The notes under the pieces: generated by a model
Told to the model about the DNA's origin: nothing
The model's database searches: none
Seen by the model: the letters and a program-made list of their open reading frames with translations, nothing else
Position numbers and translations under genes: made by a program
Shown: in pieces, positions 1 to 64,000 of the stretch
How positions within the stretch are numbered: the stretch's first letter is position 1
Layout of the letters: the number at the start of each line of letters is the position of its first letter
IMG/VR virus record: IMGVR_UViG_3300036770_006893
Location: 1 to 64,000 of that record
DNA: 64,000 nucleotides
Strand: one strand, 5' to 3'
Origin: a virus

Positions 1-140
1 TATCTTGCTGGTTCTGGTGATACATTAGATACGTTATGGCTTTCATCGTAGCAGACTTCATGTATGCTGTATGTGATGGTAGGTTCATCAAAACTAGTAT
101 GCTTCGTTGTTTGTTTAACAACTCTAAAATCACAAGTCAT
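1..140 (-). CDS. Hypothetical protein, 3' end outside window
   Basis: Partial gene running off the left edge. The ATG at 138-140 overlaps the stop of the upstream gene. The visible N-terminus (FRVVK, then YSIHEVCYDE) matches the protein at 13827-14066 (YRVVK, YGIHEVYYDN), so this is a paralogue. Function unknown. Confidence 0.7.
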   Translation of the reverse strand, partial: MTCDFRVVKQTTKHTSFDEPTITYSIHEVCYDESHNVSNVSPEPAR

Positions 141-453
141 CGCCTAGCCCTTTCAATGATTGAGTATACCCTGGTGGTTTGTCTTTGTCAAGTAGAGAGC
201 GTCTTTCTTCTCTTAGTCCAGCGATTTCTTTGTTTAATGTTCTGATTTCAGATTTGAGGCTCTGAATAAGATATAGTTTATTAAACTCGCCAGCTTCATA
301 ACCAGCATTAAAAGATGCCTTTAACCATTCTTTGATGTTTTTCCAGTTATCAACCTCATCCTTAGGATTAACAACAAGATCGTCGTATGCTCTTTCACAC
401 CTAAGAGAGAATCCTTCTATTTCATTCAACCAATCTTCAAATGTTTTTGTCAT
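130..453 (-). CDS. Hypothetical protein, C-terminal coiled coil
   Basis: 107 aa. The C-terminal half is rich in Leu, Glu, Lys and Arg in a heptad-like pattern (residues about 60-90), suggesting a coiled coil. It overlaps both neighbours by a few bases, as expected for translational coupling. Function unknown. Confidence 0.75.
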   Translation of the reverse strand: MTKTFEDWLNEIEGFSLRCERAYDDLVVNPKDEVDNWKNIKEWLKASFNAGYEAGEFNKLYLIQSLKSEIRTLNKEIAGLREERRSLLDKDKPPGYTQSLKGLGDDL

Positions 454-658
454 CCCAAATTCTTTCCAAGTAGTCTAAAGTGTCTTTAACTGTACCGTCA
501 TCGTAGAAACAATCAAGATCGGTTTGTGTTATCTTTTTGTATAAATCAGACCGAACTAGGTGCAGAACATTCATTATTGCCTGACCATGACGAAGTTCAA
601 ATTCGTTTTCATAATAAAACTTATCTGCTTTGTCTAAGAATTGTTCAAAATTAATCAT
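437..658 (-). CDS. Hypothetical protein
   Basis: 73 aa, acidic, no recognised motif. It overlaps the genes on both sides in the same leftward operon. Confidence 0.7.
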   Translation of the reverse strand: MINFEQFLDKADKFYYENEFELRHGQAIMNVLHLVRSDLYKKITQTDLDCFYDDGTVKDTLDYLERIWDDKNI

Positions 659-995
659 CTAAGTCTAGATTCTGTAAATGTGTTCGTGGATAGCCAGCAT
701 CATCATAATCGTAAGTCATAGTCATTTCCTCACTATGCCATTGTATCACAGTCTCTAGTGCTTTGTCAAGACTGTCAAAATAATGAATTCTTGAAGATCC
801 AAGAACATAAGAATAAATACTGACTCCAGTAATTATACCTTTACATTCTTTGTCACTCCAATAATCTCCAAATTCGATGCTAATACTACCTTCGCTGCTT
901 TTACAGTGACCATCTGAATATTTAAAATAATGGTCATATGCTTCTTTGAGAAGTTGGCGAATTTTAATTAGTTTTATAAAATCATCTTTATTCAT
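651..995 (-). CDS. Hypothetical protein
   Basis: 114 aa, acidic C-terminus, no recognised domain. The start overlaps the stop of the upstream gene (ATGA type). Probably cytosolic. Confidence 0.75.
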   Translation of the reverse strand: MNKDDFIKLIKIRQLLKEAYDHYFKYSDGHCKSSEGSISIEFGDYWSDKECKGIITGVSIYSYVLGSSRIHYFDSLDKALETVIQWHSEEMTMTYDYDDAGYPRTHLQNLDLDD

Positions 996-1195
996 TGATC
1001 GCCTCGTTTTGATATTTCAAAACTCCAGTAAGAATATTCTTCAACCCCATCCCATTCTTCATCATAATTTAATCGTAGTCCTACGCTACAATATGGACAA
1101 AAAAGCATCCTGTTACTGTTATATTGTTCAGTAAGATTTTCCCAACTTATAAGAGATGAAATATCTTTTTCACAACTAGGACAATAATAACTCAT
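992..1195 (-). CDS. Small zinc-ribbon-like protein
   Basis: 67 aa with two CPxC knuckles (CPSC near residue 5 and CPYC near residue 33), the spacing of a zinc ribbon. A nucleic-acid or protein-binding role is possible but inferred. Operon member with overlapping ends. Confidence 0.75.
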   Translation of the reverse strand: MSYYCPSCEKDISSLISWENLTEQYNSNRMLFCPYCSVGLRLNYDEEWDGVEEYSYWSFEISKRGDQ

Positions 1196-1362
1196 ACAAA
1201 TAACCTATCTTGCAGTAATTGCTTGACTGTTTCTGTTACGTCGATTCCGTTGACAATAATATTGTTTTCGCCACTCTTTATTGGATTATTTGGTATATTT
1301 TCTGCAACTCTATTATAGAGCCAAAAGATAACAAACTTTTGTTCTTGTGTTAAATTAATCAT
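1192..1362 (-). CDS. Hypothetical protein
   Basis: 56 aa. Start at 1360-1362 and stop at 1192-1194. Both ends overlap neighbouring genes by a few bases, which supports this short frame as a real operon member. No motif. Confidence 0.7.
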   Translation of the reverse strand: MINLTQEQKFVIFWLYNRVAENIPNNPIKSGENNIIVNGIDVTETVKQLLQDRLFV

Positions 1363-1594
1363 AATCAAAACACTCCATTTTTTTGATTTGTCCCCTTTTA
1401 AGATATCTTATATCATTGTCAATATATTCTTTGGCTTGTTCGATTGTGAAAAACTTATTAACGCTACGTAACATTCCGCTACCAACATATTCGTAATCAG
1501 AAACCCAGTACCAAAATAGCAAACCTTTTTTACGAATCTGATACCATTCTTCATTATTACCATTAGAAAATTTGCAAATTTTATATTTACTCAT
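1355..1594 (-). CDS. Hypothetical protein, paralogue of 14494-14772
   Basis: 79 aa. The N-terminal KYKICKFSNG...EWYQI is clearly related to KYKIVKFENG...IWYQI in the gene at 14494-14772, with aromatic residues following in both. Function unknown. Confidence 0.8.
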   Translation of the reverse strand: MSKYKICKFSNGNNEEWYQIRKKGLLFWYWVSDYEYVGSGMLRSVNKFFTIEQAKEYIDNDIRYLKRGQIKKMECFDYD

Positions 1595-1875
1595 AAGTAT
1601 TCTACCCCCTCAAAAGGGTCTTTGTCATAAGGATAATTGAATGGCCCCAAAATCTGACGTCTTTTTTCTTTGAGAAAACTTAATACGTCAAAAAAACACT
1701 CCTCACAAAGATCAATGTTGTATTTGGATCCATCGTCTTTTGACCCATATCCCCAACAACTTTCTAGAGTAGCATAATCCGGCCCAACATTCGTATTAAT
1801 TGTAGTGCTTTTTCCGCAAGCGTCACAATTAACATCATCGACAACTCTTTTTAATTGTTCTTTAAAAGTTTTCAT
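1591..1875 (-). CDS. Zinc-finger-like hypothetical protein
   Basis: 94 aa with CDAC (about residue 18) and CEEC (about residue 58), a likely structural zinc site. Overlaps the next gene by an ATGA-type junction. Confidence 0.75.
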   Translation of the reverse strand: MKTFKEQLKRVVDDVNCDACGKSTTINTNVGPDYATLESCWGYGSKDDGSKYNIDLCEECFFDVLSFLKEKRRQILGPFNYPYDKDPFEGVEYL

Positions 1876-2312
1876 TTGCGTACTTTCGTTATTTCGAATC
1901 CAAATCCTAACAAACGACAGCTAAAACCCTTTCCCCAGTCATATGTATAATAATAGATTTCGGTGGTTAGATCGAGGCTAAAACCATACTGATATAAATC
2001 ATCAGACGGGTGCCAATCGGTATCCATCTTAGGACGTTTGTGAAATAAGAAATTAAAAGGATGAAACCATTTGATTTTTAAATTGTCAAACCATTGAGGT
2101 TTTGCCAAATCCGCAAAATATTGATGCTCACACTCCACACTACAGACCCAAAACCCATTATGCAATTCCCACCCATTATTATGTTCAATTACTGGACAAA
2201 GATAACTATCATTAACAGATTCTTTTCTTTCACAAGTATAGATATATCGCCCACAAACCATACAAGTTTCAGTAGGAGCATCTGGATCGCAACATTTGGT
2301 ATCAGTGTCCAT
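1872..2312 (-). CDS. Cys-rich, probably zinc-binding protein
   Basis: 146 aa from the ATG at 2310-2312, which overlaps the upstream stop. An in-frame upstream start would extend further into that gene. An N-terminal Cys cluster (CC, CMVCG, TC) and a later VCSVECEH suggest one or two zinc sites. Function unknown. Confidence 0.7.
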   Translation of the reverse strand: MDTDTKCCDPDAPTETCMVCGRYIYTCERKESVNDSYLCPVIEHNNGWELHNGFWVCSVECEHQYFADLAKPQWFDNLKIKWFHPFNFLFHKRPKMDTDWHPSDDLYQYGFSLDLTTEIYYYTYDWGKGFSCRLLGFGFEITKVRK

Positions 2313-2502
2313 AGTTTGTATCTTTATAAATCTCTGGATATTTATTCTCAAGAATCTCTGAATCGTCCTCTATGTCACAATGATACAATGCGTATTGGTA
2401 AAATGCAAGACCTTCAAATTTGCTTTCCGGCCAATTTCCATAAGTCTTATCATAGTCTACAACTATAGATCGTAGTTTATCTAAAAATTCTTGATTAGTC
2501 AT
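2302..2502 (-). CDS. Hypothetical protein
   Basis: 66 aa. The ATG at 2500-2502 was preferred over one 24 bases upstream because it forms an ATGA overlap with the preceding stop. No motif. Confidence 0.7.
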   Translation of the reverse strand: MTNQEFLDKLRSIVVDYDKTYGNWPESKFEGLAFYQYALYHCDIEDDSEILENKYPEIYKDTNYGH

Positions 2503-2834
2503 AATACTTCTGTAAGAATTCTCCAACTTTTAAGAGTAAGTCCTTCGTTAATAATTTCGATAGGTTTGCCCTTGAGTTGATCTATACTAGTTACTTTAGC
2601 GTCTTTGAGCAGTTTATTAACTTTTTTTACCATATCTGCTCTTTGTATTTGTCGATCTTTCTCTGTCCATTTAGTATATTTGTCCACCTTAACATCCTCA
2701 CTCCAACCACCATCAATAAAATCTACACAACCCTTACCATTAAAATTTAATACAAACGTAAGTCCAAACTGCATATCTTGGTATCCGCCATATCCGAAAT
2801 ATACTTTTTCAATTTTACCAAGTTCTTTAGTCAT
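2499..2834 (-). CDS. Conserved phage protein of unknown function
   Basis: 111 aa. The pattern FGYGGYQD near the N-terminus, WTEKDR in the middle and a terminal WRILTEVL resembles a family widespread in tailed phages, from memory. No biochemical role is known to me. Confidence 0.8.
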   Translation of the reverse strand: MTKELGKIEKVYFGYGGYQDMQFGLTFVLNFNGKGCVDFIDGGWSEDVKVDKYTKWTEKDRQIQRADMVKKVNKLLKDAKVTSIDQLKGKPIEIINEGLTLKSWRILTEVL

Positions 2835-3089
2835 TCAATCCTCCTTTGCTGCCTTGATAATAGCGTCTCGTGATACTACAACAGTTACTTTATGATTATT
2901 TGTATTCCATTCGTGCCACGCTCTACATAATGCACACCCGTGTTCATATTCAGCACAATTTTCTCCCCAAATATCAATCATTTCATTAAACGTAAGAGGA
3001 ATTGTAACTTCCACAAAATTTAAACTAAAACCGTAGTGGGCTTTCAAGTTTTCTAATTGAGTTTCTTGAGTTAGTAGACTTTTATGCAC
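2835..3089 (-). CDS. Hypothetical protein with a CxxC site
   Basis: 84 aa. Contains CAEYEHGCALCRAWHEW around residues 45-60, a possible metal site. Operon member. Confidence 0.7.
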   Translation of the reverse strand: MHKSLLTQETQLENLKAHYGFSLNFVEVTIPLTFNEMIDIWGENCAEYEHGCALCRAWHEWNTNNHKVTVVVSRDAIIKAAKED

Positions 3090-3291
3090 GGATTATCTCC
3101 TCGCACCCTGCTCGACAATCTTTTAATTGATTAGATTGTATACATCTCCAAAGTTTTCCCTTATCATGAATAGCCACACAATTCATCGCTCCATGAATTT
3201 TACAATGCGGGGTTGGCTTGCAACTATTAGTAGACTTAACTTCTACCAAATCAAATCTACTATTGTTATCGTTGATAGGTTGAATAGTCAT
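3082..3291 (-). CDS. Small Cys/His-rich protein
   Basis: 69 aa. Contains HCKIHGAMNC and further Cys residues towards the C-terminus, consistent with a small zinc fold. It overlaps the genes on both sides. Confidence 0.65.
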   Translation of the reverse strand: MTIQPINDNNSRFDLVEVKSTNSCKPTPHCKIHGAMNCVAIHDKGKLWRCIQSNQLKDCRAGCEEIIRA

Positions 3292-3536
3292 GAATTATCT
3301 TCTTCGTGCTTACTTATTCCACAATAATCGCACTTATAAATTCTATGAGATCGTACTAAATTATAACCATGAAAACTAAATTTATGTCCTATTTTTTCAC
3401 ATTCTTGTCTTATCTTTTTCATTGCAGGATTATGGATTCTATTATCATAATCTCGTAAAAACTCTCTCATTTTAGAGTTTCTTTCTTCCCATAGTTTTAT
3501 CTTTTGGTCGTATATTTGTTGGTGATTCATTGCCAA
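3288..3536 (-). CDS. Small protein with C-terminal zinc knuckle
   Basis: 82 aa, basic. CEKIGH and CDYCG in the C-terminal half suggest a zinc ribbon. Overlaps both neighbours. Confidence 0.7.
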   Translation of the reverse strand: MAMNHQQIYDQKIKLWEERNSKMREFLRDYDNRIHNPAMKKIRQECEKIGHKFSFHGYNLVRSHRIYKCDYCGISKHEEDNS

Positions 3537-3766
3537 CCATTATTAATGGCATCCCATGTTACATCTTTATATTTTGGGTAATCAACGGGCCAGTATTTGG
3601 GTCGTTCTTGCTTTTCTTGTGGATAATATGGTCTAGAATACTGTAGTTGTTCCACTGTTTTAATCAGTTGTCTAACAACAGTTTCAAGATTCAATAGTGA
3701 TTCTAATACCACATCAATCTTTGGTTTAGATTTTTTAACTGACTTGTGTTTACTTTTCTTTTTCAT
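3527..3766 (-). CDS. Hypothetical protein with Lys-rich N-terminus
   Basis: 79 aa. It begins with a strongly basic Lys/Ser tract, then a Leu-rich helix (about residues 20-45) and a Pro/Tyr-rich tail. Function unknown. Confidence 0.7.
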   Translation of the reverse strand: MKKKSKHKSVKKSKPKIDVVLESLLNLETVVRQLIKTVEQLQYSRPYYPQEKQERPKYWPVDYPKYKDVTWDAINNGWQ

Positions 3767-3893
3767 TTTTTTCCACTAATTTTAGTATTGATCCATCTTT
3801 AAATTGAAGAATAAGAGTTTCTGGTTTAGAGAAAGATAGAGTATAACTAACAATATTTTTGTGTTGTCGTAAAATTTCTAGCAACTTATCCAT
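3750..3893 (-). CDS. Small hypothetical protein, paralogue of 13146-13313
   Basis: 47 aa. The C-terminal LQFKDGSILKLVEK matches IKFKDGSVVQLIEK in the gene at 13146-13313. The end overlaps the next gene. Confidence 0.65.
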   Translation of the reverse strand: MDKLLEILRQHKNIVSYTLSFSKPETLILQFKDGSILKLVEKNEKEK

Positions 3894-3896
3894 AAA

Positions 3897-4088
3897 CTAC
3901 CAGTGATGAATAATATTTGCAATAATAAAAGCACAAGTAATAAAATTGATCAATATAATACTTAACTTAATAGTAAATGCTGTCCATGCTTCGTATTGAG
4001 TTAATATAGGAATGTCGGGAGCATCATAATCATCTTTTCCGACTCTATGATCTATTGCTCTTGCTAAGATTAGCAATTTTCTATTCAT
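3897..4088 (-). CDS. Small membrane protein
   Basis: 63 aa with one predicted transmembrane helix at about residues 38-60 and a charged N-terminal half. Overlaps the next gene upstream. Confidence 0.7.
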   Translation of the reverse strand: MNRKLLILARAIDHRVGKDDYDAPDIPILTQYEAWTAFTIKLSIILINFITCAFIIANIIHHW

Positions 4089-4311
4089 TAGTTGGAGGCA
4101 AAGGATTATTGTTTACAGGAATATACTTTTGAAGTGTAGCCAACTTCCCATCAGCATCATCTAAGATATCCACATATTTCTTTAGTTCTTCAAGGATATC
4201 GGAATGTTCGCCAATGCCTACGCTATTATTCATATAAAGATTAAGAGTAGCCACTGCTTCACTGATTTTAGAATTATAATGATCGACCAGAGCCTTTAGA
4301 AAAAGATTCAT
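4081..4311 (-). CDS. Hypothetical helical protein
   Basis: 76 aa, heptad-like Leu spacing, acidic, probably all helical. Function unknown. Confidence 0.7.
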   Translation of the reverse strand: MNLFLKALVDHYNSKISEAVATLNLYMNNSVGIGEHSDILEELKKYVDILDDADGKLATLQKYIPVNNNPLPPTNE

Positions 4312-4320
4312 ACTATCTCC

Positions 4321-4464
4321 TTAATTGTTAACTATTTTCTTGAGTTTTTTACTTAAAGATTCTATTACTTTATTTACCGCCGTACTAACACTATAGTCTT
4401 TTTTGTAAGCGTTAAGAGCGTCTAACATTCTCCATGCTTCTTGCTTACTAATATCTATATTCAT
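4321..4464 (-). CDS. Small hypothetical protein
   Basis: 47 aa, basic C-terminus (KKLKK). The ATG overlaps the stop of the gene upstream. Confidence 0.6.
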   Translation of the reverse strand: MNIDISKQEAWRMLDALNAYKKDYSVSTAVNKVIESLSKKLKKIVNN

Positions 4465-4631
4465 ATTACTAATTCTATAAAATTTTCGCCATCAATATCT
4501 GTTTGAATTAAAACCGGATCTATATTTTCATATTCATCTAGGTCGTAGTCATATACAACTACTTCAAATTCATCAGAATCTTCTAATGAAGTCAACTCTT
4601 TATCTTTAAGAATGAGTTTAATTTGTTTCAT
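4461..4631 (-). CDS. Small acidic hypothetical protein
   Basis: 56 aa. The ATGA overlap at its 3' end and the acidic Asp/Glu/Tyr-rich middle resemble other small proteins in this window. No motif. Confidence 0.65.
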   Translation of the reverse strand: MKQIKLILKDKELTSLEDSDEFEVVVYDYDLDEYENIDPVLIQTDIDGENFIELVI

Positions 4632-4655
4632 TTCTAAAACTTTCGCATAGAGTTG

Positions 4656-5222
4656 TTATCCTACAAAACAGCCTCTTGAGTTAAATAGTTTTTGTATTTC
4701 TTTGAAACTCCACGGCTCTCCAAATATTTTACCATAGTTTACTGTATTGTCAACCCCAACGTCTAAAGTTAATCTTTTTGAGGTTTGATCTTCATTATCT
4801 AATTTAGAGTGAACATGACCGTATAGCATATAACTACCCTTATGACTAGACGGCCAACTTCTGTGGGGATAATGACTTAGAAATATTTTTTGATTACAAT
4901 AGATTATTTCTTTAGTATCTTGAAGAGTAGAGAATCCATTCATATCAGTAGTATTTTTATCTGGAAAATAATCTTTATGTTTTTCGTGATTACCCCATAT
5001 TAGATGAACATTTTTACAATTAATACGAATTCTATAGTCTATTGGTTTTTTGCTTTTAAAACAAAAATCTCCAAGCACATATAGGGTGTCTTCATAATCA
5101 ACAACTTTATTTATCTGATCTAGTATGTGCTTATTCATAATATGAACATCATCAAAAGGACGATTACAATATTTGATTATATTGTTATGTCCAAAATGAC
5201 AATCAGATGTAAAGTATATCAT
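4656..5222 (-). CDS. Calcineurin-like metallophosphoesterase
   Basis: 188 aa, the usual length for a minimal metallophosphoesterase. All family motifs are present in order: DCH near residue 7, GDF near 52, GNHE near 76, an HYPH segment near 116 and GHVH near 134. These residues bind the dinuclear metal centre that hydrolyses phosphomono- or diesters. The start overlaps the stop of the next gene. The substrate cannot be told; phage members are often proposed to act on cyclic nucleotides or nucleic-acid ends. Confidence 0.92.
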   Translation of the reverse strand: MIYFTSDCHFGHNNIIKYCNRPFDDVHIMNKHILDQINKVVDYEDTLYVLGDFCFKSKKPIDYRIRINCKNVHLIWGNHEKHKDYFPDKNTTDMNGFSTLQDTKEIIYCNQKIFLSHYPHRSWPSSHKGSYMLYGHVHSKLDNEDQTSKRLTLDVGVDNTVNYGKIFGEPWSFKEIQKLFNSRGCFVG

Positions 5223-5626
5223 TATTCAACAACATAACCTTCTACTTTTGCTTCTTCATCACTTAATACTTTCATCCAAGCCAATACAACTTCGCCATTT
5301 TTAATTTTTCTATTACGCAACTTTCCTTTGTTGCCAGAATATTCACAAATGCAACCACTCATACTCTCTGCCATATTAACTACGCCATTGATATAATCAT
5401 CAGCACCATACTTATACATCCTAAGTAAAGAAAATTTTTCTTTAATTTGTGACCAATAAAAATCTATAACTTTACCTTGTTTTGTTGAATAGTCTATATA
5501 ATGTTGAATAACTCCACAACAACGATTAATTATTTCGTACCAACCGTCGCCACACTCAATATACTTGAGATTTTTGAATTGGTTTGGATACTTTTCGTAT
5601 AGTTGGTTTTGTAGTTCCGCGTCCAT
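5222..5626 (-). CDS. Conserved hypothetical protein with Cys pairs
   Basis: 134 aa, beginning MDAELQ...YPNQFKNL. Contains GDGWYEIINRCC and CICEYSG segments seen in phage proteins of unknown function, from memory. Overlaps the phosphoesterase start. Confidence 0.75.
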   Translation of the reverse strand: MDAELQNQLYEKYPNQFKNLKYIECGDGWYEIINRCCGVIQHYIDYSTKQGKVIDFYWSQIKEKFSLLRMYKYGADDYINGVVNMAESMSGCICEYSGNKGKLRNRKIKNGEVVLAWMKVLSDEEAKVEGYVVE

Positions 5627-5627
5627 T

Positions 5628-5810
5628 TTACTTTGCCTTATACTTCTTTTGTTTTTGAAGCATGGAAAGAATACTCATATACTTTTCAGCATCACTCTTG
5701 CTATTAAATTCGGTTACAATGGCCTGACCATCACTCTTGGGGAGATTAATAGGCTGACCATTTTGGGTAACAACAAACTTACCATTCTTTTCAACAACAC
5801 CAAGACTCAT
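5628..5810 (-). CDS. Hypothetical protein
   Basis: 60 aa, first gene after the promoter at 5849-5876. Hydrophilic, basic tail, no motif. Confidence 0.7.
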   Translation of the reverse strand: MSLGVVEKNGKFVVTQNGQPINLPKSDGQAIVTEFNSKSDAEKYMSILSMLQKQKKYKAK

Positions 5811-5848
5811 AGTTATCCTCTAAGGTAAAAGAAACGAAACACACTTGT

Positions 5849-5876
5849 ATTATACTGGACTTTGACTATATGTCAA
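5849..5876 (-). promoter_or_regulatory. Sigma70-type promoter
   Basis: TTGACA, 16 bp, TATAAT (perfect hexamers) read leftward, 39 bases upstream of the ATG at 5810. It overlaps the 3' end of the preceding gene. Confidence 0.8.
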
Positions 5877-6287
5877 ATCACGCTCTACCATTTTCCCATC
5901 ACGAACCACATAGATGCAAACATTATTATGAGATGATCTAATATATTCTCGACCACCATCAATCATATTGCCATTATCAAAACTCTTATAATCATGGTGA
6001 GACTGAGAGTATTGAAGATCGCCGTCATCATCTTCTACCATACCAAATGTATATCTCTCTATTGCGTCAGCACTAAAAATTACATAAGATCCATCTTCAT
6101 AATTGATACCTATACCAAAATACCTGTTACCAAATGTTGGATGTGGAGTATTCCTATAGAAAATATCCACAGGTCGATCACTCATATTATAATCTGTGGT
6201 ACAAACATAACTGATAGGGACATTATCCTTCTGTGAATAATGCTCAATAACCTTATCAGTATTGGTAGTTGGAAAGTGTTTAATCAT
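5850..6287 (-). CDS. Hypothetical protein
   Basis: 145 aa, rich in Asp, Tyr and Ser. Its last codons contain the promoter of the next transcription unit. It overlaps the gene upstream. No recognised family. Confidence 0.75.
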   Translation of the reverse strand: MIKHFPTTNTDKVIEHYSQKDNVPISYVCTTDYNMSDRPVDIFYRNTPHPTFGNRYFGIGINYEDGSYVIFSADAIERYTFGMVEDDDGDLQYSQSHHDYKSFDNGNMIDGGREYIRSSHNNVCIYVVRDGKMVERDLTYSQSPV

Positions 6288-6466
6288 TTTCGAAAATAAT
6301 TACTTAAGGTAAAAAACATAGTAGACCAACAACAAATAAAAATGCCGACTCTTTCTGTCTGATCTGGATCTCCATCTTTTTTAAGAGTCCAAATGAGTAT
6401 GCTAGCAATAGCACTGCTTATGCCTGTAATAAAAAATACATTGGGCCAAAATTTGTTTTGCTTCAT
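6284..6466 (-). CDS. Small two-helix membrane protein
   Basis: 60 aa from the ATG at 6464-6466 (ATGA overlap with the upstream stop). Two hydrophobic segments (about residues 8-26 and 40-56) separated by a charged loop. Confidence 0.7.
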   Translation of the reverse strand: MKQNKFWPNVFFITGISSAIASILIWTLKKDGDPDQTERVGIFICCWSTMFFTLSNYFRK

Positions 6467-6687
6467 AAATTGGCGTTTTCTTCTTCTAGATATTGACGAA
6501 TATCGTTTTGAAACTCTTCCAATTCTTCTCCCAAAACAACAGCAGCACAATACAAGATATGATCTCTTGGATCATTTCCATCATTGATATATTCTTGGTA
6601 ACTAATTTGTTCACTATCACTATCAAAAATATATCTAGCACACTCCATAGCCGCATCTGTATAAGACAGTTCAGTTTGACTTTTCAT
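6463..6687 (-). CDS. Acidic hypothetical protein
   Basis: 74 aa from the ATG that overlaps the upstream stop. Glu/Asp-rich and probably helical. No motif. Confidence 0.7.
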   Translation of the reverse strand: MKSQTELSYTDAAMECARYIFDSDSEQISYQEYINDGNDPRDHILYCAAVVLGEELEEFQNDIRQYLEEENANL

Positions 6688-6896
6688 TTCTTTCTCCAAT
6701 TTCTAGATGGATCACGACGCTTGGGTTTAACATAGTGAGTAACTTTAACTGTTTGTTCCACAGTATACGGATACATATTATTGATCCTTATTTCTGGAAT
6801 CAGATAAGGATCAGATTGTGGCGGTTTAGTGTCGTAGTATCCAGTAGCGATATTGACAATCTTTTTAACACTATCCATCCAATTATACTCACCCAT
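6684..6896 (-). CDS. Hypothetical protein
   Basis: 70 aa with a basic, Pro-containing C-terminus. Overlapping ends with both neighbours. Confidence 0.7.
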   Translation of the reverse strand: MGEYNWMDSVKKIVNIATGYYDTKPPQSDPYLIPEIRINNMYPYTVEQTVKVTHYVKPKRRDPSRNWRKK

Positions 6897-7386
6897 ACTG
6901 AGTCCATTTCCTTTCGCTAATAATATCCTTATACTTTTCGCCAGCAGGAGTTAGTTGCACCATACCATCCACACAAAAGATACAACCATCCTTATCGCCC
7001 GGATTATCATATCTATCACCACCTTCTTCATCATAGTGATCGAAATGCAAAGATAGTCCAGTATTCTTATTAAAAACAGTTTTAAGATTGGTTACAAGAA
7101 TTTCATATTGATCGAAGATATCTTCCACAATCTGTTCTTCTGTCAACTCCAATCGAATAGTAGCCTTAGACTCATCATCAAGCACAGCATCATGCAAAGC
7201 ATCAATAATTTGGTCATTATCACTCCATGCGAGCCATCGACCAATATTCCCCCATCCGACACCATCAAAATACTTAGCCTTTTCAATAGCCTTGATTTCA
7301 TCTGGACAAATCTTTTTCAGATCATCATATTCGATAACAAAACTGCCAACAGCAAAACTGCCCATTCCCATAACTTTGTTCTCCAA
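6889..7386 (-). CDS. Hypothetical acidic protein
   Basis: 165 aa, many Asp/Glu, single CIFC motif near residue 140. First gene of a transcription unit with a promoter at 7400-7427. Confidence 0.75.
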   Translation of the reverse strand: MENKVMGMGSFAVGSFVIEYDDLKKICPDEIKAIEKAKYFDGVGWGNIGRWLAWSDNDQIIDALHDAVLDDESKATIRLELTEEQIVEDIFDQYEILVTNLKTVFNKNTGLSLHFDHYDEEGGDRYDNPGDKDGCIFCVDGMVQLTPAGEKYKDIISERKWTQYG

Positions 7387-7399
7387 GGACGATTAACAT

Positions 7400-7427
7400 A
7401 GTTTAACACACCTTCCGCAACTGTCAA
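7400..7427 (-). promoter_or_regulatory. Sigma70-type promoter
   Basis: TTGACA, 16 bp, TAAACT, immediately upstream of the ATG at 7386. Confidence 0.7.
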
Positions 7428-7436
7428 CTCTGCTCA

Positions 7437-8246
7437 TCATGTTTTTTGTACTACGGCGTTTTCAAAAATTCCGTGAGCAATATAATGATCAATTAATGAG
7501 TCTTTTGTGATTAAGGGTTTGAGGTTATAGTTATTTTTTTTGTACTGATTTGTATCAAATTTTTTTGGCAAAAAGAAATTAGGCACACTGTTTAATAAAT
7601 TTGTATATTTACTATTTTTGATAGCGTTTTCTGAGACGATATCATAATTGTCATATAATGAAAGTCTTTTTAAGTGTTTTTGATGTGTTTCTAGTGGATA
7701 TTTACAATCGGCTATTGAATTAGATAGTATCTCCATTCTAGATTCTACTGCCTGTAAACAAAACTTGCTATCGGCAGTTTTTATTAGTCTGGTATTTGGA
7801 TATATAGTGTCAATAGGAGGAAAATTTGCAAATCTGATATATTTTTTCAGATCACTATAAGTGTCGATATAAAAACAAATATCTAAAGGTACGCCAAAAA
7901 TATGCATGTGATAACCATATTTAAATGATGGTTGATTATCGCTTGTATAAGATGAATTATGAGTACCAAAATTTCTTATCGGTTCATAGGTTCTAAATGG
8001 CTTAACGGTATAAATCCTTTTGTCCTCAGAATAAACGATAAAGTCACTAGTTAATAACTTATTAAGAAAATGTGATCTATTTGAAATATTGACTTTGATA
8101 TCAATATCTTTTATAGTGCTTAATGGTCTATGTAAATAGAATACTTCGCAGATACTTCCTACAAAAGTGATAGAATCACCAAAAATTCTACATAAATTAT
8201 TTATTACTAGTTTTTTAGCTGATGATTTTATATCACTCATACCCAT
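7437..8246 (-). CDS. Putative nucleotidyltransferase-fold protein
   Basis: 269 aa. A VGS motif (about residue 30) is followed about 18 residues later by KDIDIKV, the GS...DxD arrangement of minimal nucleotidyltransferases, which transfer NMP to a hydroxyl or protein acceptor. The rest is not recognised. It is also possible that the DxD is fortuitous. A promoter-bearing gap separates it from the gene on its left. Confidence 0.5.
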   Translation of the reverse strand: MGMSDIKSSAKKLVINNLCRIFGDSITFVGSICEVFYLHRPLSTIKDIDIKVNISNRSHFLNKLLTSDFIVYSEDKRIYTVKPFRTYEPIRNFGTHNSSYTSDNQPSFKYGYHMHIFGVPLDICFYIDTYSDLKKYIRFANFPPIDTIYPNTRLIKTADSKFCLQAVESRMEILSNSIADCKYPLETHQKHLKRLSLYDNYDIVSENAIKNSKYTNLLNSVPNFFLPKKFDTNQYKKNNYNLKPLITKDSLIDHYIAHGIFENAVVQKT

Positions 8247-8249
8247 CCT

Positions 8250-8633
8250 TTAGATGTAACAGTGGCGTCTAAATATAATACCCTTTTGATTGGATATGGG
8301 TATGAAGTTATCTAATTTTGTTGTTTTGCAAACCACCCAGCCATATTTAGGCTTATCGTCATTCCAATAAAGAAGCTCATCGGTTTCTTTTACTAAATGT
8401 CGATTATAGTCATCTATCCAGGCATTTTTATCTGGGTACTTAAAACTATGACTAAAGGTAATAGCTCCGATAATTCTTGCTTTAAATTTACCAGATTTTC
8501 CAGGCGTTTCTATAAGTGCTAGTTCAACTCCTTCATACTTTTTAGGCAGCGGGTACGTTCGTGTTTCTACGCTTTTGTCGCCATTTATTAATAGAGTTGA
8601 CCAAGGAACCTGTACGTTTAAACCAACTGTCAT
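8250..8633 (-). CDS. ASCH domain protein
   Basis: 127 aa, a full-length stand-alone ASCH domain. The N-terminus VPWSTLLINGDKSVETR carries the family signature (Q/VPW..li..G.K.vE.R), followed by the conserved GAITF strand. ASCH folds resemble PUA domains and are thought to bind RNA or modified nucleotides. Coupled to the gene upstream by an ATGA overlap. Confidence 0.8.
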   Translation of the reverse strand: MTVGLNVQVPWSTLLINGDKSVETRTYPLPKKYEGVELALIETPGKSGKFKARIIGAITFSHSFKYPDKNAWIDDYNRHLVKETDELLYWNDDKPKYGWVVCKTTKLDNFIPISNQKGIIFRRHCYI

Positions 8634-8896
8634 TTTGTAGCCCCGCCAAAGTAGAAATTCAGAATAAGTTTACATGGATGATATTTAGAATAAAATACAA
8701 TACTACCATCTTCGTTTTGAGAGATTGTACCGCCATGTAAAATATGTCCAATGGTATAATCATCATTTAGTAGATGTAGTTCAAACTGTTGATGAAACCA
8801 ATTCCAATAATTATACTGAAAAATATCATCTCCAGTACGGAGATCAATCATAGCAGTATTTTCTAAATTTTTTAGTAAATAGTCGTGAAACGTCAT
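8630..8896 (-). CDS. Hypothetical protein
   Basis: 88 aa, aromatic-rich (Tyr, Phe, Trp), no motif. Overlaps both neighbours. Confidence 0.7.
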   Translation of the reverse strand: MTFHDYLLKNLENTAMIDLRTGDDIFQYNYWNWFHQQFELHLLNDDYTIGHILHGGTISQNEDGSIVFYSKYHPCKLILNFYFGGATK

Positions 8897-9168
8897 CAGT
8901 CAACCCTAATATCCATAACGTGAGTTTCTGGTGTGCCAAATCCATTTTTACAAGTAAACTTTAGAGTAACAGTATTTCCACTAACTTTGGTATAAAATTC
9001 ATGAAAAACTAAAGTATCTGGATAATTAACCATAGCACGAACCTTATCCTTTGCTCTCAAAATTTTATCAATATCATCTGCCCTAGCAACAGTAGGATTT
9101 ATAATAATTGAATATGAAATTCCAACAACAGAAAGACCAATAATAATTGCAGTAATAAACTTTTTCAC
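8896..9168 (-). CDS. Secreted or periplasmic hypothetical protein
   Basis: 90 aa. Classic signal peptide: MKKF, then a hydrophobic core to about residue 22 and a likely AxA-type cleavage site near the ARA segment. The mature part of about 60 aa is unrecognised. Confidence 0.75.
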   Translation of the reverse strand: MKKFITAIIIGLSVVGISYSIIINPTVARADDIDKILRAKDKVRAMVNYPDTLVFHEFYTKVSGNTVTLKFTCKNGFGTPETHVMDIRVD

Positions 9169-9422
9169 ATATTCTCCTTCAAAACTTGATAAATAATATA
9201 CAAAAACAAAACAATTATACCTAAATAAATAGAGCCTATCTCTAACTTCTTTGTTCTTTCATATACTAAATAATAATCATAAATAGCATTATCAATTTCT
9301 GTTTTACTATATCCTTCTGACTCTAATTTCCAATAAACTTGATCTTGATTTAGTTCGCCCGAATAATATTTTTTACAAACCAGATACAAAATATAATCTG
9401 TATCAATATTTCTATATTCCAT
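9165..9422 (-). CDS. C-terminal membrane-anchored small protein
   Basis: 85 aa. A charged helical N-terminal domain with a single hydrophobic helix at about residues 64-80. ATGA overlap with the secreted protein suggests joint envelope function (inference). Confidence 0.7.
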   Translation of the reverse strand: MEYRNIDTDYILYLVCKKYYSGELNQDQVYWKLESEGYSKTEIDNAIYDYYLVYERTKKLEIGSIYLGIIVLFLYIIYQVLKENM

Positions 9423-9467
9423 AGTGGCCTCCGTGATATTTTGCCGCCTACAAAATATGCTTTATAT

Positions 9468-10043
9468 TTAGTTATCTAATCTCCCACTTACTTCTGTCCA
9501 GATTAACAAATCAATATCTGCCAAAGACAAATCTGGGTACGATTCTCTCATAAGAGAGATACTAATACTCGACCACTTCTCGTACTCCTGTTTATTCTGT
9601 GGAGTATCTCTTGGAGCATCTTCATATCCAGAATGATTACGAATCCATTTTAGAATATGGGTATCAAGCACAGCGTATTCACAATTTTCTCTAGTATGAA
9701 GTAGAAAAAATCTTGCGGTTTTTGGTCCAACCCCATAAACGCTAGTCAGATCATCAAGATCACAATTTCTTAAATCTAAATCAATAGATTGCTCAATAGC
9801 CTTTGAAAGCCTAGTGTATTGACCAGACTTAATACTTAGCAACTTATTATGAATATCAATCTGTTGAAGATAACCAAATGGAGTATCCCACGGAGTCATA
9901 TCTTCTAAAAATTGAGACAACTTAATGCTAGCACTATCAGAATTTTTACCAGCAACAAACAAACAAAACAGCCAGAAAGTTTCTAGTTCACTATCTGTTC
10001 TATTATAATTTGTAATGTTTTTAGGATCAATAGTTGTTGTCAT
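9468..10043 (-). CDS. HhH-GPD DNA glycosylase / AP lyase, endonuclease III-like
   Basis: 191 aa. The helix-hairpin-helix YGVGPKTAR (about residues 104-112) carries the lysine of bifunctional glycosylases. It is followed by LDTHILKW (about 127-134) with the catalytic aspartate, the same order as endonuclease III. The four-Cys Fe-S loop at the C-terminus of EndoIII/MutY is absent. The likely role is base-excision repair of oxidised or mispaired bases. Substrate unknown. Confidence 0.85.
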   Translation of the reverse strand: MTTTIDPKNITNYNRTDSELETFWLFCLFVAGKNSDSASIKLSQFLEDMTPWDTPFGYLQQIDIHNKLLSIKSGQYTRLSKAIEQSIDLDLRNCDLDDLTSVYGVGPKTARFFLLHTRENCEYAVLDTHILKWIRNHSGYEDAPRDTPQNKQEYEKWSSISISLMRESYPDLSLADIDLLIWTEVSGRLDN

Positions 10044-10046
10044 AGA

Positions 10047-10247
10047 TTATGAATCCTTATACAAACCAACACTCAGGTCGCCGTTTCTATAATTTTCGTT
10101 ACGATTATAGATTGGAAAGTTACCATGAAAATTTGGGTCAATAGCCTTGATAAAATTATCCGTAAACTTAGCACCTTCCCAAAAATCACTGAATGTTTTA
10201 ACTCTTTCTACAGTAGAATTTCTGACAACGATAAAAGTCCAATTCAT
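10047..10247 (-). CDS. Hypothetical protein
   Basis: 66 aa, aromatic and Asn-rich, no motif. Abuts the gene upstream. Confidence 0.7.
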   Translation of the reverse strand: MNWTFIVVRNSTVERVKTFSDFWEGAKFTDNFIKAIDPNFHGNFPIYNRNENYRNGDLSVGLYKDS

Positions 10248-10534
10248 TAGATATTAACTCCTTGTTTGTAATATCTTTCACACCTCTTAATAAAGTCTGG
10301 AAGAATTTTTCTAAGACTGTGGGGCATACTATTGAAATATTTAACATCAAAATTGTCGCATCGCCCAAGGGCAATATTTAGACCCATCTTCTTGTTAAAC
10401 TTATCTCCCTTGCGACACTGAGAATACCCTATTGTAAATGACCCATCTCCTTGGTTCTTTTTGGCTACTAAAACACCAACAGGATCACCATTTTTATTAC
10501 GCTTATATGTAACTAGTGTATAGGCAGGAATCAT
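10247..10534 (-). CDS. Hypothetical basic protein
   Basis: 95 aa, Lys-rich (KNKNGD, KKNQGD, KGDKFNKK), possibly nucleic-acid binding. First gene after the promoter at 10570-10598. Confidence 0.7.
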   Translation of the reverse strand: MIPAYTLVTYKRNKNGDPVGVLVAKKNQGDGSFTIGYSQCRKGDKFNKKMGLNIALGRCDNFDVKYFNSMPHSLRKILPDFIKRCERYYKQGVNI

Positions 10535-10569
10535 TGTTTGCTCTCCAGTGTTAGATGGTTGATAGTTGT

Positions 10570-10598
10570 GTCATACCAGAGGTATCGGCAGTTGTCAA
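10570..10598 (-). promoter_or_regulatory. Sigma70-type promoter
   Basis: TTGACA, 17 bp, TATGAC with GATA in the spacer, upstream of the ATG at 10534. Confidence 0.6.
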
Positions 10599-10607
10599 TA
10601 GATGCCT

Positions 10608-10838
10608 TTAGTCGATATTTTCCTTCATCCACTCTCTATTCATGCTCAAATATTGAAAAATATAGTATGCTGTGTTTGAAATATTGTCGCCGGATTCGTA
10701 GTGGGTTCGTGCAATGTTTTGGATAGTATACTTTTCATCATCAGAAAGAGGAGAGTCTTTTTCCAGACCATCGTACTCGCTATCAATATAGTCTGCAACA
10801 CCATACATAAAGTCTTTGAAAGAATCATACTTTTTCAT
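10608..10838 (-). CDS. Hypothetical protein
   Basis: 76 aa, acidic, helical. Chosen over a competing frame because it sits in the coupled operon with the next gene 1 base away. Confidence 0.7.
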   Translation of the reverse strand: MKKYDSFKDFMYGVADYIDSEYDGLEKDSPLSDDEKYTIQNIARTHYESGDNISNTAYYIFQYLSMNREWMKENID

Positions 10839-10839
10839 G

Positions 10840-11025
10840 TTAATTCTCCAAAAACTTGTTGATAAAATCGGCCAGACCCTTTAGTTCTTCTCTTGTTATA
10901 GTATAATTGTTAGTATCCCAAGAAATACTATTGGTAACTGTCATATCTACTGTGGAATTTAGTTTCTCAAAATAGAATCTAAATACATTTGCTTTGTAAA
11001 AATCTGCTTTAATTACATCATCCAT
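10840..11025 (-). CDS. Hypothetical protein, four-member paralogue family
   Basis: 61 aa. The C-terminal motif REELKGLADFINK recurs at 16066-16263, and in related form at 12955-13149 and in the broken gene at 16766-16944. Function unknown. Confidence 0.8.
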   Translation of the reverse strand: MDDVIKADFYKANVFRFYFEKLNSTVDMTVTNSISWDTNNYTITREELKGLADFINKFLEN

Positions 11026-11290
11026 TAGTTGCCTCTTTCAAATCTCTTGACAAAGTTTGTGACGCCTCACGCACAGTGGGGAGCCAATAAAAATCATAGA
11101 TTTCATTCCATGATGGAAAAGAGTAGAAAGGATCGCCTTCGTTCATACAATTCCCTTTACTATCATAAACATCATAAAAGGCTACATTTCTATTGTCAAA
11201 ATCCTCCATAGAATCATAACAAGCATAAACATTAAAATAACCATAACTAATTGATTGGTCATAAACATACTTAGCAACAAGTTCATTCAT
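11018..11290 (-). CDS. Hypothetical protein
   Basis: 90 aa, Tyr/Asp-rich. Overlaps both neighbours. Confidence 0.7.
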   Translation of the reverse strand: MNELVAKYVYDQSISYGYFNVYACYDSMEDFDNRNVAFYDVYDSKGNCMNEGDPFYSFPSWNEIYDFYWLPTVREASQTLSRDLKEATNG

Positions 11291-11514
11291 TAGATTAAAT
11301 CAACCTCCATAAAATCCATATCAAGATTGAGTTCATCCCAATCAGACTGAGTAACATTTCCCACTACCAAATAATTATCATCTTTAGAATAGTCTTGATT
11401 TCTATCATACTGAATATAAAAAACTTCAGACTTTGATGACTTCATTTGATTAAGATCAATAACTAATTCTTGAGCCTCTTTATGACCGACAACATTACTA
11501 AAACACTTAATCAT
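11290..11514 (-). CDS. Hypothetical acidic protein
   Basis: 74 aa, acidic C-terminus, no motif. Overlapping operon junctions. Confidence 0.7.
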   Translation of the reverse strand: MIKCFSNVVGHKEAQELVIDLNQMKSSKSEVFYIQYDRNQDYSKDDNYLVVGNVTQSDWDELNLDMDFMEVDLI

Positions 11515-11696
11515 TTGGCATCATCATGGAAAGAGTTGTCGAAACTATGAAAAAGACCATCAACATCATCAGTAGTCCAAGGATAATTCGGACTATTGTT
11601 TTCGTAATGCTTCAAATGCTCACTCAAACATTCCAGAGCATCCAAAATCATTTCCATATCGTGTTTTTCAATGTAGTGGTTCACAAATTTCTCCAA
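11511..11696 (-). CDS. Hypothetical protein, paralogue of 16396-16569
   Basis: 61 aa. EKHDMEMILDALE and WTTDDVDGL match DKHDIGLILDALE and WTTDKVENL at 16396-16569. Function unknown. First gene of its unit. Confidence 0.8.
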   Translation of the reverse strand: MEKFVNHYIEKHDMEMILDALECLSEHLKHYENNSPNYPWTTDDVDGLFHSFDNSFHDDAK

Positions 11697-11709
11697 TGGG
11701 TGTAGCGTT

Positions 11710-11737
11710 AGTATACTACGTTATCGTCGTTTGTCAA
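11710..11737 (-). promoter_or_regulatory. Sigma70-type promoter
   Basis: TTGACA, 16 bp (containing CGATAAC), TATACT, 14 bases upstream of the ATG at 11696. Confidence 0.8.
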
Positions 11738-11749
11738 CCGCAACTAAAG

Positions 11750-11790
11750 AGAAAGTGGCGAGAACTTTTGATTCCCGCCACATTTTCAAT
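11750..11790 (-). terminator. Rho-independent terminator after hsp20
   Basis: Leftward-read stem GTGGCGGGA / TTCTCGCCAC with an 8-nt loop, followed by TTTCTCTTT. It lies between the Hsp20 stop and the next promoter. Confidence 0.7.
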
Positions 11791-11811
11791 AATCTAAACT
11801 AGATTGTAGAA

Positions 11812-12300
11812 TCACTCAATTGTTAATTTTTTAACTTTTTGGACTTGTGCTGCAATTTTTTTTAATCCAAATTTAACTCGCAAAATACCGTCTTTCAAAG
11901 ATAAAACTGGATCTTTATCATCAATATCTTCTGGTAGTCTTATGACACGCCTAAATTCCTGGCCGCTCAATTCTCTAATAGCATAATTATCTGTTTTATC
12001 CATGAAATCTTCATGTAAAAACCCACCAACAGTAATTAATCGACCATGCTCATCTTCTGTTAATTCAACAGTTAAATCATCTTTAGCAACTCCTGGTACA
12101 CTATATTGAAGAACCCAAGAATCTTCTGTTTTAATAGCATCCATCAAAGGATAGCCTTTACCCTTTTTATTTAAGCCGCTAAAAAAGTCATGCCCAAAGA
12201 TATTATTCATAGCATGATCTAATTCTTTACTAATTTCAGAAAAAAGATCAACTCTACGAGGGGCAAGATAGCCATTACGAGAATGTAAAGTTAAAGTCAT
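11812..12300 (-). CDS. Small heat-shock protein (Hsp20/alpha-crystallin)
   Basis: 162 aa from the ATG at 12298-12300, which has a GGAGG Shine-Dalgarno. N-terminal region with FSEISKELDHAMNNIF, then an alpha-crystallin domain: YSVPGVAKDDLTVEL at about residues 65-80, an EFRRVIRLPEDID segment near 125, and a terminal GILRVKF strand. It binds unfolding proteins without ATP. Other large phages carry hsp20 genes. Monocistronic, with its own promoter and terminator. Confidence 0.93.
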   Translation of the reverse strand: MTLTLHSRNGYLAPRRVDLFSEISKELDHAMNNIFGHDFFSGLNKKGKGYPLMDAIKTEDSWVLQYSVPGVAKDDLTVELTEDEHGRLITVGGFLHEDFMDKTDNYAIRELSGQEFRRVIRLPEDIDDKDPVLSLKDGILRVKFGLKKIAAQVQKVKKLTIE

Positions 12301-12392
12301 AATAACCTCCATTACTAACTATAAACATAGTTTAATGTAAAAATTAGCCCACATTAGTGGCACTAAAATAGATTATCAAACCTATCAAGTGT

Positions 12393-12420
12393 ATAATATT
12401 ACCTCTTAGAGGTTTGTCAA
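12393..12420 (-). promoter_or_regulatory. Sigma70-type promoter of hsp20
   Basis: TTGACA, 16 bp, TATTAT. The spacer holds the inverted repeat CCTCTAAGAGG, a possible operator. Confidence 0.65.
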
Positions 12421-12424
12421 GTTG

Positions 12425-12595
12425 TTACTTGATCCATTCGTAGTATCCATGATTCATAGCATCCTCAATACTGCTCTCAGGATTCTCTTTCATATACTTT
12501 AGAGCAAAATATACTACTTCATTAACTAGTCCATATTTTTGTGCATCCCTAATAAAAGCATCAACAATATCAATTTCAGTATTAATGTCTCTCAT
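12425..12595 (-). CDS. Hypothetical protein
   Basis: 56 aa from the ATG at 12593-12595, directly after the upstream stop. Helical, with a C-terminal AMNHGYYEW. Confidence 0.7.
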   Translation of the reverse strand: MRDINTEIDIVDAFIRDAQKYGLVNEVVYFALKYMKENPESSIEDAMNHGYYEWIK

Positions 12596-12596
12596 T

Positions 12597-12971
12597 TTAG
12601 TCTGAACACCACCCACCAACAGCGTAGTGAATTTTATCACCACTCTTAAAAGGAACACCCAGAGGATTATTCCACTTTTCATGCTTTGTTTCGATATAAT
12701 CAACAGCCTTATCTTCACTATCAAAAGGATCGATACTTACCCACTTGATAGTATCTTCCATTGTGTTAATTTGACCAGTATAACCTAGATCATCAACTGC
12801 TTCATCATAAGCAGCATCATAATCAAAGTCCTCATCATCTTCATCGTAATTGTCGCTGATATAATCATGAGGATAACTTTCTTCAATTTCAATCTTATCC
12901 TGAATCCATAGTGATTGAATTTTTTGTTTGTTATCTGTTTCGTAAACTCTATAATCAAATGAGGCGCCCAT
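12597..12971 (-). CDS. Acidic hypothetical protein
   Basis: 124 aa with a run of Asp/Glu/Tyr around residues 40-55. No recognised family. Overlaps the upstream gene. Confidence 0.75.
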   Translation of the reverse strand: MGASFDYRVYETDNKQKIQSLWIQDKIEIEESYPHDYISDNYDEDDEDFDYDAAYDEAVDDLGYTGQINTMEDTIKWVSIDPFDSEDKAVDYIETKHEKWNNPLGVPFKSGDKIHYAVGGWCSD

Positions 12972-13149
12972 TATTTTCTCCTACTTTATTAATAAAACCA
13001 GCCAATAACTTTAGATCACTTTCGCTAAAACGTATAGAATAAGGTTCACTATCAAAGGTATAGATTTCAAGTAAAAATGGTTTGTGTTTTAGATTAGGAT
13101 TGTGCTTGATAAGCACCATGCTGTCATCAAGATGAATTTCACTAGTCAT
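12955..13149 (-). CDS. Hypothetical protein, four-member paralogue family
   Basis: 64 aa. The C-terminal ESDLKLLAGFINK is the divergent version of the REELKGLADFINK motif at 10840 and 16066. Confidence 0.75.
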   Translation of the reverse strand: MTSEIHLDDSMVLIKHNPNLKHKPFLLEIYTFDSEPYSIRFSESDLKLLAGFINKVGENNGRLI

Positions 13150-13313
13150 TTTGGCTTTTCAATTAATTGAACAACACTTCCATCCTTAAACTTTATCTCT
13201 ATCCACTCTTTCCAGGGAATATTAAAGTCAAAATTAAATACATGATCAATAGATACAATAGGACAAGTTTTTTTGCCTAATCTACCAGTTAGATAACCTA
13301 TTAGTTGATTCAT
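13146..13313 (-). CDS. Small hypothetical protein, paralogue of 3750-3893
   Basis: 55 aa ending IKFKDGSVVQLIEKPK. ATGA-type overlaps at both ends. Confidence 0.7.
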   Translation of the reverse strand: MNQLIGYLTGRLGKKTCPIVSIDHVFNFDFNIPWKEWIEIKFKDGSVVQLIEKPK

Positions 13314-13480
13314 TTTTTCTCGTCCTTATAGAATATCACTACATTACTACCATAGTTTGTAGTTATCATTATCTTTCGCTCGTCGTATTCTAGATCATGC
13401 TTATAACAGAAATCTTCTGCTTCTCGTATAAGATTCTTCAAAGAAAGATCGTGACCGTATAATTCTTGTTGGTTATTCAT
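13310..13480 (-). CDS. Hypothetical protein
   Basis: 56 aa from the ATG at 13478-13480. A non-ATG start 27 bases upstream is possible. No motif. Confidence 0.65.
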   Translation of the reverse strand: MNNQQELYGHDLSLKNLIREAEDFCYKHDLEYDERKIMITTNYGSNVVIFYKDEKK

Positions 13481-13507
13481 TGTTCTAAAATCCTGTAAAA
13501 TAAACAA

Positions 13508-13826
13508 TAAATGACACTATCTTATAACTAATAGTAAGTTGATAAAGCCATTCTTCAAATGTATTTATTTTCATAGACTTCTTTTTTTTGTAACATGGCA
13601 GGTGAGGTATCATTACCAATACTCTGAAAATAACACCGATATCTAGGGTCACTGTTCCAGACCACAGGCTTTATTTTCTCATATCAGTCAAATCCCATTC
13701 TCCTTTTCCTTGTCTTACCATGTTTTTTGTATTGAAAATGCCCCAATTATCTGACGTTGAAACCCTAAAATACGGGAAACAGAGGTCAAGGACATTACCT
13801 CCCGGCGATCAACCCGGTGGTGAGTG
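13508..13826. other. 319-bp gap with short ORF and hairpins, no clear gene
   Basis: No gene longer than 30 codons. On the minus strand a strong GGGAGGTA Shine-Dalgarno precedes a 26-codon frame (ATG at about 13783). Inverted repeats include CCGG...CCGG near 13805 and GGTCTGG...CCAGACC-like pairing near 13655. It may hold a small RNA or a decayed gene. Confidence 0.4.
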
Positions 13827-14066
13827 TTAATTCACTTCTTCTCCAGTATTATACTCAATTACCGGCTTTTTACAAGCCTCTATCATTCTTTCTAGGTTCC
13901 ACTGCAACCCCTCTAAATCATCAGATATTGGATGAGCCAAACTTTCAGAAATATTAACAATGTCTCCGTTGTTATCATAATAAACCTCATGAATACCATA
14001 ACTAATATCGGTATCTCCAAGAGGAATTTTAGTTACTGTTTTTACTACTCTATATGACCAACTCAT
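13827..14066 (-). CDS. Hypothetical protein, paralogue of the partial gene at 1-140
   Basis: 79 aa. YRVVK and YGIHEVYYDN shared with the truncated gene at the left window edge. ATGA overlap upstream. Confidence 0.8.
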   Translation of the reverse strand: MSWSYRVVKTVTKIPLGDTDISYGIHEVYYDNNGDIVNISESLAHPISDDLEGLQWNLERMIEACKKPVIEYNTGEEVN

Positions 14067-14284
14067 TTTCTGCTCTCCAATTCAATTATACGCTCATATA
14101 TTTCATGTGTAATAAGTTCAACAAAGATTATCTCGTCTTTAGATAAAACATCATCAAGAAATTGACTAAACTCACGAATATCACCAATATGAGTAGGCGA
14201 ACCTATATCGTTAGTATTCTTCCAGAACTTTAGTTGTTGTTCTAGAAATTCTATAACTTTAAGTTGTTTGGGCGAGGGTTTCAT
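14063..14284 (-). CDS. Hypothetical helical protein
   Basis: 73 aa, Glu/Leu-rich. The start overlaps the stop of the 59-codon gene upstream. Confidence 0.7.
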   Translation of the reverse strand: MKPSPKQLKVIEFLEQQLKFWKNTNDIGSPTHIGDIREFSQFLDDVLSKDEIIFVELITHEIYERIIELESRK

Positions 14285-14460
14285 TTTTCTCTTTTAGGCA
14301 ACCTTTTAGGTTCTACTGTAGACTTATTTTGTTCGTTTATTTCTGGAAGTTCCAACTCATCAACCTCTGCTGATCTTATAGCATCTAGCATCTTATTCAG
14401 ATTTTGGAGTCTTTCGACCAACTCTTGTCCCACGTTCATTTGTTGTTTATCGGTACTCAT
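14281..14460 (-). CDS. Small hypothetical protein
   Basis: 59 aa, helical (LVERLQNLNKML) with a basic tail (PKRLPKREK). First gene of the unit, with a promoter at 14470-14497. Confidence 0.7.
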   Translation of the reverse strand: MSTDKQQMNVGQELVERLQNLNKMLDAIRSAEVDELELPEINEQNKSTVEPKRLPKREK

Positions 14461-14469
14461 GGTAGTTGT

Positions 14470-14497
14470 AGTTTAACAGAAGTTTCTGGTTTGTCAA
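14470..14497 (-). promoter_or_regulatory. Sigma70-type promoter
   Basis: TTGACA, 16 bp, TAAACT, upstream of the ATG at 14460. It touches the stop of the preceding gene. Confidence 0.7.
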
Positions 14498-14772
14498 CAC
14501 GTAATTGTGACGGTTTTTCTTAAAATGTTATTTGTATATATTTTACTTTCATTTTCCAAAAATTTTATAGCCTCATTTTCACTATCGAATTCAGGGATAT
14601 GTGTAGTCCAACCATAATCAGTATTATACCAACAACGAAACCATCTATTAAATAACCATCCTTGGGTTTGTATCTGATACCAAATTTCTCCAAGACCATT
14701 TTCAAATTTGACTATTTTATATTTGCCTTTTGGTTTGTACTCGGTTATTGTTGATAGTTTTTTTTCGCACAT
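14494..14772 (-). CDS. Hypothetical protein, paralogue of 1355-1594
   Basis: 92 aa. KYKIVKFENGLGEIWYQI then a Trp/Tyr-rich stretch, as in 1355-1594. This gene and 13827-14066 repeat families found together at 0-1.6 kb, suggesting an old block duplication. Confidence 0.8.
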   Translation of the reverse strand: MCEKKLSTITEYKPKGKYKIVKFENGLGEIWYQIQTQGWLFNRWFRCWYNTDYGWTTHIPEFDSENEAIKFLENESKIYTNNILRKTVTITC

Positions 14773-15101
14773 TATTCAAGTCCCATTTCTTGATCTAATT
14801 CGCTTAATTTTTGTAAAGCCGCTAATCTTTGTTTTTGACTCTTGTAAAGATTTACTGATCTATTATGTAATTCTACAACATATTCCGCCGTTTCTTTATC
14901 TATACTACCATCTGGTATAATATAATCAAATTCATCAACTCTTTCAGCATCTCCTACCTTATTTTTATACAGTATCTTTTCTGTGGGAAGTATGAGTCTA
15001 CACCAGCAACTTTCTCCAGTATTACAAGTGTCTAATTTCCAAGGAATAGTTAAACTATACTTGTGGGCTTCGTCGTAATTTTCAAAAATTTGGTTACTCA
15101 T
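14772..15101 (-). CDS. Hypothetical protein
   Basis: 109 aa. An N-terminal CNTGESCWCR cluster and a C-terminal helical QRLAALQKLSELDQE. Abuts both neighbours. Confidence 0.7.
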   Translation of the reverse strand: MSNQIFENYDEAHKYSLTIPWKLDTCNTGESCWCRLILPTEKILYKNKVGDAERVDEFDYIIPDGSIDKETAEYVVELHNRSVNLYKSQKQRLAALQKLSELDQEMGLE

Positions 15102-15319
15102 TAGGATACCACAATCTTAACACCATCAAATTCATAACGATCAATACTAATTGAACCAGGAGAATTAGTCCAGTATTGATTATTTCTTATGGGCCTATTT
15201 ATAGCTTTAAATTTAAAAGAGTATTCTCCATCTCCATAGCCTTTACGAAGATGCTCATAAAGAATATTCTTAACATCTTCCTCCGATAAATCAATCTCTA
15301 TTTTGTTTTGTATTTTCAT
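15101..15319 (-). CDS. Hypothetical protein
   Basis: 72 aa, mixed charge, no motif. The stop touches the next start. Confidence 0.7.
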   Translation of the reverse strand: MKIQNKIEIDLSEEDVKNILYEHLRKGYGDGEYSFKFKAINRPIRNNQYWTNSPGSISIDRYEFDGVKIVVS

Positions 15320-15331
15320 TTTGACTTACCT

Positions 15332-15541
15332 TCAATCAATTTCATTTAAAGTAACTTTCCGTATATTATTAGGATCAAACCCTACCAACTGATAATAAAA
15401 CTGAAATAGTCTTTCAATCCTCATACTAATATCATATATTGTTCTTACATCTTCTATAGTATGTGGATCTATACTGTCCCTATAATCCTGCACACAACTA
15501 ATAGCATAAGCAATATCTTCCGATAATGGGGTAGGATTCAT
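15332..15541 (-). CDS. Hypothetical helical protein
   Basis: 69 aa, no motif. Overlaps the upstream gene. Confidence 0.7.
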   Translation of the reverse strand: MNPTPLSEDIAYAISCVQDYRDSIDPHTIEDVRTIYDISMRIERLFQFYYQLVGFDPNNIRKVTLNEID

Positions 15542-15744
15542 ACATTTCTCTCGACTAATTTTTCAATCCCGCCAGTTGGCCCATTAACTATCTCCATCAT
15601 AATATTATTACATTCTAAAATATCTTCATAAATATCTTGATAATCTTTATCATCTTGAAGATGAACCAGTGGCATGAGTCTTTGGATAAGATCAAACTGG
15701 TCATTTAATACGGTTTTCATATCTTGTATATCTTCGTTAGTCAT
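15538..15744 (-). CDS. Hypothetical protein, paralogue of 16566-16766
   Basis: 68 aa. Starts MTNEDI and ends MMEIVNGPTGGIEKLVER, almost the same as MMEIVCGPVGGIEKLVER at 16566-16766. Recent tandem duplication. Confidence 0.85.
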   Translation of the reverse strand: MTNEDIQDMKTVLNDQFDLIQRLMPLVHLQDDKDYQDIYEDILECNNIMMEIVNGPTGGIEKLVERNV

Positions 15745-15836
15745 TTAATTACCAATAGCCTATCTATAAAACTCAAACACTGCATAAATGCAATAAAATA
15801 AAGAACATAATATTCCCAGCGTGGAATAGTTATCAT
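15741..15836 (-). CDS. Tiny hydrophobic protein
   Basis: 31 aa, largely hydrophobic (YYVLYFIAFMQCLSFI), with ATGA overlaps at both ends. Possible single-helix membrane peptide. Confidence 0.55.
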   Translation of the reverse strand: MITIPRWEYYVLYFIAFMQCLSFIDRLLVIK

Positions 15837-16069
15837 TTCTTAGCCTTTTTCTGAGATAATCTTGTTTCAGGCTTTCTAGACTGGGGGGCTTTAGGAATCT
15901 TTTTCCACATTTTATCCACAATATTCATTTCTCTAATACGATATGGTCGGCCATCAAAGTCAGCATTTAAGTACCATGACTCTGCAATCTTTCTAGTTTT
16001 ACAAACTATCTCTATGGCCTCATAAATACTTCCAGCACCATATTCACAGACTATAGCATAGACTTTCAT
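15833..16069 (-). CDS. Hypothetical basic protein
   Basis: 78 aa with a Lys/Arg-rich C-terminus. Overlapping junctions. Confidence 0.7.
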   Translation of the reverse strand: MKVYAIVCEYGAGSIYEAIEIVCKTRKIAESWYLNADFDGRPYRIREMNIVDKMWKKIPKAPQSRKPETRLSQKKAKK

Positions 16070-16263
16070 TTCTTTTCTCCAATAGTCTTATAAATAAAAT
16101 CGGCTAAACCTTTTAATTCTTCTCTACTACAAGTATATCCCACACAACTATCATTTCGGTCATTATAGATACTAACAAACATATTACTATCACTCCAAAG
16201 ATCCACCCTAATATCAATCATTTTATTCTTGTCAAGATAATATTGAACTGCTTTATCGGTCAT
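16066..16263 (-). CDS. Hypothetical protein, four-member paralogue family
   Basis: 65 aa ending SREELKGLADFIYKTIGEKK. Closest to 10840-11025 and to the broken copy at 16766-16944. Confidence 0.8.
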   Translation of the reverse strand: MTDKAVQYYLDKNKMIDIRVDLWSDSNMFVSIYNDRNDSCVGYTCSREELKGLADFIYKTIGEKK

Positions 16264-16403
16264 TATTTTTCTCCAATAGTTTCCTCTAGCAGACTAATGG
16301 CCGTTTCTAAAAATAAATCACAAGTTGCCCAATTAGCATCCTCAATAGTATTATCCCAACTAATAATAAAGTTACGGATTCTTTCCTTTAGTTCATTAGT
16401 CAT
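16263..16403 (-). CDS. Small hypothetical protein
   Basis: 46 aa, helical, ending EETIGEK like its neighbours. Overlapping stop/start at both ends. Confidence 0.6.
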   Translation of the reverse strand: MTNELKERIRNFIISWDNTIEDANWATCDLFLETAISLLEETIGEK

Positions 16404-16569
16404 TATTTTTCTCCAAAGTATCATTCAGATAATCGACCAAATTTTCCACTTTATCCGTTGTCCAAATATAAGAACAACCATTATTCTCACCATGCTCAAT
16501 ATCCAACTGATAACTTTCCAGAGCATCAAGAATTAGACCAATATCATGCTTATCAAGATTAATGTTCAT
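16396..16569 (-). CDS. Hypothetical protein, paralogue of 11511-11696
   Basis: 57 aa. DKHDIGLILDALE and WTTDKVENL shared with 11511-11696. Confidence 0.75.
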   Translation of the reverse strand: MNINLDKHDIGLILDALESYQLDIEHGENNGCSYIWTTDKVENLVDYLNDTLEKNND

Positions 16570-16766
16570 TTTGTTCTTTCCACTAATTTTTCAATTCCAC
16601 CAACCGGCCCACAAACTATCTCCATCATAACTTTGTTACAACCTTTTATATCATCACAAAGAGACTGAGACAATACACTTTGACAGCCAGATTTTTGTAG
16701 TCTGTCAATGTAATCAAATTGTTCGTTCAGTATGGATTTAATATCGTTAATATCTTCGTTAGTCAT
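16566..16766 (-). CDS. Hypothetical protein, paralogue of 15538-15744
   Basis: 66 aa, MTNEDI start and GPVGGIEKLVER end. See 15538-15744. Confidence 0.85.
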   Translation of the reverse strand: MTNEDINDIKSILNEQFDYIDRLQKSGCQSVLSQSLCDDIKGCNKVMMEIVCGPVGGIEKLVERTK

Positions 16767-16944
16767 TATTTTTCTCCAAGGGTTTCAAGCATAAAATCGA
16801 CCAAATCCATTAGTTCATACTCGTCTGTAAATACAACATGATTCTTTGTTTCATTACTATTAGAAAGAATTAGAGTAGTATCCTACCATTCTTCACAATA
16901 GATAAAATAAAGTGTTGACCGAAATATGATGTTTTAGTTTGCAT
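16766..16944 (-). pseudogene. Frameshifted member of the GLADFI paralogue family
   Basis: An ATG at 16942-16944 with AAGGA upstream opens a frame that stops after 24 codons. The adjacent frame then carries DTTLILSNSNETKNHVVF... and ends LVDFMLETLGEK, matching the C-terminus of 16066-16263. The 179-nt span is not a multiple of three, so one frameshift near 16870 explains both halves. A sequencing error is the alternative. Confidence 0.55.
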
Positions 16945-17002
16945 TTGCGGGTTCCTTGCCCATATTCGTATCCATTCTTTTCATTTCTGTGGGATTAGTG
17001 TT

Positions 17003-17179
17003 TCATTTACCATAATTAAAGAATTGATTATTCTGAATAAGGGGGCGGATTTCTCTAAGACGGTTATGAATAATGGTCAAATTCTTTGCTTGTGGAGTAA
17101 TCTTTTCGGCTAAAGTTTGACTAATAACGGTTCTAAGAATCGCTATTTCTTTGTCTGTTAGCAACACGTTACGATACAT
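17003..17179 (-). CDS. Small hypothetical protein
   Basis: 58 aa, helical (KEIAILRTVISQTLAEKI), with the promoter at 17234-17262 upstream. Confidence 0.65.
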   Translation of the reverse strand: MYRNVLLTDKEIAILRTVISQTLAEKITPQAKNLTIIHNRLREIRPLIQNNQFFNYGK

Positions 17180-17233
17180 AAACTTTCATTTTCCTCGTTA
17201 AATATTAAGAAAAATACCATTACTACCAGTACC

Positions 17234-17262
17234 AGTATACCATGAAACGGCAGGATTGTCAA
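17234..17262 (-). promoter_or_regulatory. Sigma70-type promoter
   Basis: TTGACA, 17 bp, TATACT, upstream of the ATG at 17179. Confidence 0.75.
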
Positions 17263-17365
17263 TAGGGTATATCGGCCATTTCCTAAAGTGGTCTTTAGCC
17301 CATTTAGAATACGGGCAAATTCAATAAGTAAAAATACGCCACTTTTATTCAGAAGAAGGTCATAT

Positions 17366-17557
17366 TTACTCAATAACCGATGATATAATTGGTTCTGAGG
17401 ATTTTTGAGAGGAATATTCTAGGGTTTTTGCAGGGGGAGATTTAAGTTTTATGTAATAATTTGCTACATATCTTGTGGAAACCATAGCAAAAACTGTGAC
17501 AATAGCAACTAGAATCAAACTTTTTATGAAAGGTTTGTGGAATTCATTATTCATCAT
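17366..17557 (-). CDS. Single-pass membrane protein
   Basis: 63 aa from the ATG at 17555-17557 preceded by GGAG. One transmembrane helix (about residues 13-31), then a Ser/Pro/Lys-rich tail. Overlaps the 39-aa membrane peptide upstream. Confidence 0.7.
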   Translation of the reverse strand: MMNNEFHKPFIKSLILVAIVTVFAMVSTRYVANYYIKLKSPPAKTLEYSSQKSSEPIISSVIE

Positions 17558-17666
17558 CAATTTCTCCATATTCGTTAGTTAAATAAATGTATAGGCCCAT
17601 ATATAAAATTATGCAGGTGAAAATTATCAAATATCCGTGTGATTGAAATAGGCCAAGATTATTCAT
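17547..17666 (-). CDS. Small membrane peptide
   Basis: 39 aa with a hydrophobic core LIIFTCIILYMGLYIY. Overlaps the next membrane protein. Confidence 0.55.
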   Translation of the reverse strand: MNNLGLFQSHGYLIIFTCIILYMGLYIYLTNEYGEIDDE

Positions 17667-17674
17667 AGAGTATT

Positions 17675-18055
17675 TTACCTAATGTTATTTAGTTCTCTCT
17701 GTGCTTTGTTGTACCATTGGGGATTTTGGGTTCTTAAATAACTTAGGTACATATTAAAAATTGATTCTGTGACCTCTTTGTATCCGTTGGTGGATTTACA
17801 AACCTTGTCCAAAAAAGAGTTTTTACTATCGGAAACAGAATATTTGGGAAAAGGATCATACAGTAACTTAGGGCCAGAGACTCTAACGAAAAACTTGAAA
17901 AAAGATGGTGTTTTATTTTGTATGTGTTTACTTAGGCCGCTTTTCACAGCTTTGGCAAAAACCTTGTTAGATTCTTTTGATGCTAGAGAATTTTGATTTT
18001 CGTCAGAAAATTCTTCGTGTTGAAAAGTTGTATAGTACTTAGTTTGTTCTTGCAT
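17675..18055 (-). CDS. Hypothetical protein
   Basis: 126 aa, Ser/Lys-rich, no recognised domain. A weak promoter (TTGTCA, 17 bp, TACTAT) lies at about 18070-18098. Confidence 0.7.
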   Translation of the reverse strand: MQEQTKYYTTFQHEEFSDENQNSLASKESNKVFAKAVKSGLSKHIQNKTPSFFKFFVRVSGPKLLYDPFPKYSVSDSKNSFLDKVCKSTNGYKEVTESIFNMYLSYLRTQNPQWYNKAQRELNNIR

Positions 18056-18113
18056 AAATAGTCCTTCTTAGTATAGTATGTGGTTTATCATAAAATGACA
18101 AGGTGTTAAAAAC

Positions 18114-18160
18114 AGACTGACTGCGACCATCTCGACGATCAGATTATATTAGCTGGGACA
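18114..18160 (-). repeat. CTAATCC/GTAGTCAGC element, copy 1 (divergent)
   Basis: Overlaps the stop of the gene at 18149. Keeps AGCTAAT, GATCGT and CAGTCAGT, then a T run. The inner hairpin is lost. See the family entry at 24471. Confidence 0.5.
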
Positions 18161-18403
18161 ATCTAAATTCTTATATTCTAATTTAGGGATATGTGAAACA
18201 TCATCATATGATATTTCTTTTATAGATATTGTTAATATCAATTCTTTATGCTCGTTGCTATGCTTGACTATTTCTCTTTGGATTAAGGAGCATATATAGT
18301 CACAAGTTATGTTTTGGCCGGCTAATTTTATTGCTATCATTTTTTTTTGGTGTATTAGAAATAAGTCTACAAACATCATCCTTTTTACGGAGAACTTAAT
18401 CAT
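18149..18403 (-). CDS. Hypothetical protein
   Basis: 84 aa from the furthest start; internal ATGs at 18379 and about 18340 are possible. The longest form overlaps the start of the divergent plus-strand gene, so a shorter form is likely. No motif. Confidence 0.5.
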   Translation of the reverse strand: MIKFSVKRMMFVDLFLIHQKKMIAIKLAGQNITCDYICSLIQREIVKHSNEHKELILTISIKEISYDDVSHIPKLEYKNLDCPS

Positions 18404-18719
18404 GGCCTATACTGTTAATCCAACAGGAGTTTTTGGTACTGGTATCACTGTTAATGGTGCTGGTATTACTATTCCTTATTCGGCTCTAGAAAGTTATTCT
18501 TCTGCGACATCTGGTGACGTAAGAGAACTAGTCTATTCTTTCTTAGAAAAACTTGCCGACGTTGTTGTTAATCTACCAACTACTGGAACTAATGCTCGCT
18601 GGGGCAAAGTTTCTGTGAGTAGAGGCGTAAGCGTTATCAATGATGAAACACTACGCAAAACATATTCTGTCGGTATTGATCTCAATATTCAGTCTCTTGA
18701 TGTTGTAGATGAAGCCTGA
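18402..18719 (+). CDS. Lone plus-strand hypothetical, possible structural protein
   Basis: 105 aa from the ATG at 18402 with GGAGAAC 7 bases upstream. Rich in Gly, Thr, Val and Ser with alternating hydrophobic residues, a beta-rich look like small virion or decoration proteins. It stands alone on the plus strand inside a minus-strand region and has its own strong terminator. Its GC content and codon choice look closer to the capsid genes than to its neighbours. Confidence 0.75.
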   Translation: MAYTVNPTGVFGTGITVNGAGITIPYSALESYSSATSGDVRELVYSFLEKLADVVVNLPTTGTNARWGKVSVSRGVSVINDETLRKTYSVGIDLNIQSLDVVDEA

Positions 18720-18752
18720 TTCTTGTTAATAAAATAACAAGCAAATAAAGCT

Positions 18753-18783
18753 AGGGAGCTGTTGAGGCTCCCTGCTTTTTTTT
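18753..18783 (+). terminator. Rho-independent terminator
   Basis: AGGGAGC / GCTCCCT stem with a 7-nt loop, followed by GCTTTTTTTT, 33 bases after the plus-strand stop. Confidence 0.9.
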
Positions 18784-18873
18784 ATACATCCATTAGTTAT
18801 AATAAGCAGATGGCCAGAATTGTAAAGTTGATTATATTTTTTGCGAATATGCGAATATCATACGGTACGAAAA

Positions 18874-18919
18874 ACTGACTGACTACCACCAATTAACCGA
18901 TCCTATTACATTAGGTGAG
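18874..18919 (-). repeat. CTAATCC/GTAGTCAGC element, copy 2
   Basis: Overlaps the stop codon of the methyltransferase gene. Reads CACCTAATGTAATAGG then GGTGGTAGTCAGTCAG and TTTTT. Confidence 0.65.
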
Positions 18920-19468
18920 ACTAGCCTCTATATTAGTATCTACTACTACTAGTTTATAGTTATAGTTTAGTAAAATATTTTTAGTTTTTTCAAAATTTGA
19001 ACCAATATTAAATGCTCCATCAGAATGAACAAACTCAAAAAATATATATGGAACCACATGTTTCGTAAAATCAATGGAGCCAACGATAACAGAATCTAAA
19101 CCTTCAGCGTCTATATATAGTCTATCTGGTTTATATTTTGATAATAAATCATTAATATTAATAGCTGGAACTGATATAGTTTCAATATTTTGATGATGAT
19201 GTTTGATTAGATGATCAAATACTAAAGATGAATGAGCATCATAACTTTGATCTTTTGGGGCATATAGGTTGACAAACTTGCTATCGTCCACTACAATCGC
19301 ATTGTGTAAAAAGGTGCAGTTTGGTACGTTAGCGTAGGTTTCTTTGCATTTGTTAAGTGCTCCTATATTAGCATCAATTAAAATAATATTATCAATATTT
19401 GGATTTGATTTTATATAACTAAATACATGATCATTACCGTCATTGCATCCGATTTGTACTATATTCAT
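18911..19468 (-). CDS. FkbM-family-like methyltransferase
   Basis: 185 aa. N-terminal VQIGCNDGND is the SAM-binding motif I. ILIDANIG follows (about 30-37) and LYIDAEGLD (about 120-128), as in FkbM methyltransferases that O-methylate sugars or small molecules. It is shorter than typical members (about 230-280 aa), so it may be a minimal catalytic domain. The target is unknown; phage surface or host glycan is a guess. Confidence 0.8.
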   Translation of the reverse strand: MNIVQIGCNDGNDHVFSYIKSNPNIDNIILIDANIGALNKCKETYANVPNCTFLHNAIVVDDSKFVNLYAPKDQSYDAHSSLVFDHLIKHHHQNIETISVPAININDLLSKYKPDRLYIDAEGLDSVIVGSIDFTKHVVPYIFFEFVHSDGAFNIGSNFEKTKNILLNYNYKLVVVDTNIEASLT

Positions 19469-19551
19469 AATTTATACTATTTTTGTTTTGCTTTTTAGTA
19501 TTAAAATAGTCGAAGAGCACATGCTCCACCATGCAAAATATTTGGTTGAAA

Positions 19552-19624
19552 AGCAGCAGAAGGGAATCGAACCCTCAACATTCAGGATGGAAACCTGACA
19601 CTCTGCCAATTGAGTTACTGCTGC
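19552..19624 (-). tRNA. tRNA-Gly(TCC)
   Basis: 73 nt. Acceptor GCAGCAG/CTGCTGC, anticodon stem TCAGG/CCTGA with loop TTTCCAT, T-loop TTCGATT. No encoded CCA. Confidence 0.93.
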
Positions 19625-19628
19625 GTTG

Positions 19629-19808
19629 TTAAGCCTGACTATCAATATTATTGTTTTGGTTATTAGGCTCTTTATGAACCAAAGGAATTATATCTCCATC
19701 ATGAGCACTTTTCCAAGCAAGCATCCTTCTTTCATCATCCACAATAAATCTCAGAGTACCATCCTTGTGATAAAATGCCCACGCTACTGGTTTTTGATCG
19801 TTACTCAT
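19629..19808 (-). CDS. Small hypothetical protein
   Basis: 59 aa, ATG at 19806-19808 with AAGGAA upstream. Contains VAWAFYHKDGTLRFIVDDE. It ends 5 bases before tRNA-Gly's 5' end in the transcription direction. Confidence 0.7.
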   Translation of the reverse strand: MSNDQKPVAWAFYHKDGTLRFIVDDERRMLAWKSAHDGDIIPLVHKEPNNQNNNIDSQA

Positions 19809-19827
19809 TTTATATGTTCCTTAAATT

Positions 19828-19872
19828 TGACTGACTACCACCAACAAACCGATCCGATAGGATTAGAAGAAA
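19828..19872 (-). repeat. CTAATCC/GTAGTCAGC element, copy 3
   Basis: TCTAATCCTATCGGATCGG with hairpin ATCC/GGAT, then GGTGGTAGTCAGTCA, just upstream of the start at 19808. Confidence 0.75.
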
Positions 19873-19918
19873 CAAACATATCCCCAGGCTTTTGACCTGA
19901 GGAATATTGTTTGTTCAT
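19835..19918 (-). CDS. Possible 27-aa peptide overlapping the repeat
   Basis: ATG at 19916-19918 and a stop inside the element. Its C-terminus (VSSNPIGSVCWW) is encoded by the repeat. No strong ribosome binding site, so translation is uncertain. Confidence 0.3.
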   Translation of the reverse strand: MNKQYSSGQKPGDMFVSSNPIGSVCWW

Positions 19919-19933
19919 TGTGTAGGAATATTA

Positions 19934-20146
19934 TCAGCGAGCCTGACGAGCAGATCGTCTTGACCTAATATTACTAAAAGTATTTTTTGTTACTCTAACA
20001 GGAACTGACACAATATTCTTGGCAGTATCCACAACGCCTGAAACAGCTTTTCTAACAGGTCGATTACAACTTCCTCTAGAGCAATCTCCAGCAAAAACAG
20101 AAGAACACATTGATAGCACAGCAATAATAATTAGTAAATTTTTCAT
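19934..20146 (-). CDS. Small secreted basic protein
   Basis: 70 aa. Signal peptide of about 19 residues ending in VFAG, then a short Cys-containing segment and an Arg-rich C-terminus (RSRRSARQAR). Possible envelope- or DNA-directed peptide. Function unknown. Confidence 0.75.
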   Translation of the reverse strand: MKNLLIIIAVLSMCSSVFAGDCSRGSCNRPVRKAVSGVVDTAKNIVSVPVRVTKNTFSNIRSRRSARQAR

Positions 20147-20169
20147 AATAAGTCTTTCTATATTTGAGT

Positions 20170-20394
20170 TTATCTAGTAAAATATTCTTGATACTTCTTA
20201 TTGTTATCTTGAATAAATTTTTCTGTAGTTATGTAATTATAGTCCATTGTATTATCCATGGGTTCGTTTTGCGTTGATGTATACAAAGTACTATAATCCA
20301 TCTTGCCAATAGTTGTTTCTTTACTATAGTCTTCTAGCAATAGTTTTGAAGCTAATAGTAACGATAAGCAGCTTTTAGTTTTTAATACTAACAC
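20170..20394 (-). CDS. Hypothetical protein
   Basis: 74 aa, hydrophobic N-terminal helix (LSLLLASKLLL) and a hydrophilic Asn/Tyr/Thr tail. A promoter at 20504-20532 lies upstream. The 100-bp gap to it holds only short hydrophobic frames without a clear start. Confidence 0.6.
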   Translation of the reverse strand: MLVLKTKSCLSLLLASKLLLEDYSKETTIGKMDYSTLYTSTQNEPMDNTMDYNYITTEKFIQDNNKKYQEYFTR

Positions 20395-20503
20395 CTTACA
20401 TCCGTTTCATACCATCGATCACGCCAAGAGCCAAAGCACCACAAAAGCAAATAATAAAAATATGTCACCTCTAGGCTAGAATAGAACACTGAACACACAC
20501 ACC

Positions 20504-20532
20504 ATTGTACCACATCGGGTGGCTTGTCGCAA
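20504..20532 (-). promoter_or_regulatory. Sigma70-type promoter
   Basis: TTGCGA, 17 bp, TACAAT. Confidence 0.55.
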
Positions 20533-20660
20533 GTCCTTGAGTATAAACGACTTACAACACATAACGACTTATTGGTTTTTTTATTAGTGGCAACTCCTTT
20601 CTTGACAACTACAGAGAAAATGGTTATATATTATGCAGCGCGGGTGAGAATACTATATAA

Positions 20661-20894
20661 CTATCTACTAGATATACATACCTCTTCGTCTATTTCCACA
20701 TAATCCTCCAAAAGCCACAAGTGGCTATTAACGCAGTTTTCAAAACAAGGAAAAACAGGAGGCTCTTCTTCTGAACAGCAAATAGCTTTGCAAATTACGC
20801 ATCTCCATATCCTAATTGTTTTAATGTCTGCAAAACATGTAGAAATAAGAATCAAAAACAATAATGTTGAATGAATAATAATTTTATTGTGCAT
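20661..20894 (-). CDS. Secreted Cys-rich protein
   Basis: 77 aa from the ATG at 20892-20894. Signal peptide (hydrophobic about residues 8-20, ending CFA), then six or more Cys in WRCVICKAICC...CFENC. Disulfide-bonded or metal-binding. Confidence 0.65.
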   Translation of the reverse strand: MHNKIIIHSTLLFLILISTCFADIKTIRIWRCVICKAICCSEEEPPVFPCFENCVNSHLWLLEDYVEIDEEVCISSR

Positions 20895-21016
20895 TATACT
20901 GTTTTCTATTCGGTGTATTGACAACTTTCTCAAGCATTCTATAATAGATATGAACACAACACACACTAGGTTTTATTTAGCAGAAAAGAAAAGTTTATTA
21001 GGAGCAAAAAAATCCA

Positions 21017-21181
21017 CTAAACAAACTCTTTAACTTCACTAATATTCTCAGGGCCAAAACCACCGAAAAACTCAGGATCATTATACAACTTATCATTTAA
21101 GTATTGGGCGATACTATCATAGTCATTCTCTAGATCGGGATCATCAATACCGAGTTCCATCTCAATTTTTACAAGCTTCAT
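21017..21181 (-). CDS. Small acidic protein
   Basis: 54 aa, acidic (DDPDLENDYD), ending FGPENISEVKEFV. Overlaps the next gene's 3' end. Confidence 0.65.
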   Translation of the reverse strand: MKLVKIEMELGIDDPDLENDYDSIAQYLNDKLYNDPEFFGGFGPENISEVKEFV

Positions 21182-21344
21182 TCTTCTGCTCCATAATTAA
21201 TTGATTCATATAGATACTAGCAACATTACTCCACTCTTTGCATTCATCCATATATCTTTTATCTCCGGTATCTGTATACCAATTGAGTTTGTGCTGAGCA
21301 CAGTCTAGAGCATGATTAATTGCGTATACTAGGCTTTCCATCAT
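21162..21344 (-). CDS. Hypothetical protein, tandem paralogue of 21316-21498
   Basis: 60 aa. LVYAINHALD...RYMDECKEWSNVASIYMNQL aligns along its length with the adjacent gene. Confidence 0.75.
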   Translation of the reverse strand: MMESLVYAINHALDCAQHKLNWYTDTGDKRYMDECKEWSNVASIYMNQLIMEQKNEACKN

Positions 21345-21498
21345 TATCCTTTCTCAGATTATACATATAAATATTAGCCACATCCAAATAAATCCTACAC
21401 TCTTCCATATACTTATCATCCTTAGTATCAATATACCTTTGAAGACGATCACCGCTTCTACTTAGTACATAATTAAGAGCATTAAGAATCTCATCCAT
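21316..21498 (-). CDS. Hypothetical protein, tandem paralogue of 21162-21344
   Basis: 60 aa from the ATG at 21496-21498 with GAGAGG upstream. ILNALNYVLS...KYMEECRIYLDVANIYMYNL. The two genes overlap by 29 bases. Confidence 0.75.
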   Translation of the reverse strand: MDEILNALNYVLSRSGDRLQRYIDTKDDKYMEECRIYLDVANIYMYNLRKDNDGKPSIRN

Positions 21499-21655
21499 TT
21501 TTAACCTCTCCTTCTGCATCATCAATATACCACTCATATTCACCATCTATAGCAAATCCGGTCAAATCTTCACTGAGACTATCAATAGCAAAATCTGCCT
21601 CCTGACTATTAACATCACTAATCTCAGGAAAATCAAAAACTACATAAACTTTCAT
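21491..21655 (-). CDS. Small acidic protein
   Basis: 54 aa, starting MKVYVVFDFPEI. Overlaps the next start. The CTAATCC element is 15 bases upstream of its ATG. Confidence 0.65.
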   Translation of the reverse strand: MKVYVVFDFPEISDVNSQEADFAIDSLSEDLTGFAIDGEYEWYIDDAEGEVKNG

Positions 21656-21670
21656 AAGACCCTCTATTTT

Positions 21671-21717
21671 CGCTGACTATCAACAAGACCAGCAATCAGG
21701 CAGCATCAGGTGGGACA
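21671..21717 (-). repeat. CTAATCC/GTAGTCAGC element, copy 4 (divergent)
   Basis: CCCACCTGATGCTGCCTGATTG then TTGATAGTCAGCGAAAA. It ends 15 bases before the ATG at 21655. Confidence 0.6.
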
Positions 21718-21823
21718 CATAAATGATAATAGAATAATCAAAATATTTTCTACTATCTCTTTCATCTAATCTCATCCTCTAATATTTCTCCTAAACCCTT
21801 GCTGGTAAACGACTTACGACTCC

Positions 21824-21852
21824 ATTGTATCGTCTAGAGGCTGGAGTAGCAA
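21824..21852 (-). promoter_or_regulatory. Sigma70-type promoter
   Basis: TTGCTA, 17 bp, TACAAT. Confidence 0.5.
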
Positions 21853-21889
21853 GCAACCTTTTTGAGATTCTTTGACAAAGTTTCGATCC

Positions 21890-21962
21890 TTGCCATTTTG
21901 ACAGGTGCCGCGTGAGATCTGCCATTTTGGCAGTGGTTGCGCCCTGCCTGCCATTTTGACAG
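21890..21962 (-). repeat. Palindrome triplet (CTGCCATTTTGGCAG)
   Basis: Three 15-mers start at 21890, 21919 and 21948, each exactly 29 bp apart with 14-bp GC-rich spacers. It follows the 3' end of the DUF932 gene. Confidence 0.9.
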
Positions 21963-22038
21963 GCGAGGTCAGGGCCGCCGTAGGTTATTCCCTCGTTCCC
22001 TACGGCGACCCATCACTCACCACGCCACGAAAGGAAGA

Positions 22039-22983
22039 CTAGATCGCGTTGGCAAACTCTAGGGCAGATTCCAACGCCTTATTATTCTCATTAGCATTCT
22101 GGCCGAACCAGAGGCTATCGAGCCGATTGTCGGTCGTGCGACCCTTACCATAGTTCAGATATTCATTGAACCCGTTATAAGCGGCCCACCAAGTACCGCG
22201 AACATTAGTCGCAGTTTGCTTCGGGCCTTCGATACGAGCAAGAATATCGTCCATAATATTACGGGTACGAGTTTTAATATCTTCGTCAGCACCCTTAATA
22301 TTCAGCACAACCTTAACATACTTCTCAATATCCTTCTGGTTGAAACTCTTACTAGCGAGGAACCGATACTGCTCCGCAGTAGCCTCAAATCCAGCATTAA
22401 TATTGTCCATAATATCACGCACTTGTTCCAGATTCTTCTGGCTGGAGCGAGTGTGACGAATACGGATCAACTTGCTATCATTATGCTTGTGAGCATATGA
22501 GAGAGTATTGACACAAACAACACGAATCGGCGTATAGCCTACGCGAATAGCAGTAGTACCGTCGTGACTATTACTCAGCAGGATAAACTTGCTAACCTCA
22601 TCACCCGGAACAATCTCAGCGTTGTCTCGGTTGAGTTGAGCCAGCACCCAAACCTTCTGACCGCTATGCAGCGATCCGGCAGTATGAATAGCACACTCAT
22701 TAGCATCAAGAAACGGCTGGAACCAATCGAACGCATCACGATTCTGAAGGGGCGTATAGCGAGGCCCGACAACGCCAAGAATGCTACCATCGCTCTTGCG
22801 ATATGTTGCACGATGGTTTACGGGCGTACCATCAACGGTCTGCAAATCCTTCAGACCTACTTCCCAATCCAGACCAGCAGCGACGATAGCATCGTTTACG
22901 TTGATACCCTCGTCAACACTATTGCCAAGGCCATGCCAAGGCGTCTCACCAACAAACATCATCTTTTCAACAGCAGCAGGCAT
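22039..22983 (-). CDS. DUF932 / TIGR03299-type phage-plasmid protein
   Basis: 314 aa from the ATG at 22981-22983, which has AAGGAGA 7 bases upstream. The N-terminal KMMFVGETPWHGLG, the GVVGPRYTPLQN segment and VNTLSYA match the DUF932 family common in phages and plasmids. Family function is unknown. Monocistronic, promoter at 23030-23057, palindrome triplet downstream. Confidence 0.88.
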   Translation of the reverse strand: MPAAVEKMMFVGETPWHGLGNSVDEGINVNDAIVAAGLDWEVGLKDLQTVDGTPVNHRATYRKSDGSILGVVGPRYTPLQNRDAFDWFQPFLDANECAIHTAGSLHSGQKVWVLAQLNRDNAEIVPGDEVSKFILLSNSHDGTTAIRVGYTPIRVVCVNTLSYAHKHNDSKLIRIRHTRSSQKNLEQVRDIMDNINAGFEATAEQYRFLASKSFNQKDIEKYVKVVLNIKGADEDIKTRTRNIMDDILARIEGPKQTATNVRGTWWAAYNGFNEYLNYGKGRTTDNRLDSLWFGQNANENNKALESALEFANAI

Positions 22984-23029
22984 CTTAATCTCCTTCGTGT
23001 GGGTTAACTTCTTTCGTTCCGATACGCTG

Positions 23030-23057
23030 ATTCTACAATATGTATTCGGCTTGTCAA
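23030..23057 (-). promoter_or_regulatory. Sigma70-type promoter
   Basis: TTGACA, 16 bp, TAGAAT. Confidence 0.8.
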
Positions 23058-23081
23058 CCCCAGGAAATGAAGAAAATTTTT

Positions 23082-23125
23082 CTGCCATTTTGGCAGGCGG
23101 GCCGCGGATGCTGCCATTATGGCAG
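23082..23125 (-). repeat. 29-bp palindrome pair
   Basis: 15-mers at 23082 and 23111; spacer gcgggccgcggatg. It directly follows the stop at 23126. Confidence 0.9.
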
Positions 23126-23602
23126 TCATCTAATATTTAGAAGAGGAACCCCAAGATCACGCTTACATAGACGAGAACCATCCTCATTATCTTTATATGC
23201 ACATTCATTAGGCAAGTAGCAATATACGCCCTGGCAAACGCTACGAGCATATTCTTCTTTTATAACCTTTTTAATATGCCTTACGGTTGAACCAGAACAG
23301 ATTAAATCGTCTAATATAATATATCGAAAAGGGGCCACTCCCTCGGTACGAAACTCTGAATAGCATCGTTCCCCCTTTCTTACCACAACAATATTCTTGT
23401 TGAGCAACTCTGCGATTTGTGGAACTACCATCAATCCACTTACACCGCAGCAGGCGATACTATCGAAAGTATTCTCTATTTTCCTAAGATTACAAACAGC
23501 ACTAATAATAATCTTATTTCTAGCCTTATGATTCAAAACGTGACAAGTGTGGCTAGCACCCTGAATATATTTACCTTCGGCTGTTTTTCTAATGTCTTCC
23601 AT
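23126..23602 (-). CDS. Phosphoribosyltransferase-like protein
   Basis: 158 aa from the ATG at 23600-23602. A GTG 24 bases upstream would lie inside a tRNA-like gene and is disfavoured. The PRPP-binding loop YIILDDLICSGSTV (about residues 100-113) is typical of type I phosphoribosyltransferases such as orotate PRTase. The N-terminal CCGVSGL segment may bind pyrophosphate. A nucleotide salvage role is likely but the base is unknown. Confidence 0.85.
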   Translation of the reverse strand: MEDIRKTAEGKYIQGASHTCHVLNHKARNKIIISAVCNLRKIENTFDSIACCGVSGLMVVPQIAELLNKNIVVVRKGERCYSEFRTEGVAPFRYIILDDLICSGSTVRHIKKVIKEEYARSVCQGVYCYLPNECAYKDNEDGSRLCKRDLGVPLLNIR

Positions 23603-23614
23603 AGGAGAGTCAAA

Positions 23615-23705
23615 GATGGACGGCACGATTCGAACGTACTAAAGAAAGGAAAGATAAAGCGGTATGCTTATTTATAGAATACTTGTCCCACCAAGTTGCG
23701 TCCAT
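23615..23705 (-). tRNA. tRNA-like gene, isotype undetermined
   Basis: 91 nt. Perfect 7-bp acceptor ATGGACG/CGTCCAT, D-stem ACTTG/CAAGT, T-arm GTACG-TTCGAAT-CGTGC. The 41-nt middle part has no canonical anticodon arm; CTATAAA (ATA) is the only Tyr-like loop and its stem is poor. It could be degenerate, intron-containing, or a tRNA mimic. Confidence 0.45.
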
Positions 23706-23722
23706 CAGAGGAGAAAGGCTAT

Positions 23723-23896
23723 TTATTCGTTATCTAGTTCATCAACCACATTATGGTAGTAATGCTCATATTCTCTTTCGTCCTCAAGATTATCATAATC
23801 ATCATAATCTGGTTCGTCAGAGTAGTTAGCATAATCATACAGTTCATCAGCATCTTCAACTACACGATCATAATCAAACTCATATTCATCATACAT
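23723..23896 (-). CDS. Small highly acidic protein
   Basis: 57 aa with about 45% Asp/Glu and many Tyr. ATG at 23894-23896 with AAAGGAG upstream. DNA-mimic-like composition, but no known family recognised. Confidence 0.7.
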   Translation of the reverse strand: MYDEYEFDYDRVVEDADELYDYANYSDEPDYDDYDNLEDEREYEHYYHNVVDELDNE

Positions 23897-23919
23897 AGCC
23901 GTTTTCTCCTTTCGATCCT

Positions 23920-23947
23920 ATCTTACACCAAACTAACGAACCGTCAA
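23920..23947 (-). promoter_or_regulatory. Sigma70-type promoter
   Basis: TTGACG, 16 bp, TAAGAT. The -35 lies 1 base past the 3' end of tRNA-Lys. Confidence 0.6.
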
Positions 23948-23948
23948 G

Positions 23949-24020
23949 TAGGCCCGCAGGGACATGCACCCCGTTCCATAGATTAAAAGTCTATTGCATC
24001 ACTACTAATGCTTCGAGCCC
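23949..24020 (-). tRNA. tRNA-Lys(TTT)
   Basis: 72 nt. Acceptor GGGCTCG/CGGGCCT (two G-T pairs), D-stem GCAT/ATGC, anticodon stem ATAGA/TCTAT with loop CTTTTAA, T-loop TGCATGT. No CCA encoded. Confidence 0.85.
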
Positions 24021-24031
24021 AAATCGGCCAA

Positions 24032-24403
24032 TCACCACCAACTATCGTAATATACTTTGTTGCCGTTGTCAAGAGCGGATCTAGCCTCTTGAATAAACTG
24101 TAAATCTTTTTCTCTATAATAGTCGTCGCTATTATCGCCAAAGAAAAATCCAGCAGTTTGTGGCATACGATTATTTGTGATATCTTTTTCTAGAGATTCT
24201 AAATCCTCATAAGATAGTTCCACAGGAACACAGTTGAAATCGCTAAGTCCCATAGAATCAGGCTCTGCGTTTTCATTCGGACGACCCTTGCTCTCCCACA
24301 GATTCTCCATCCACCCCTGAAGATTAGGGTGCTTTCTCCAATAGGCAATCTCATTCTTATTGCCTTCAGAATCAATACTATAAGCAAACTGATCCAAACC
24401 CAT
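24032..24403 (-). CDS. Conserved phage protein (YWRKH...FFFG family)
   Basis: 123 aa. MGLDQFAY, then AYWRKHPNLQGWMENLW, FNC, then GFFFG and a terminal SWW match a family frequent in phages, often mis-named phosphoglycerate kinase. True function unknown. Promoter at 24423-24450. Confidence 0.82.
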   Translation of the reverse strand: MGLDQFAYSIDSEGNKNEIAYWRKHPNLQGWMENLWESKGRPNENAEPDSMGLSDFNCVPVELSYEDLESLEKDITNNRMPQTAGFFFGDNSDDYYREKDLQFIQEARSALDNGNKVYYDSWW

Positions 24404-24422
24404 CTCTTTCTCCTTTAGTAGG

Positions 24423-24450
24423 AGTATACCGTTTGTTATCGACTTGTCAA
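24423..24450 (-). promoter_or_regulatory. Sigma70-type promoter
   Basis: TTGACA, 16 bp with CGATAAC, TATACT. Confidence 0.8.
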
Positions 24451-24470
24451 GAGTAAAAACTTTAACTTTT

Positions 24471-24512
24471 CGCTGACTATCGCCAAGACCGCAAATCCGT
24501 AGGATTAGGTAG
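24471..24512 (-). repeat. CTAATCC/GTAGTCAGC element, copy 5 (family type)
   Basis: Read leftward: ACCTAATCC-TAC-GGATT hairpin, variable 12-15 nt, then GATAGTCAGCGAAAA. Eleven related copies occur at 18.1-40.2 kb. Most start at or just after a stop codon or tRNA and end 15-35 bp upstream of a promoter -35. Role unknown. Confidence 0.8.
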
Positions 24513-24514
24513 TA

Positions 24515-24601
24515 CGGAATCTGAGGGATTCGAACCCCCGGAGGATTTTAACCCTCGGCGGTTTAGTAAACCGCTGCCTTAAACCGCTCGGCCAAGATTC
24601 C
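24515..24601 (-). tRNA. tRNA-Ser, anticodon ACT
   Basis: 87 nt class II tRNA. Acceptor GGAATCT/AGATTCC, anticodon stem GCGGT/ACCGC with loop TTACTAA, long variable arm, T-loop TTCGAAT. A34 instead of the usual GCT anticodon is unusual. Confidence 0.88.
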
Positions 24602-24670
24602 AAAAGCGGATTTTTGTTAGGCTCAGAACCCGCTAAACTGGCATCGTAACTCAGACCGTCAGCCTCCGAA

Positions 24671-24755
24671 CACCAGAGATAGGACTCGAACCTATAGTGT
24701 CTATAAATGACGGAGGATTAACAATCCTCTGCGTTTACCATTCCGCCACTCTGGT
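24671..24755 (-). tRNA. Class II tRNA with GTT anticodon on a Leu-like body
   Basis: 85 nt. Acceptor ACCAGAG/CTCTGGT, Leu-type D arm (TGGCGGAATGGTAAACGC), anticodon stem GAGGA/TCCTC with loop TTGTTAA, variable arm GTC/GAC, T-arm ATAGG-TTCGAGT-CCTAT. GTT reads Asn codons, yet Asn tRNAs are class I. The HNH stop codon lies in the anticodon loop. Confidence 0.8.
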
Positions 24756-25368
24756 ATATTTTTATAATTTCTTTTCTATTTGTTGGTATATTGTATGATT
24801 TTGCCCATTTTCTTAATGCATTATCTGTTACTCCAAAACTTTTGGCTGCCTTTGTCCAGTTATTTTTTATCAAGATATTTATAAGTTGTTGTTTTGTTGG
24901 TCTATTAGTTATTTTTCTTAAACTTTTTTTAGAACAAGAACTAGAACAATAATATTTATTATTAGTTTCTTTTTTACATATCTTACATTGTTGTTTTGTT
25001 TTTACTCTCTTTTTTGTAGTTATATCTTTAAACTCGCTAAGAGCATCGTGAGTTTCTCTATGACAGTTAGCACAAAGTAATAAACATTTATCTGCTTCTT
25101 TTTTTAGTATTACTAATGACTTAGTGAGACCTCTTTGACTTAACCCGAATTCTTTTTCTTTAGGGTCTTTATGATGAAAGTCCATCGCCGCAATACATTT
25201 ATTGTATCCACAATTTTCACATTTACCACCTTTGTATTCTACAAGAGCTTTTTTTAAGTCTTTCCTTCTTTTTGTTACATAGTATCTATTTTTACATCTA
25301 TTACAACAAAATTTTCCATTATCTCGTAATGATGCTTCATTAGAACATAAATGCCACAAACATTTCAT
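24718..25368 (-). CDS. HNH homing-type endonuclease overlapping a tRNA
   Basis: 216 aa from the ATG at 25366-25368 with GGAG upstream. The HNH core is CENCGYNKCIAAMDFHH...CLLLCANCHRETH (about residues 50-105), with extra N-terminal and central CxxC zinc pairs. A C-terminal HTH-like segment (KAAKSFGVTDNALRKWAKSY) probably recognises the target. The last codons and the TAA lie within the tRNA at 24671-24755, so the two genes are fused end to end. Selfish mobile gene, independent of neighbours. Confidence 0.9.
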   Translation of the reverse strand: MKCLWHLCSNEASLRDNGKFCCNRCKNRYYVTKRRKDLKKALVEYKGGKCENCGYNKCIAAMDFHHKDPKEKEFGLSQRGLTKSLVILKKEADKCLLLCANCHRETHDALSEFKDITTKKRVKTKQQCKICKKETNNKYYCSSSCSKKSLRKITNRPTKQQLINILIKNNWTKAAKSFGVTDNALRKWAKSYNIPTNRKEIIKIYQSGGMVNAEDC

Positions 25369-25433
25369 AGTATAACTCCACATGTTATACTATAATACGC
25401 CAAGGTTCGAATTTTCAAAGATCTTTTTACTAA

Positions 25434-25505
25434 TTCCGGAGTCTGGGTACGATCCAGAAATAAACGGTCCAAAGCCGTTTGTGATACCAGTTTCACCACT
25501 CCGGA
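25434..25505 (-). tRNA. tRNA-Gln(TTG)
   Basis: 72 nt. Acceptor TCCGGAG/CTCCGGA, anticodon stem AACGG/CCGTT with loop CTTTGGA. The T-loop ATCGTAC departs from TTCRANY. Confidence 0.88.
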
Positions 25506-25506
25506 G

Positions 25507-25579
25507 AGCCGGTAGTAGGATTTGCACCCACGACATTCAAATTACAAATTTGACACTCTACTAACTGAGTTATACCGGC
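25507..25579 (-). tRNA. tRNA-Thr(TGT)
   Basis: 73 nt. Acceptor GCCGGTA/TACCGGC, anticodon stem TCAAA/TTTGA with loop TTTGTAA, T-loop TGCAAAT. One base from tRNA-Gln. Confidence 0.92.
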
Positions 25580-25580
25580 A

Positions 25581-25654
25581 TGGTCAGGGGCTGGACTTTA
25601 ACCAGCGACCTCCGGCGGATCCTCCGGTGTTCTGTCTACTGAACTACCCAGACC
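25581..25654 (-). tRNA. tRNA-like gene, abnormal anticodon arm
   Basis: 74 nt. Acceptor GGTCTGG/CCTGACC (one T-T mismatch), D-arm GTTC/GAAC, T-arm GCTGG-TTAAAGT-CCAGC. The anticodon arm folds only as CCGG/CCGG with an 8-nt loop AGGATCCG, so no normal anticodon is displayed; CCG (Arg) is one possible reading. Next to tRNA-Thr. Confidence 0.6.
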
Positions 25655-25864
25655 TCACATATCATACTCTTGTCGCCACTGTTTGTCAATATCATTTCGA
25701 GTACGACGTCTTTTTGGCCGACTATCCATCGTAGTATCACGATACTCTTTATGACCAGTAGATACTTCCCAAGGCTTTTTAACCTTGAGTTTAATATTGT
25801 TGCCGTACTTGCGGCGAGGACGCATATCGTCGTTGTTGGGGAGGGTAATCATACCATTGACCAT
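25655..25864 (-). CDS. Basic hypothetical protein, paralogue of 35119-35292
   Basis: Up to 69 aa. KYGNNIKLKVKKPWEVSTGH and a basic RPKRRRTRND tail match the gene at 35119-35292, whose length suggests a start near 25837. The 5' part overlaps 25791-26057 in another frame. Confidence 0.7.
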   Translation of the reverse strand: MVNGMITLPNNDDMRPRRKYGNNIKLKVKKPWEVSTGHKEYRDTTMDSRPKRRRTRNDIDKQWRQEYDM

Positions 25865-26057
25865 TTTCGTGCTGATAAAAAACCTTGTCTACATTAGGAT
25901 CGTATGCCATTAAGCAATATTGTATCGGATGATTCGTTTTTGTCAACTCCTGTTTTTCCTCTAAAGCAGGAAGTTTAATCTCACCCTTTTGATAATCCTT
26001 TACACCATTATATGCGAATCCTAAAATAGCAATAATAACCCCTATCCATTGCAGCAT
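25791..26057 (-). CDS. N-terminally membrane-anchored protein
   Basis: 88 aa from the ATG at 26055-26057 with AAGGAGAA upstream. Transmembrane helix at about residues 4-18, then VDKVFYQHENGQWYDYPPQ. The promoter at 25919-25946 lies inside this gene. Confidence 0.65.
   Translation of the reverse strand: MLQWIGVIIAILGFAYNGVKDYQKGEIKLPALEEKQELTKTNHPIQYCLMAYDPNVDKVFYQHENGQWYDYPPQQRRYASSPQVRQQY
25919..25946 (-). promoter_or_regulatory. Sigma70-type promoter, intragenic
   Basis: TTGACA, 16 bp, TACAAT. Inside 25791-26057 and upstream of 25655-25864 and the tRNAs. Confidence 0.65.
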
Positions 26058-26125
26058 AACTGTTCTCCTTGCTGATTGTTTTTGCTCGTCCATGAGCATA
26101 ATATCGGCGGCTGGACTGAAAAACT

Positions 26126-26710
26126 TTAGTCATGATCAGAATATCTGCCTGCACACTTATCACAAAAGCATTCGAAATCTTCCGCTCCATCCCAACATAC
26201 TTCTGGAAATCGCTCGTCTGCTTCTAGACTTTCAGCACCAAAGTCAATCGCTACAAGAATCTTCTTTTTATCACGCTTGACATATCCTAGGTTATATTCA
26301 TGGGCATCACGATAATAAATGCCATTATCCTCCATATCTCCGATCAGATCATTAATCTTTTCGTAGTTAGAACACCAATCACAGTTAGCACAATCTCCGT
26401 CGCAATCTATTGATTTACAACTATATGGACTAGCAATCTCTGTAAGATAACCCCAGTTACTTAGAACCATTTTTTCTTTTGACCTATACCCACCACGACC
26501 GTCAGACTCTGCGAAATAGTTCGGAATCCTAATGCGACACACTGGACTCAAAACCTTTGGAGCCATCATCGGAGATAAATGACTTTGTACAGCATGGGCG
26601 AAAGTAGCCAAACTTTTATTAGGAAAACCCTTAAATCCATAAGATTGATTTTTAACCTTATAGAAAGTATTCTGGCTACCACTATCAACATATTTTCCAA
26701 CGTATGCCAT
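26126..26710 (-). CDS. Protein kinase-fold-like protein
   Basis: 194 aa. The segment YRDAHEYNLGYVKRDKKKILVAIDFGAES (about residues 138-166) has the RDxHxxN...DFG order of a kinase catalytic loop and metal site. YLTEIA near residue 95 could be the hinge. A Cys cluster at about residues 105-118 and a terminal CFCDKC add zinc sites. An N-terminal glycine loop is not obvious, so activity is uncertain. Own promoter and palindrome module. Confidence 0.6.
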   Translation of the reverse strand: MAYVGKYVDSGSQNTFYKVKNQSYGFKGFPNKSLATFAHAVQSHLSPMMAPKVLSPVCRIRIPNYFAESDGRGGYRSKEKMVLSNWGYLTEIASPYSCKSIDCDGDCANCDWCSNYEKINDLIGDMEDNGIYYRDAHEYNLGYVKRDKKKILVAIDFGAESLEADERFPEVCWDGAEDFECFCDKCAGRYSDHD

Positions 26711-26731
26711 AACTTTTCTCCTTGTGTAGGC

Positions 26732-26759
26732 ATTCTACAATAAGTTATCGGCTTGTCAA
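26732..26759 (-). promoter_or_regulatory. Sigma70-type promoter
   Basis: TTGACA, 16 bp with CGATAAC, TAGAAT. Confidence 0.8.
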
Positions 26760-26782
26760 CTAAGAAAATCCAGTAATCTTTT

Positions 26783-26826
26783 ATGCCATTTTGGCAGTCG
26801 TGGCGGGCGGTCTGCCATTATGGCAG
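26783..26826 (-). repeat. 29-bp palindrome pair
   Basis: 15-mers at 26783 and 26812; spacer tcgtggcgggcggt. Overlaps the last codons of the gene at 26818. Confidence 0.9.
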
Positions 26827-27060
26827 TCCCGCTTCTCTCTCATTAGCCTTATTGATAACCCTTTGTGTTTTAATAACTTGGGTCAATCGGTCAGCACTCT
26901 TATAGTCTCTCATGCCTCTCTCATCAACATAAAAATACTCATCTAGAACATCAAAATGATTAATGTCTTTAAAAACTTCGATAGCAGCATCTAGTGGACT
27001 ACTATTAGGAATGCTAACAATCTTTTCGACCGTATTACTTTTTACGTACCACTTACCCAT
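26818..27060 (-). CDS. Hypothetical protein
   Basis: 80 aa, no recognised motif. Its last codons lie in the palindrome pair, 4 bases from the next gene upstream. Confidence 0.7.
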   Translation of the reverse strand: MGKWYVKSNTVEKIVSIPNSSPLDAAIEVFKDINHFDVLDEYFYVDERGMRDYKSADRLTQVIKTQRVINKANEREAGLP

Positions 27061-27064
27061 CTGC

Positions 27065-27307
27065 TCAACTCCCCAAAGAGATTAGGATAGTATCATCATC
27101 GTCATGATTATTATAATCTAAACGACCAACAGTTATTTCGGCATCATCTAAAATATTTTCCAGTTGACTAGGACTAATAAGCGTATCATAGTTAGTACCA
27201 AAACTAATATCACTATTAGAAATAGCGTCCATCACACTACCCAAATCCAAACAGTTGTATTCACAAACATCTTGAATACTAACACACTTATATGTAAAAC
27301 TTTTCAT
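27065..27307 (-). CDS. Acidic hypothetical protein
   Basis: 80 aa with Asp-rich C-terminus (NNHDDDDT). No motif. Confidence 0.7.
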   Translation of the reverse strand: MKSFTYKCVSIQDVCEYNCLDLGSVMDAISNSDISFGTNYDTLISPSQLENILDDAEITVGRLDYNNHDDDDTILISLGS

Positions 27308-27316
27308 ATTATAATC

Positions 27317-28021
27317 CTAGTGAGCAGGAAAGAGAACATTAGCCAAACCGCGAACACACAAGTCGCATGATATACTATCTTTCGTGCCGGTGCAAGTGAT
27401 TTCCGACCGACCACGACGGATTTCGGGACACGTTACAAACTTGCTGCCGTTCAGTACCACAAGTTTCGGCAAGGCTTTCCGCCATGCTTCGGCCTTGACC
27501 TTGCTTTTGGGTCGCTTCGGTGCGATTTTCATATCACTATCACACCATGCAAACAACTTGAAACCCTGAGCCATAGCCTCGCCCATATCTTTATCGTCAT
27601 GGACACTAGCATATACATTCATATACTTTTCCAGACTAACAAGCCTATCATCATAAATATGAGTATAAAACCACATATCGGGCAGACTATCACCATCGGC
27701 CAGAATACTCTCACACGCCCATGTCCAGTTTGCCAAATAGTCTAAGTCTAGTTCACCATTTAGAAAAAAGTCGCCTCTTTCATGAACTCTAATACTTTTA
27801 TTTCTACGCTTTGCATCCAAAATCATAGCACGAATCTTATTCTTTTCTGTAACAAGATTCTGCATACCAGCAGGACGAACGCCCGGATAAATCTTTTCCG
27901 TCTGCTCTGCATAGCAGCCGTTTCCAAGATAATCACAATCCGATGGACAAGTATCTCCAACTGGCCTACTAACCACAACACAGTTTTTTCCCAGTTTATC
28001 GTTACCGTCTGCAACTTTCAT
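27317..28021 (-). CDS. Cys-rich phage protein (CPxxC...CYA family)
   Basis: 234 aa. CPSDCDYLGNGCYAEQ at about residues 25-40, RVHERGDFF near 78-86, FAWCDSD near 150 and a C-terminal CP...C..C cluster resemble a phage family of unknown function (gp88-like, from memory). Probably metal-binding. Promoter at 28046-28073. Confidence 0.72.
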   Translation of the reverse strand: MKVADGNDKLGKNCVVVSRPVGDTCPSDCDYLGNGCYAEQTEKIYPGVRPAGMQNLVTEKNKIRAMILDAKRRNKSIRVHERGDFFLNGELDLDYLANWTWACESILADGDSLPDMWFYTHIYDDRLVSLEKYMNVYASVHDDKDMGEAMAQGFKLFAWCDSDMKIAPKRPKSKVKAEAWRKALPKLVVLNGSKFVTCPEIRRGRSEITCTGTKDSISCDLCVRGLANVLFPAH

Positions 28022-28045
28022 CGTGTTCTCCTTTTGCTCTAATGG

Positions 28046-28073
28046 ATTCTACTATACGTTATCGGCTTGTCAA
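28046..28073 (-). promoter_or_regulatory. Sigma70-type promoter
   Basis: TTGACA, 16 bp with CGATAAC, TAGAAT, preceded by the shared TTTTTGTGGATTTTTT box. Confidence 0.8.
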
Positions 28074-28096
28074 CCTAAAAAATCCACAAAAAAACT

Positions 28097-28140
28097 CTGC
28101 CATTTTGGCAGGCCGCCCGCGATCTATGCCAATTTGGCAG
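28097..28140 (-). repeat. 29-bp palindrome pair
   Basis: 15-mers at 28097 and 28126; spacer gccgcccgcgatct. Followed leftward by GTTTTTTT, terminator-like. Confidence 0.9.
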
Positions 28141-28200
28141 GCAAATCTCCACGCCTTGCTAAGATTTGGTGTATCTCTATTATAACTATAAGGAGTTTAT

Positions 28201-28779
28201 ATGAAAAAGAACAAAACTAGCAAAGCTAAAATAGCTAATAATACTAAATGGGCTAATAAGAACCGCGACAAAGTTAAAGTATATAAGCAAAAATATAAAA
28301 ATAAAACTAAAGATTATAATAGATCATTAGTACAACAAATTAAAGAAAATAGCTCATGTAGTATTTGTGGCGAAACTAGATTCTATTGTTTAGATTTTCA
28401 TCATAGAGATCCATCTACAAAAAAAGATACTGTATGCAATTTAATACGGCATGGTTATTCTACACAAATCATTAAAGAAGAAATAGATAAATGCAATATT
28501 ATTTGTTCTAATTGCCATCGTAAAGAGCATACAAATACATACAAATATCTTACCAAAAAAGCTAGATATGTATTAGAACTAAAGGAAAAATCCTGTTGCT
28601 CTAAGTGCGGATTATCTATACCAGAATGCTTAGATTTCCATCATATTAACGATAATAAAACAGATGGTATAGGTGCTATGCTAAGAAATAAAAACTTTTT
28701 ATTAGAAGATATTAAAACTGAAATACAAAAATGTATAATAGTATGTTCTAACTGTCACAGAGAAATACATAATAAGTAA
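28201..28779 (+). CDS. Tandem double-HNH endonuclease
   Basis: 192 aa with AAGGAG upstream of the ATG. Two complete HNH modules: CSICGETRFYCLDFHH...CNIICSNCHRKEH (about residues 50-110) and CCSKCGLSIPECLDFHH...CIIVCSNCHREIH (about 128-190). A Lys-rich N-terminal DNA-binding arm precedes them. It is the only plus-strand gene here and ends 1 base before the 3' end of tRNA-Arg on the other strand. Probable free-standing homing endonuclease. Confidence 0.9.
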   Translation: MKKNKTSKAKIANNTKWANKNRDKVKVYKQKYKNKTKDYNRSLVQQIKENSSCSICGETRFYCLDFHHRDPSTKKDTVCNLIRHGYSTQIIKEEIDKCNIICSNCHRKEHTNTYKYLTKKARYVLELKEKSCCSKCGLSIPECLDFHHINDNKTDGIGAMLRNKNFLLEDIKTEIQKCIIVCSNCHREIHNK

Positions 28780-28780
28780 A

Positions 28781-28853
28781 TACTGCCGGAAGGATTTGCA
28801 CCCTCGTAAATCAACTTAGAAGGTTGATGCCTAATCTACTCGGCCACGGCAGC
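28781..28853 (-). tRNA. tRNA-Arg(TCT)
   Basis: 73 nt. Acceptor GCTGCCG/CGGCAGT, anticodon stem TCAAC/GTTGA with loop CTTCTAA, T-loop TGCAAAT. Confidence 0.88.
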
Positions 28854-28854
28854 A

Positions 28855-28896
28855 TAAAAACCGATAGCCGCCAGTTCAACACTAGCGGTCTATCGG
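28855..28896 (-). terminator. Rho-independent terminator
   Basis: Leftward stem CCGATAGACCGC / GGCGGCTATCGG (one bulge) followed by TTTTTATG. It ends the gene at 28920 and lies immediately before tRNA-Arg. Confidence 0.8.
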
Positions 28897-28919
28897 ATAT
28901 TATAGCAGTTATGCTAGGC

Positions 28920-29174
28920 TCAGACAAGAACCTCCTCTTGCTTTTCCACCTTGCTGTTATGAGCATCGCCAGCAGCCTTAGCGGTTACACCAGTAACCCT
29001 AGCACGCCAGACCTTGTAACCCTGCTCGCTAAAAGCCTTGACTTCGCCAGCCTTGACATTAGCATGAACATCACCGGGCAGAGCATCACGCAGACACTCG
29101 CTAATCGAATCCACAACAACCTCACGGTCAAGATCGCCAGCCACAATATCAACAACAAAAGAAAACTTCTTCAT
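28920..29174 (-). CDS. Hypothetical protein
   Basis: 84 aa from the ATG at 29172-29174 with GGAGAG upstream. Val/Ala/Asp-rich beta-alpha pattern, no family recognised. Tandem promoters upstream. Confidence 0.75.
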   Translation of the reverse strand: MKKFSFVVDIVAGDLDREVVVDSISECLRDALPGDVHANVKAGEVKAFSEQGYKVWRARVTGVTAKAAGDAHNSKVEKQEEVLV

Positions 29175-29216
29175 GGTAAATCTCTCCAAGTTAGTGTCAA
29201 TCGAACCAATAAAACA

Positions 29217-29244
29217 ATCATATCACGCAATCATCACTTGTCAA
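29217..29244 (-). promoter_or_regulatory. Sigma70-type promoter P2
   Basis: TTGACA, 16 bp, TATGAT. Confidence 0.7.
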
Positions 29245-29304
29245 GAGCCAATCCGAACTTTTTTGTTGTCGTGATCGGTTGGCGTCTTGTCGTGTGATGC
29301 TATC

Positions 29305-29332
29305 ATTGTACCACTGTTATCGTCACTGTCAA
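29305..29332 (-). promoter_or_regulatory. Sigma70-type promoter P1
   Basis: TTGACA, 16 bp with CGATAAC, TACAAT, 88 bp upstream of P2. No gene between them. Confidence 0.7.
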
Positions 29333-29397
29333 GCCGCTTGCTGAATCTTTTTTTGGATTTTTCGTAAGTGTATGCTGCTACAGAGGTTACGTCATAT

Positions 29398-29441
29398 CTG
29401 TCATTTTGGCAGTTCGGCCGCGGTGCCTGCCGCTTTGGCAG
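29398..29441 (-). repeat. 29-bp palindrome pair
   Basis: 15-mers at 29398 and 29427; spacer ttcggccgcggtgc. The TAA of the preceding gene is at its edge. Confidence 0.9.
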
Positions 29442-29810
29442 TTATGAGAGATAACCCTCACAACCCAAAGAGGTCAGGTCACGCAGCAGATTTTCCGCCA
29501 TCTCAGCATTTTTGAGAGTGATGCTGTTGGTGTGGTGAGTAGCAGGAACGAACCTGTCGCCCTTCCAGCCGCCAACCAGATCATCAGTCCAATCCTTCGA
29601 CTCCTTCAAACCCCAGCCCGTATACTGGCGAATAATCTTGATGCAAGGAATACGATTATCCAAACTCATACCATTCGTGATCGTAACAGTACAACGCTGG
29701 TTCACACCCAACGCAACCTCAACAGCCTGCGTGATACGCTCTCTAATGTTCTCCCTAGCATAAAAAGCAAGTTCCATAGCCTCACGAACGCTCATTTCCA
29801 ACTTGATCAT
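29442..29810 (-). CDS. Ribosomal L7/L12 C-terminal-domain-like protein
   Basis: 122 aa. IPCIKIIRQYTGWGLKESKDW (about residues 55-75) closely resembles the conserved helix-turn of the L7/L12 C-terminal domain (IKxVRxxTGLGLKEAKDLV). It is followed by a second helix with AEMAENLLRDLTSLGCEGYL like the end of that domain. The L7/L12 dimerisation domain and hinge are missing, replaced by an unrelated 50-aa N-terminus. It could bind translation factors or be a reused fold. Confidence 0.72.
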   Translation of the reverse strand: MIKLEMSVREAMELAFYARENIRERITQAVEVALGVNQRCTVTITNGMSLDNRIPCIKIIRQYTGWGLKESKDWTDDLVGGWKGDRFVPATHHTNSITLKNAEMAENLLRDLTSLGCEGYLS

Positions 29811-30289
29811 ATAGCAAAACTTTCTGTATATTTAGGTTCGATTTCGTAAATACCGTCAAAACTACCGTTACGCTCTTCTAGAATATAAACTTGCTTACCA
29901 TCAGTAATCAAGGTGTCATATTCTGTTCCATCCCAAACGAACTCGTTATTGTCGCTTTCTCGTCGCCAATGCGGGTCACGAATAGGATTATAAAACAACT
30001 TTTCAAGATTGTCAACAGGCAACCGTGGAAAAAAACTTTTCCTTAGCATAACCTCTTCACATCTTACCCAACCACTAACATCATGCACACCAGCCTCGTA
30101 TACCTGTTTAGCCTTATTGGGCCGGTTCCACAATATACAACCCCTCATTTCCAACTGGTATTCTTTCGGGTCGTGGTAATATACATCAACAGTCTTACCA
30201 CCCTGCTTAACTTTCACTTGCCAGTGCATATAATGTTCACCGTTAGACAAATGAAATCGAACTTCGGCGTGTAGTGGTTTCGTTTTCAT
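29807..30289 (-). CDS. Hypothetical protein
   Basis: 160 aa, beta-rich appearance, no family recognised. ATGA overlap with the L7/L12-like gene, so the two are translationally coupled. Confidence 0.75.
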   Translation of the reverse strand: MKTKPLHAEVRFHLSNGEHYMHWQVKVKQGGKTVDVYYHDPKEYQLEMRGCILWNRPNKAKQVYEAGVHDVSGWVRCEEVMLRKSFFPRLPVDNLEKLFYNPIRDPHWRRESDNNEFVWDGTEYDTLITDGKQVYILEERNGSFDGIYEIEPKYTESFAI

Positions 30290-30295
30290 GCTTCT

Positions 30296-30324
30296 AGTAT
30301 ACCTTATCGACCAACTCTTGTCAA
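30296..30324 (-). promoter_or_regulatory. Sigma70-type promoter
   Basis: TTGACA, 17 bp, TATACT. Confidence 0.75.
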
Positions 30325-30459
30325 GACCTTTAAACTTTCGCTGACTACAGCCACCCCAGCCAAATCCGAAGGATTAGGAAAAACAATGTCGGCTTCCGCC
30401 ATACTCGACCAGCATTTCAGATAGCCTCTTTTGATATCATTGTGGCTATCCCCGTCCAT
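30304..30459 (-). CDS. Possible 51-aa protein spanning the repeat and a promoter
   Basis: ATG at 30457-30459 with AAGGA and a promoter immediately upstream. The middle (VFPNPSDLAGVAVVS) is encoded by the CTAATCC element and the end runs into the next promoter. Translation plausible, function unknown. Confidence 0.45.
   Translation of the reverse strand: MDGDSHNDIKRGYLKCWSSMAEADIVFPNPSDLAGVAVVSESLKVLTRVGR
30339..30384 (-). repeat. CTAATCC/GTAGTCAGC element, copy 6
   Basis: CCTAATCC-TTC-GGATT hairpin, GGCTGTAGTCAGCGAAA, 15 bp upstream of a -35. Confidence 0.85.
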
Positions 30460-30469
30460 TGTTTCCTTA

Positions 30470-30497
30470 AGTATACCATTAGTATCGGCACTGTCAA
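30470..30497 (-). promoter_or_regulatory. Sigma70-type promoter
   Basis: TTGACA, 16 bp with CGATAC, TATACT. Confidence 0.75.
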
Positions 30498-30520
30498 TAC
30501 CAATCTATAAGAAAAATATT

Positions 30521-30564
30521 CTGCCATTTTGGCAGTTGCGCCGCGGCTCCTGCCGTTTTGGCAG
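30521..30564 (-). repeat. 29-bp palindrome pair
   Basis: 15-mers at 30521 and 30550; spacer ttgcgccgcggctc, next to the stop at 30565. Confidence 0.9.
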
Positions 30565-30777
30565 CTAGGAGTTTTTATGCACTAGATCAATATACTTTTC
30601 TACTAGTTCGTAGGTATCAATCTGGTGAATGTTTATTAATTCTTTAGCCTTAGTAATGGATGCTTTATTCATGGCATTCATACGAGAGTTAAAGAAGTTG
30701 ATGATATAAACCATAGCCTGATCCTTAGTCATATTTTTAGGATCAGTACCGAGCAAGTCGCTAAAGTTTTTAGCCAT
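30565..30777 (-). CDS. Hypothetical helical protein
   Basis: 70 aa, helical throughout, no motif. Two bases from the gene upstream. Confidence 0.7.
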   Translation of the reverse strand: MAKNFSDLLGTDPKNMTKDQAMVYIINFFNSRMNAMNKASITKAKELINIHQIDTYELVEKYIDLVHKNS

Positions 30778-30779
30778 TA

Positions 30780-31100
30780 TTATTCCTCATGAAATCCCCA
30801 ACGGCCACTATCGCCCCAAACCTCTCTACTTTTAGGATAATCGTCAGGATAATCTCTTGCAGAACCGTCAGCATTAACCGGCCTACGTGGCCTAGTCATT
30901 TCAGGATTGTATGGCATCCACCACGGAGTATCCATACGATCTACAACCCCCAAAGATTCTTTACAATAGATGATATGATGGCTCACCGGATCGTCAGGAG
31001 AATACTTATACTGACCAAACCACACACCAATATACTTACCATAATAGTAGATAAGTTGTCCATCTTCTGGTTGACGATCAAAAAAACTAATCCATTCCAT
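30780..31100 (-). CDS. DUF551-like protein
   Basis: 106 aa from the ATG at 31098-31100 (TAATG overlap). MEWISFFDRQPEDGQLIYYYG then WWMPYNPE is the DUF551 pattern found in phages. Function unknown. Confidence 0.75.
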   Translation of the reverse strand: MEWISFFDRQPEDGQLIYYYGKYIGVWFGQYKYSPDDPVSHHIIYCKESLGVVDRMDTPWWMPYNPEMTRPRRPVNADGSARDYPDDYPKSREVWGDSGRWGFHEE

Positions 31101-31294
31101 TACCAACCCTCCGGCATAGGAATATCACCAAGATACATATAATATGCAACTTCATTAGCATCAAGAGTTTCCCAACCGCTATTGTGATAACCCCAAGAGG
31201 AACCATCCCAATATAGTTCACTAGGCTTGTTATTGCCAATAATAGCACAGAGATAATAGCCTATATCAATAGGTTGTCCACTTCGCCATTCCAT
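31100..31294 (-). CDS. DUF551-like small protein
   Basis: 64 aa. YYLCAI, LYWDGSSW and terminal DIPMPEGW resemble the second half of DUF551 proteins. Tandem with the previous gene. Confidence 0.65.
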   Translation of the reverse strand: MEWRSGQPIDIGYYLCAIIGNNKPSELYWDGSSWGYHNSGWETLDANEVAYYMYLGDIPMPEGW

Positions 31295-31518
31295 TATTTA
31301 CCCCTCGTAATAATCACACACTTTGTACCCTTATCCTCATCAGTATACCTAAGACACTCATGAGACCCATAATACCAAACATCATTCTTAGAAAAGTTGA
31401 ATATAATCTCTTCCGTATGAAGTTGAGTATCATCATACCCACCCTCATAACCCAGAGTCAATACCCTCATATCCCCAGGATAATCCTTCAACTGCTCAAT
31501 CAGTTCGTTAACTGTCAT
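31294..31518 (-). CDS. Conserved phage protein
   Basis: 74 aa. MTVNELIEQLKDYPGDMRV followed by GYEGGYDD is a common phage small-protein pattern. Promoter just upstream. Confidence 0.75.
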   Translation of the reverse strand: MTVNELIEQLKDYPGDMRVLTLGYEGGYDDTQLHTEEIIFNFSKNDVWYYGSHECLRYTDEDKGTKCVIITRGK

Positions 31519-31524
31519 GTTTGC

Positions 31525-31553
31525 ATTCTACCCTATAGTTATCGTCATGTCAA
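31525..31553 (-). promoter_or_regulatory. Sigma70-type promoter
   Basis: TTGACA, 17 bp with CGATAAC, TAGAAT. Confidence 0.75.
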
Positions 31554-31556
31554 TAA

Positions 31557-31806
31557 GAAAAAACCAGCGGAACCTTTTACGCCCCAGTTCCTATAACCCA
31601 TACGATTGCCCCTTGTCAGGATCGGATGGAAACCGCCCACGGAAACCTTCCTAGGATTGGTCATGACTCAATCCGTCTGGCTCTTGGGGACGATTACTGG
31701 TTGTGTTGTAAACCAGCGAGTCATTTACGATCCGACTCTTAACCGTCCACGCCATGCAGGGCTTTTAACCCCGTCTTACAGGTATATTCACGGTTACTGG
31801 TTGTAT
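31557..31806 (-). ncRNA. Hairpin-rich 250-nt region, candidate structured RNA
   Basis: No supported gene. Leftward reading gives successive stems GAGTC/GACTC, CTGGTT/AACCAG, CGTC/GACG, GGATTG-A-GTC/GACCAATCC and GGAAC/GTTCC, the last followed by GGTTTTTTC as a terminator. It follows the tRNA-like gene at 31809 in the same transcript. A T-arm-like GGGG-TTAAAAG-CCCT occurs near 31755. Identity unknown. Confidence 0.45.
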
Positions 31807-31808
31807 TA

Positions 31809-31885
31809 GAGCGTGGACAGGGATTCGCACCCCATTAGATTGGTATACTATCCTAACGTATAACCCCGTTAGGCAACCCCACGCT
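31809..31885 (-). tRNA. tRNA-like gene, non-canonical D/anticodon region
   Basis: 77 nt. Acceptor AGCGTGG/CCACGCT and T-arm GGGG-TGCGAAT-CCCT are good. The anticodon arm can form TATAC/GTATA around a 9-nt loop GTTAGGATA (centre AGG, Pro), or the D side can form CCTAAC/GTTAGG. Neither gives a normal cloverleaf. Confidence 0.55.
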
Positions 31886-31967
31886 GCATAACAGCCGTAG
31901 GTTTATCGTACAGGTTATCCCAATCTAGTCGCTAGACCCACGCAAGTTTGTTTTGGTTTACTCAATC

Positions 31968-31995
31968 ATTCTACAATCTAGTATCGTCTTGTCAA
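31968..31995 (-). promoter_or_regulatory. Sigma70-type promoter
   Basis: TTGACA, 16 bp with CGATAC, TAGAAT, preceded by TTTTTTTGTGGATTTTTT. Drives the tRNA-like gene and hairpin-rich region. Confidence 0.75.
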
Positions 31996-32019
31996 GAGAA
32001 AAAATCCACAAAAAAATGT

Positions 32020-32063
32020 CTGCCACTTTGGCAGATTTCGCGGCCCCTCTGCCGTTATGGCAG
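32020..32063 (-). repeat. 29-bp palindrome pair
   Basis: 15-mers at 32020 and 32049; spacer atttcgcggcccct; followed leftward by ACATTTTTTT. Confidence 0.9.
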
Positions 32064-32075
32064 GCGGGGTTTTCT

Positions 32076-32558
32076 TTAGGCCTCTATTTCGTCTTCAGAA
32101 AAAAAGTTCTCTAAATCGAACTCGTTCCAAATAGCCATAGGAATCATATCCTTGCTGGTATATTCGATATAGTTATCAAAACCATTATCATAAATACCAC
32201 AGAAAGCCATGCCCGGCTCAAAATAGGACGCCTTTACATTGTATCCCAACTCTATCAGTTTCTCATACAATCCGATAGGGGGCGACCAAGCAGAGTCAAA
32301 TGTACCACTAACCTGATTACCAACCCTAGTAGCCTTTAGCCCATAATACTCTTCTTTATCTGTACCAATATCGGCCCCAATGTCCCACTTGGTTCCCCAG
32401 TTATTCACACAAAAATCCCACCAACCATCCCCAATATCTTCCGGCATGGGAATAAACTCATTACAAGTCTCACCTCTATTATAAGCCGCCTCAAAACGAT
32501 CAACCATAGCAGGATCGCTATGTTCAACAGTCAGATTGTTCAAGCACCAGTTTGGCAC
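32076..32558 (-). CDS. DUF1281 (YubB-type ferredoxin-fold) protein
   Basis: 160 aa. MPNWCLNNLTV, then FIPMPEDIGDGWWDFCVNNWGTKWD and a terminal acidic tail match the DUF1281/YubB family common on plasmids and phages. Function unknown. Confidence 0.82.
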   Translation of the reverse strand: MPNWCLNNLTVEHSDPAMVDRFEAAYNRGETCNEFIPMPEDIGDGWWDFCVNNWGTKWDIGADIGTDKEEYYGLKATRVGNQVSGTFDSAWSPPIGLYEKLIELGYNVKASYFEPGMAFCGIYDNGFDNYIEYTSKDMIPMAIWNEFDLENFFSEDEIEA

Positions 32559-32577
32559 AAATCACCTATCTTTCTAT

Positions 32578-32757
32578 TCAGTTGGCACTAGGAGAGGGAA
32601 GTTTACGCTCATTGCAAATCATAACAGTATCGGCAATCATGTCAATACCAGCAGAAATAAGATTATACTGATCGTCTGGTTTCATATCAGTCATAGCGGT
32701 ATGAATCACACAAACAGCAAACTGTTCCAGAATCTGAGTCAACTCGTTTTTCGTCAT
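32578..32757 (-). CDS. Small helical protein
   Basis: 59 aa, helical (LTQILEQFAVCVIHTAMTDM). ATGA overlap with the nuclease-like gene upstream. Confidence 0.7.
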   Translation of the reverse strand: MTKNELTQILEQFAVCVIHTAMTDMKPDDQYNLISAGIDMIADTVMICNERKLPSPSAN

Positions 32758-33302
32758 GCTGCTCTCCTTTTTTTATCGGTTGTCAATCCCAAAAAACTAT
32801 ACAAATCTTGTCCAATCATCTTGCTATGTTTGCCGTGGTATATAGAGTACCCTTCTCGACCTCTTTTCAACTCACCATTACAGATTCTAGCATATACGGC
32901 TCGCTTAGTCAAGATACGAAAATCCACATTATACGGTGTCACATATACCAAAACCAGTCGATCAAAACACTCTGGTTTTACCCCAGGAAAGGTATAGGTG
33001 TAATAAACCTGTCCCCTACGAGTCGCGCGTTTTTCTGCCAAACTACTTTTGACTTCGATTTTTTCAGTACCGGCCCACAGATCACACCTTTGATTCGTTC
33101 CACCCTTCTTAGCCATATCATAGCCAGCATAACCAAATAGGGTCATGACTAGAGCCTCTGTATTATCGCTACGCTCAGTTTTGCTCTGAGTGCATAAATC
33201 ATAAGAAACATCGTTCTGCTCTGGACTATAATAATCATAATCCTTAGCATACATCTCTTTTACCAACTTCTTAGCCTTATGGAGATCCTTCAGCGTAAGC
33301 AT
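32754..33302 (-). CDS. Putative PD-(D/E)XK endonuclease
   Basis: 182 aa. CDLWAGTEKIEVKSS (about residues 72-86) has D-x8-EVK, the active-site pattern of PD-(D/E)XK nucleases. It is followed by a FDRLVLVYVTP strand typical of restriction-type folds, and a basic C-terminus. DNA target unknown. Confidence 0.6.
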   Translation of the reverse strand: MLTLKDLHKAKKLVKEMYAKDYDYYSPEQNDVSYDLCTQSKTERSDNTEALVMTLFGYAGYDMAKKGGTNQRCDLWAGTEKIEVKSSLAEKRATRRGQVYYTYTFPGVKPECFDRLVLVYVTPYNVDFRILTKRAVYARICNGELKRGREGYSIYHGKHSKMIGQDLYSFLGLTTDKKRRAA

Positions 33303-33338
33303 CTCTTTACTCCTTAGAACCGTACCAGATATATCGGC

Positions 33339-33366
33339 ATTTTATCAGCCGTTCGCCACTTGTCAA
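33339..33366 (-). promoter_or_regulatory. Sigma70-type promoter
   Basis: TTGACA, 16 bp, TAAAAT. Confidence 0.65.
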
Positions 33367-33388
33367 TAAAAACTTTGACAAAATATAA

Positions 33389-33432
33389 CTGTCATTTTGG
33401 CAGATTGGGCGCAAAAACTGTCATTTTGGCTG
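33389..33432 (-). repeat. 29-bp palindrome pair (degenerate)
   Basis: 15-mers at 33389 and 33418 with CTGTCA left arms; spacer attgggcgcaaaaa. Fused to the CTAATCC element. Confidence 0.8.
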
Positions 33433-33474
33433 ACAACACCCATGCCGCCCGAATCCGAAGGATTAGCAGGAACA
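33428..33474 (-). repeat. CTAATCC/GTAGTCAGC element, copy 7
   Basis: GCTAATCC-TTC-GGATT, then GTTGTCAGCC merging into the palindrome. Follows tRNA-Glu. Confidence 0.75.
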
Positions 33475-33477
33475 GAA

Positions 33478-33550
33478 TAGCGCCACGGAGGATCGAACTC
33501 CGATCTCCGGGATGAAAGCCCGGTATACTAAACCATTATACTATGGCGCC
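33478..33550 (-). tRNA. tRNA-Glu(TTC)
   Basis: 73 nt. Acceptor GGCGCCA/TGGCGCT, anticodon stem CCGGG/CCCGG with loop CTTTCAT, T-loop TTCGATC. Confidence 0.92.
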
Positions 33551-33554
33551 ATAT

Positions 33555-33716
33555 CTAACAGGCTATTTTTTCAATCCAAATATAACTACCATACTTTTCT
33601 TGAGCACGACGCAACGCATCAGTTTCGCTCATAGCAACAACATAACCAACAAAACGATTATTTTGGAAAACTCTCCAAGAATAATCAGCATAACAGTCGA
33701 TGTTTGTAGCAATCAT
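33555..33716 (-). CDS. Small hypothetical protein
   Basis: 53 aa. YSWRVFQNNRFVGYVVAMSETDALRRA, a WRV...A-type small domain. 4 bases upstream of tRNA-Glu. Confidence 0.7.
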   Translation of the reverse strand: MIATNIDCYADYSWRVFQNNRFVGYVVAMSETDALRRAQEKYGSYIWIEKIAC

Positions 33717-33722
33717 ATGTTT

Positions 33723-33750
33723 ATTGTATCGGTTCCTATACGACTGTCAA
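33723..33750 (-). promoter_or_regulatory. Sigma70-type promoter
   Basis: TTGACA, 16 bp, TACAAT. Drives the 53-aa gene and tRNA-Glu. Confidence 0.75.
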
Positions 33751-33763
33751 GAGAGAAAAAATA

Positions 33764-33807
33764 CTGCCATTTTGACAGAAATCGCGGCCCGCCTGCCATT
33801 ATGGCAG
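33764..33807 (-). repeat. 29-bp palindrome pair
   Basis: 15-mers at 33764 and 33793; spacer aaatcgcggcccgc; followed by TATTTTTTC. Confidence 0.9.
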
Positions 33808-33826
33808 AGCGTTTGGCTCAACCCTC

Positions 33827-34234
33827 TCAAAAGAGGAGGCTGGCCAAGCCGGTCTTGAACGCAACCCCACCGAGGAGGGGACGACGCACGTTGCGTGTAC
33901 GCTCCGCATAGAAGTTGCGAATCTTACCATCGGGAGTCTGTGCAGTCACAAGATGACGGCTACGCTGAAACTCAGGATCGTTCCTACGATAGCGACTGGT
34001 GCGATTCAGACGAGCAATCCAATCGTCGGAAAAACGATGAACCTCAAGCACCTTAGCCATAAAACGCTCGGGAGTTCCGGTTACTGGCTGAACATATTCG
34101 AAGTTGTAAACACTACCCACCTTAGCGTTGCTCAAACTATCACGAAGACCAAGATAGATATGAAACAGGCTAAAGGCAATCAGACCAGCAACCACACCAC
34201 CAGCAAAAACCGCAAACATCGTAACGTCGTTCAT
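33827..34234 (-). CDS. N-terminally membrane-anchored conserved phage protein
   Basis: 135 aa. Transmembrane helix at about residues 7-28, then a KVGSVYNFEYVQP motif seen in a phage family of unknown function (from memory), and an Arg-rich C-terminal half. Confidence 0.78.
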   Translation of the reverse strand: MNDVTMFAVFAGGVVAGLIAFSLFHIYLGLRDSLSNAKVGSVYNFEYVQPVTGTPERFMAKVLEVHRFSDDWIARLNRTSRYRRNDPEFQRSRHLVTAQTPDGKIRNFYAERTRNVRRPLLGGVAFKTGLASLLF

Positions 34235-34275
34235 ATCAAACCCTTTCGTTTATAAATCCTTCACTCAATAAAACT

Positions 34276-34303
34276 AGCATACCACAAGAAAAAACTTTGT
34301 CAA
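34276..34303 (-). promoter_or_regulatory. Sigma70-type promoter
   Basis: TTGACA, 16 bp, TATGCT. The -35 overlaps the stop of the gene at 34300. Confidence 0.65.
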
Positions 34304-34635
34304 GCCGGGACAGCCAAAACGCTTTCCATAAGATTTTTAGCAATCTCATGAAAGTTCACAGCACAAACACTAGCATTCAATAGATCGGCCCAAATCGTTC
34401 CGGTCACATTAGCCTCACCAAGAACACTTTCCATCTGATTGTTATAACTATCCTTCAGTTTTTCGGTCAACAAACAAACAGCGTCCTCTTCCTTGCTAAA
34501 ATGGATTTGCTCCTCAGCACGATAATGATACAGTTCTAAAGCCATCTGACGCCAGTAAGAACTTGACGATTCATTGTTGTCGATCCACAACTGAACAGCC
34601 CACGTTTCGTAGTTAGAGTAGCCATTATAGGTCAT
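34300..34635 (-). CDS. Conserved phage protein (NYETW family)
   Basis: 111 aa. YSNYETWAVQLWIDNNE and WADLLNASVCAVNFHEIA match a phage/bacterial family of unknown function. Confidence 0.8.
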   Translation of the reverse strand: MTYNGYSNYETWAVQLWIDNNESSSSYWRQMALELYHYRAEEQIHFSKEEDAVCLLTEKLKDSYNNQMESVLGEANVTGTIWADLLNASVCAVNFHEIAKNLMESVLAVPA

Positions 34636-34662
34636 TGTAGTTTCCTTTGGGGTGATGCTCTA

Positions 34663-34690
34663 AGGATACCATATAGATCGGCACTGTCAA
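34663..34690 (-). promoter_or_regulatory. Sigma70-type promoter
   Basis: TTGACA, 16 bp, TATCCT. Confidence 0.7.
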
Positions 34691-34714
34691 GCAAGAACTT
34701 GAAAAATATTTTTG

Positions 34715-34758
34715 CTGCCATTTTGGCAGGCCGGGCGCCACACCTGTCATTTTGGCAG
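34715..34758 (-). repeat. 29-bp palindrome pair
   Basis: 15-mers at 34715 and 34744; spacer gccgggcgccacac. Overlaps the end of the gene at 34747. Confidence 0.9.
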
Positions 34759-35004
34759 ATAGGTTATTTCCTGACCGTTTTCGATCATCGCAGCGTAAAT
34801 AGATATACGCTTATCCTTCTCACGCTTCTCAATCTGGTGGTCAGTTTCAACGCTGTCACGAGAATCACACTTGCGTTCCAGATCGGCCAGCGACACACTA
34901 TCGGTACGATTGTCGCGGAAATCTTCAGGCAGCCAGTGATTCGGAACCACAATCACATCCTTGATAACTCGCTCAAACTCAGCAATCAGTTCATATCCGT
35001 TCAT
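34747..35004 (-). CDS. Hypothetical protein
   Basis: 85 aa, charged, helical. Terminal codons lie in the palindrome. AGGAGAAAAA ribosome site. Confidence 0.72.
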   Translation of the reverse strand: MNGYELIAEFERVIKDVIVVPNHWLPEDFRDNRTDSVSLADLERKCDSRDSVETDHQIEKREKDKRISIYAAMIENGQEITYLPK

Positions 35005-35027
35005 CTTTTTTCTCCTGTGATGAATAG

Positions 35028-35055
35028 ATTATACAGCCGTTATTGTGCTTGTCAA
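35028..35055 (-). promoter_or_regulatory. Sigma70-type promoter
   Basis: TTGACA, 16 bp, TATAAT (perfect hexamers). Confidence 0.85.
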
Positions 35056-35074
35056 CAAAAGAAAATCATTTTTT

Positions 35075-35118
35075 GCTGACTACAGCCACTCTAGCCAAAT
35101 CCGTAGGATTAGGTAAGA
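35075..35118 (-). repeat. CTAATCC/GTAGTCAGC element, copy 8
   Basis: Begins directly after the TAG at 35119: CCTAATCC-TAC-GGATT, then GGCTGTAGTCAGC. Confidence 0.85.
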
Positions 35119-35292
35119 CTAGTCGTAGTCTCTTATGGCCCTACGCTTTTGATCGCCGCGAGTGCGACCACGTTTGGGGCGATTGTCGTGAGAACCGCTA
35201 CCACTAATATGGTTTGCGTGTCCGCGACCAACTTCCCAAATCGGCTTCACGTTGAGCCGAATCGAATCGTACTTTTTATTTCGCTTACCCAT
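35119..35292 (-). CDS. Basic hypothetical protein, paralogue of 25655-25864
   Basis: 57 aa. KKYDSIRLNVKPIWEVGRGH plus RPKRGRTRGDQKRR, related to 25655-25864. Strongly basic, possibly nucleic-acid or ribosome binding. Confidence 0.75.
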   Translation of the reverse strand: MGKRNKKYDSIRLNVKPIWEVGRGHANHISGSGSHDNRPKRGRTRGDQKRRAIRDYD

Positions 35293-35301
35293 GATGCTAT
35301 G

Positions 35302-35329
35302 ATTCTACAATACTATCGGTCAGTGTCAA
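35302..35329 (-). promoter_or_regulatory. Sigma70-type promoter
   Basis: TTGACA, 16 bp, TAGAAT. Confidence 0.8.
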
Positions 35330-35353
35330 GAGAAAAATCCACAAAATATTTAT

Positions 35354-35397
35354 ATGCCATTTTGGCAGAAATCGCGGCCCCGCTGCCATTTTGGCAG
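35354..35397 (-). repeat. 29-bp palindrome pair
   Basis: 15-mers at 35354 and 35383; spacer aaatcgcggccccg. Confidence 0.9.
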
Positions 35398-35410
35398 ATC
35401 GGGGTTTTAT

Positions 35411-35632
35411 TCAGTAATCATCCCCATAGTGGCCGTAATACTCATCTTCACCCCAACCCGCCGAACCTAATGCGGATTCGTGATCTCCATCCATGCTATC
35501 ATCATAGTCATCGGTGAAGTCGTTATAATCATCATAGTTGACATCATCGGCTTCGTGCGATTCATCATCAATCCACGGCCAAATGGTACGCTCGGCCATC
35601 TCATCGAAACGATCAAAAGAATCCTGGCTCAT
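35411..35632 (-). CDS. Highly acidic protein
   Basis: 73 aa from the ATG at 35630-35632 (GAAGGG upstream). The central part is dominated by Asp with Tyr, Asn and Ser. DNA-mimic-like composition but no known family. Confidence 0.72.
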   Translation of the reverse strand: MSQDSFDRFDEMAERTIWPWIDDESHEADDVNYDDYNDFTDDYDDSMDGDHESALGSAGWGEDEYYGHYGDDY

Positions 35633-35677
35633 CTTATTATCCCTTCGGGTGAAAAAGAACAATCAAACCATACACAC

Positions 35678-35705
35678 AGTATAAAGCCACAGCGGCGATT
35701 GTCAA
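35678..35705 (-). promoter_or_regulatory. Sigma70-type promoter
   Basis: TTGACA, 16 bp, TATACT. Confidence 0.8.
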
Positions 35706-35713
35706 TAGGGTGT

Positions 35714-35929
35714 TCACTGAACATTCCCCCAAAATGGATCGTCCGCTGGAACAAACTCATCCACAATCCCGACTACTTCGGCCCAATCCCAAAAATCGGT
35801 CATGTTCTCCGGATCGTCAATCGGCTCGACCATAGGTTCAATCGTACCCTCGTCGGCCAGTTGATTCAGAATAGCGTTGATCGCGTCCGTATCGTCGAGC
35901 AGAGCCATCATTCGAGGAAACTGGTTCAT
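35714..35929 (-). CDS. Acidic hypothetical protein
   Basis: 71 aa from the ATG at 35927-35929, 8 bases after GGAG; an ATG six bases upstream is too close to it. Acidic, Pro-containing C-terminal half. Confidence 0.75.
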   Translation of the reverse strand: MNQFPRMMALLDDTDAINAILNQLADEGTIEPMVEPIDDPENMTDFWDWAEVVGIVDEFVPADDPFWGNVQ

Positions 35930-35958
35930 GGTCATTTCTCCGTTGGGATGATACGCTG

Positions 35959-35986
35959 ATTCTACAATAGAATATCGGCTTGTCAA
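35959..35986 (-). promoter_or_regulatory. Sigma70-type promoter
   Basis: TTGACA, 16 bp, TAGAAT, with TTTTTGTGGATTTTTTT upstream. Confidence 0.8.
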
Positions 35987-36010
35987 CTAAAAAAATCCAC
36001 AAAAATATCT

Positions 36011-36054
36011 CTGCCATTTTGGCAGTCCGGCCGCGGAAACTGCCATATTGGCAG
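36011..36054 (-). repeat. 29-bp palindrome pair
   Basis: 15-mers at 36011 and 36040; spacer tccggccgcggaaa. Follows the stop at 36063. Confidence 0.9.
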
Positions 36055-36062
36055 CCCCTTGT

Positions 36063-36137
36063 TCAGTTTATAATGTAGGTAATATAACAACCCACAATAA
36101 AAGAAAAACTCAACAGAATATAATCCGCTTTATTCAT
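36063..36137 (-). CDS. Tiny membrane peptide
   Basis: 24 aa, one hydrophobic helix (YILLSFSFIVGCYITYII). Overlaps the 36-aa gene upstream. Confidence 0.5.
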   Translation of the reverse strand: MNKADYILLSFSFIVGCYITYIIN

Positions 36138-36240
36138 CTTTTTCACTTATAGGAAAAATAAACTCACAAATACTATAAACACAAATACCACCAATAACAA
36201 ATCCAGCAAAGAATACTCCCCAGTTTACATATTCGGCCAT
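36130..36240 (-). CDS. Tiny membrane protein
   Basis: 36 aa, one transmembrane helix (WGVFFAGFVIGGICVYSI) and a charged tail. Confidence 0.6.
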   Translation of the reverse strand: MAEYVNWGVFFAGFVIGGICVYSICEFIFPISEKDE

Positions 36241-36255
36241 CCCTAGCCCCTTTCT

Positions 36256-36558
36256 TTAAGAGTTAACTAAAATATTATCTTCAAACTCTGTACCATCCTG
36301 CAAATACCACTGATACTTTTTCTGGTAAACTTTAACAGGAGAATACTTGTTGATCCTATCCTTTGTGGTGCTGGTTCGCCATCCACCACTATTCAACTTA
36401 ACCGTACCATTAGGATAGAACCTCACAACCGCTGTACCATGCAACCGAATAGAGATACTATTATCATATTCGATTTCAGCGTATGTATTATTACCAATCT
36501 TTCGCTCGGTTCGCATAGTCTTACCATAAACCATGCTCAATGCTTCGGCGTAAGTCAT
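36256..36558 (-). CDS. Conserved phage protein (LHGTAVV...LNSGGW family)
   Basis: 100 aa. NNTYAEIEYDNSISIRLHG, VRFYPNGTVKLNSGGWRT and TKDRIN form a pattern frequent in phage genomes, from memory. Function unknown. Confidence 0.82.
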   Translation of the reverse strand: MTYAEALSMVYGKTMRTERKIGNNTYAEIEYDNSISIRLHGTAVVRFYPNGTVKLNSGGWRTSTTKDRINKYSPVKVYQKKYQWYLQDGTEFEDNILVNS

Positions 36559-36573
36559 TTTATTTTCCTCTGA

Positions 36574-36795
36574 TTACAGAGCCTTGATTTTATTTAGAAT
36601 CTTAGCCACACCATCAAAATCGAGCCAGCCTAAAACATCTGCGGTAATGGGCGTATTATATGTAATCTCTCCATTATTGTCAAGTACCGCAACCTCAAAA
36701 AGTCCGTCGTTTCCACCGTATGTATTAGGGCCAGAAACCACACTTGACCCATAGCCGTTAGGAAACCGATAAATCTTCTGGTATGAATCAAACAT
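36574..36795 (-). CDS. Hypothetical protein
   Basis: 73 aa, Gly/Tyr-rich N-terminal half, no motif. Confidence 0.72.
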   Translation of the reverse strand: MFDSYQKIYRFPNGYGSSVVSGPNTYGGNDGLFEVAVLDNNGEITYNTPITADVLGWLDFDGVAKILNKIKAL

Positions 36796-36798
36796 TTT

Positions 36799-36870
36799 CT
36801 ACTCCAAAGAAAGCAACCAAACCATACCACCCAATATCCATCCTGTCAATACTAAACTAATAACTTCCAT
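36799..36870 (-). CDS. Tiny membrane peptide
   Basis: 23 aa, hydrophobic (LVLTGWILGGMVWLLSL). Its coding region contains the next promoter. Confidence 0.5.
   Translation of the reverse strand: MEVISLVLTGWILGGMVWLLSLE
36821..36849 (-). promoter_or_regulatory. Sigma70-type promoter, intragenic
   Basis: TTGACA, 17 bp, TATGGT, upstream of 36574-36795. Confidence 0.5.
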
Positions 36871-36950
36871 TATTTTATCCAACTTGCCACATAACACCCA
36901 AACCCGAAGCAAGCCATTATAGCAGATAGTTCGCAAACAGTCAATACCAT
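36870..36950 (-). CDS. Tiny membrane peptide
   Basis: 26 aa, hydrophobic, GAGGG ribosome site. Overlaps the next tiny gene. Confidence 0.45.
   Translation of the reverse strand: MVLTVCELSAIMACFGFGCYVASWIK
36916..36944 (-). promoter_or_regulatory. Sigma70-type promoter
   Basis: TTGACT, 17 bp, TATAAT. Confidence 0.65.
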
Positions 36951-36965
36951 TTTACCCTCGTTTTT

Positions 36966-37012
36966 CGCTGACTATAGCCCACCTTGCCAATCCGATAGGA
37001 TCGGATGATACA
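36966..37012 (-). repeat. CTAATCC/GTAGTCAGC element, copy 9
   Basis: ATCCGAT-CCT-ATCGG hairpin then GCTATAGTCAGCGAAA. Follows the stop at 37014. Confidence 0.85.
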
Positions 37013-37013
37013 A

Positions 37014-37202
37014 TCACTTGGCGTGAATAAAAACTTTTTTACTAACGGTCTGATTTGTTACAGTAACAATCCAGTTTTTACCGCTACCATCCTCACGCAT
37101 GATACTATTGATAATACCAACGTGAACATTCCCCCTAGGATCAAACACGCTACCATACTTTCCCGTACGCATAGCGGCCATAATCTTATCTAGACTATTC
37201 AT
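37014..37202 (-). CDS. Hypothetical protein
   Basis: 62 aa from the ATG overlapping the upstream stop. Contains GKYGSVFDPRGNVHVGIIN. No family recognised. Confidence 0.72.
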   Translation of the reverse strand: MNSLDKIMAAMRTGKYGSVFDPRGNVHVGIINSIMREDGSGKNWIVTVTNQTVSKKVFIHAK

Positions 37203-37417
37203 CACGACACCCCCATCCAAGCGGCATTTTCCACACAATAAAGATAGAACATATCGTTCAACACCTCTCGATAGTTAGTATCGGTCAGCAGACGACGGTC
37301 CCGAGTAGACTCACACTCAGCATACAACCCACCGTCAGGAGTTGCAAGTAGAGTGATATTATGGCTCTCGCTGCCCCAAATCTGAGTCAGAGCATCTTTG
37401 ATTTTGTTGATTCCCAT
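37202..37417 (-). CDS. Hypothetical protein
   Basis: 71 aa, mixed alpha/beta look. First gene after the promoter at 37448-37475. Confidence 0.72.
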   Translation of the reverse strand: MGINKIKDALTQIWGSESHNITLLATPDGGLYAECESTRDRRLLTDTNYREVLNDMFYLYCVENAAWMGVS

Positions 37418-37447
37418 TTTCTTTTCCTCGCTGCTAGGTATATCGGT

Positions 37448-37475
37448 ATTCTACAGGGTGAACCTTGAATGTCAA
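37448..37475 (-). promoter_or_regulatory. Sigma70-type promoter
   Basis: TTGACA, 16 bp, TAGAAT. Confidence 0.8.
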
Positions 37476-37500
37476 ATAAAAAAATCAGAAAAATATTCGG

Positions 37501-37544
37501 CTGCCATTTTGGCAGATTTTGCGGCCCGGCTGCCATTTTGGCAG
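37501..37544 (-). repeat. 29-bp palindrome pair
   Basis: 15-mers at 37501 and 37530; spacer attttgcggcccgg. Confidence 0.9.
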
Positions 37545-37556
37545 TATCAAAATCCC

Positions 37557-37784
37557 TTATGATGCTCTACCAGCATATGTAACATAATCTTTTCTGTTAT
37601 CATAACCGTGATACCTATAAGTAGGTTCACACATAAACGCTAATACATCCTTCATTTTATCAAAAGTGTAAGTCGCATGTGTAACTTTACTACGCAGCAC
37701 ATACTTTACAATCTGGCAATCAAAGTGCAGATTATAGTTATCCGCTTCGGCTTTGTTCTCAATATCAACCAATCTGGATCTCAT
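37557..37784 (-). CDS. Hypothetical protein
   Basis: 75 aa, aromatic and basic C-terminus, no motif. Confidence 0.72.
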   Translation of the reverse strand: MRSRLVDIENKAEADNYNLHFDCQIVKYVLRSKVTHATYTFDKMKDVLAFMCEPTYRYHGYDNRKDYVTYAGRAS

Positions 37785-37788
37785 ATTA

Positions 37789-37986
37789 TCACTCTACAGA
37801 AAAAGTAACAAGATTATTCACAAGTACGCTCTTAACCAACCTATTATCCTGTTGGATAACAACCATTTCACCCTTATCAGGATCGGTAGAGGGCCAACTC
37901 CAAACGTCGATAATAACACCAGTAAAGATACGGCCATCCTTACGTTGACAAGTAAAATGCTTGTTATAGTGTTCACGCATACTCAT
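37789..37986 (-). CDS. Hypothetical protein
   Basis: 65 aa from the ATG at 37984-37986 with AAAGGA upstream. HFTCQRKDGRIFTGVIIDVW then hydrophobic strands, SH3-like appearance. Confidence 0.7.
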   Translation of the reverse strand: MSMREHYNKHFTCQRKDGRIFTGVIIDVWSWPSTDPDKGEMVVIQQDNRLVKSVLVNNLVTFSVE

Positions 37987-37999
37987 ATTACTATTCCTT

Positions 38000-38173
38000 T
38001 CAACCAAACTCTTCATACTCTTCATCACTCAAATACGGCTCATTTGGACGGTAGCAGTTATAACTACCATAATGATCCGCATTAGTTTCATAATCACACT
38101 CTCGACCGCAACGCGAGCAAGTAGGTTCGTAATCAACAATATCAACCCTAACACCGCAACAGTTACTATTCAT
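38000..38173 (-). CDS. Zinc-ribbon-like small protein
   Basis: 57 aa. CC, CSRCGREC and a later C give a probable zinc site. Acidic tail. Confidence 0.7.
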   Translation of the reverse strand: MNSNCCGVRVDIVDYEPTCSRCGRECDYETNADHYGSYNCYRPNEPYLSDEEYEEFG

Positions 38174-38176
38174 CTT

Positions 38177-38317
38177 TCAACCAATCACAAACAACGGAAT
38201 GTAAACAAACAAGTAAGCCCAAAAACCAACCAGAAAACCTACCAGACTCAGACCACTAATCATACCAAAAGTATCGGTATCGTGGCCGAACAGATTGTAA
38301 CAAATCCACTTTTTCAT
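38177..38317 (-). CDS. Small membrane protein
   Basis: 46 aa with hydrophobic residues 19-45 spanning one long or two short helices. Overlaps the next membrane peptide gene. Confidence 0.65.
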   Translation of the reverse strand: MKKWICYNLFGHDTDTFGMISGLSLVGFLVGFWAYLFVYIPLFVIG

Positions 38318-38409
38318 TGTGAATACTTTCCAGCGAGAAATCCGAGACAAAACACGATATTCAGAATCGGTAAAACTAGCACAAAAAATATAAAACCAGC
38401 ACGATACAT
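38314..38409 (-). CDS. Tiny membrane peptide
   Basis: 31 aa, hydrophobic (FIFFVLVLPILNIVFCLGFL), AGGAGAGAAAG ribosome site. First gene after the promoter. Confidence 0.6.
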   Translation of the reverse strand: MYRAGFIFFVLVLPILNIVFCLGFLAGKYSQ

Positions 38410-38427
38410 TTTCTTTCTCTCCTGACT

Positions 38428-38455
38428 ATTCTACCAGACTTTTTCTACTTGTCAA
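38428..38455 (-). promoter_or_regulatory. Sigma70-type promoter
   Basis: TTGACA, 16 bp, TAGAAT. Confidence 0.8.
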
Positions 38456-38691
38456 CCCCTCAAAGCGGGGGGACTACTCTTGAACTTGAACTTTGATTGA
38501 ATGTGAAGTTCATCCATCACGAACGTGACAGCATCGTAAAGGATTCCACGGAAAACGTAATACTTCATTCGCATATCAAACAGTTTGACCGTACCATCCT
38601 CTTGCGGGTGGACAGTGAAACCAGCATCATAAGCGTAACGATTGAAACGACCAGTGATCGTGGAACGGGCTGGCATTGGCTTGATTTTCAT
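38452..38691 (-). CDS. Hypothetical protein
   Basis: 79 aa, basic, no motif. Its end carries the next -35. Confidence 0.72.
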   Translation of the reverse strand: MKIKPMPARSTITGRFNRYAYDAGFTVHPQEDGTVKLFDMRMKYYVFRGILYDAVTFVMDELHIQSKFKFKSSPPALRG

Positions 38692-38717
38692 TTTCTTTCT
38701 CTCTTTCTCTACTGACT

Positions 38718-38745
38718 ATTCTACCAGACTTTTCTGCCCCGTAAA
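38718..38745 (-). promoter_or_regulatory. Sigma70-type promoter
   Basis: TTTACG, 16 bp, TAGAAT. Confidence 0.6.
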
Positions 38746-38751
38746 CCCCCA

Positions 38752-38922
38752 TCATGAGGGGTAGATGGTTTCCAGGGTCTTACGATTTTCGTCGATTCGC
38801 ACGATAGCCAAATCGTACTGGTAAAGGCTAGACTTGGTAGCAGATCGATAGGCTACAGTAGCCTCTTCGAGCGTAGCGTACACGTTGGACTGAACAAAAC
38901 CATCAAAACGCAAAGCAAACAT
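38752..38922 (-). CDS. Small hypothetical protein
   Basis: 56 aa. LEEATVAYRSATKSSLYQYDLAIVRID. Preceded by a purine tract of repeated GAAA units as leader. Confidence 0.7.
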   Translation of the reverse strand: MFALRFDGFVQSNVYATLEEATVAYRSATKSSLYQYDLAIVRIDENRKTLETIYPS

Positions 38923-38966
38923 TCTCAACTCTCTTTCTTTCTCTTTCTCTTTCTCTTTATATCGAC

Positions 38967-38994
38967 ATTATACCAAGCCCAACTTGAATGTCAA
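38967..38994 (-). promoter_or_regulatory. Sigma70-type promoter
   Basis: TTGACA, 16 bp, TATAAT (perfect hexamers). Confidence 0.85.
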
Positions 38995-39025
38995 ACAAAA
39001 AAATCGGTCGAAAAAAAGTTTTTTG

Positions 39026-39041
39026 TGGCATGATATTTGCT
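39026..39041 (+). promoter_or_regulatory. Sigma54-like -24/-12 site 1
   Basis: TGGCATGATATTTGCT matches TGGCACG-N4-TTGCW with one change. Confidence 0.55.
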
Positions 39042-39068
39042 AGTAGCAAACCGCGTACCAAAAAAGTT

Positions 39069-39084
39069 TGGCACGATATTTGCT
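39069..39084 (+). promoter_or_regulatory. Sigma54-like -24/-12 site 2
   Basis: TGGCACGATATTTGCT, perfect consensus, 4 bp before a palindrome pair. Confidence 0.6.
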
Positions 39085-39088
39085 GACG

Positions 39089-39132
39089 CTGCCATTTTGG
39101 CAGGCCGCGCGCGATTTCTGCCATTTTGGCAG
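39089..39132 (-). repeat. 29-bp palindrome pair
   Basis: 15-mers at 39089 and 39118; spacer gccgcgcgcgattt. Confidence 0.9.
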
Positions 39133-39140
39133 CGTATTCT

Positions 39141-39186
39141 CGCTGGCTACTGCCATTATGTCAGCCGATAGGATCGGCTGTTACAA
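39141..39186 (-). repeat. CTAATCC/GTAGTCAGC element, copy 10
   Basis: GCCGAT-CCT-ATCGGC hairpin and GGCAGTAGCCAGCG, the GC-rich version. Follows the stop near 39194. Confidence 0.75.
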
Positions 39187-39193
39187 CCCCCTC

Positions 39194-39445
39194 TCAGTAG
39201 GGGTGTCCGTATGCGTCCAGCCCCTTAGGGTATCGCTTGTCAAAATCTTCTACCCTGACGCAATAATCGTTCAGTTTCTGGTAGAAAGTATCTGCAGAGC
39301 GAAGCAAAACATTTTCGGGATGATTGTTGATTCGTAAGAAAAATCCACCACCCCCCGATGGAGTGATATCAAACCGTACATCATCATCCATCATTTCATA
39401 GATAGCGTCGATGATTTCCTGAGCCGTAACGATTGAACCGATCAT
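39194..39445 (-). CDS. Hypothetical protein
   Basis: 83 aa from the ATG at 39443-39445 with AAAGGAA upstream. Gly-rich centre (PSGGGGFFL). Probably co-transcribed with the gene on its right. Confidence 0.72.
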   Translation of the reverse strand: MIGSIVTAQEIIDAIYEMMDDDVRFDITPSGGGGFFLRINNHPENVLLRSADTFYQKLNDYCVRVEDFDKRYPKGLDAYGHPY

Positions 39446-39464
39446 TTTTTGGGTTCCTTTCTTT

Positions 39465-39725
39465 TCAGTGGGTAATAACTTCGCGATTGTATGTATACGT
39501 CCACCACACTTCGCACTCTTCAAGATAGATCGACCGATAGGTGGGGCTAGGGTCGCGAGGATAATACCATTCAATCGTGACCAGCGTACCCTTAGGATAA
39601 GCCGCAACCTTGACGATATTTCCGGCGTAACCCTTCCCGTTATGCTTGACGCACTCGAAACCCTTATTTACGGCAACCGTGCCGAACTTGTCGCAACGCA
39701 TTTCCATTTCCGTTTCCATTTTCAT
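39465..39725 (-). CDS. Hypothetical protein, paralogue of 41434-41682
   Basis: 86 aa. FECVKHNGKGYAGNIVKVAAYPKGTLVTI and YRSIYLEECEVWW match 41434-41682 closely. Probably a small beta-barrel. Confidence 0.82.
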   Translation of the reverse strand: MKMETEMEMRCDKFGTVAVNKGFECVKHNGKGYAGNIVKVAAYPKGTLVTIEWYYPRDPSPTYRSIYLEECEVWWTYTYNREVITH

Positions 39726-39745
39726 TTCTCCCTTGTGATGATTAG

Positions 39746-39773
39746 ATCCTACATTAGATGTCGGCATTGTCAA
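39746..39773 (-). promoter_or_regulatory. Sigma70-type promoter
   Basis: TTGACA, 16 bp, TAGGAT. Confidence 0.7.
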
Positions 39774-39782
39774 CAAAAAAAA

Positions 39783-39917
39783 TCACTCGATTTCAACCGA
39801 CGTCCATTCCTGGCAATCTGGGCAAATCACGACGATATCATCGACCGGGTCGCTTGGGCAAGGTACATCAACCGGGCAGCCGCAGCACTGCGAGATATAT
39901 TCAACATCATCAAACAT
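39783..39917 (-). CDS. Small zinc-ribbon-like protein
   Basis: 44 aa. CCGCPVDVPC and CPDC give five or six potential zinc ligands. Acidic. Confidence 0.7.
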   Translation of the reverse strand: MFDDVEYISQCCGCPVDVPCPSDPVDDIVVICPDCQEWTSVEIE

Positions 39918-39944
39918 TTTCAATCTCCCTTTTCCTTTTCACTT

Positions 39945-39972
39945 ATCCTACATAGTGTATCGGCATTGTCAA
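39945..39972 (-). promoter_or_regulatory. Sigma70-type promoter
   Basis: TTGACA, 16 bp with CGATAC, TAGGAT. Confidence 0.7.
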
Positions 39973-40027
39973 AAAAAAGAAATAGAGAAATCGTTGGTGA
40001 AGTTTTCCCCACAAAAATATTTTCGTT

Positions 40028-40043
40028 TGGCATGATATTTGCT
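40028..40043 (+). promoter_or_regulatory. Sigma54-like site 3
   Basis: TGGCATGATATTTGCT, one change from consensus. Confidence 0.55.
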
Positions 40044-40053
40044 GGGGGCAGTT

Positions 40054-40069
40054 TGGCATGAGATTTGCT
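40054..40069 (+). promoter_or_regulatory. Sigma54-like site 4
   Basis: TGGCATGAGATTTGCT, 26 bp after site 3. Confidence 0.55.
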
Positions 40070-40073
40070 GTGC

Positions 40074-40117
40074 CTGCCATTTTGGCAGAAAACGCGGCCC
40101 ATCTGCCGTTTTGGCAG
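40074..40117 (-). repeat. 29-bp palindrome pair
   Basis: 15-mers at 40074 and 40103; spacer aaaacgcggcccat. Confidence 0.9.
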
Positions 40118-40124
40118 TCATATC

Positions 40125-40171
40125 TCGCTGGCTACTGCCATTATGTCAGCCGATAGGATCGGCTAGTACAA
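40125..40171 (-). repeat. CTAATCC/GTAGTCAGC element, copy 11
   Basis: Nearly identical to copy 10: GCCGAT-CCT-ATCGGC and GGCAGTAGCCAGCG. Preceded by a CCCCTC-TTCG-GAGGGG hairpin. Confidence 0.75.
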
Positions 40172-40215
40172 CCCCTCCGAAGAGGGGAGTACCAACCAAC
40201 CCTACCTTTGGGGGG

Positions 40216-40395
40216 TTAGGCAAAATCTTCCTCGCCCTGAAAATCGTCGAGCCACTCATCATCCGTGTCGATCCAATCCTCATCATCTCCCATGATCGGA
40301 TCCCAACCGGTAGCATCCGTCACGAGCCACTCGCGACCATCCTCGTCCGTCATGCTGTCGGCCACAATCCGCTCAAAATCGTGAAGCATTTTCAT
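40216..40395 (-). CDS. Acidic protein, paralogue of 41969-42130
   Basis: 59 aa. FERIVADSMTDEDGREWLV then a run of Asp/Trp/Glu. Same design as 41969-42130. Confidence 0.78.
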   Translation of the reverse strand: MKMLHDFERIVADSMTDEDGREWLVTDATGWDPIMGDDEDWIDTDDEWLDDFQGEEDFA

Positions 40396-40403
40396 TTCCT
40401 TTA

Positions 40404-40520
40404 TTATCGGGTCAACAGAACAGCAATCGCCAACGATTTCCGATCATAGCAGCCATAGATGCCGCCGTCAATCAGAATCGTCCAGAATCCGTGTCGAGTT
40501 GGATGCGGGATAACTTTCAT
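40404..40520 (-). CDS. Small hypothetical protein, possibly leaderless
   Basis: 38 aa from the ATG at 40518-40520; another in-frame ATG lies at 40524-40526. Contains HPTRHGFWTILIDGGIYGCYD. The ATG is about 7 bases after the -10. Confidence 0.6.
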   Translation of the reverse strand: MKVIPHPTRHGFWTILIDGGIYGCYDRKSLAIAVLLTR

Positions 40521-40526
40521 GCTCAT

Positions 40527-40554
40527 ATTCTACAATATATAATCGTCAAGTCAA
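40527..40554 (-). promoter_or_regulatory. Sigma70-type promoter
   Basis: TTGACT, 16 bp with CGATTA, TAGAAT. Confidence 0.7.
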
Positions 40555-40587
40555 ATAAAAAAAATGAGAAGAAAAAATATTTTGTTT

Positions 40588-40603
40588 TGGCACGATATTT
40601 GCT
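40588..40603 (+). promoter_or_regulatory. Sigma54-like site 5
   Basis: TGGCACGATATTTGCT, perfect consensus, then GACG and a palindrome pair as at 39069. Confidence 0.6.
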
Positions 40604-40607
40604 GACG

Positions 40608-40651
40608 CTGCCATTTTGGCAGGCCGCGGGCGATTTCTGCCATTTTGGCAG
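40608..40651 (-). repeat. 29-bp palindrome pair
   Basis: 15-mers at 40608 and 40637; spacer gccgcgggcgattt. Flanked on the right by a CTCCCCC/GGGGGAG hairpin. Confidence 0.9.
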
Positions 40652-40701
40652 TCCCTCCCCCATAATGGGGGAGAACATATGTATACCCTACCGATAGGGG
40701 G

Positions 40702-40830
40702 TCAATCCCCCAAATAACTTTCCATAAAATCAACATACCAGCACATAAAAGCCTTCCCCGCCTCATGTACGGTATATGAAACAAAAGCCGACACTACGAT
40801 ACAGGCGAACAGTATAGAAAAATCGTTCAT
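40702..40830 (-). CDS. Small membrane protein
   Basis: 42 aa with a transmembrane helix at about residues 4-20 and an acidic C-terminus. Confidence 0.65.
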   Translation of the reverse strand: MNDFSILFACIVVSAFVSYTVHEAGKAFMCWYVDFMESYLGD

Positions 40831-40832
40831 TC

Positions 40833-41150
40833 TCAACCCTCCCAAGCAAACGGAGAAACTTCCTCACCCATAGCGGCGATAGCATCATACTGTGACCGCA
40901 AAGCCTCTACACGCTCCCGACTACCCGGCTTGCCAACCTTGATAATCATCGTATCCTCACCCCCACTATAGCGGGGGTCAACCTTCTCCACCTTCTCGAC
41001 TGCGGTTTCCCGCATAGCCTTACGATTGAACTTCAAAACCTTCTCACTGCGAATCGTGCCGCCATCGGCGGTACTCTTGTCGCAAGGGATTGCCAGACCC
41101 ACGAAGCACAGATACGCTTGACGCTTGGCGTTTTCAATAATCGGAAACAT
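40833..41150 (-). CDS. Hypothetical basic protein
   Basis: 105 aa from the ATG at 41148-41150 with AAGGG upstream. Lys/Arg/Glu-rich, no motif. Confidence 0.75.
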   Translation of the reverse strand: MFPIIENAKRQAYLCFVGLAIPCDKSTADGGTIRSEKVLKFNRKAMRETAVEKVEKVDPRYSGGEDTMIIKVGKPGSRERVEALRSQYDAIAAMGEEVSPFAWEG

Positions 41151-41181
41151 TTTGGATACCCTTAGTGGTGAAGTGAAAAAC

Positions 41182-41376
41182 TTATTTGCAGGAAACAACA
41201 ACGAACCCGACAGGATTGCATACGCTCAACTTGTCGGCATCAACTTGGGCAGACTCCCGACTATTATATACCTTGCCGGGTTCGACACCAGCACAAGCAC
41301 ACGTTTCGGGCTGACTGTAGGCGTTGAGGGGTGTGGCCCCTTCATACGCTCGCGAACTTTTCATAATGATGAACAT
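41182..41376 (-). CDS. Hypothetical protein
   Basis: 64 aa from the ATG with GAAGGAA upstream. Short Cys pair (CACAG). The shared start region follows the promoter at 41398. Confidence 0.65.
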   Translation of the reverse strand: MFIIMKSSRAYEGATPLNAYSQPETCACAGVEPGKVYNSRESAQVDADKLSVCNPVGFVVVSCK

Positions 41377-41397
41377 GACCACTTTCCTTCTGACTTG

Positions 41398-41426
41398 ATC
41401 CTACCAAACTTTTCCAGACTATTCAA
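41398..41426 (-). promoter_or_regulatory. Sigma70-type promoter
   Basis: TTGAAT, 17 bp, TAGGAT. Confidence 0.5.
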
Positions 41427-41433
41427 CCCCCTC

Positions 41434-41682
41434 TCAATAGGGGGCTGGCTCGCCAGCATACCAGACCTTGCAATCTTCAAGGTAGATCGACCGATGCGAC
41501 ATCGGCATTTCACCGACACTATACATCCGACCATCATTTTCCAGAGGCTCGGCGTATGCAATCGTGACCAGCGTACCGCGAGGATATGCGGCAACCTTGA
41601 CGATATGGCCAGCGTAATGCTTGCCGTTCAACTTCTCACACTCAAAATCGAAACCAACTTGAACCGTTCCGAACTTGCTCAT
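41434..41682 (-). CDS. Hypothetical protein, paralogue of 39465-39725
   Basis: 82 aa from the ATG with GGAGAG upstream. FECEKLNGKHYAGHIVKVAAYPRGTLVTI and HRSIYLEDCKVWY shared with 39465-39725. Confidence 0.82.
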   Translation of the reverse strand: MSKFGTVQVGFDFECEKLNGKHYAGHIVKVAAYPRGTLVTIAYAEPLENDGRMYSVGEMPMSHRSIYLEDCKVWYAGEPAPY

Positions 41683-41709
41683 CTTCAACTCTCCTGTGGT
41701 GATGCTTTG

Positions 41710-41737
41710 ATTCTACATTAGGTATCGGCATTTGCAA
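41710..41737 (-). promoter_or_regulatory. Sigma70-type promoter
   Basis: TTGCAA, 16 bp with CGATAC, TAGAAT. Confidence 0.7.
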
Positions 41738-41768
41738 GAAAAAAAAATAGTCGAAAAAAAAGATTTTT

Positions 41769-41784
41769 TGGCACAAGATTTGCT
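41769..41784 (+). promoter_or_regulatory. Sigma54-like site 6
   Basis: TGGCACAAGATTTGCT, followed by a single palindrome at 41786. Confidence 0.55.
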
Positions 41785-41785
41785 G

Positions 41786-41895
41786 TTGCCATATTGGCAG
41801 AGCGTTTGGCACAAGATTTGCTGTAACTGCCATTTTGGCAGATTTCGCGCGATTTCTGCCATTTTGGCAGGTTGCCTCTTCTGCCGTTTTGGCAG
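41786..41895 (-). repeat. Palindrome cluster (four copies)
   Basis: 15-mers at 41786, 41827, 41856 and 41881. Only the 41827-41856 pair keeps the 29-bp period; the others are 41 and 25 bp away. Confidence 0.85.
41807..41822 (+). promoter_or_regulatory. Sigma54-like site 7
   Basis: TGGCACAAGATTTGCT, identical to site 6, between palindromes. Confidence 0.55.
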
Positions 41896-41968
41896 TCGCT
41901 AACCGCCCGGTTTGGGTGGTACAATCCCCCATTGGGGGGATAGTTTGGTTTCCCTACCTTTGGGGGAG

Positions 41969-42130
41969 TTATGCGAACTCCTCTTCCCCGTAAACGTCCC
42001 AGTCTGCATCTTCTTCGTAGTCGATATATTCTTCCTCGTCGTCCCAATCTACCCCAGCATATCCAACCAGCCAATCTTTCCCATCTTCGCAAGTCATGCT
42101 ATCCGCGATAATCCTTTCAAACTCGCTCAT
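41969..42130 (-). CDS. Acidic protein, paralogue of 40216-40395
   Basis: 53 aa. FERIIADSMTCEDGKDWLV followed by Asp/Glu/Tyr/Trp. Overlaps the gene upstream. Confidence 0.75.
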   Translation of the reverse strand: MSEFERIIADSMTCEDGKDWLVGYAGVDWDDEEEYIDYEEDADWDVYGEEEFA

Positions 42131-42321
42131 TTGGCATCCTCCGTTTGGGGGGTATTCTTCTTGGCCTGATCCTTACGCCATTGTTCCACAAACTTTACAT
42201 AATCGTCAACTTCACCGTAACGGTTATCCTTCTGGTAATCGTAACCGTCATCCGAACCGATGGGACGATAGGAAGAACGGTAGGAACGATAGTCGGAAGC
42301 GTAACGGCTAAACCTTTTCAT
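42127..42321 (-). CDS. Basic Tyr/Arg/Ser-rich protein
   Basis: 64 aa. The N-terminal third is SRYASDYRSYRSSYR, basic and low complexity; the C-terminal part is charged and helical. Confidence 0.72.
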   Translation of the reverse strand: MKRFSRYASDYRSYRSSYRPIGSDDGYDYQKDNRYGEVDDYVKFVEQWRKDQAKKNTPQTEDAK

Positions 42322-42360
42322 CTTTTTCTCTCTTTCTTTCTCTCTTACTCTTATATCGGG

Positions 42361-42388
42361 ATTCTACAATAGGATTCTTGAATGTCAA
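42361..42388 (-). promoter_or_regulatory. Sigma70-type promoter
   Basis: TTGACA, 16 bp, TAGAAT. Confidence 0.8.
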
Positions 42389-42399
42389 CTAAAAAAAAA

Positions 42400-42633
42400 T
42401 CACGGAAGATACATATCGTTCACAACGTATCCGATTTCGTCGATTTCGATATATCCGCCATCGTCACAGAATCCGATTTCATCGTTGATTTCGATGCCAT
42501 TATCATTCTCACGAACACGGGCGAGCAGGTCGCCAGCGAAAGCCACGCGATTTACCAGTGTATCCAACGTGTTGTGATTCAGAAACTCGGTCAACTCGGC
42601 CACAGTATTCAGAACGATCAGGTTAGCAAACAT
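42400..42633 (-). CDS. Hypothetical acidic protein
   Basis: 77 aa from the ATG at about 42633. Last minus-strand gene before the virion operon. No motif. Confidence 0.72.
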   Translation of the reverse strand: MFANLIVLNTVAELTEFLNHNTLDTLVNRVAFAGDLLARVRENDNGIEINDEIGFCDDGGYIEIDEIGYVVNDMYLP

Positions 42634-42659
42634 TTTCAACTCTCGCTTTCTTTCTCTCG

Positions 42660-42687
42660 ATTATACAATAGAGTATCGGAATGTCAA
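42660..42687 (-). promoter_or_regulatory. Sigma70-type promoter
   Basis: TTGACA, 16 bp with CGATAC, TATAAT (perfect hexamers). Confidence 0.85.
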
Positions 42688-42739
42688 CAAAAAAAAATCA
42701 CAAAAAATCTCACTGGCGAAAACTTCACCGCCTCAGGTT

Positions 42740-42755
42740 TGGCACGAGATTTGCT
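42740..42755 (+). promoter_or_regulatory. Sigma54-like site 8, facing the virion operon
   Basis: TGGCACGAGATTTGCT, perfect at all consensus positions. The first plus-strand gene starts 268 bp downstream. Confidence 0.6.
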
Positions 42756-42760
42756 ACAGA

Positions 42761-42787
42761 GTTTCCCCACCTATGGGGGGTTTTTTC
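42761..42787 (+). terminator. Terminator-like hairpin right after the sigma54-like site
   Basis: CCCCA-CCTA-TGGGG followed by GGTTTTTTC. It would lie at the very start of a transcript from site 8, as an attenuator or a bidirectional barrier. Confidence 0.55.
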
Positions 42788-43023
42788 ATTTTCCCTCTGA
42801 TGGGGGGTTTATCCCCCAAAAACCGCGGGTGGTCTAAACACAATAACCCCACCACAACCATTAAGTATCACCTAATCCTACAAGATGCAACCATAAGATT
42901 ATGTGTAGATTACAATATTATTGTGCGCAGACTCTAGAAGCTGATGTTACAGATTGTTAGATAAGCTATTATGGTTTTATTTTTTTTGTTACTATGGTGT
43001 ATTCCATATCAAGGAGAAATTTT
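42788..43023. other. Intergenic switch between leftward and rightward genes
   Basis: No gene. Contains a GGGGG-TTTAT-CCCCC hairpin near 42805, a plus-strand CACCTAATCCTAC stretch (42869) resembling the CTAATCC element, and an AT-rich leader with AAGGAGAAA for the next ATG. Confidence 0.6.
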
Positions 43024-43368
43024 ATGTCTATATTTGTTCCTAATACCGGCGAGCTGCCAAATAAAATATCTAACATCTATGGCTATTATTATGATGATGA
43101 ATTTGCAACAGGAGTACCTTTTGGAGTAGCAAATCCAAACTATGGTTCAATTGTTGTTGATTCTCATATTGCTGATCCTATAGATCCTCAAAAACCATTC
43201 GCAAAAAATAATGATCGACCAATAGCTGTGGGACTTGATGAAACAAGCATTAATAGCAACGATACTCACCAGTCCTCCTACTATCCTGAACAAGAAAACT
43301 TTGGGACCCAAAGCCCTTTTCAGTATATATATAATGGTCCCAACAAAGACAGAATAGGAGTATTTTAA
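43024..43368 (+). CDS. First protein of the virion operon, unknown
   Basis: 114 aa from the ATG at 43024, 9 bases after AAGGAG. Pro/Asn/Tyr/Asp-rich, low complexity in parts. Overlaps the next start by one base. Probably virion-associated from position only. Confidence 0.8.
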   Translation: MSIFVPNTGELPNKISNIYGYYYDDEFATGVPFGVANPNYGSIVVDSHIADPIDPQKPFAKNNDRPIAVGLDETSINSNDTHQSSYYPEQENFGTQSPFQYIYNGPNKDRIGVF

Positions 43369-44558
43369 TGAGTGAGCCAATCTGTGCTGCTTTACAAGAT
43401 AGAATCAACAAAGGGGTTACAATTGTTGATGCTTTACAAGCAGACATATCTAATCTACAAAAACAGGCTCAAACAGCAGATACAGCTATAAAAATAGCTA
43501 GTATACAAGCAAGAATAAAAATCTCTAACGACAAACTTGCAGAATTACGACAAGAACTAGCGCGCTTACAGGCAGAATTTAACAAAAGATTTCCTAACGG
43601 ATTTCAATGCCAACCCCCAGACACATCAAATTGTCCTAAAGAGAAAAGCAAATCTTTACTAACACCAGGTTCAGATAAATTTTGTCCAGTCAAGCAAGAT
43701 GTATCTGAATTACAAACTCAAAAACAACAGTTAGAAACTGAAAGAGACACAGTTTTAGCTCAGATGAACGACCCATTATGCACAAGCAATGGAGTCGATA
43801 ATTATAAGCAATATGAGGCTCTAGGCAATGATCGCAACAATGCTTGTTTTTACTACGCTGGTTATAGCGAAGAGTTTAAGAAACTAATTCAAGCAGTATT
43901 CAAGGCATCTAAGCCGCTTAGTAGACCTAGAGTCTTGACCGCAAGCATAAATAAATTCAAAAGAGCAGTAGAAAACCTGAATAATGCTCGCCCCGCAGAA
44001 ACAGAAAGAATCAAAAAAGAATTCGAAAAGAAAATTCAAGAGCTAGACGATAAAATAGAAGAATTGGACGATCCTTTAAGCGATACTAACGAAGCCCTAC
44101 AACAACAACTACAAGACATATCAAAAGAGGTTTTTCAAAAATGCATAGAAAAAAATCCCATTAAAATATCTGCTAATGCCACTATAACAGCAACACAAGG
44201 GTCTCAGCTTGGTGGCCAGGGCGTTCAAATAAACATACAAGATGCAGCAGATATAGTAACAGTCGATCAAGAAAACGTTGCAGTAAGCATAGATGTACCA
44301 GCCGCTCTTGCAAAACTGGGAGAAATAAGCTGCAAACCAGATGCTATAGTTACATATCCGGTACAAATATCTGTTAATGTTAGTCTAGATCCCCAAAGCT
44401 CTTCTGATATATCTTTATGTTTTACTGATCAGTTTGATAGAGCAAAAAGAGCACAAAAAATTGGTCCTTATACTACTCAAGGCTCAAACTGTCCTAATGG
44501 ACCTCAATTTAATGGTAATATTACATTAAACCATTGCGTATCAAAACCAGAAGAATAA
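43368..44558 (+). CDS. Coiled-coil structural-type protein
   Basis: 396 aa. Two coiled-coil regions (about residues 20-85 and 195-255), a Cys-containing middle, and a beta-rich C-terminal third with repeated ANATITATQ-type strands. Cys residues recur through the chain. Likely virion component by position. Confidence 0.78.
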   Translation: MSEPICAALQDRINKGVTIVDALQADISNLQKQAQTADTAIKIASIQARIKISNDKLAELRQELARLQAEFNKRFPNGFQCQPPDTSNCPKEKSKSLLTPGSDKFCPVKQDVSELQTQKQQLETERDTVLAQMNDPLCTSNGVDNYKQYEALGNDRNNACFYYAGYSEEFKKLIQAVFKASKPLSRPRVLTASINKFKRAVENLNNARPAETERIKKEFEKKIQELDDKIEELDDPLSDTNEALQQQLQDISKEVFQKCIEKNPIKISANATITATQGSQLGGQGVQINIQDAADIVTVDQENVAVSIDVPAALAKLGEISCKPDAIVTYPVQISVNVSLDPQSSSDISLCFTDQFDRAKRAQKIGPYTTQGSNCPNGPQFNGNITLNHCVSKPEE

Positions 44559-44568
44559 GAGTATAATT

Positions 44569-44901
44569 ATGACTAGAAGATTATTTAAAGGCCCATTAAA
44601 TTCTGATAAAAATGTTAAAGCCTTTCTTCATAGCGTTAATGATTATTTTGAATCTCCAAATCCATCTAGCATTGATGCTATAACAAAAAATATTAATCGT
44701 GCTTATTTTGGCCAGCCAGCCGATCTAACACTAGAGCCTAAGTGTCCGCCGCCAGAAGATAGACCGTGCGAAGGATGTGGCCCCACACCAACTCCGCAAC
44801 CCACTCCAGAGCCCACACCAACAAATACTCCCGTACCACCAACTCCCACACCAAGCTACACAATAGAGCTATTATCCGCTATGGTTGGCTTGATTCCATA
44901 A
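44569..44901 (+). CDS. Protein with Pro/Thr-rich C-terminal linker
   Basis: 110 aa. Helical N-terminal part, then CPPPEDRPCEGCGPTP and repeated PTP units (about residues 72-98) before a short hydrophobic end. Extended PTP repeats act as flexible stalks. Last gene before a terminator. Confidence 0.75.
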   Translation: MTRRLFKGPLNSDKNVKAFLHSVNDYFESPNPSSIDAITKNINRAYFGQPADLTLEPKCPPPEDRPCEGCGPTPTPQPTPEPTPTNTPVPPTPTPSYTIELLSAMVGLIP

Positions 44902-44934
44902 AAAAAGCGGACCATAAAGGGCCCGCTCTTTTAT
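44901..44934. terminator. Bidirectional terminator
   Basis: AAAAAA then an AGCGG...CCGCT-type stem (44906-44927) then TCTTTTAT, between convergent genes ending at 44901 and 44957. Confidence 0.8.
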
Positions 44935-44956
44935 AGTCAATAATATATTACAACGT

Positions 44957-45184
44957 TCAACTATCATTACTCAAAGAATTAATAGGGGTCGGCACATTTT
45001 TCTTTGGTCTGCCACGAGACTTCTTTAGAGACAGCTTTCGCCTTTGTCGCCTAACCATAGCTGTGGTTATATTTTGTCCTGTCATTTGACTTAATTTAGC
45101 TGCTAAATTTTCATCGCATAGTAAAGTATGGTTATTTTGAATATAGTCGATTTCTGAACTTGTCCATTTTTTATATGTTGCCAT
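44957..45184 (-). CDS. AT-hook DNA-binding protein with Myb/SANT-like helix
   Basis: 75 aa. The N-terminal KKWTSSEIDYIQNNH...AAKLSQMTGQNITTAMVRRQRRKL resembles a SANT/Myb-like or HTH DNA-binding segment. SRGRPKK (about residues 56-62) is an AT-hook core. It stands alone on the minus strand inside the virion region, divergent from the sigma-like operon at 45277, so it may regulate it. Confidence 0.72.
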   Translation of the reverse strand: MATYKKWTSSEIDYIQNNHTLLCDENLAAKLSQMTGQNITTAMVRRQRRKLSLKKSRGRPKKNVPTPINSLSNDS

Positions 45185-45276
45185 AAATGTGTTCCTTTTT
45201 TGATTAAAATATTGACTCGCAATAGAGCAAAGTTACTATATACTAACAGTTGATCATTTTCTGGCAAGGAGAAATT

Positions 45277-45429
45277 ATGACAGAAGACCATATTAAATTT
45301 GTAAGCTCTATTTTGGAAGTTAAAGCTTCCGGCCTGGATAATGAAATTATAAACGATCTATCATTACCCCCAGGCAAAAGTATAGCAGAATTATTATATG
45401 ACCAAAAAACCAAAGAAGAAAACAAATAA
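45277..45429 (+). CDS. Small hypothetical protein
   Basis: 50 aa from the ATG at 45277 with AAGGAG upstream. Helical, acidic N-terminus. Overlaps the sigma-like gene by 32 bases. Confidence 0.7.
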   Translation: MTEDHIKFVSSILEVKASGLDNEIINDLSLPPGKSIAELLYDQKTKEENK

Positions 45430-46018
45430 ATTACCAAATAACGTAGATGAACAGGAATTCATAAGAGTATTAGACGTTATTAGTAAAAAACTAGGCCACA
45501 AATTTAAATTTGGCTATCATGATTTTGATGATATGAAACAGCAGGCCGCTATATTTGCTCTAGAGGGACTAGAGAAATATGACAATTCTAGACCACTAGA
45601 AAACTTTTTGTGGATCCATGTTAGAAATAGACTATTCAACTACAAAAGAAACAACTACCAGAGACCAGACAAACCCTGCTTAACTTGCCCCTTCTATGAC
45701 AAACACTATTCTTGCTCAAATAATCAATGCTCAGAGTTTAAAGATAAAACCGAATGCGAACTATATAATTCATGGTCATCAAGAAATGACGCCAAGAAAA
45801 ATATTATGCAACCATCTTATATTGATCACGACATACCAAACTCAAACAACTTACTAAACACTATACAAAACGAAGAAATAATAAAATTTTTGGACGAAAA
45901 TGTTAGCACAGAATACAGAGAGTCATATCTTAAGCTAAAACACGGAGACAAAATTCCCAAGCCACAACTAGTAAAACTTCAAAACTACATACTGTTACTA
46001 ATGAAAAATTTTGAGTAA
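45398..46018 (+). CDS. Sigma-factor-like protein (late sigma, gp55-like candidate)
   Basis: 206 aa. KFGYHDFDDMKQQAAIFALEGLEKYDNSRPLENFLWIHVRNRLFNYKR (about residues 35-85) follows the pattern of sigma70 region 2, with the helix that contacts polymerase and the aromatic melting region. CLTCPFYDKHYSCSNNQC (about 93-110) forms a zinc-like insertion. No region 4 HTH is visible, as in T4 gp55. Its place at the head of the packaging genes fits a late-gene regulator. Confidence 0.7.
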   Translation: MTKKPKKKTNKLPNNVDEQEFIRVLDVISKKLGHKFKFGYHDFDDMKQQAAIFALEGLEKYDNSRPLENFLWIHVRNRLFNYKRNNYQRPDKPCLTCPFYDKHYSCSNNQCSEFKDKTECELYNSWSSRNDAKKNIMQPSYIDHDIPNSNNLLNTIQNEEIIKFLDENVSTEYRESYLKLKHGDKIPKPQLVKLQNYILLLMKNFE

Positions 46019-46022
46019 TACC

Positions 46023-46838
46023 ATGGCCAGTAAAAAAAGAGGACAACTTAGCTTAGAAGAAGAAAAATTTATCAGAGATCAATATGGGTCTTTAACCATA
46101 GAAGATATAGCAAATCAGCTCAATAGAAATATCGACCCTATTAAAAGATATATAAAAGAAAATAATTTAACAACAGTAAATAATAGTGAAGAGCTTAGAG
46201 ACAACGAAATATTAAAACAAAAACTTCACAGCAAAACTTTTTGGCCAGAGATCAAGAGACAGTTTGATGAGGATAGTGGAGAACTTCAATACTTTGAAGA
46301 TACATGGGTTGGCCTTATTAAACAATTTAGAGAAGATGTTTTACCAGCAGAAGAACTGCAAATTAAACAATTTATCACCATCGATATTCTCATCAACAGA
46401 AGTATGAAAGAAAGAAAAAGACACATAGCAGAAACTGAAAAGCTTCAAAAACAAGTTGATAAAGAATACGAAAAACCAGAAGATCAGAGAGATATACCAA
46501 AACTGGCCAACCTCGAAACACAATTAAGTTTTGCTAGAAATAGTATTTCCAACTATACAAATGAATATACCAAACTCCTAAATGAACAACAAAAAATTAG
46601 CAAAGACCTTAAAGCCACTAGAGAACAAAGAATCAAAAGAATAGAAGATGGTAAAAGTAGTTGGGTTGGACTAATTCGCATGCTTGAGGATGAAGAAATA
46701 AGAGAAAAAGAAGGCAAACAAATGGAAATATTAGCTTTAGCCACCAACAAAGCCAAAGATCACTTATATCAATATCATACATATCAGGACAATGTGGTAG
46801 ACAAACCATTTTTAACATCAGAAAGCGTAGAGGACTAA
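46023..46838 (+). CDS. HTH plus coiled-coil protein, possible small terminase
   Basis: 271 aa from the ATG at 46023. N-terminal HTH (YGSLTIEDIANQLNRNIDPIKRYIKEN, about residues 21-48), then long coiled coil (about 110-220). Small terminase subunits often have this layout, but the large subunit is four genes downstream, so this is only a candidate. Confidence 0.6.
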   Translation: MASKKRGQLSLEEEKFIRDQYGSLTIEDIANQLNRNIDPIKRYIKENNLTTVNNSEELRDNEILKQKLHSKTFWPEIKRQFDEDSGELQYFEDTWVGLIKQFREDVLPAEELQIKQFITIDILINRSMKERKRHIAETEKLQKQVDKEYEKPEDQRDIPKLANLETQLSFARNSISNYTNEYTKLLNEQQKISKDLKATREQRIKRIEDGKSSWVGLIRMLEDEEIREKEGKQMEILALATNKAKDHLYQYHTYQDNVVDKPFLTSESVED

Positions 46839-46839
46839 C

Positions 46840-47838
46840 ATGAAAAAAACCGCATTAATCACAGGAATTACAGGTCAAGACGGATCATATTTGGCCCACC
46901 TACTCTTGCACAACAACTATAATGTTATTGGTTTATATAGACGATCTAGCACAGATAATTTTCACAGAATAAATGACATAAATAGTCCAAATTTTGTCTT
47001 AGAAGAATTTGATCTAACAGATAGTAGCGGATGCTATAGAATTATAGAAAAATATCGTCCAGACGAATTATACAATTTGGCCGCTCAAAGTCATGTTGGT
47101 ACTAGTTTTAGTCAACCAATAACAACCTTTCAGATTGATACTATGGGACTACTGCACTTACTAGAAGCTGTTAGATCTTGCTCTAATCACACCAAAGTAT
47201 ATCAAGCTAGCACTAGCGAAATGTTTGGGTCTAATTATGACCAAAATGAAGCTCTTGGCAAATATCAAAATGAAAATACGGTTTTTTTGCCCCAAAGTCC
47301 GTATGCTGTGGCCAAATTGGCTAGTCATAGACTAATACAGATTTATCGCGAAGCTTATGGACTATTTGCATGTTCAGGCATCTTATTTAATCATGAGAGC
47401 CCAAAAAGAGGGTCTAATTTTGTTACTAGAAAAATTACATCATATATCGGTCAGCTTGTTAATAATAAAATTTCATCAGAAAATAAACTACACCTAGGCA
47501 ACATAGAAGCTCATAGAGATTGGGGACACGCTAAAGATTATGTTAAAGCCATGCACTTAATGATGCTTCAAGAACAACCTGACGACTTTGTTATAAGTAC
47601 GGGCTCAACTCATTCAGTAAAAGAATTTCTAGAAATTGCTTTTAATTTAGTCGGATTAAATTGGCAAGATTATGTTGTGATTGATCCACAATTTTATCGC
47701 CCTTGTGAAGTTGAATTTTTAAAGGGAGATAGCTCCAAAGCTAGAAGAGTATTATCTTGGGAGCCCAATATTTCTTTTCAGCATTTGGTGATAGAAATGG
47801 TTAACTCTGACATAGAGTATTATAAAAATGTTTCGTAA
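46840..47838 (+). CDS. gmd: GDP-mannose 4,6-dehydratase
   Basis: 332 aa, the family's usual length. GITGQDGSYLAHLLL (Rossmann NADP loop) at the N-terminus, STSEMFG near residue 124, catalytic YAVAK near 152, FNHESPKRGSNFVTRK near 179 and AHRDWGHAKDYV near 223, all diagnostic of Gmd. It converts GDP-mannose to GDP-4-keto-6-deoxymannose, the precursor of GDP-fucose and rhamnose-type sugars. Unexpected among packaging genes; may serve glycan modification. Confidence 0.93.
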   Translation: MKKTALITGITGQDGSYLAHLLLHNNYNVIGLYRRSSTDNFHRINDINSPNFVLEEFDLTDSSGCYRIIEKYRPDELYNLAAQSHVGTSFSQPITTFQIDTMGLLHLLEAVRSCSNHTKVYQASTSEMFGSNYDQNEALGKYQNENTVFLPQSPYAVAKLASHRLIQIYREAYGLFACSGILFNHESPKRGSNFVTRKITSYIGQLVNNKISSENKLHLGNIEAHRDWGHAKDYVKAMHLMMLQEQPDDFVISTGSTHSVKEFLEIAFNLVGLNWQDYVVIDPQFYRPCEVEFLKGDSSKARRVLSWEPNISFQHLVIEMVNSDIEYYKNVS

Positions 47839-48103
47839 TTTTGATGACCCTCAATATAAGCAGTGGCGAAAAAAGGTTTATACTAGAGATAATTTTACTT
47901 GTCAATGGCCAGGTTGTGGAGATAAAAAAAAATTGAATGCGCATCATATTAAAACTTGGAGTGAGTATCCTTCTTTAAGGTTTGTGGTAGAAAACGGTAT
48001 TACTCTTTGTAGAAATCATCATAAAATGATAAAAAATCTTGAACATATTTATGAGGCTATTTTTTTTAAAATATTAGCGAACAAAAACAATGAAAAATCA
48101 TGA
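47828..48103 (+). CDS. HNH endonuclease next to terminase
   Basis: 91 aa, a bare HNH domain: WRKKVYTRDNFTCQWPGC, LNAHHIKTW and GITLCRNHHKM. HNH proteins adjacent to terminases are known to assist packaging cleavage in several phages. Overlaps genes on both sides. Confidence 0.9.
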   Translation: MFRNFDDPQYKQWRKKVYTRDNFTCQWPGCGDKKKLNAHHIKTWSEYPSLRFVVENGITLCRNHHKMIKNLEHIYEAIFFKILANKNNEKS

Positions 48104-48557
48104 CTTTACTATCATAATAGATACCAGAGAGCAACAGCCCTGGATGTTTGATAATTATACCACAGCAAATAAAAAATTAGACACAGGAGACTACAGTATA
48201 GAAGGATTAGAGCATTTACTATGTATAGAACGAAAAAAGAGTGTTAGCGAATTTGCAAATAATATCATAGAATCTAGATTTAAAGATGTTATTATGCGAA
48301 TGAGTCAGCTTAAATATTCTTTTTTACTTCTCGAATTCGATCTAAAAGATGTATTAATATATCCTGTTGGTAGTACCGTACCTAAAAGAATGTGGGATAA
48401 AATTAAGATATCTCCAGCATTTTTAATGAAAAATCTTTTAGAGCTTCAATTAAATCACAATATAAAAGTAGTATTTTGTGGGAGCGCCAGTAATGCTGAA
48501 AAAATGGCAGAATATATTCTCAATAAGGTAAACTATATTGAAAAATTCAACAAATAA
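48090..48557 (+). CDS. ERCC4-type nuclease
   Basis: 155 aa. IIIDTREQQPW at the N-terminus, LDTGDYSIEG near residue 33 and CIERKKS near 48 form the ERCC4/XPF active site (GDX...ERKxxxD). Such phage proteins cut branched or flap DNA. Overlaps the terminase start. Confidence 0.87.
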   Translation: MKNHDFTIIIDTREQQPWMFDNYTTANKKLDTGDYSIEGLEHLLCIERKKSVSEFANNIIESRFKDVIMRMSQLKYSFLLLEFDLKDVLIYPVGSTVPKRMWDKIKISPAFLMKNLLELQLNHNIKVVFCGSASNAEKMAEYILNKVNYIEKFNK

Positions 48558-50568
48558 AATATTTGATGATGCATGGTTGGGTCTTGGGGATCTTTCGTCC
48601 CTTAGTATCCTCGATAATCCTATGATACATAGGAGCAAGGTAGATATAGAAAATCCTGACCTACACCTAGTAAAACTTTTAAGAAATCCCAAATACATAG
48701 GTACTACTTGTAAATTGCTTTTTGGTATAGAGCTTCACCCAATACAAATTGCTATATTGCAAGAATTTTGGATACGAGCTTTTCCTATGTATATAGCTAG
48801 TCGTGGATGGGGTAAAAGCTTTTTGCTAGCTTTGTATTCTATATTGCGTTGTGCGTTTTTCCCAGGCACCAAAATTGTTATAGTTGGTTCTGCTTTTAGA
48901 CAGAGTAAGATTATTTTCGAATATATGGAAACTATATGGAGAAGTAGCCCAATATTAAGGAGTATATTTAACGGTAATGATGATGGCCCTAGGCGAGATG
49001 TTGATAGATGTACTATCAGACTAGGAGACAGCTGGGCTATAGCTATTCCTATGGGCGACGGCAGCAAGATTAGAGGCTTAAGAGCACACATAATTATTGC
49101 TGACGAATTTGCGTCTATTAGTCCGGAAATATATGAAACTGTTGTTTCTGGATTCGCTGCGGTTAGCGCTAGTCCTATACAAAATGTCAAGGAAGAAGCC
49201 AAAAAACAAGCCATGAAAGAAGCTGGTATATGGAATGAAGATTTAGAAGCATTAGACTATAAAATGGGTAATCAAGCAATTATAAGTGGCACGGCTGATT
49301 ATGCATTCAAGCATTTTGCCTCATACTGGAAAAGATATAAGGCAATTATAGAGAGCAAGGGCGACACAACTGTGCTACAAGACATATTTAAGGGAGATGT
49401 TCCTAGTAATTTTAACTGGAAAGATTATTGTATTATTAGGATACCTTATGAATTAATACCCAAAGGTTTTATGGACGATAAACAGGTTAGTAGAGCAAAA
49501 GCAACTATACATACTGGCGTATATAACATGGAATACGCAGCTTGTTTTGTAAGTGATAGTGAAGGGTTTTTTCGAAGATCTTTAATAGAGAGCTGTGTTG
49601 TTTCTGATACCAAACCAATTGTTATTAATGAAAAACCGATTGTTTTTGATGCTACGACTGTTGGAAACCCATCTTGTAACTATGTTTACGGTATTGATCC
49701 GGCTAGTGAACAAGATAACTTTAGTATAACCATACTCGAAGTACATCAAGATCATTCTCGACTTGTTTATTGTTGGACTACTAATAGAAGCAATTTTAAA
49801 GAAAGACAAAAAACAGGTTTAATTAATGAGTATGATTTTTATGGATTTTGTGCTAGAAAAATTAGAAACCTTATGAAAATTTTTCCATGTAGTAGACTAG
49901 GTATTGATGCTCAGGGGGGTGGCGTAGCAATAGAGGAGGCGCTTCATGATCCAAATAAATTAGAAGACGGTGAGCAATTATTATGGCCCATTATAGATCC
50001 AAATAAATCAAAAGATACTGATGATCAGCCAGGACTACACATTATAGAGTTGGTTCAATTTGCTAAGGCTGATTGGACTAGTCAAGCTAATCACGGTCTA
50101 CGAAAAGATCTTGAAGATAAGGTTTTATTATTTCCGCGATTCGATAATTTAACTTTGGGTTTAGCGTTAGATAGCGAAAACAAAAATATATTAGAATCAG
50201 AATTAAATCCTATTTATGATACTCTTAGCGAATGCATATTAGAAATAGAAGAACTTAAAAATGAATTGACCACAATAGTCATGACACAAACTAGTACTGG
50301 CCCAAACGCTAGAGACAGATGGGATACTCCAGAACTAAAATTACCAAATGGTAAAAAGGGTAGATTACGCAAAGATAGATACAGCTCATTAGTAATAGCC
50401 AATATGATAGCTAGACAAATGCACAGATCTCTCAAAACAATAGAATATGATGTTATAGGAGGAAATGCCAGATCATATACAGGCAAATCCGGTCAAATGT
50501 ATAAAGGACCAGACTGGTTTATAAACGGTGGCGGAAATGATGACATTTATACAGGAATTTACAGATAG
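48538..50568 (+). CDS. Terminase large subunit
   Basis: 676 aa from a TTG, or about 648 from the ATG at 48622. ATPase: ASRGWGKSF (Walker A, about residue 90) and HIIIADEF (Walker B, about 183). The nuclease half begins at YGIDPASEQDNFSITILEV (about 380) with later Asp residues (GIDAQGGGVA). It packages DNA into proheads through the portal encoded next. Length is within the usual range. Confidence 0.93.
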   Translation: MKNSTNKIFDDAWLGLGDLSSLSILDNPMIHRSKVDIENPDLHLVKLLRNPKYIGTTCKLLFGIELHPIQIAILQEFWIRAFPMYIASRGWGKSFLLALYSILRCAFFPGTKIVIVGSAFRQSKIIFEYMETIWRSSPILRSIFNGNDDGPRRDVDRCTIRLGDSWAIAIPMGDGSKIRGLRAHIIIADEFASISPEIYETVVSGFAAVSASPIQNVKEEAKKQAMKEAGIWNEDLEALDYKMGNQAIISGTADYAFKHFASYWKRYKAIIESKGDTTVLQDIFKGDVPSNFNWKDYCIIRIPYELIPKGFMDDKQVSRAKATIHTGVYNMEYAACFVSDSEGFFRRSLIESCVVSDTKPIVINEKPIVFDATTVGNPSCNYVYGIDPASEQDNFSITILEVHQDHSRLVYCWTTNRSNFKERQKTGLINEYDFYGFCARKIRNLMKIFPCSRLGIDAQGGGVAIEEALHDPNKLEDGEQLLWPIIDPNKSKDTDDQPGLHIIELVQFAKADWTSQANHGLRKDLEDKVLLFPRFDNLTLGLALDSENKNILESELNPIYDTLSECILEIEELKNELTTIVMTQTSTGPNARDRWDTPELKLPNGKKGRLRKDRYSSLVIANMIARQMHRSLKTIEYDVIGGNARSYTGKSGQMYKGPDWFINGGGNDDIYTGIYR

Positions 50569-50613
50569 TTGTGTATATAATTATATTACATTAGTATTAC
50601 AATACGATTAACT

Positions 50614-52830
50614 ATGGCAAAAAAAATAAATAAAGAAAAAAATAGTGCAATTTCTGATGCTAGAATAGTCCCAGAAGAGGCTTATGTTACTTGGGGGGAT
50701 GATCTTGTTAGCAAAAAAGAAGCTTTGACCGAGTCTTCTGCGTCTTTAGATGAGTTTACTCTTATAGAAAGAGCTTCTGCCACTAGAAGATATGGACTAG
50801 ATTATTCTAAACTAGACGGTCAAACTGGTGGTAGGCCAGGACTAACTAAATCAGACTACTATTATTTTAGGCCAGATGAGGCACCTCCTCAAAAACTAAA
50901 GTATATTTTACGCAGAGCTGATGATATATATCAAAGAGTTGGTTTAGTTAAGAACGTTATTGATCTTATGGGAGATTTTGCTAGTCAAGGCATTAGGTTG
51001 GTTCATAGAAATAAGCGTATTGAAAGATTCTATAGACAGTGGTTCAAAAAAATTAATGGCAAAGATCGAAGTGAAAGATTTTTAAACAATCTATATAAAA
51101 GCGGCAATATAGTTATAGATAGAAGAACAGCAAAAATAAGCGTAAAAGTTGCCGATCATCTTTATAGATCATTAGGTAAATCAGACTATCAGATATCTGA
51201 AGATATCAATATTCCTTTAGAAAAAAGAGAAATACCCTGGAAATATACATTTATCGATCCTGTTTTTGTTGACGTGGCTGCTGGCGCATTATCTTCTTTT
51301 ATATCAAGTAAACAGTACGAGCTTCAAATTCCAGCTAATCTTAAAAAAATTATTAATAGCCCCAAAACCGACGCTGAAAAAAAAGTAGTAGATTCTTTAC
51401 CACCAGAAATTATTGAAGCGGCTAAAACTAAAAAGAACTATCCATTAGACCCAAACAAAACTCTAGTTTTTCACTACAAAAAAGATGATTGGCAGGCCTG
51501 GGCCTATCCTATGATATATGCTATTATGGATGATATAACTGTAATAGAAAAACTAAAATTAGCAGATATGGCAGCATTAGATGGTGCAATAAGTAATATC
51601 AGAATTTTTAAACTGGGTAGCCTAGAACACAGAATAGCTCCTACCAAAGCAGCAACTGCTAAGCTAGCTCAAATACTGGGCAATAATGTTGGTGGAGGCA
51701 CAATGGATTTGATTTGGGGCCCAGATATTGAATTATTAGAGAGTAATACAAATGTTCATAACTTTTTGGGAGAAGGTAAATATATACCTCATTTAAATGC
51801 TATATATGCTGGCCTAGGAATTCCTCCAACACTCACAGGAACTTACGGCGCAGCTGGTACAACAAACAATTTTATAAGCCTAAAAACACTAACACAAAGA
51901 TTGCAATACGGCAGAAATGTTTTGGTAGATTTTTGGGATCAAGAAATAGCGCTAGTTCAAAAAGCTATGGGGTTTAAATACCCAGCCAAAATAGAATTCG
52001 ACAGAATGGATCTGAGCAATGAAGAAAGCGAAAAGGCGCTATTAATTCAATTAGCTGATCGTAACTTGATCAGCGATGAGCTATTACAAACAAAATTTGG
52101 CTTTGATCCCGAAATAGAAAAGTCTAGACTGAATAGAGAGCATAGAGACAGAAAGGGTAATAGGATGGTGGCTAAATCTGGACCTTGGTTTGATCCTCAG
52201 CTAGAAAACGCTCTTAAGAAAATAGCTCTGCAATCGGGTATAGTTGCTCCAAGTGAGGTCGGATTAGATCTAAGTAAAAAGAAACCTGGCGAGAAAAATG
52301 CTTTGGAGCATAAGATCAAAAATGCTAACCCAACGCAGTTGGCAAAAGATTCGCCAGAATCTTTGCCAGGACAACCGGGACAAGGAAGGCCAAAAAACTC
52401 TAAGGATGGTCAGCAACGAAAAACAAAAGTCTTCAAACCACAAACAGGTGCTTCTTTAGAAGTTTGGGCCAATAGAGCACAAGACCAGATTGCAGACATA
52501 ATGAATCCTATAATGCTAGAATTTTACAAGAAAAAAAATGTTAGATCATTATCCTCCCAAGAGTCTAATGAGCTAGACATAGTAAAAACAAAAATTCTTT
52601 TTACAATGGAACCGTTTTCGAAAGTGTGCCATGACACAGTTAATGCCTGTCTACATCATATCAATAAGCCACAAACATTTGAAATATTAAACGGTTATAA
52701 TAAATGGTTTAAAGCTCTTCAAAATAATATAGAATCGACACTATCGGTAGAGGAACAAAAACGAGCCAAAGCATCTTTTTATGTGATGGTGTATGAAAAT
52801 ACTATCGCTAATAATGGAGAATCAAAATGA
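50614..52830 (+). CDS. Portal protein
   Basis: 738 aa, directly after terminase. YQRVGLVKNVIDLMGDFASQGIRLVHR (crown/wing), AYPMIYAIMDDITVIEKLKLADMAALDGAISNI and LNAIYAGLGIPPTLTGTYGAAGTTNN are portal-type segments, followed by a basic C-terminal extension. The ring of 12 copies forms the DNA gate. The stop overlaps the next ATG. Confidence 0.88.
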   Translation: MAKKINKEKNSAISDARIVPEEAYVTWGDDLVSKKEALTESSASLDEFTLIERASATRRYGLDYSKLDGQTGGRPGLTKSDYYYFRPDEAPPQKLKYILRRADDIYQRVGLVKNVIDLMGDFASQGIRLVHRNKRIERFYRQWFKKINGKDRSERFLNNLYKSGNIVIDRRTAKISVKVADHLYRSLGKSDYQISEDINIPLEKREIPWKYTFIDPVFVDVAAGALSSFISSKQYELQIPANLKKIINSPKTDAEKKVVDSLPPEIIEAAKTKKNYPLDPNKTLVFHYKKDDWQAWAYPMIYAIMDDITVIEKLKLADMAALDGAISNIRIFKLGSLEHRIAPTKAATAKLAQILGNNVGGGTMDLIWGPDIELLESNTNVHNFLGEGKYIPHLNAIYAGLGIPPTLTGTYGAAGTTNNFISLKTLTQRLQYGRNVLVDFWDQEIALVQKAMGFKYPAKIEFDRMDLSNEESEKALLIQLADRNLISDELLQTKFGFDPEIEKSRLNREHRDRKGNRMVAKSGPWFDPQLENALKKIALQSGIVAPSEVGLDLSKKKPGEKNALEHKIKNANPTQLAKDSPESLPGQPGQGRPKNSKDGQQRKTKVFKPQTGASLEVWANRAQDQIADIMNPIMLEFYKKKNVRSLSSQESNELDIVKTKILFTMEPFSKVCHDTVNACLHHINKPQTFEILNGYNKWFKALQNNIESTLSVEEQKRAKASFYVMVYENTIANNGESK

Positions 52831-54368
52831 TTATTTTTCAGCAGGAGTACGATGACGGAGTCGCCGACAATATAAGAGCATCTGCATCAATTTCTTACGC
52901 TAGTGCAGTTAATACATGCACAGACGAACACCTATTAAGCAAGATTAAAAATATAAAAAGCATAGCTTCTATTAAAGATACAGATTTATATTATGTTCAG
53001 TCTATTTTAGTTAGTTCTAGTTGGAATAAAAATGACGACATTTTTGATAAAAAAGAAGTTTGGGCCGCAAGAAACACGCCCGAAGACAAGCCAACTAATC
53101 TTGAACATAATGAAAGCATTATAATAGGACATATAACATCTAATTGGCCTATTACAGACGACGGTATGGTGATCGATAGTGAGACACCAATAGAAGACTT
53201 ACCAGAAAAATATCACATATTAACCGGCGCAGTTATTTATAGAGGATTTAGCGATCCTGATCTTAAGGCCAGATCTGAACAACTTATAGCGGAAATAGAA
53301 TCCGGTCAAAAATATGTGAGTATGGAATGTTTTTTTAATGGTTTTGACTATGGTTTAATAGATAAAGCTACGGGTAAATATAAAATATTAAGTAGAAATA
53401 ATGAAACAGCATATCTTACTAAACATCTTAGATGCTACGGAGGATTAGGAGAGCACGAAAACTATAAAATAGGTAGAGTCTTAAGAAATATAACTTTCTC
53501 AGGAAAGGGCTATGTAGACAAACCAGCTAACCCAGATAGTATAATATTTACTAAGCCACAACAAGAAACACAGGCCGTAGAAAATAATACGGATGAAAAA
53601 AATGCTATTTTTTCAATTGGAGGTGTATCAAATAATCAGTCAATACTCAATACGGAGAAATCTATTATGAGCGATATCGAACCAGTCCTAAAAGACGTTG
53701 CCGAACTTAAAAATAAAGTAGAGTCCATGACGGACTGTTCAGAAACTGTTAAAGAAGCCTATGCTTCAGCATCTGCTCTTAAAGACAAAAATATCGAGCT
53801 AGAAAATACTATTTCTACTAACTTAGCCAGCATAGAAGAACTAAAGGCTGCTCTTGAAGCTTCAAATGTCGAAAAAGAAGAAGCTATGAAAAAGATGAAA
53901 GAAGAAGTTGGTATGAAAGAAGAAGAAATGAAAAAAATGAAGGCTGAACTAGATTCCGCACTAGAATCGCTAGCAGCTTACAAAGACAAAGAAGCAGAAA
54001 TGATGAAGAAAGAGAAGCAAATGAAGAGGATGGCCGCGCTAATCGAGAGTGGTGTTGACTCAGAACTAGCTTCTGCTACAGTAGACAAGTTCGAGAGTTT
54101 AGACGATTCGTCTTTTGATGCTATGGCAGAAGTTTTTGCTGCTATGATGCCCAAGAAAAAGATGAAAGACGAGGAAGAAGCTATGATGATGAAAAAGAAA
54201 GCTTCTGAAGAAATAGCTGCTTCTACTGACCCAGAAGTTTTAGAAACTGCTGAAGTTAGTGAAACAGAAGTTAATCTTAGTGTTGGCGGTGAAGAAGAAT
54301 CTTCTTTAGAGTCAACTAGAGCGGCTTTAGTTGAATTTGTTGAGAGTAGACTAGGTAAAAAACTTTAA
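52827..54368 (+). CDS. Prohead protease fused to scaffold
   Basis: 513 aa. The N-terminal 260 aa (NLEHNESIIIGHITSNW, then YVSMECFF, then RNITFSGKGYVDKPANPDS) resembles a capsid maturation protease. The C-terminal 230 aa is a highly charged Lys/Glu/Met coiled coil typical of scaffolds. An internal ATG at 53667 with GGAG 9 bases upstream could give a separate scaffold. Confidence 0.78.
   Translation: MIIFQQEYDDGVADNIRASASISYASAVNTCTDEHLLSKIKNIKSIASIKDTDLYYVQSILVSSSWNKNDDIFDKKEVWAARNTPEDKPTNLEHNESIIIGHITSNWPITDDGMVIDSETPIEDLPEKYHILTGAVIYRGFSDPDLKARSEQLIAEIESGQKYVSMECFFNGFDYGLIDKATGKYKILSRNNETAYLTKHLRCYGGLGEHENYKIGRVLRNITFSGKGYVDKPANPDSIIFTKPQQETQAVENNTDEKNAIFSIGGVSNNQSILNTEKSIMSDIEPVLKDVAELKNKVESMTDCSETVKEAYASASALKDKNIELENTISTNLASIEELKAALEASNVEKEEAMKKMKEEVGMKEEEMKKMKAELDSALESLAAYKDKEAEMMKKEKQMKRMAALIESGVDSELASATVDKFESLDDSSFDAMAEVFAAMMPKKKMKDEEEAMMMKKKASEEIAASTDPEVLETAEVSETEVNLSVGGEEESSLESTRAALVEFVESRLGKKL
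53667..54368 (+). CDS. Possible internal scaffold product
   Basis: In-frame ATG at 53667-53669 preceded by GGAGAAA, at the junction of protease and coiled coil. It would yield a 233-aa scaffold, as lambda Nu3 is made inside gene C. Not proven. Confidence 0.5.
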   Translation: MSDIEPVLKDVAELKNKVESMTDCSETVKEAYASASALKDKNIELENTISTNLASIEELKAALEASNVEKEEAMKKMKEEVGMKEEEMKKMKAELDSALESLAAYKDKEAEMMKKEKQMKRMAALIESGVDSELASATVDKFESLDDSSFDAMAEVFAAMMPKKKMKDEEEAMMMKKKASEEIAASTDPEVLETAEVSETEVNLSVGGEEESSLESTRAALVEFVESRLGKKL

Positions 54369-54382
54369 TAAGGGAGATTAAA

Positions 54383-54841
54383 ATGGCTCTTAAATCAGAT
54401 CGTATCGAATCATACACAGATATTTCATTTTTCATGGATTCAACTGGCGAACGCGGCGGTGTCGTGGTTCACGGCTCAAGCGGTAGCGGAGTATCAATGG
54501 ATGATGGTAATGCTGTTGTAACCTACCCAACAGGTGTTGTTGCTGGTACCAAACCCGCCGGTCTTTTGCTAAACGATGTTGTTAATATTGACCTAACTCG
54601 TCAACACATCAATTGGTACAGAGACGAGGTTCAGGTTGGAGGCAAAGTAACATTGTTGCGTCAAGGCCAAGTAACAACGAATGTTGTGTCAACGGGCGTA
54701 GCTCCTGTTGCTGGCGATGCAGCTTATTACGATGCTTTTGGCAGACTAACAACTGTCAGTACCGACAGTACTCAGGTTGGTAGATTCTTGAGCAGTGTTG
54801 ATTCCGATGGTTATGTCAAAGTAGATATCAATATCACCTGA
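54383..54841 (+). CDS. Head decoration-like protein
   Basis: 152 aa between scaffold and major capsid. Gly/Val/Thr-rich, beta-type, with a GDAAYYDAFGRLTTV segment common in head fibre/decoration proteins. GGGAG ribosome site. Confidence 0.72.
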   Translation: MALKSDRIESYTDISFFMDSTGERGGVVVHGSSGSGVSMDDGNAVVTYPTGVVAGTKPAGLLLNDVVNIDLTRQHINWYRDEVQVGGKVTLLRQGQVTTNVVSTGVAPVAGDAAYYDAFGRLTTVSTDSTQVGRFLSSVDSDGYVKVDINIT

Positions 54842-54854
54842 AAGGGAGAAAAAA

Positions 54855-55865
54855 ATGTCAGCTAAAACACAGAAATTTCAGCCAACGCCAGAACTAACAG
54901 ATCTTTTAGTTCGTTCTGGTTCTCAAAATAGAGAAGTTGCTCTTGCTGCTAATGCAGAATTTGCAAAAGCTCTTGAATTACCGCTAAGAAAGGGTCTTCT
55001 TAGTGGCGATATTCTAGATGGCATTTTTGAGCCAATTCAGTTAGCTCAGAGTGCTACTCCAGAATTTCCACTAGATTTTTTGGCTCCTGGAACCGAAAAG
55101 GACTTTGTGGCCTACACAATTCCTAATCATGGTTATATTCCAGAGCGCCATGTTGAAAGCGATTATGTCATGGTACCAACCTACGACATTGGCGCATCAA
55201 TCGATTATCTCTTAAAGTACGCTAGAGATGCTCGCTGGGATGTTGTTGGTCGTGCCATGGAAGTTCTAGAGAGTTCATTTGTTAAAAAGATGAACGACGA
55301 TGGCTGGCATACCATTTTAGCCGCTGGTGTTGATCGCAACATTGTGGTTTATGATAGTGATGCTGATGCTAATCAGTTCACAAAGAGATTGGTAAGCTTA
55401 ATGAAGACAGTTATGCGCAGAAACGGTGGCGGTAATAGCGCCAGTAACAATCGCGGAATGTTAACTGATCTTTATGTTAGCCCAGAAGCTATGGAAGATA
55501 TTCGCAACTGGGGCGTTGATCAGGTCGATGAAATTACTCGTAGAGAAATCTACACTGCTGCTGATGGTACTCTCAACAGAGTGTTTGGAGTTAATCTACA
55601 CGACCTAGACGAACTAGGTGTTGGTCAAGAATATCAGCTATTCTATGGTGATGTTCTCAACGGAACACTACCAACCGGAGATAGCGAAGTTGTTGTTGGT
55701 CTAGACCTTAGAAAGAGCGACAGCTTTATTATGCCTGTTCGCGAACAAGTCCAGATCTTTGAAGACGAAACCCTACATCGTCAAAAACGAGCTGGTTTCT
55801 ATGGTTGGGCCGAACAAGGCTTTGCTGTTCTTGATAATCGTAGAGTTCTAATCGGCTCTCTATGA
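54855..55865 (+). CDS. Major capsid protein
   Basis: 336 aa with GGGAG upstream. Helical N-terminal arm, then LAPGTEKDFVAYTIPNHGYIPERHVESDYVMVPTYDIGASIDYLLKYARDARWDV (E-loop/spine-helix region) and C-terminal VREQVQIFEDETLHRQKRAGFYGWAEQGFAVLDNRR, as in HK97-fold capsids. Followed by a strong terminator. Confidence 0.9.
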   Translation: MSAKTQKFQPTPELTDLLVRSGSQNREVALAANAEFAKALELPLRKGLLSGDILDGIFEPIQLAQSATPEFPLDFLAPGTEKDFVAYTIPNHGYIPERHVESDYVMVPTYDIGASIDYLLKYARDARWDVVGRAMEVLESSFVKKMNDDGWHTILAAGVDRNIVVYDSDADANQFTKRLVSLMKTVMRRNGGGNSASNNRGMLTDLYVSPEAMEDIRNWGVDQVDEITRREIYTAADGTLNRVFGVNLHDLDELGVGQEYQLFYGDVLNGTLPTGDSEVVVGLDLRKSDSFIMPVREQVQIFEDETLHRQKRAGFYGWAEQGFAVLDNRRVLIGSL

Positions 55866-55902
55866 TGATCATCGATTAGCTTATGCTATTCAATTAAAAC
55901 TA

Positions 55903-55931
55903 GGCTGGCCTTTATGGCCAGCCTTTTTTTT
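55903..55931 (+). terminator. Rho-independent terminator after major capsid
   Basis: GGCTGGCC-TTTAT-GGCCAGCC stem followed by eight T residues. Confidence 0.93.
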
Positions 55932-55940
55932 AGGTGTAAT

Positions 55941-55954
55941 AATACTATATAACT
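55941..55954 (+). promoter_or_regulatory. Candidate late promoter
   Basis: AATACTATATAACT between terminator and next gene. The identical 14-mer occurs at 20649 and relatives precede 45277 and 60888. Confidence 0.35.
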
Positions 55955-55976
55955 CTATTACAGATAAGGCTACACC

Positions 55977-56381
55977 ATGGCAGCAAGTCGCTATGATTTC
56001 GATATCGAGCAGGGTTCGTCTTTTGCGATAAGTATCGTTTATAAAGATGCCGAAAAGAATATTGTCGATTTAACAAATTGGTGTGCGAGACTAACATGGA
56101 AAACAAATAATAATCTTACTCAGATATTTACAACAGAAAATTTAGACTTTTCCGCATATAAATTCTTTATAGATGGACCCAATGGCAAGATTACTTTTAT
56201 GATCCCAGCTTCTGCTACTAATTATTTTGATTTTAAAACTGCTAAATACGATCTGGAAATACAAAGTCCCGATGACTTATATGGTGGCGGTGGCAAATTT
56301 ACCACACGAATATTGTTTGGTGTAATTAATCTTATTAAGAGATACAGTAAATCTGGTTCAGATTTGGATTGTCAAATATGA
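55977..56381 (+). CDS. Neck/tail-type phage protein
   Basis: 134 aa. YDFDIEQGSSFAISIVYKDAEKNIVDLTNW, a C-terminal YDLEIQSPDD and TRILFGVINL give the pattern of small phage baseplate/neck-type proteins. Function not proven. Confidence 0.72.
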   Translation: MAASRYDFDIEQGSSFAISIVYKDAEKNIVDLTNWCARLTWKTNNNLTQIFTTENLDFSAYKFFIDGPNGKITFMIPASATNYFDFKTAKYDLEIQSPDDLYGGGGKFTTRILFGVINLIKRYSKSGSDLDCQI

Positions 56382-56671
56382 GTAATTTTTATGTTGAAAT
56401 TGTTGACAGACCAATATATTATCTAGATATTGATAGCTCTATTAATAATGAAATAAATAATATAGAAATTATTAAATATAATGACTATAGCTTAGAAATT
56501 GTTAATACTGAGAGAGTTTTGGCTAGCGATTTGCCAGATGATATTCCAATATCAAAAATTGTTGGAAATTTACCAATATCCAGAATAGACTTTACAGATG
56601 AATATGGAGTTGGTTTTGATGGTTTAGACGCTTATTTAGATCAATATGAGTTTGAATGCGGCCCCCCATAA
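56378..56671 (+). CDS. Hypothetical virion-region protein
   Basis: 97 aa from the ATG overlapping the upstream TGA. Asp/Ile/Asn-rich, no motif. Confidence 0.7.
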   Translation: MSNFYVEIVDRPIYYLDIDSSINNEINNIEIIKYNDYSLEIVNTERVLASDLPDDIPISKIVGNLPISRIDFTDEYGVGFDGLDAYLDQYEFECGPP

Positions 56672-56701
56672 TACTCAATACATTTAAAACGGAGAAATAT
56701 A

Positions 56702-58666
56702 ATGGCTGTTAACACAAGAATTCAACTAAGAAGAGGCTCGACAGCTCAATGGGCAGCTATGTCAGGAGTATTAGCTGAGGGCGAAATTGGTGTTGAGCTT
56801 TTAGCTAATGGTTTGAGAAGATTCAAAATAGGTGGTAATTCACTGCCATGGGAATCATTACCGTACGCTAACTTACCAGCTAATAGCGGCTTCATTACTG
56901 AGGGCGATGGTATTAGTTTGGGTTTTGATGCTTTGGGATCCGGGCTAAACATAGGAGTTGATACAGATTGGCTAAATAACTATTTAACAACAGGAACTCT
57001 AAATAGCGAACAAATAGAAGATTTGATTGGGTCAAGGATTTCTGGAGTAAGCGGTATAGTAACAGCATATAGCGACGATACCGGAATAACACGAATTGGA
57101 CTAGCAGATAATAGTATTGAATTAATCGATATTACTGATTTAGATGAAGACTTAAGAACATTTCTAGCCACCCCTACTGCTACTAATTTGCGACTAGCCA
57201 CTAGTGGCACAACAGGTAGTGGAAATTTAGTTTTTGATACTAATCCGATTTTTGCGGACGGCGTATCGATTCAAGGAACATTAATAGTAAATAATATCAG
57301 CGCAGATGGTAATCCTTTAATTATTGGTTCAGACGGTGATGATGTCGGTATCTCTAGTGGTGGTCAGGGCGGTAATGTTACCATAGGAGCTTCTTCAGAA
57401 AATGTCAATATATTAGGAAATCTTAAAATTAACAACGTTAGTGTTACTAGTAATGCTAGTGAGCTTAATTTAGTTGACGGCTCTTCGGCTGGTACTATTG
57501 TTCCTAACAAGGCTGTTATTTATAGTACTGAAGGTTTTGTAAGGGCTAGCGGCTTCTACGGACCAGGCGACTTTTGGGGGATTTCCACTAGCGGTGATGC
57601 AACTCTTGCTAATATTGGTGCGAGTAGCTTAACGACAACTAATAACGTTACTGTTGGTGGAAACCTCATCGTTCACGGAACAACGACCACTGTTAATAGC
57701 ACCGTTGTTAATATTGGTGACAATATTATTAGAGTAAATACTAGTGGCTTAAACACTGGTGGTTTTGAAGTATTTAAGGGTGGCGATCCTAATACTAGTG
57801 GTAATTATGAGAGCTTGGTTTGGAATACATCAAATGCCTCGTGGCAATTTAGTGGCCCAAAAGTTTCTAGTACCGGATTGCTTGTTGGAAGAACACTAGA
57901 GTCAACAGTGGCTTCTGGTGTTGCGCCAATTGTGGTCGAGTCTCCCACGCTAGTGACTAATCTTAATGCTGATCTATTAGATGGTCAGCACGGATCTTAT
58001 TACTTAAACTATGATAATTTTAGCAATATCCCCACTATTGGTAATGGTACCTTAACTTTAGGTGTTAGTGGTATTGGTTTAACTGGAAGCGCAAGCTTTA
58101 GCGCTAATGATACTGGTAATACTACATTTACTGTTACTAGTAATGCCACCCCAGCAAATATTCCAAATACATTAGTTGCTAGAAATGCTTTTGGTAATTT
58201 TACAGCTAGTAATATTACCGCTAGTGGTTTTTATGGTGATTTTATAGGCAATGGTGCTCAAATAACTAGCCTAAATGCTAGCAATATTAGTACCGGAACA
58301 TTAGCGTCTGGTTTGTTGCCAAATGTTAGTGTTGGAAGTACCTCAACTGGTCCATCATCAACTTTTGTTAGTAGTGTTACAACAGATAGCAAGGGTCGAG
58401 TTACTAGCATAAATACCACTAGTCATATTTTGGCTAGTACTAGTGCTACTGGTATAGCTAGTTTTGATTCTGACGATTTTAGTGTTGTTAATGGTGTTGT
58501 TAGTATTAATGTTAGCGGAGTAGACAACAATCAACTTAAAAATGATAGAGTAACAATAGGACAAACTCCGTTAATATTGGGTAGTACATATAGTGCTATT
58601 AGCGGAGTTAGTGCTGCTAATCCAGTTGTATTAACATACTTTGCTATTGACGGCGGATCGCCTTGA
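56702..58666 (+). CDS. Tail fibre protein
   Basis: 654 aa. N-terminal NTRIQLRRGSTAQWAAMSGVLAEGEIGVEL is the trimeric Mtd-type phage attachment domain. Long Gly/Ser/Thr/Asn-rich beta repeats follow. Cytosine-poor, AGT/GCT-heavy coding. It attaches the phage to host surface structures. Confidence 0.85.
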   Translation: MAVNTRIQLRRGSTAQWAAMSGVLAEGEIGVELLANGLRRFKIGGNSLPWESLPYANLPANSGFITEGDGISLGFDALGSGLNIGVDTDWLNNYLTTGTLNSEQIEDLIGSRISGVSGIVTAYSDDTGITRIGLADNSIELIDITDLDEDLRTFLATPTATNLRLATSGTTGSGNLVFDTNPIFADGVSIQGTLIVNNISADGNPLIIGSDGDDVGISSGGQGGNVTIGASSENVNILGNLKINNVSVTSNASELNLVDGSSAGTIVPNKAVIYSTEGFVRASGFYGPGDFWGISTSGDATLANIGASSLTTTNNVTVGGNLIVHGTTTTVNSTVVNIGDNIIRVNTSGLNTGGFEVFKGGDPNTSGNYESLVWNTSNASWQFSGPKVSSTGLLVGRTLESTVASGVAPIVVESPTLVTNLNADLLDGQHGSYYLNYDNFSNIPTIGNGTLTLGVSGIGLTGSASFSANDTGNTTFTVTSNATPANIPNTLVARNAFGNFTASNITASGFYGDFIGNGAQITSLNASNISTGTLASGLLPNVSVGSTSTGPSSTFVSSVTTDSKGRVTSINTTSHILASTSATGIASFDSDDFSVVNGVVSINVSGVDNNQLKNDRVTIGQTPLILGSTYSAISGVSAANPVVLTYFAIDGGSP

Positions 58667-58697
58667 TATTACTTTAACATAAAGGACAAAATATGTT

Positions 58698-59435
58698 ATG
58701 GCAATATATGGTGGACCAGATATAGTTACTGATGGTTTAGTGTTGTGCTTAGATGCTGCTAATACGAAGAGTTATCCCGCTTCGGGATTTTTACTATATG
58801 ATCTTATTGGAAATATTCAAGTAGATTTTGAAAATAAAGCAACTCTAGAAAATAAATCATTAATTTTCGACGGATCAACTAACAAAATCGGCTTGATACC
58901 AGCACCAAATAGATTATTGGATAGTTGCACAGAAGTTTGGTTTAAAACAAATGGGACACAACCTAGTGCGTATAGTATGATTTTTGGTTATGAACATGTT
59001 GGTAGTACTTATTCCCGTTACACTACTGGCCCGATAGCAATAACATCAAATAATAAAATATTCACTTCAGTTATTACTAGTACACAAGGATATAGACAAC
59101 TTACATCCAATCTAACATTGGAAAATAATAAGTTTTATCATGTATGTTTAAATAAAGACACTATCGATGGAACTTTAACTTTCTATATTAATGGAGTTTT
59201 TGATAGCTCAACAACATTTGATGCTGACAATTTATCAGCATGGCCTAGTGCTGGAAATTATATAGGTAGAAATTACCTTGATATGGGCGGATATAATTTA
59301 GGTACCGGATCTTCTTTTATAGGAACTGGGTATTTAAACGGTTCTGTATCGATAGGTAAAATGTACAACAAAACACTATCCTCTGAAGAAATTGCAATAA
59401 ATTATCAATCTCTTAAAGGAAGGTTTGGATTATAA
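58698..59435 (+). CDS. LamG-like (concanavalin-fold) protein 1
   Basis: 245 aa. N-terminal YGGPDIVTDGLVLCLDAANTKSYPASG, a central jelly-roll pattern and terminal SSEEIAINYQSLKGRFGL. Same ends as the next two genes. Probable glycan-binding virion appendage. Confidence 0.82.
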   Translation: MAIYGGPDIVTDGLVLCLDAANTKSYPASGFLLYDLIGNIQVDFENKATLENKSLIFDGSTNKIGLIPAPNRLLDSCTEVWFKTNGTQPSAYSMIFGYEHVGSTYSRYTTGPIAITSNNKIFTSVITSTQGYRQLTSNLTLENNKFYHVCLNKDTIDGTLTFYINGVFDSSTTFDADNLSAWPSAGNYIGRNYLDMGGYNLGTGSSFIGTGYLNGSVSIGKMYNKTLSSEEIAINYQSLKGRFGL

Positions 59436-60148
59436 TGGCAAACTTGTATGGCCCACGCATAGTTACAGATGGTTTGGTTTTGTATTTAGATGCTGCTAAT
59501 AATAAAAGTTATCCGGGAAACGGAAACGTATGGTATGACATAAGTGGAAATAATAGAAACTATTCTATAAACACAAATTTTGTATCGTGGAATTCTACCA
59601 CCAAACAATTCGATGTATCCTATAACGCTTCTTTATTCAATTTTATTGGACCTCCATCGGACTCCTTTGGTTTTAATAGTAATATGGAGCATACAATATT
59701 GTGTTTCAATAGCGTATCAATACTATATTCCAGCGTATTTTTTAGTTGGGGCGCAAGTCCAAATACTGGGACAGATACTAGAGCTATTTTTACCCATTTT
59801 CCTTGGGGTAATGCTTTTATATATGACGTTGGAGGGTGCTGCGCTGCCACACAAAGACTATATAACTCTACTTTAAGCTCTACTATAGGAACCAATAAAT
59901 TCTTTTGTGGTACGTGGCGAACCAGGACGAATACCACTCCCAATAGAGAATTTTTTCAAAATGGAGTATCTATGATAAATTCTGGATCTAATAGCACAGC
60001 TACCATGACTTGGAATAGAAGCGATCCTGCTGGTATTGCTTTTAGATGGGCGGGCAAAATAAGTAATTTTTTAGCTTACAATAGGGCTTTAACAAATGAA
60101 GAAATTTTGTATAATTATAATGCCTTAAAAGGAAGATTCGGGCTATGA
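59435..60148 (+). CDS. LamG-like protein 2
   Basis: 237 aa, TAATG overlap with the previous gene. YGPRIVTDGLVLYLDAANNKSYPG...VWYDISGN and terminal NEEILYNYNALKGRFGL. Tandem duplicate. Confidence 0.82.
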   Translation: MANLYGPRIVTDGLVLYLDAANNKSYPGNGNVWYDISGNNRNYSINTNFVSWNSTTKQFDVSYNASLFNFIGPPSDSFGFNSNMEHTILCFNSVSILYSSVFFSWGASPNTGTDTRAIFTHFPWGNAFIYDVGGCCAATQRLYNSTLSSTIGTNKFFCGTWRTRTNTTPNREFFQNGVSMINSGSNSTATMTWNRSDPAGIAFRWAGKISNFLAYNRALTNEEILYNYNALKGRFGL

Positions 60149-60840
60149 GCTACTCTAACGGACCACGAATAGTAACAAACGGATTAATTTTATGTTTGGA
60201 TGCTGGTAATAGTAAAAGTTATCCGGGGAGTGGGAGTGTTTGGTATGACTTAAGCGGTAATAATAACAACGCAACGCTCAATAATGGTTCTTCTTACATT
60301 TCAATTAATGGGGGAAGTATTCGGACAGATGGTTATGATGATTATATAGGTATTTCAAATAATGATAATCTTGGAGATAACTTTAGTGCTTTTTCAATAA
60401 ATTTTACAGCTCTTACAAGAACAGGAGCAGGAGCAGATGCTATTGGATATATTATACATAGAAGTACCTCCCCTATTATAGGATCTTCTGTTTATGCTAT
60501 TTACATGGCCAATAATTCACTAACTTTTACAATAAATGGAACTAGCAATCTTATTCAAATTCCAGACAGGCATAATATTATCTCCGACTACTGTTATACA
60601 TGGAATGGTTCGCTAGTTTCTTGTTATGTCAATGGGATTTTGTATCAAAGCATATCTTTTTCTACATTCACAAACACAAGAGCAGGATCTGTACTTAACT
60701 TAGGTTCAACATCATTAAATGCTGGTTATAGACCGGCTAATTGTGATTTCTACAACTTCAGGATCTATAATAGGTCTTTGTCGTTGACAGAAATCCAACA
60801 AAACCACAACGCCTTAAAAGGGCGCTTTGGACTACCCTAG
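60145..60840 (+). CDS. LamG-like protein 3
   Basis: 231 aa, ATGA overlap. NGPRIVTNGLILCLDAGNSKSYPG...VWYDLSGN and terminal LKGRFGLP. Third tandem copy. No terminator seen after it. Confidence 0.82.
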   Translation: MSYSNGPRIVTNGLILCLDAGNSKSYPGSGSVWYDLSGNNNNATLNNGSSYISINGGSIRTDGYDDYIGISNNDNLGDNFSAFSINFTALTRTGAGADAIGYIIHRSTSPIIGSSVYAIYMANNSLTFTINGTSNLIQIPDRHNIISDYCYTWNGSLVSCYVNGILYQSISFSTFTNTRAGSVLNLGSTSLNAGYRPANCDFYNFRIYNRSLSLTEIQQNHNALKGRFGLP

Positions 60841-60887
60841 AATAGTGTAATATAATATATAGACTCCTAGTATAAAATGGTCAAAAT

Positions 60888-63800
60888 ATGCCAATAAATA
60901 ACCTTATTACCGTTAGAAAAGGTACTGAAGCAGAGTGGTACTCGTCTGCGGCCATATTGGCCAACGGAGAGCCAGGATTAGACACCACAAACGGTATATT
61001 TAAAATTGGTGACGGAGTCTCTACTTGGGAAAATCTTTTAAATCATGGGGTTTTTTCTGATTTAGAGTCTCAAAATGTAGCCGTTTATAGTTCTGTTAGT
61101 GGAGCCACTCTGCTAACTGTAGAAGGAACAAATGGGTCATTATTTAGTGTTGTAGATAATTTAAGCGGCACTTTAATGAGTGTTAATAATAATGCTGGAT
61201 TACCAGTGTTCGAAGTTTTTAGTGATGATAGCATAGTTGGCGGAAGATTTGGTCAAAATGATTGGGTTATTAGTAGTAGTGGCAACATAGGCATAGGAGT
61301 AGCAGATCCGGCCTATAAAGTTTCTGTTAGTGGAAATGTTAATGTTTCAGGAAATGTAATTGCAGAAACTGGTATCGTTAATCAAATAGTATTTAATACT
61401 GGCTTAGCAGATCCCGATCTTTTGGCTGGCCAATTACAATGGAATAACACAGAAGGCACGCTTGATCTTGGTTTAAATGATAGCTATGCTATGCACCTTG
61501 GTGAAGAAATGCTTTATAGAATTCGCAACACTACTGGATCAACGCTATTAGCAGGTCAGCCTGTTTATGCTAGCGGATTAAGCGCCGGAGGAAACAATCG
61601 GATAGAAGTTAATCTATATGTTGCTGATGGCAGTATACGAGAAGTCCGATTTATGGGATTAATAACAGAAGATCTAGCAGATGCTGGCAATAATGGATAC
61701 GCAACCCATTTTGGCTACATAAGAGGAGTTGACACCAGAGGAGACGCTGCCACATACGGAACAACAAACAAATTATGGGATACTGGCGAGCCAGCGTGGA
61801 ATGAGGGCGATATTCTCTATGTTCACCCAACAACTCCTGGCAAACTAACCAAGATTGAGCCAAAACATAGTATTAGTGTTGCTATAGTTACAAATAAAGC
61901 TAGTAACGGTAAATTATTTGTAAGGCCCACAACCTACGGTCACCTAGACGATAATCACGATGTTAATGTTAGCGGCGTTACAAACGGTCAATTTCTACAA
62001 TATGATTCAGCAACAGATTATTGGGTTCCGTCTAGTAGCGGAAATTTTACTAATCTAAATATTAATGGAAATCAAATTCCAATCGGTAGTGGTCTAGCTA
62101 ATCATATAGCTTATTGGAATAGTTCTAGCGGTTTAGTTGCTGATAGTGGTCAGCTTTATTGGGATAGTTCTAATAATAGATTGGGTATAGGAATAGATAA
62201 TCCAACAAGTAAATTAGAGGTTGGTGGATCAGCAAGAGTTAGTGGGGTTCTTAGCTTATACGATGATGGTGTTTCTGCTTGGAAAAATATAACAGCGGCC
62301 AGCAACAACTTAACTTTTGATGGTGTGCATGGTATTTTTGGATTCAGCATAGGCTTAAGAGGAAGTCGCGGTTCCGCTTGTGGAATGGAGAGCAACGCCA
62401 CAAATGGATATTTAGCATTAGCTGCTGGAGGAAGTGAAAGAGTTAGAATAGCCACAGATGGTAAAGTCGGCATTGGGACCACGAGTCCATCACACTCATT
62501 TCACGTTTCTGGCAGTGGCTTAGTCACAAACGGCTTTTATACAAACCATATTAATGTAAACAACTCTGTACTAACCTCTGCTAATGGCGCATTAGTTGTG
62601 AACGGAGTGATTACCACCCAGGGTAGTTCTGTTAGAGGCTCAGATTTTTCTATCTATGGAGATAACAATACTAGAATTTATAAACCCAATGGGTCTACAT
62701 TAGCAAGCAGCGTTTCTAACTCAGAATATAAACATTCTTTTGGTTTTAATTCTCTCGGTACGCATTATGATTGGGCAACTATCAATAGTACCGGATTGGG
62801 AATAGGAACAACCAGTCCCACAACAGCCCTAGACGTTAGCGGAGTTATAACAGCAACCGGCGGAAATAGCACTGATTGGAATACTGCTTTTGGTTGGGGA
62901 AATCACGCAATCGCCGGATATGCTCCATTAAATAGTCCAACTTTTACAGGAACACCATCCGCACCAACAGCAGCTAGTGGAACAAATACTACTCAAATTG
63001 CTACTACTGCATTTGTTAGAACAGAAATCACAAACCTAGTTGATTCGGCGCCAGGAACACTAGACACATTAAATGAATTAGCTGCGGCTCTTGGAGATGA
63101 TCCTAATTTTGCAACCACTGTGACTAACAACCTAGCGACAAAAGTTGCTGGTACAGGAACCACAAATAAAATTCCAAAGTGGGGCTCTTCTTCGGCTTTG
63201 ACAGATAGCATAATTACAGAGGCTAGTTCTGTGTTACAAATTGCTGGCTCAATACAAGGAGCTATTGATAACAACTATCTTAGCTTTGACGCAAATGCTA
63301 ATAGAGTTGGTATAACTAAAAAAGGTGGATTTTTTAGCAAATTTACTTACGGATCATCAGCCGAGTTTGCTATTGCCCAGTCTAACTCTACAGACATTTT
63401 ACCAACAGGAACCTTCACAGACAGATTTATCATTACATCGAATGGTACTATTAGATTCCCTGGGTTGACCAGTAATGGGTTTTTAAAAACTGGTAGTAGT
63501 AATGGTACTTTGAGTGTTGATACAACATCATACCAGCCATTGTTAACAAATCCGGTTACAGGATCAGGAACAACAAATTATGTTAGTAAATGGACAAGCA
63601 GTTCATCCCAGGGAAATAGTATAATATCCGATGATGGAGTTACCTGCGCCATAGGAACTGCTGGAGGAACAAGAGTTCAAATAGCAGGAATTGGTGGGGC
63701 CAATGCTGTTAGTGAATATTTTTCTACTCAATCTAACCCTAGATGGCAAATAGGTAGGGATTTGTTAGGAGGAGGATTGGCAGGTATAGGTTTTGGTATA

Positions 63801-64000
63801 GGAACTTCTACTATTGCTGCTGGTGGTGTTGCTATAGGATATGCTGCTAGTAGAGAAATGGGTTTTTACACATCCAACGGATCATCTCTTGTAGAAAGAA
63901 TGAGAATAGACGATGCTGGAAATATTGGGATAGGTACCTCTAACCCAACCGTCAAATTAGATATAGAAGGAAAGGGCAAATTTGGAGAACCAGGATATTA
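60888..64000 (+). CDS. Large tail fibre protein, 3' end outside window
   Basis: At least 1037 codons, open at the right edge. N-terminal Mtd-type domain (ITVRKGTEAEW, ILANGEPGLDTTNGIFKIGDG), then many repeats of NxGIGTxxP type (GNIGIGVADP, VGIGTTSP, IGIGTSNP) and a TTAFVRTEI fibre segment. Such proteins often end in an S74 self-cleaving chaperone, not visible here. Confidence 0.88.
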   Translation, partial: MPINNLITVRKGTEAEWYSSAAILANGEPGLDTTNGIFKIGDGVSTWENLLNHGVFSDLESQNVAVYSSVSGATLLTVEGTNGSLFSVVDNLSGTLMSVNNNAGLPVFEVFSDDSIVGGRFGQNDWVISSSGNIGIGVADPAYKVSVSGNVNVSGNVIAETGIVNQIVFNTGLADPDLLAGQLQWNNTEGTLDLGLNDSYAMHLGEEMLYRIRNTTGSTLLAGQPVYASGLSAGGNNRIEVNLYVADGSIREVRFMGLITEDLADAGNNGYATHFGYIRGVDTRGDAATYGTTNKLWDTGEPAWNEGDILYVHPTTPGKLTKIEPKHSISVAIVTNKASNGKLFVRPTTYGHLDDNHDVNVSGVTNGQFLQYDSATDYWVPSSSGNFTNLNINGNQIPIGSGLANHIAYWNSSSGLVADSGQLYWDSSNNRLGIGIDNPTSKLEVGGSARVSGVLSLYDDGVSAWKNITAASNNLTFDGVHGIFGFSIGLRGSRGSACGMESNATNGYLALAAGGSERVRIATDGKVGIGTTSPSHSFHVSGSGLVTNGFYTNHINVNNSVLTSANGALVVNGVITTQGSSVRGSDFSIYGDNNTRIYKPNGSTLASSVSNSEYKHSFGFNSLGTHYDWATINSTGLGIGTTSPTTALDVSGVITATGGNSTDWNTAFGWGNHAIAGYAPLNSPTFTGTPSAPTAASGTNTTQIATTAFVRTEITNLVDSAPGTLDTLNELAAALGDDPNFATTVTNNLATKVAGTGTTNKIPKWGSSSALTDSIITEASSVLQIAGSIQGAIDNNYLSFDANANRVGITKKGGFFSKFTYGSSAEFAIAQSNSTDILPTGTFTDRFIITSNGTIRFPGLTSNGFLKTGSSNGTLSVDTTSYQPLLTNPVTGSGTTNYVSKWTSSSSQGNSIISDDGVTCAIGTAGGTRVQIAGIGGANAVSEYFSTQSNPRWQIGRDLLGGGLAGIGFGIGTSTIAAGGVAIGYAASREMGFYTSNGSSLVERMRIDDAGNIGIGTSNPTVKLDIEGKGKFGEPGY

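Follow-up and report, generated by a model that had tools for sequence, protein, structure and literature searches.

A probable phage late-gene sigma factor with a four-cysteine knuckle and a candidate GGTGTAT promoter element in a lineage of uncultured phages

The T4 protein gp55 consists of a region 2 domain, a helix-loop-helix guiding the template strand and a tail that binds the clamp, and its late promoters consist of a -10-like box with no -35 (PMC7892883). Sigmas that recruit the host polymerase are also encoded by the Group 2 jumbo phages of Iyer et al., which have no RNA polymerase of their own; the passages of that survey drawn on here distinguish a minimal HTH version and an RpoD-like version (PMC7824862). 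The locus analysed here lies in a window of 64,000 nucleotides (positions 1 to 64,000 of the 224,357-base virus record IMGVR_UViG_3300036770_006893). The ORF at 45398..46018 on the + strand is a real gene encoding a 206-aa sigma-like protein, which is probably a phage-encoded late-gene sigma of gp55-like design, carrying a zinc knuckle and using a promoter code of its own, GGTGTAT.

Scans of IMG/VR that combined pattern searches with tblastn yielded at least 469 relatives of this protein, and two more were found in metagenome-assembled bacterial bins. Scanning DNA with patterns for the RPxKPC motif recruited diverged clades, among them the RPNK clade at approximately 47-55% identity and the RPEK clade at approximately 39-45%. 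The 50,697 records of isolated phages contained no convincing relative when searched with the window protein, the family consensus and two distant members, the two borderline matches having E=0.1.

As judged by homology and predicted fold, residues 18-86 (45449..45655, + strand) are sigma region 2, as in the sigma-70 superfamily. On its own, the window protein matches Pfam Sigma70_r2 with E=0.0042, under the gathering score; 50 of 50 family members match this profile (best 1.7e-5), and the same number match a PHROG sigma family (best 8e-7). The curated Sigma70_r2 cut-off was passed in three of five records in whole-genome searches, and region 2 matches in five genomes amounted to one per genome, always the sigma-like protein under study. 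A PDB profile search based solely on the close alignment was unproductive; with the broad family profile, two ECF sigmas, CnrH and SigW, were the only solved chains matched, both weakly and in register.

Both AlphaFold models contain a three-helix region 2 (helices 18-33, 43-59 and 67-86 in the AF2 model). Foldseek pairs it with the N-terminal (region-2) domain of SigE, 8b3z, at a TM(target) of 0.69 and a probability of 0.99, and the best 50 PDB matches listed for the second, better model were all sigma chains or sigma-containing models. The E-values from Foldseek are weak (0.014 at best, none <0.001) and the whole-chain rmsd exceeds 20 A because the orientation of the domains is undefined, and the firm match is therefore limited to region 2. 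The sequence-only reading had proposed a region 2-like segment and suggested structure prediction as a check; both the profile matches and the sigma-2 topology of the predicted fold bear this out.

In sigma factors, regions 2.3 and 2.4 read and melt the -10 box, and D-L-x-Q-E is the beta'-binding signature of cellular sigmas. In sequence alignments, D45, Q48 and Q49 of the window protein fall at the position of this signature. Residues 63-93, which correspond to regions 2.3/2.4, are the best-conserved segment: identity to the RPEK clade is 80% here, compared with 60% in region 2.2, 44% in the Cys part and 20% at the C-terminus. A fixed promoter specificity would be expected to leave such a gradient.

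Region 2 is followed by a four-Cys knuckle, C94-x2-C97-x13-C111-x8-C120 (45677..45757, + strand), a probable zinc site. The four cysteines are invariant in all 50 sequences of a diverse alignment that includes clades approximately 42% identical, while C106 is not conserved. Across the family the spacing is C-x2-C-x(7-15)-C-x8-C. Invariant cysteine pairs separated by a loop of variable length, here 7 to 15 residues, usually mark a metal knuckle; the metal is probably zinc. The better AlphaFold model places this part at a pLDDT of about 80-85. A Cys cluster after region 2 that T4 gp55 does not have was part of the first description of this gene, and it is indeed absent from seven gp55 homologues.

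The C-terminal helical domain (residues 152-206, 45851..46015, + strand) is modelled with confidence as helices 152-168, 171-181 and 188-205 but is poorly conserved. Region 4 gave no sequence match in the window protein or in family members; the C-terminus does have three helices, and Foldseek alignments to sigmas run over the whole length. The original statement that the protein is without region 4 is thus correct at the sequence level, although it passed over this confidently predicted domain.

Compared with T4 gp55, the protein is likewise a small phage sigma with region 2 homology, no region 4 at the sequence level and an extra element directly after region 2. Here, however, this element is the four-Cys knuckle instead of the helix-loop-helix, and region 2.2 retains the cellular D-x-x-Q pattern. 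An hhalign comparison gave a weak in-register match (KFKFGYH/RFNFSGY, E=0.0028, probability 11%), the gp55 PHROGs phrog_234 and phrog_12791 did not match the family, and no gp55-type C-terminal clamp motif was seen by eye in the family alignments. The proposed resemblance to gp55 holds as an analogy, but these comparisons do not support membership of the gp55 family, and the promoter word differs as well (see below). With the cellular ECF/sigma-70 proteins SigE, SigW and CnrH the family shares the fold and signature of region 2; it differs from them in the inserted Cys knuckle, in having no region 4 recognisable by sequence and in a candidate promoter without a -35.

The gene stands at the head of a conserved packaging cassette. 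A small 50-aa ORF of the same operon (45277..45429, + strand; found in 82 of 185 loci at E<=1e-4) overlaps its start. Downstream follow a 271-aa protein with an HTH and a long helical body (46023..46838, + strand), a candidate small terminase or co-activator, and then genes for a GDP-mannose 4,6-dehydratase, an HNH protein and an ERCC4-type nuclease (46840-48557), which keep this place between the HTH and large-terminase genes throughout the lineage. The large terminase (TerL; 48538..50568, + strand, phrog_2 E=9.8e-21) and the portal (50614..52830, + strand, phrog_2739 E=7.4e-12) complete the series. The order sigma, HTH, (GDP-mannose dehydratase), HNH, ERCC4 nuclease, TerL, portal is kept in 180-185 of 185 loci, the portal being scored only where a locus extends to it. 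The HTH protein adjoins the sigma gene in every one of the 185 loci and TerL was found in 182; conversely, 51 of 52 loci selected by TerL and having at least 4 kb upstream contain the sigma gene. These counts confirm that the gene heads the packaging genes, as had been read from the window alone.

This fixed position in a cassette with the HTH protein, HNH, ERCC4 nuclease, TerL and portal would also suit a DNA-binding protein linked to packaging, in which region 2 and the Cys knuckle had been taken over for a terminase- or procapsid-related function and the role in transcription was lost. We regard this as very unlikely, as the polymerase-binding signature of region 2.2 (D45, Q48, Q49) and regions 2.3/2.4 are the best-kept parts of the protein, and a phage-specific promoter in these phages needs a reader.

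Candidate promoter words were sought by counting words upstream of genes relative to their own genome-wide frequency. For the genes of the window phage beyond 43 kb, the top 7-mer was TGGTGTA, with 12 of 31 copies located 15-130 nt upstream on the same strand vs 1.6 expected (p=2e-8 before correction for 16,384 words). In the late regions of eight other genomes, which are mutually related so that the sites are not all independent, the top word was GGTGTAT (20 of 45 copies upstream, 1.27 expected, p=1.7e-19). The element is strand-specific (27 forward, 2 reverse) and lies mostly 30-75 nt ahead of start codons, and no conserved -35 partner was found among 41 sites. A single -10-like late element with no -35 is also what characterises the gp55 promoters. 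The positive control, the same kind of k-mer test on T4, returned TATAAATA, the known T4 late box. This word was not enriched here by the same test, and GGTGTAT in place of TATAAATA is a further difference from T4. Other enriched words (TGGACA, GGACAAT and ACTATAAG) were rejected, as they occurred mostly in coding repeats or in a ribosome-site context.

In the window, GGTGTAT is found at 52788..52794 (+ strand), 39 nt before the ORF at 52827, and GGTGTAA at 56319..56325 (+ strand), 50-59 nt before the next ORF. A conserved site follows the major capsid protein gene (54855..55865, + strand; PDB 6wkk gp27 MCP, E=2.5e-7), where a predicted intrinsic terminator consisting of an inverted repeat and T8 (55903..55931, + strand) is succeeded by the candidate late promoter element GGTGTAA (55933..55939, + strand). 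In 16 of 20 distinct relatives GGTGTA stands directly after the capsid-gene terminator, in most of them as GGTGTAT; the chance expectation is approximately 4% each. One of the genomes with this site has a sigma that shares only about 42% identity. Over the most distant clade as a whole, GGTGTAT does not head the list of upstream words, and because of this its conservation there is carried mainly by the post-capsid site. A literature search found no description of GGTGTA as a phage promoter, and as far as that search reached the GGTGTAT single-box promoter is new.

The HTH protein, which always adjoins the sigma gene and weakly resembles phage regulators (D5-like phrog_323 in 36 of 40 members, best 3.5e-6), could in principle activate GGTGTAT, or a host alternative sigma could read it, with no phage sigma involved. 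The element is, however, kept across diverged clades of the lineage, its sites are single -10-like boxes, and the HTH protein, given its long helical body and its place beside TerL, might equally be the small terminase. Of the explanations considered here this one is the least probable.

A more serious competitor lies outside the window. The source record encodes a second phage sigma-like protein of 194 aa (175602-176183, - strand) with a strong region 4 (Sigma70_r4 E=7.5e-13), to which hhalign found no relation of the present family; its gene appears to be co-transcribed with the preceding one. It is kept in 10 of 18 relatives, including all searched contigs >170 kb, and with its strong match and its conservation in the same phages it might itself be the late sigma that reads GGTGTAT. 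The 206-aa protein would then have another role, either as a sigma of the middle class or an accessory one, or as a factor directed against the host that sits on the clamp helices. Yet the GGTGTAT sites offer no conserved -35 to a region 4, contigs (though these are fragments) exist that carry the motif and not the second sigma, and the gene of the 206-aa protein is fixed beside the virion genes. We therefore consider this assignment unlikely, although clearly less so than the two alternatives above. The phage-specific late promoter anticipated by the sequence-only reading has been found, as GGTGTAT before late genes; we infer that it is read by the 206-aa protein rather than by the second sigma, which could also read it. 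Since the same phages carry GGTGTAT before their late genes, they probably use the 206-aa protein to steer the host polymerase there.

The operon of the sigma gene itself has a predicted host-sigma70-type promoter, TTGACT-N16-TACTAT (45212..45239, + strand). Its counterpart in relatives is TTGACA-N17/18-TATAAT, with TTGAC present in 32 of 36. Behind a promoter of this TTGAC(A/T)-N16-18-TATAAT-like type, the factor can be made by the host polymerase before it is needed. In a few relatives GGTGTA stands just before the TTGAC box of the operon, an arrangement suggesting that a late promoter lies in tandem there and that the factor activates its own operon. TTGACAA, a word of host type, ranks near the top of the upstream words in the left 43 kb, which looks early, and is followed about 17 nt further on by TATAAT-like boxes. 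Many host-type promoters of the form TTGACAAG...GTATACT were observed in upstream regions on the - strand between 6889 and 36558, with CCGATA recurring between the boxes, possibly as an operator. The early region also contains seven tRNA genes on the minus strand (19552-33551).

No beta subunit of a multisubunit RNA polymerase was detected in five genomes searched, with positive controls. Like the Group 2 jumbo phages, these would be phages without their own polymerase that encode polymerase-recruiting sigmas, but a type with region 2 and a Cys knuckle is not mentioned in the passages of the survey used here (PMC7824862). Searches for a sliding clamp of bacterial or T4 type in five genomes gave no match to PF02916 or PF02767, the T4 control being positive for PF02916, although a divergent clamp may escape such profiles. 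This again differs from T4, as no T4-type clamp gene was found and the sigma gene is located with the packaging genes.

Taken as a late sigma, the 206-aa protein would act as follows. The sigma operon would be transcribed, presumably early, by the host holoenzyme from the TTGAC/TATAAT promoter. Region 2 would then bind the beta' clamp helices of the host core RNA polymerase through D45, Q48 and Q49, and promoters with the single -10-like box GGTGTAT would be opened, the box being read by residues 63-93. The four-Cys knuckle, probably with zinc bound, would stand in for the helix-loop-helix of gp55 or for sigma region 3, and the helical domain at the C-terminus may touch the beta flap or a partner protein, for example the adjacent HTH protein.

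Whether the family also constitutes a distinct class of phage late sigma, defined by region 2 plus a zinc knuckle, one-box GGTGTAT promoters, no T4-type sliding clamp and a large uncultured lineage without isolates, is in our estimate evenly balanced. The sigma-like protein and GGTGTAT form a sharply defined, testable protein-promoter pair, and the word offers a means of annotating late genes across hundreds of contigs. If the proposed role is correct, the T4 design would be joined by a second natural one in which gp55-like initiation needs no more than a -10 box, and an abundant uncultured lineage would gain a complete transcription logic, with host sigma70 serving the early genes and a phage sigma the late ones.
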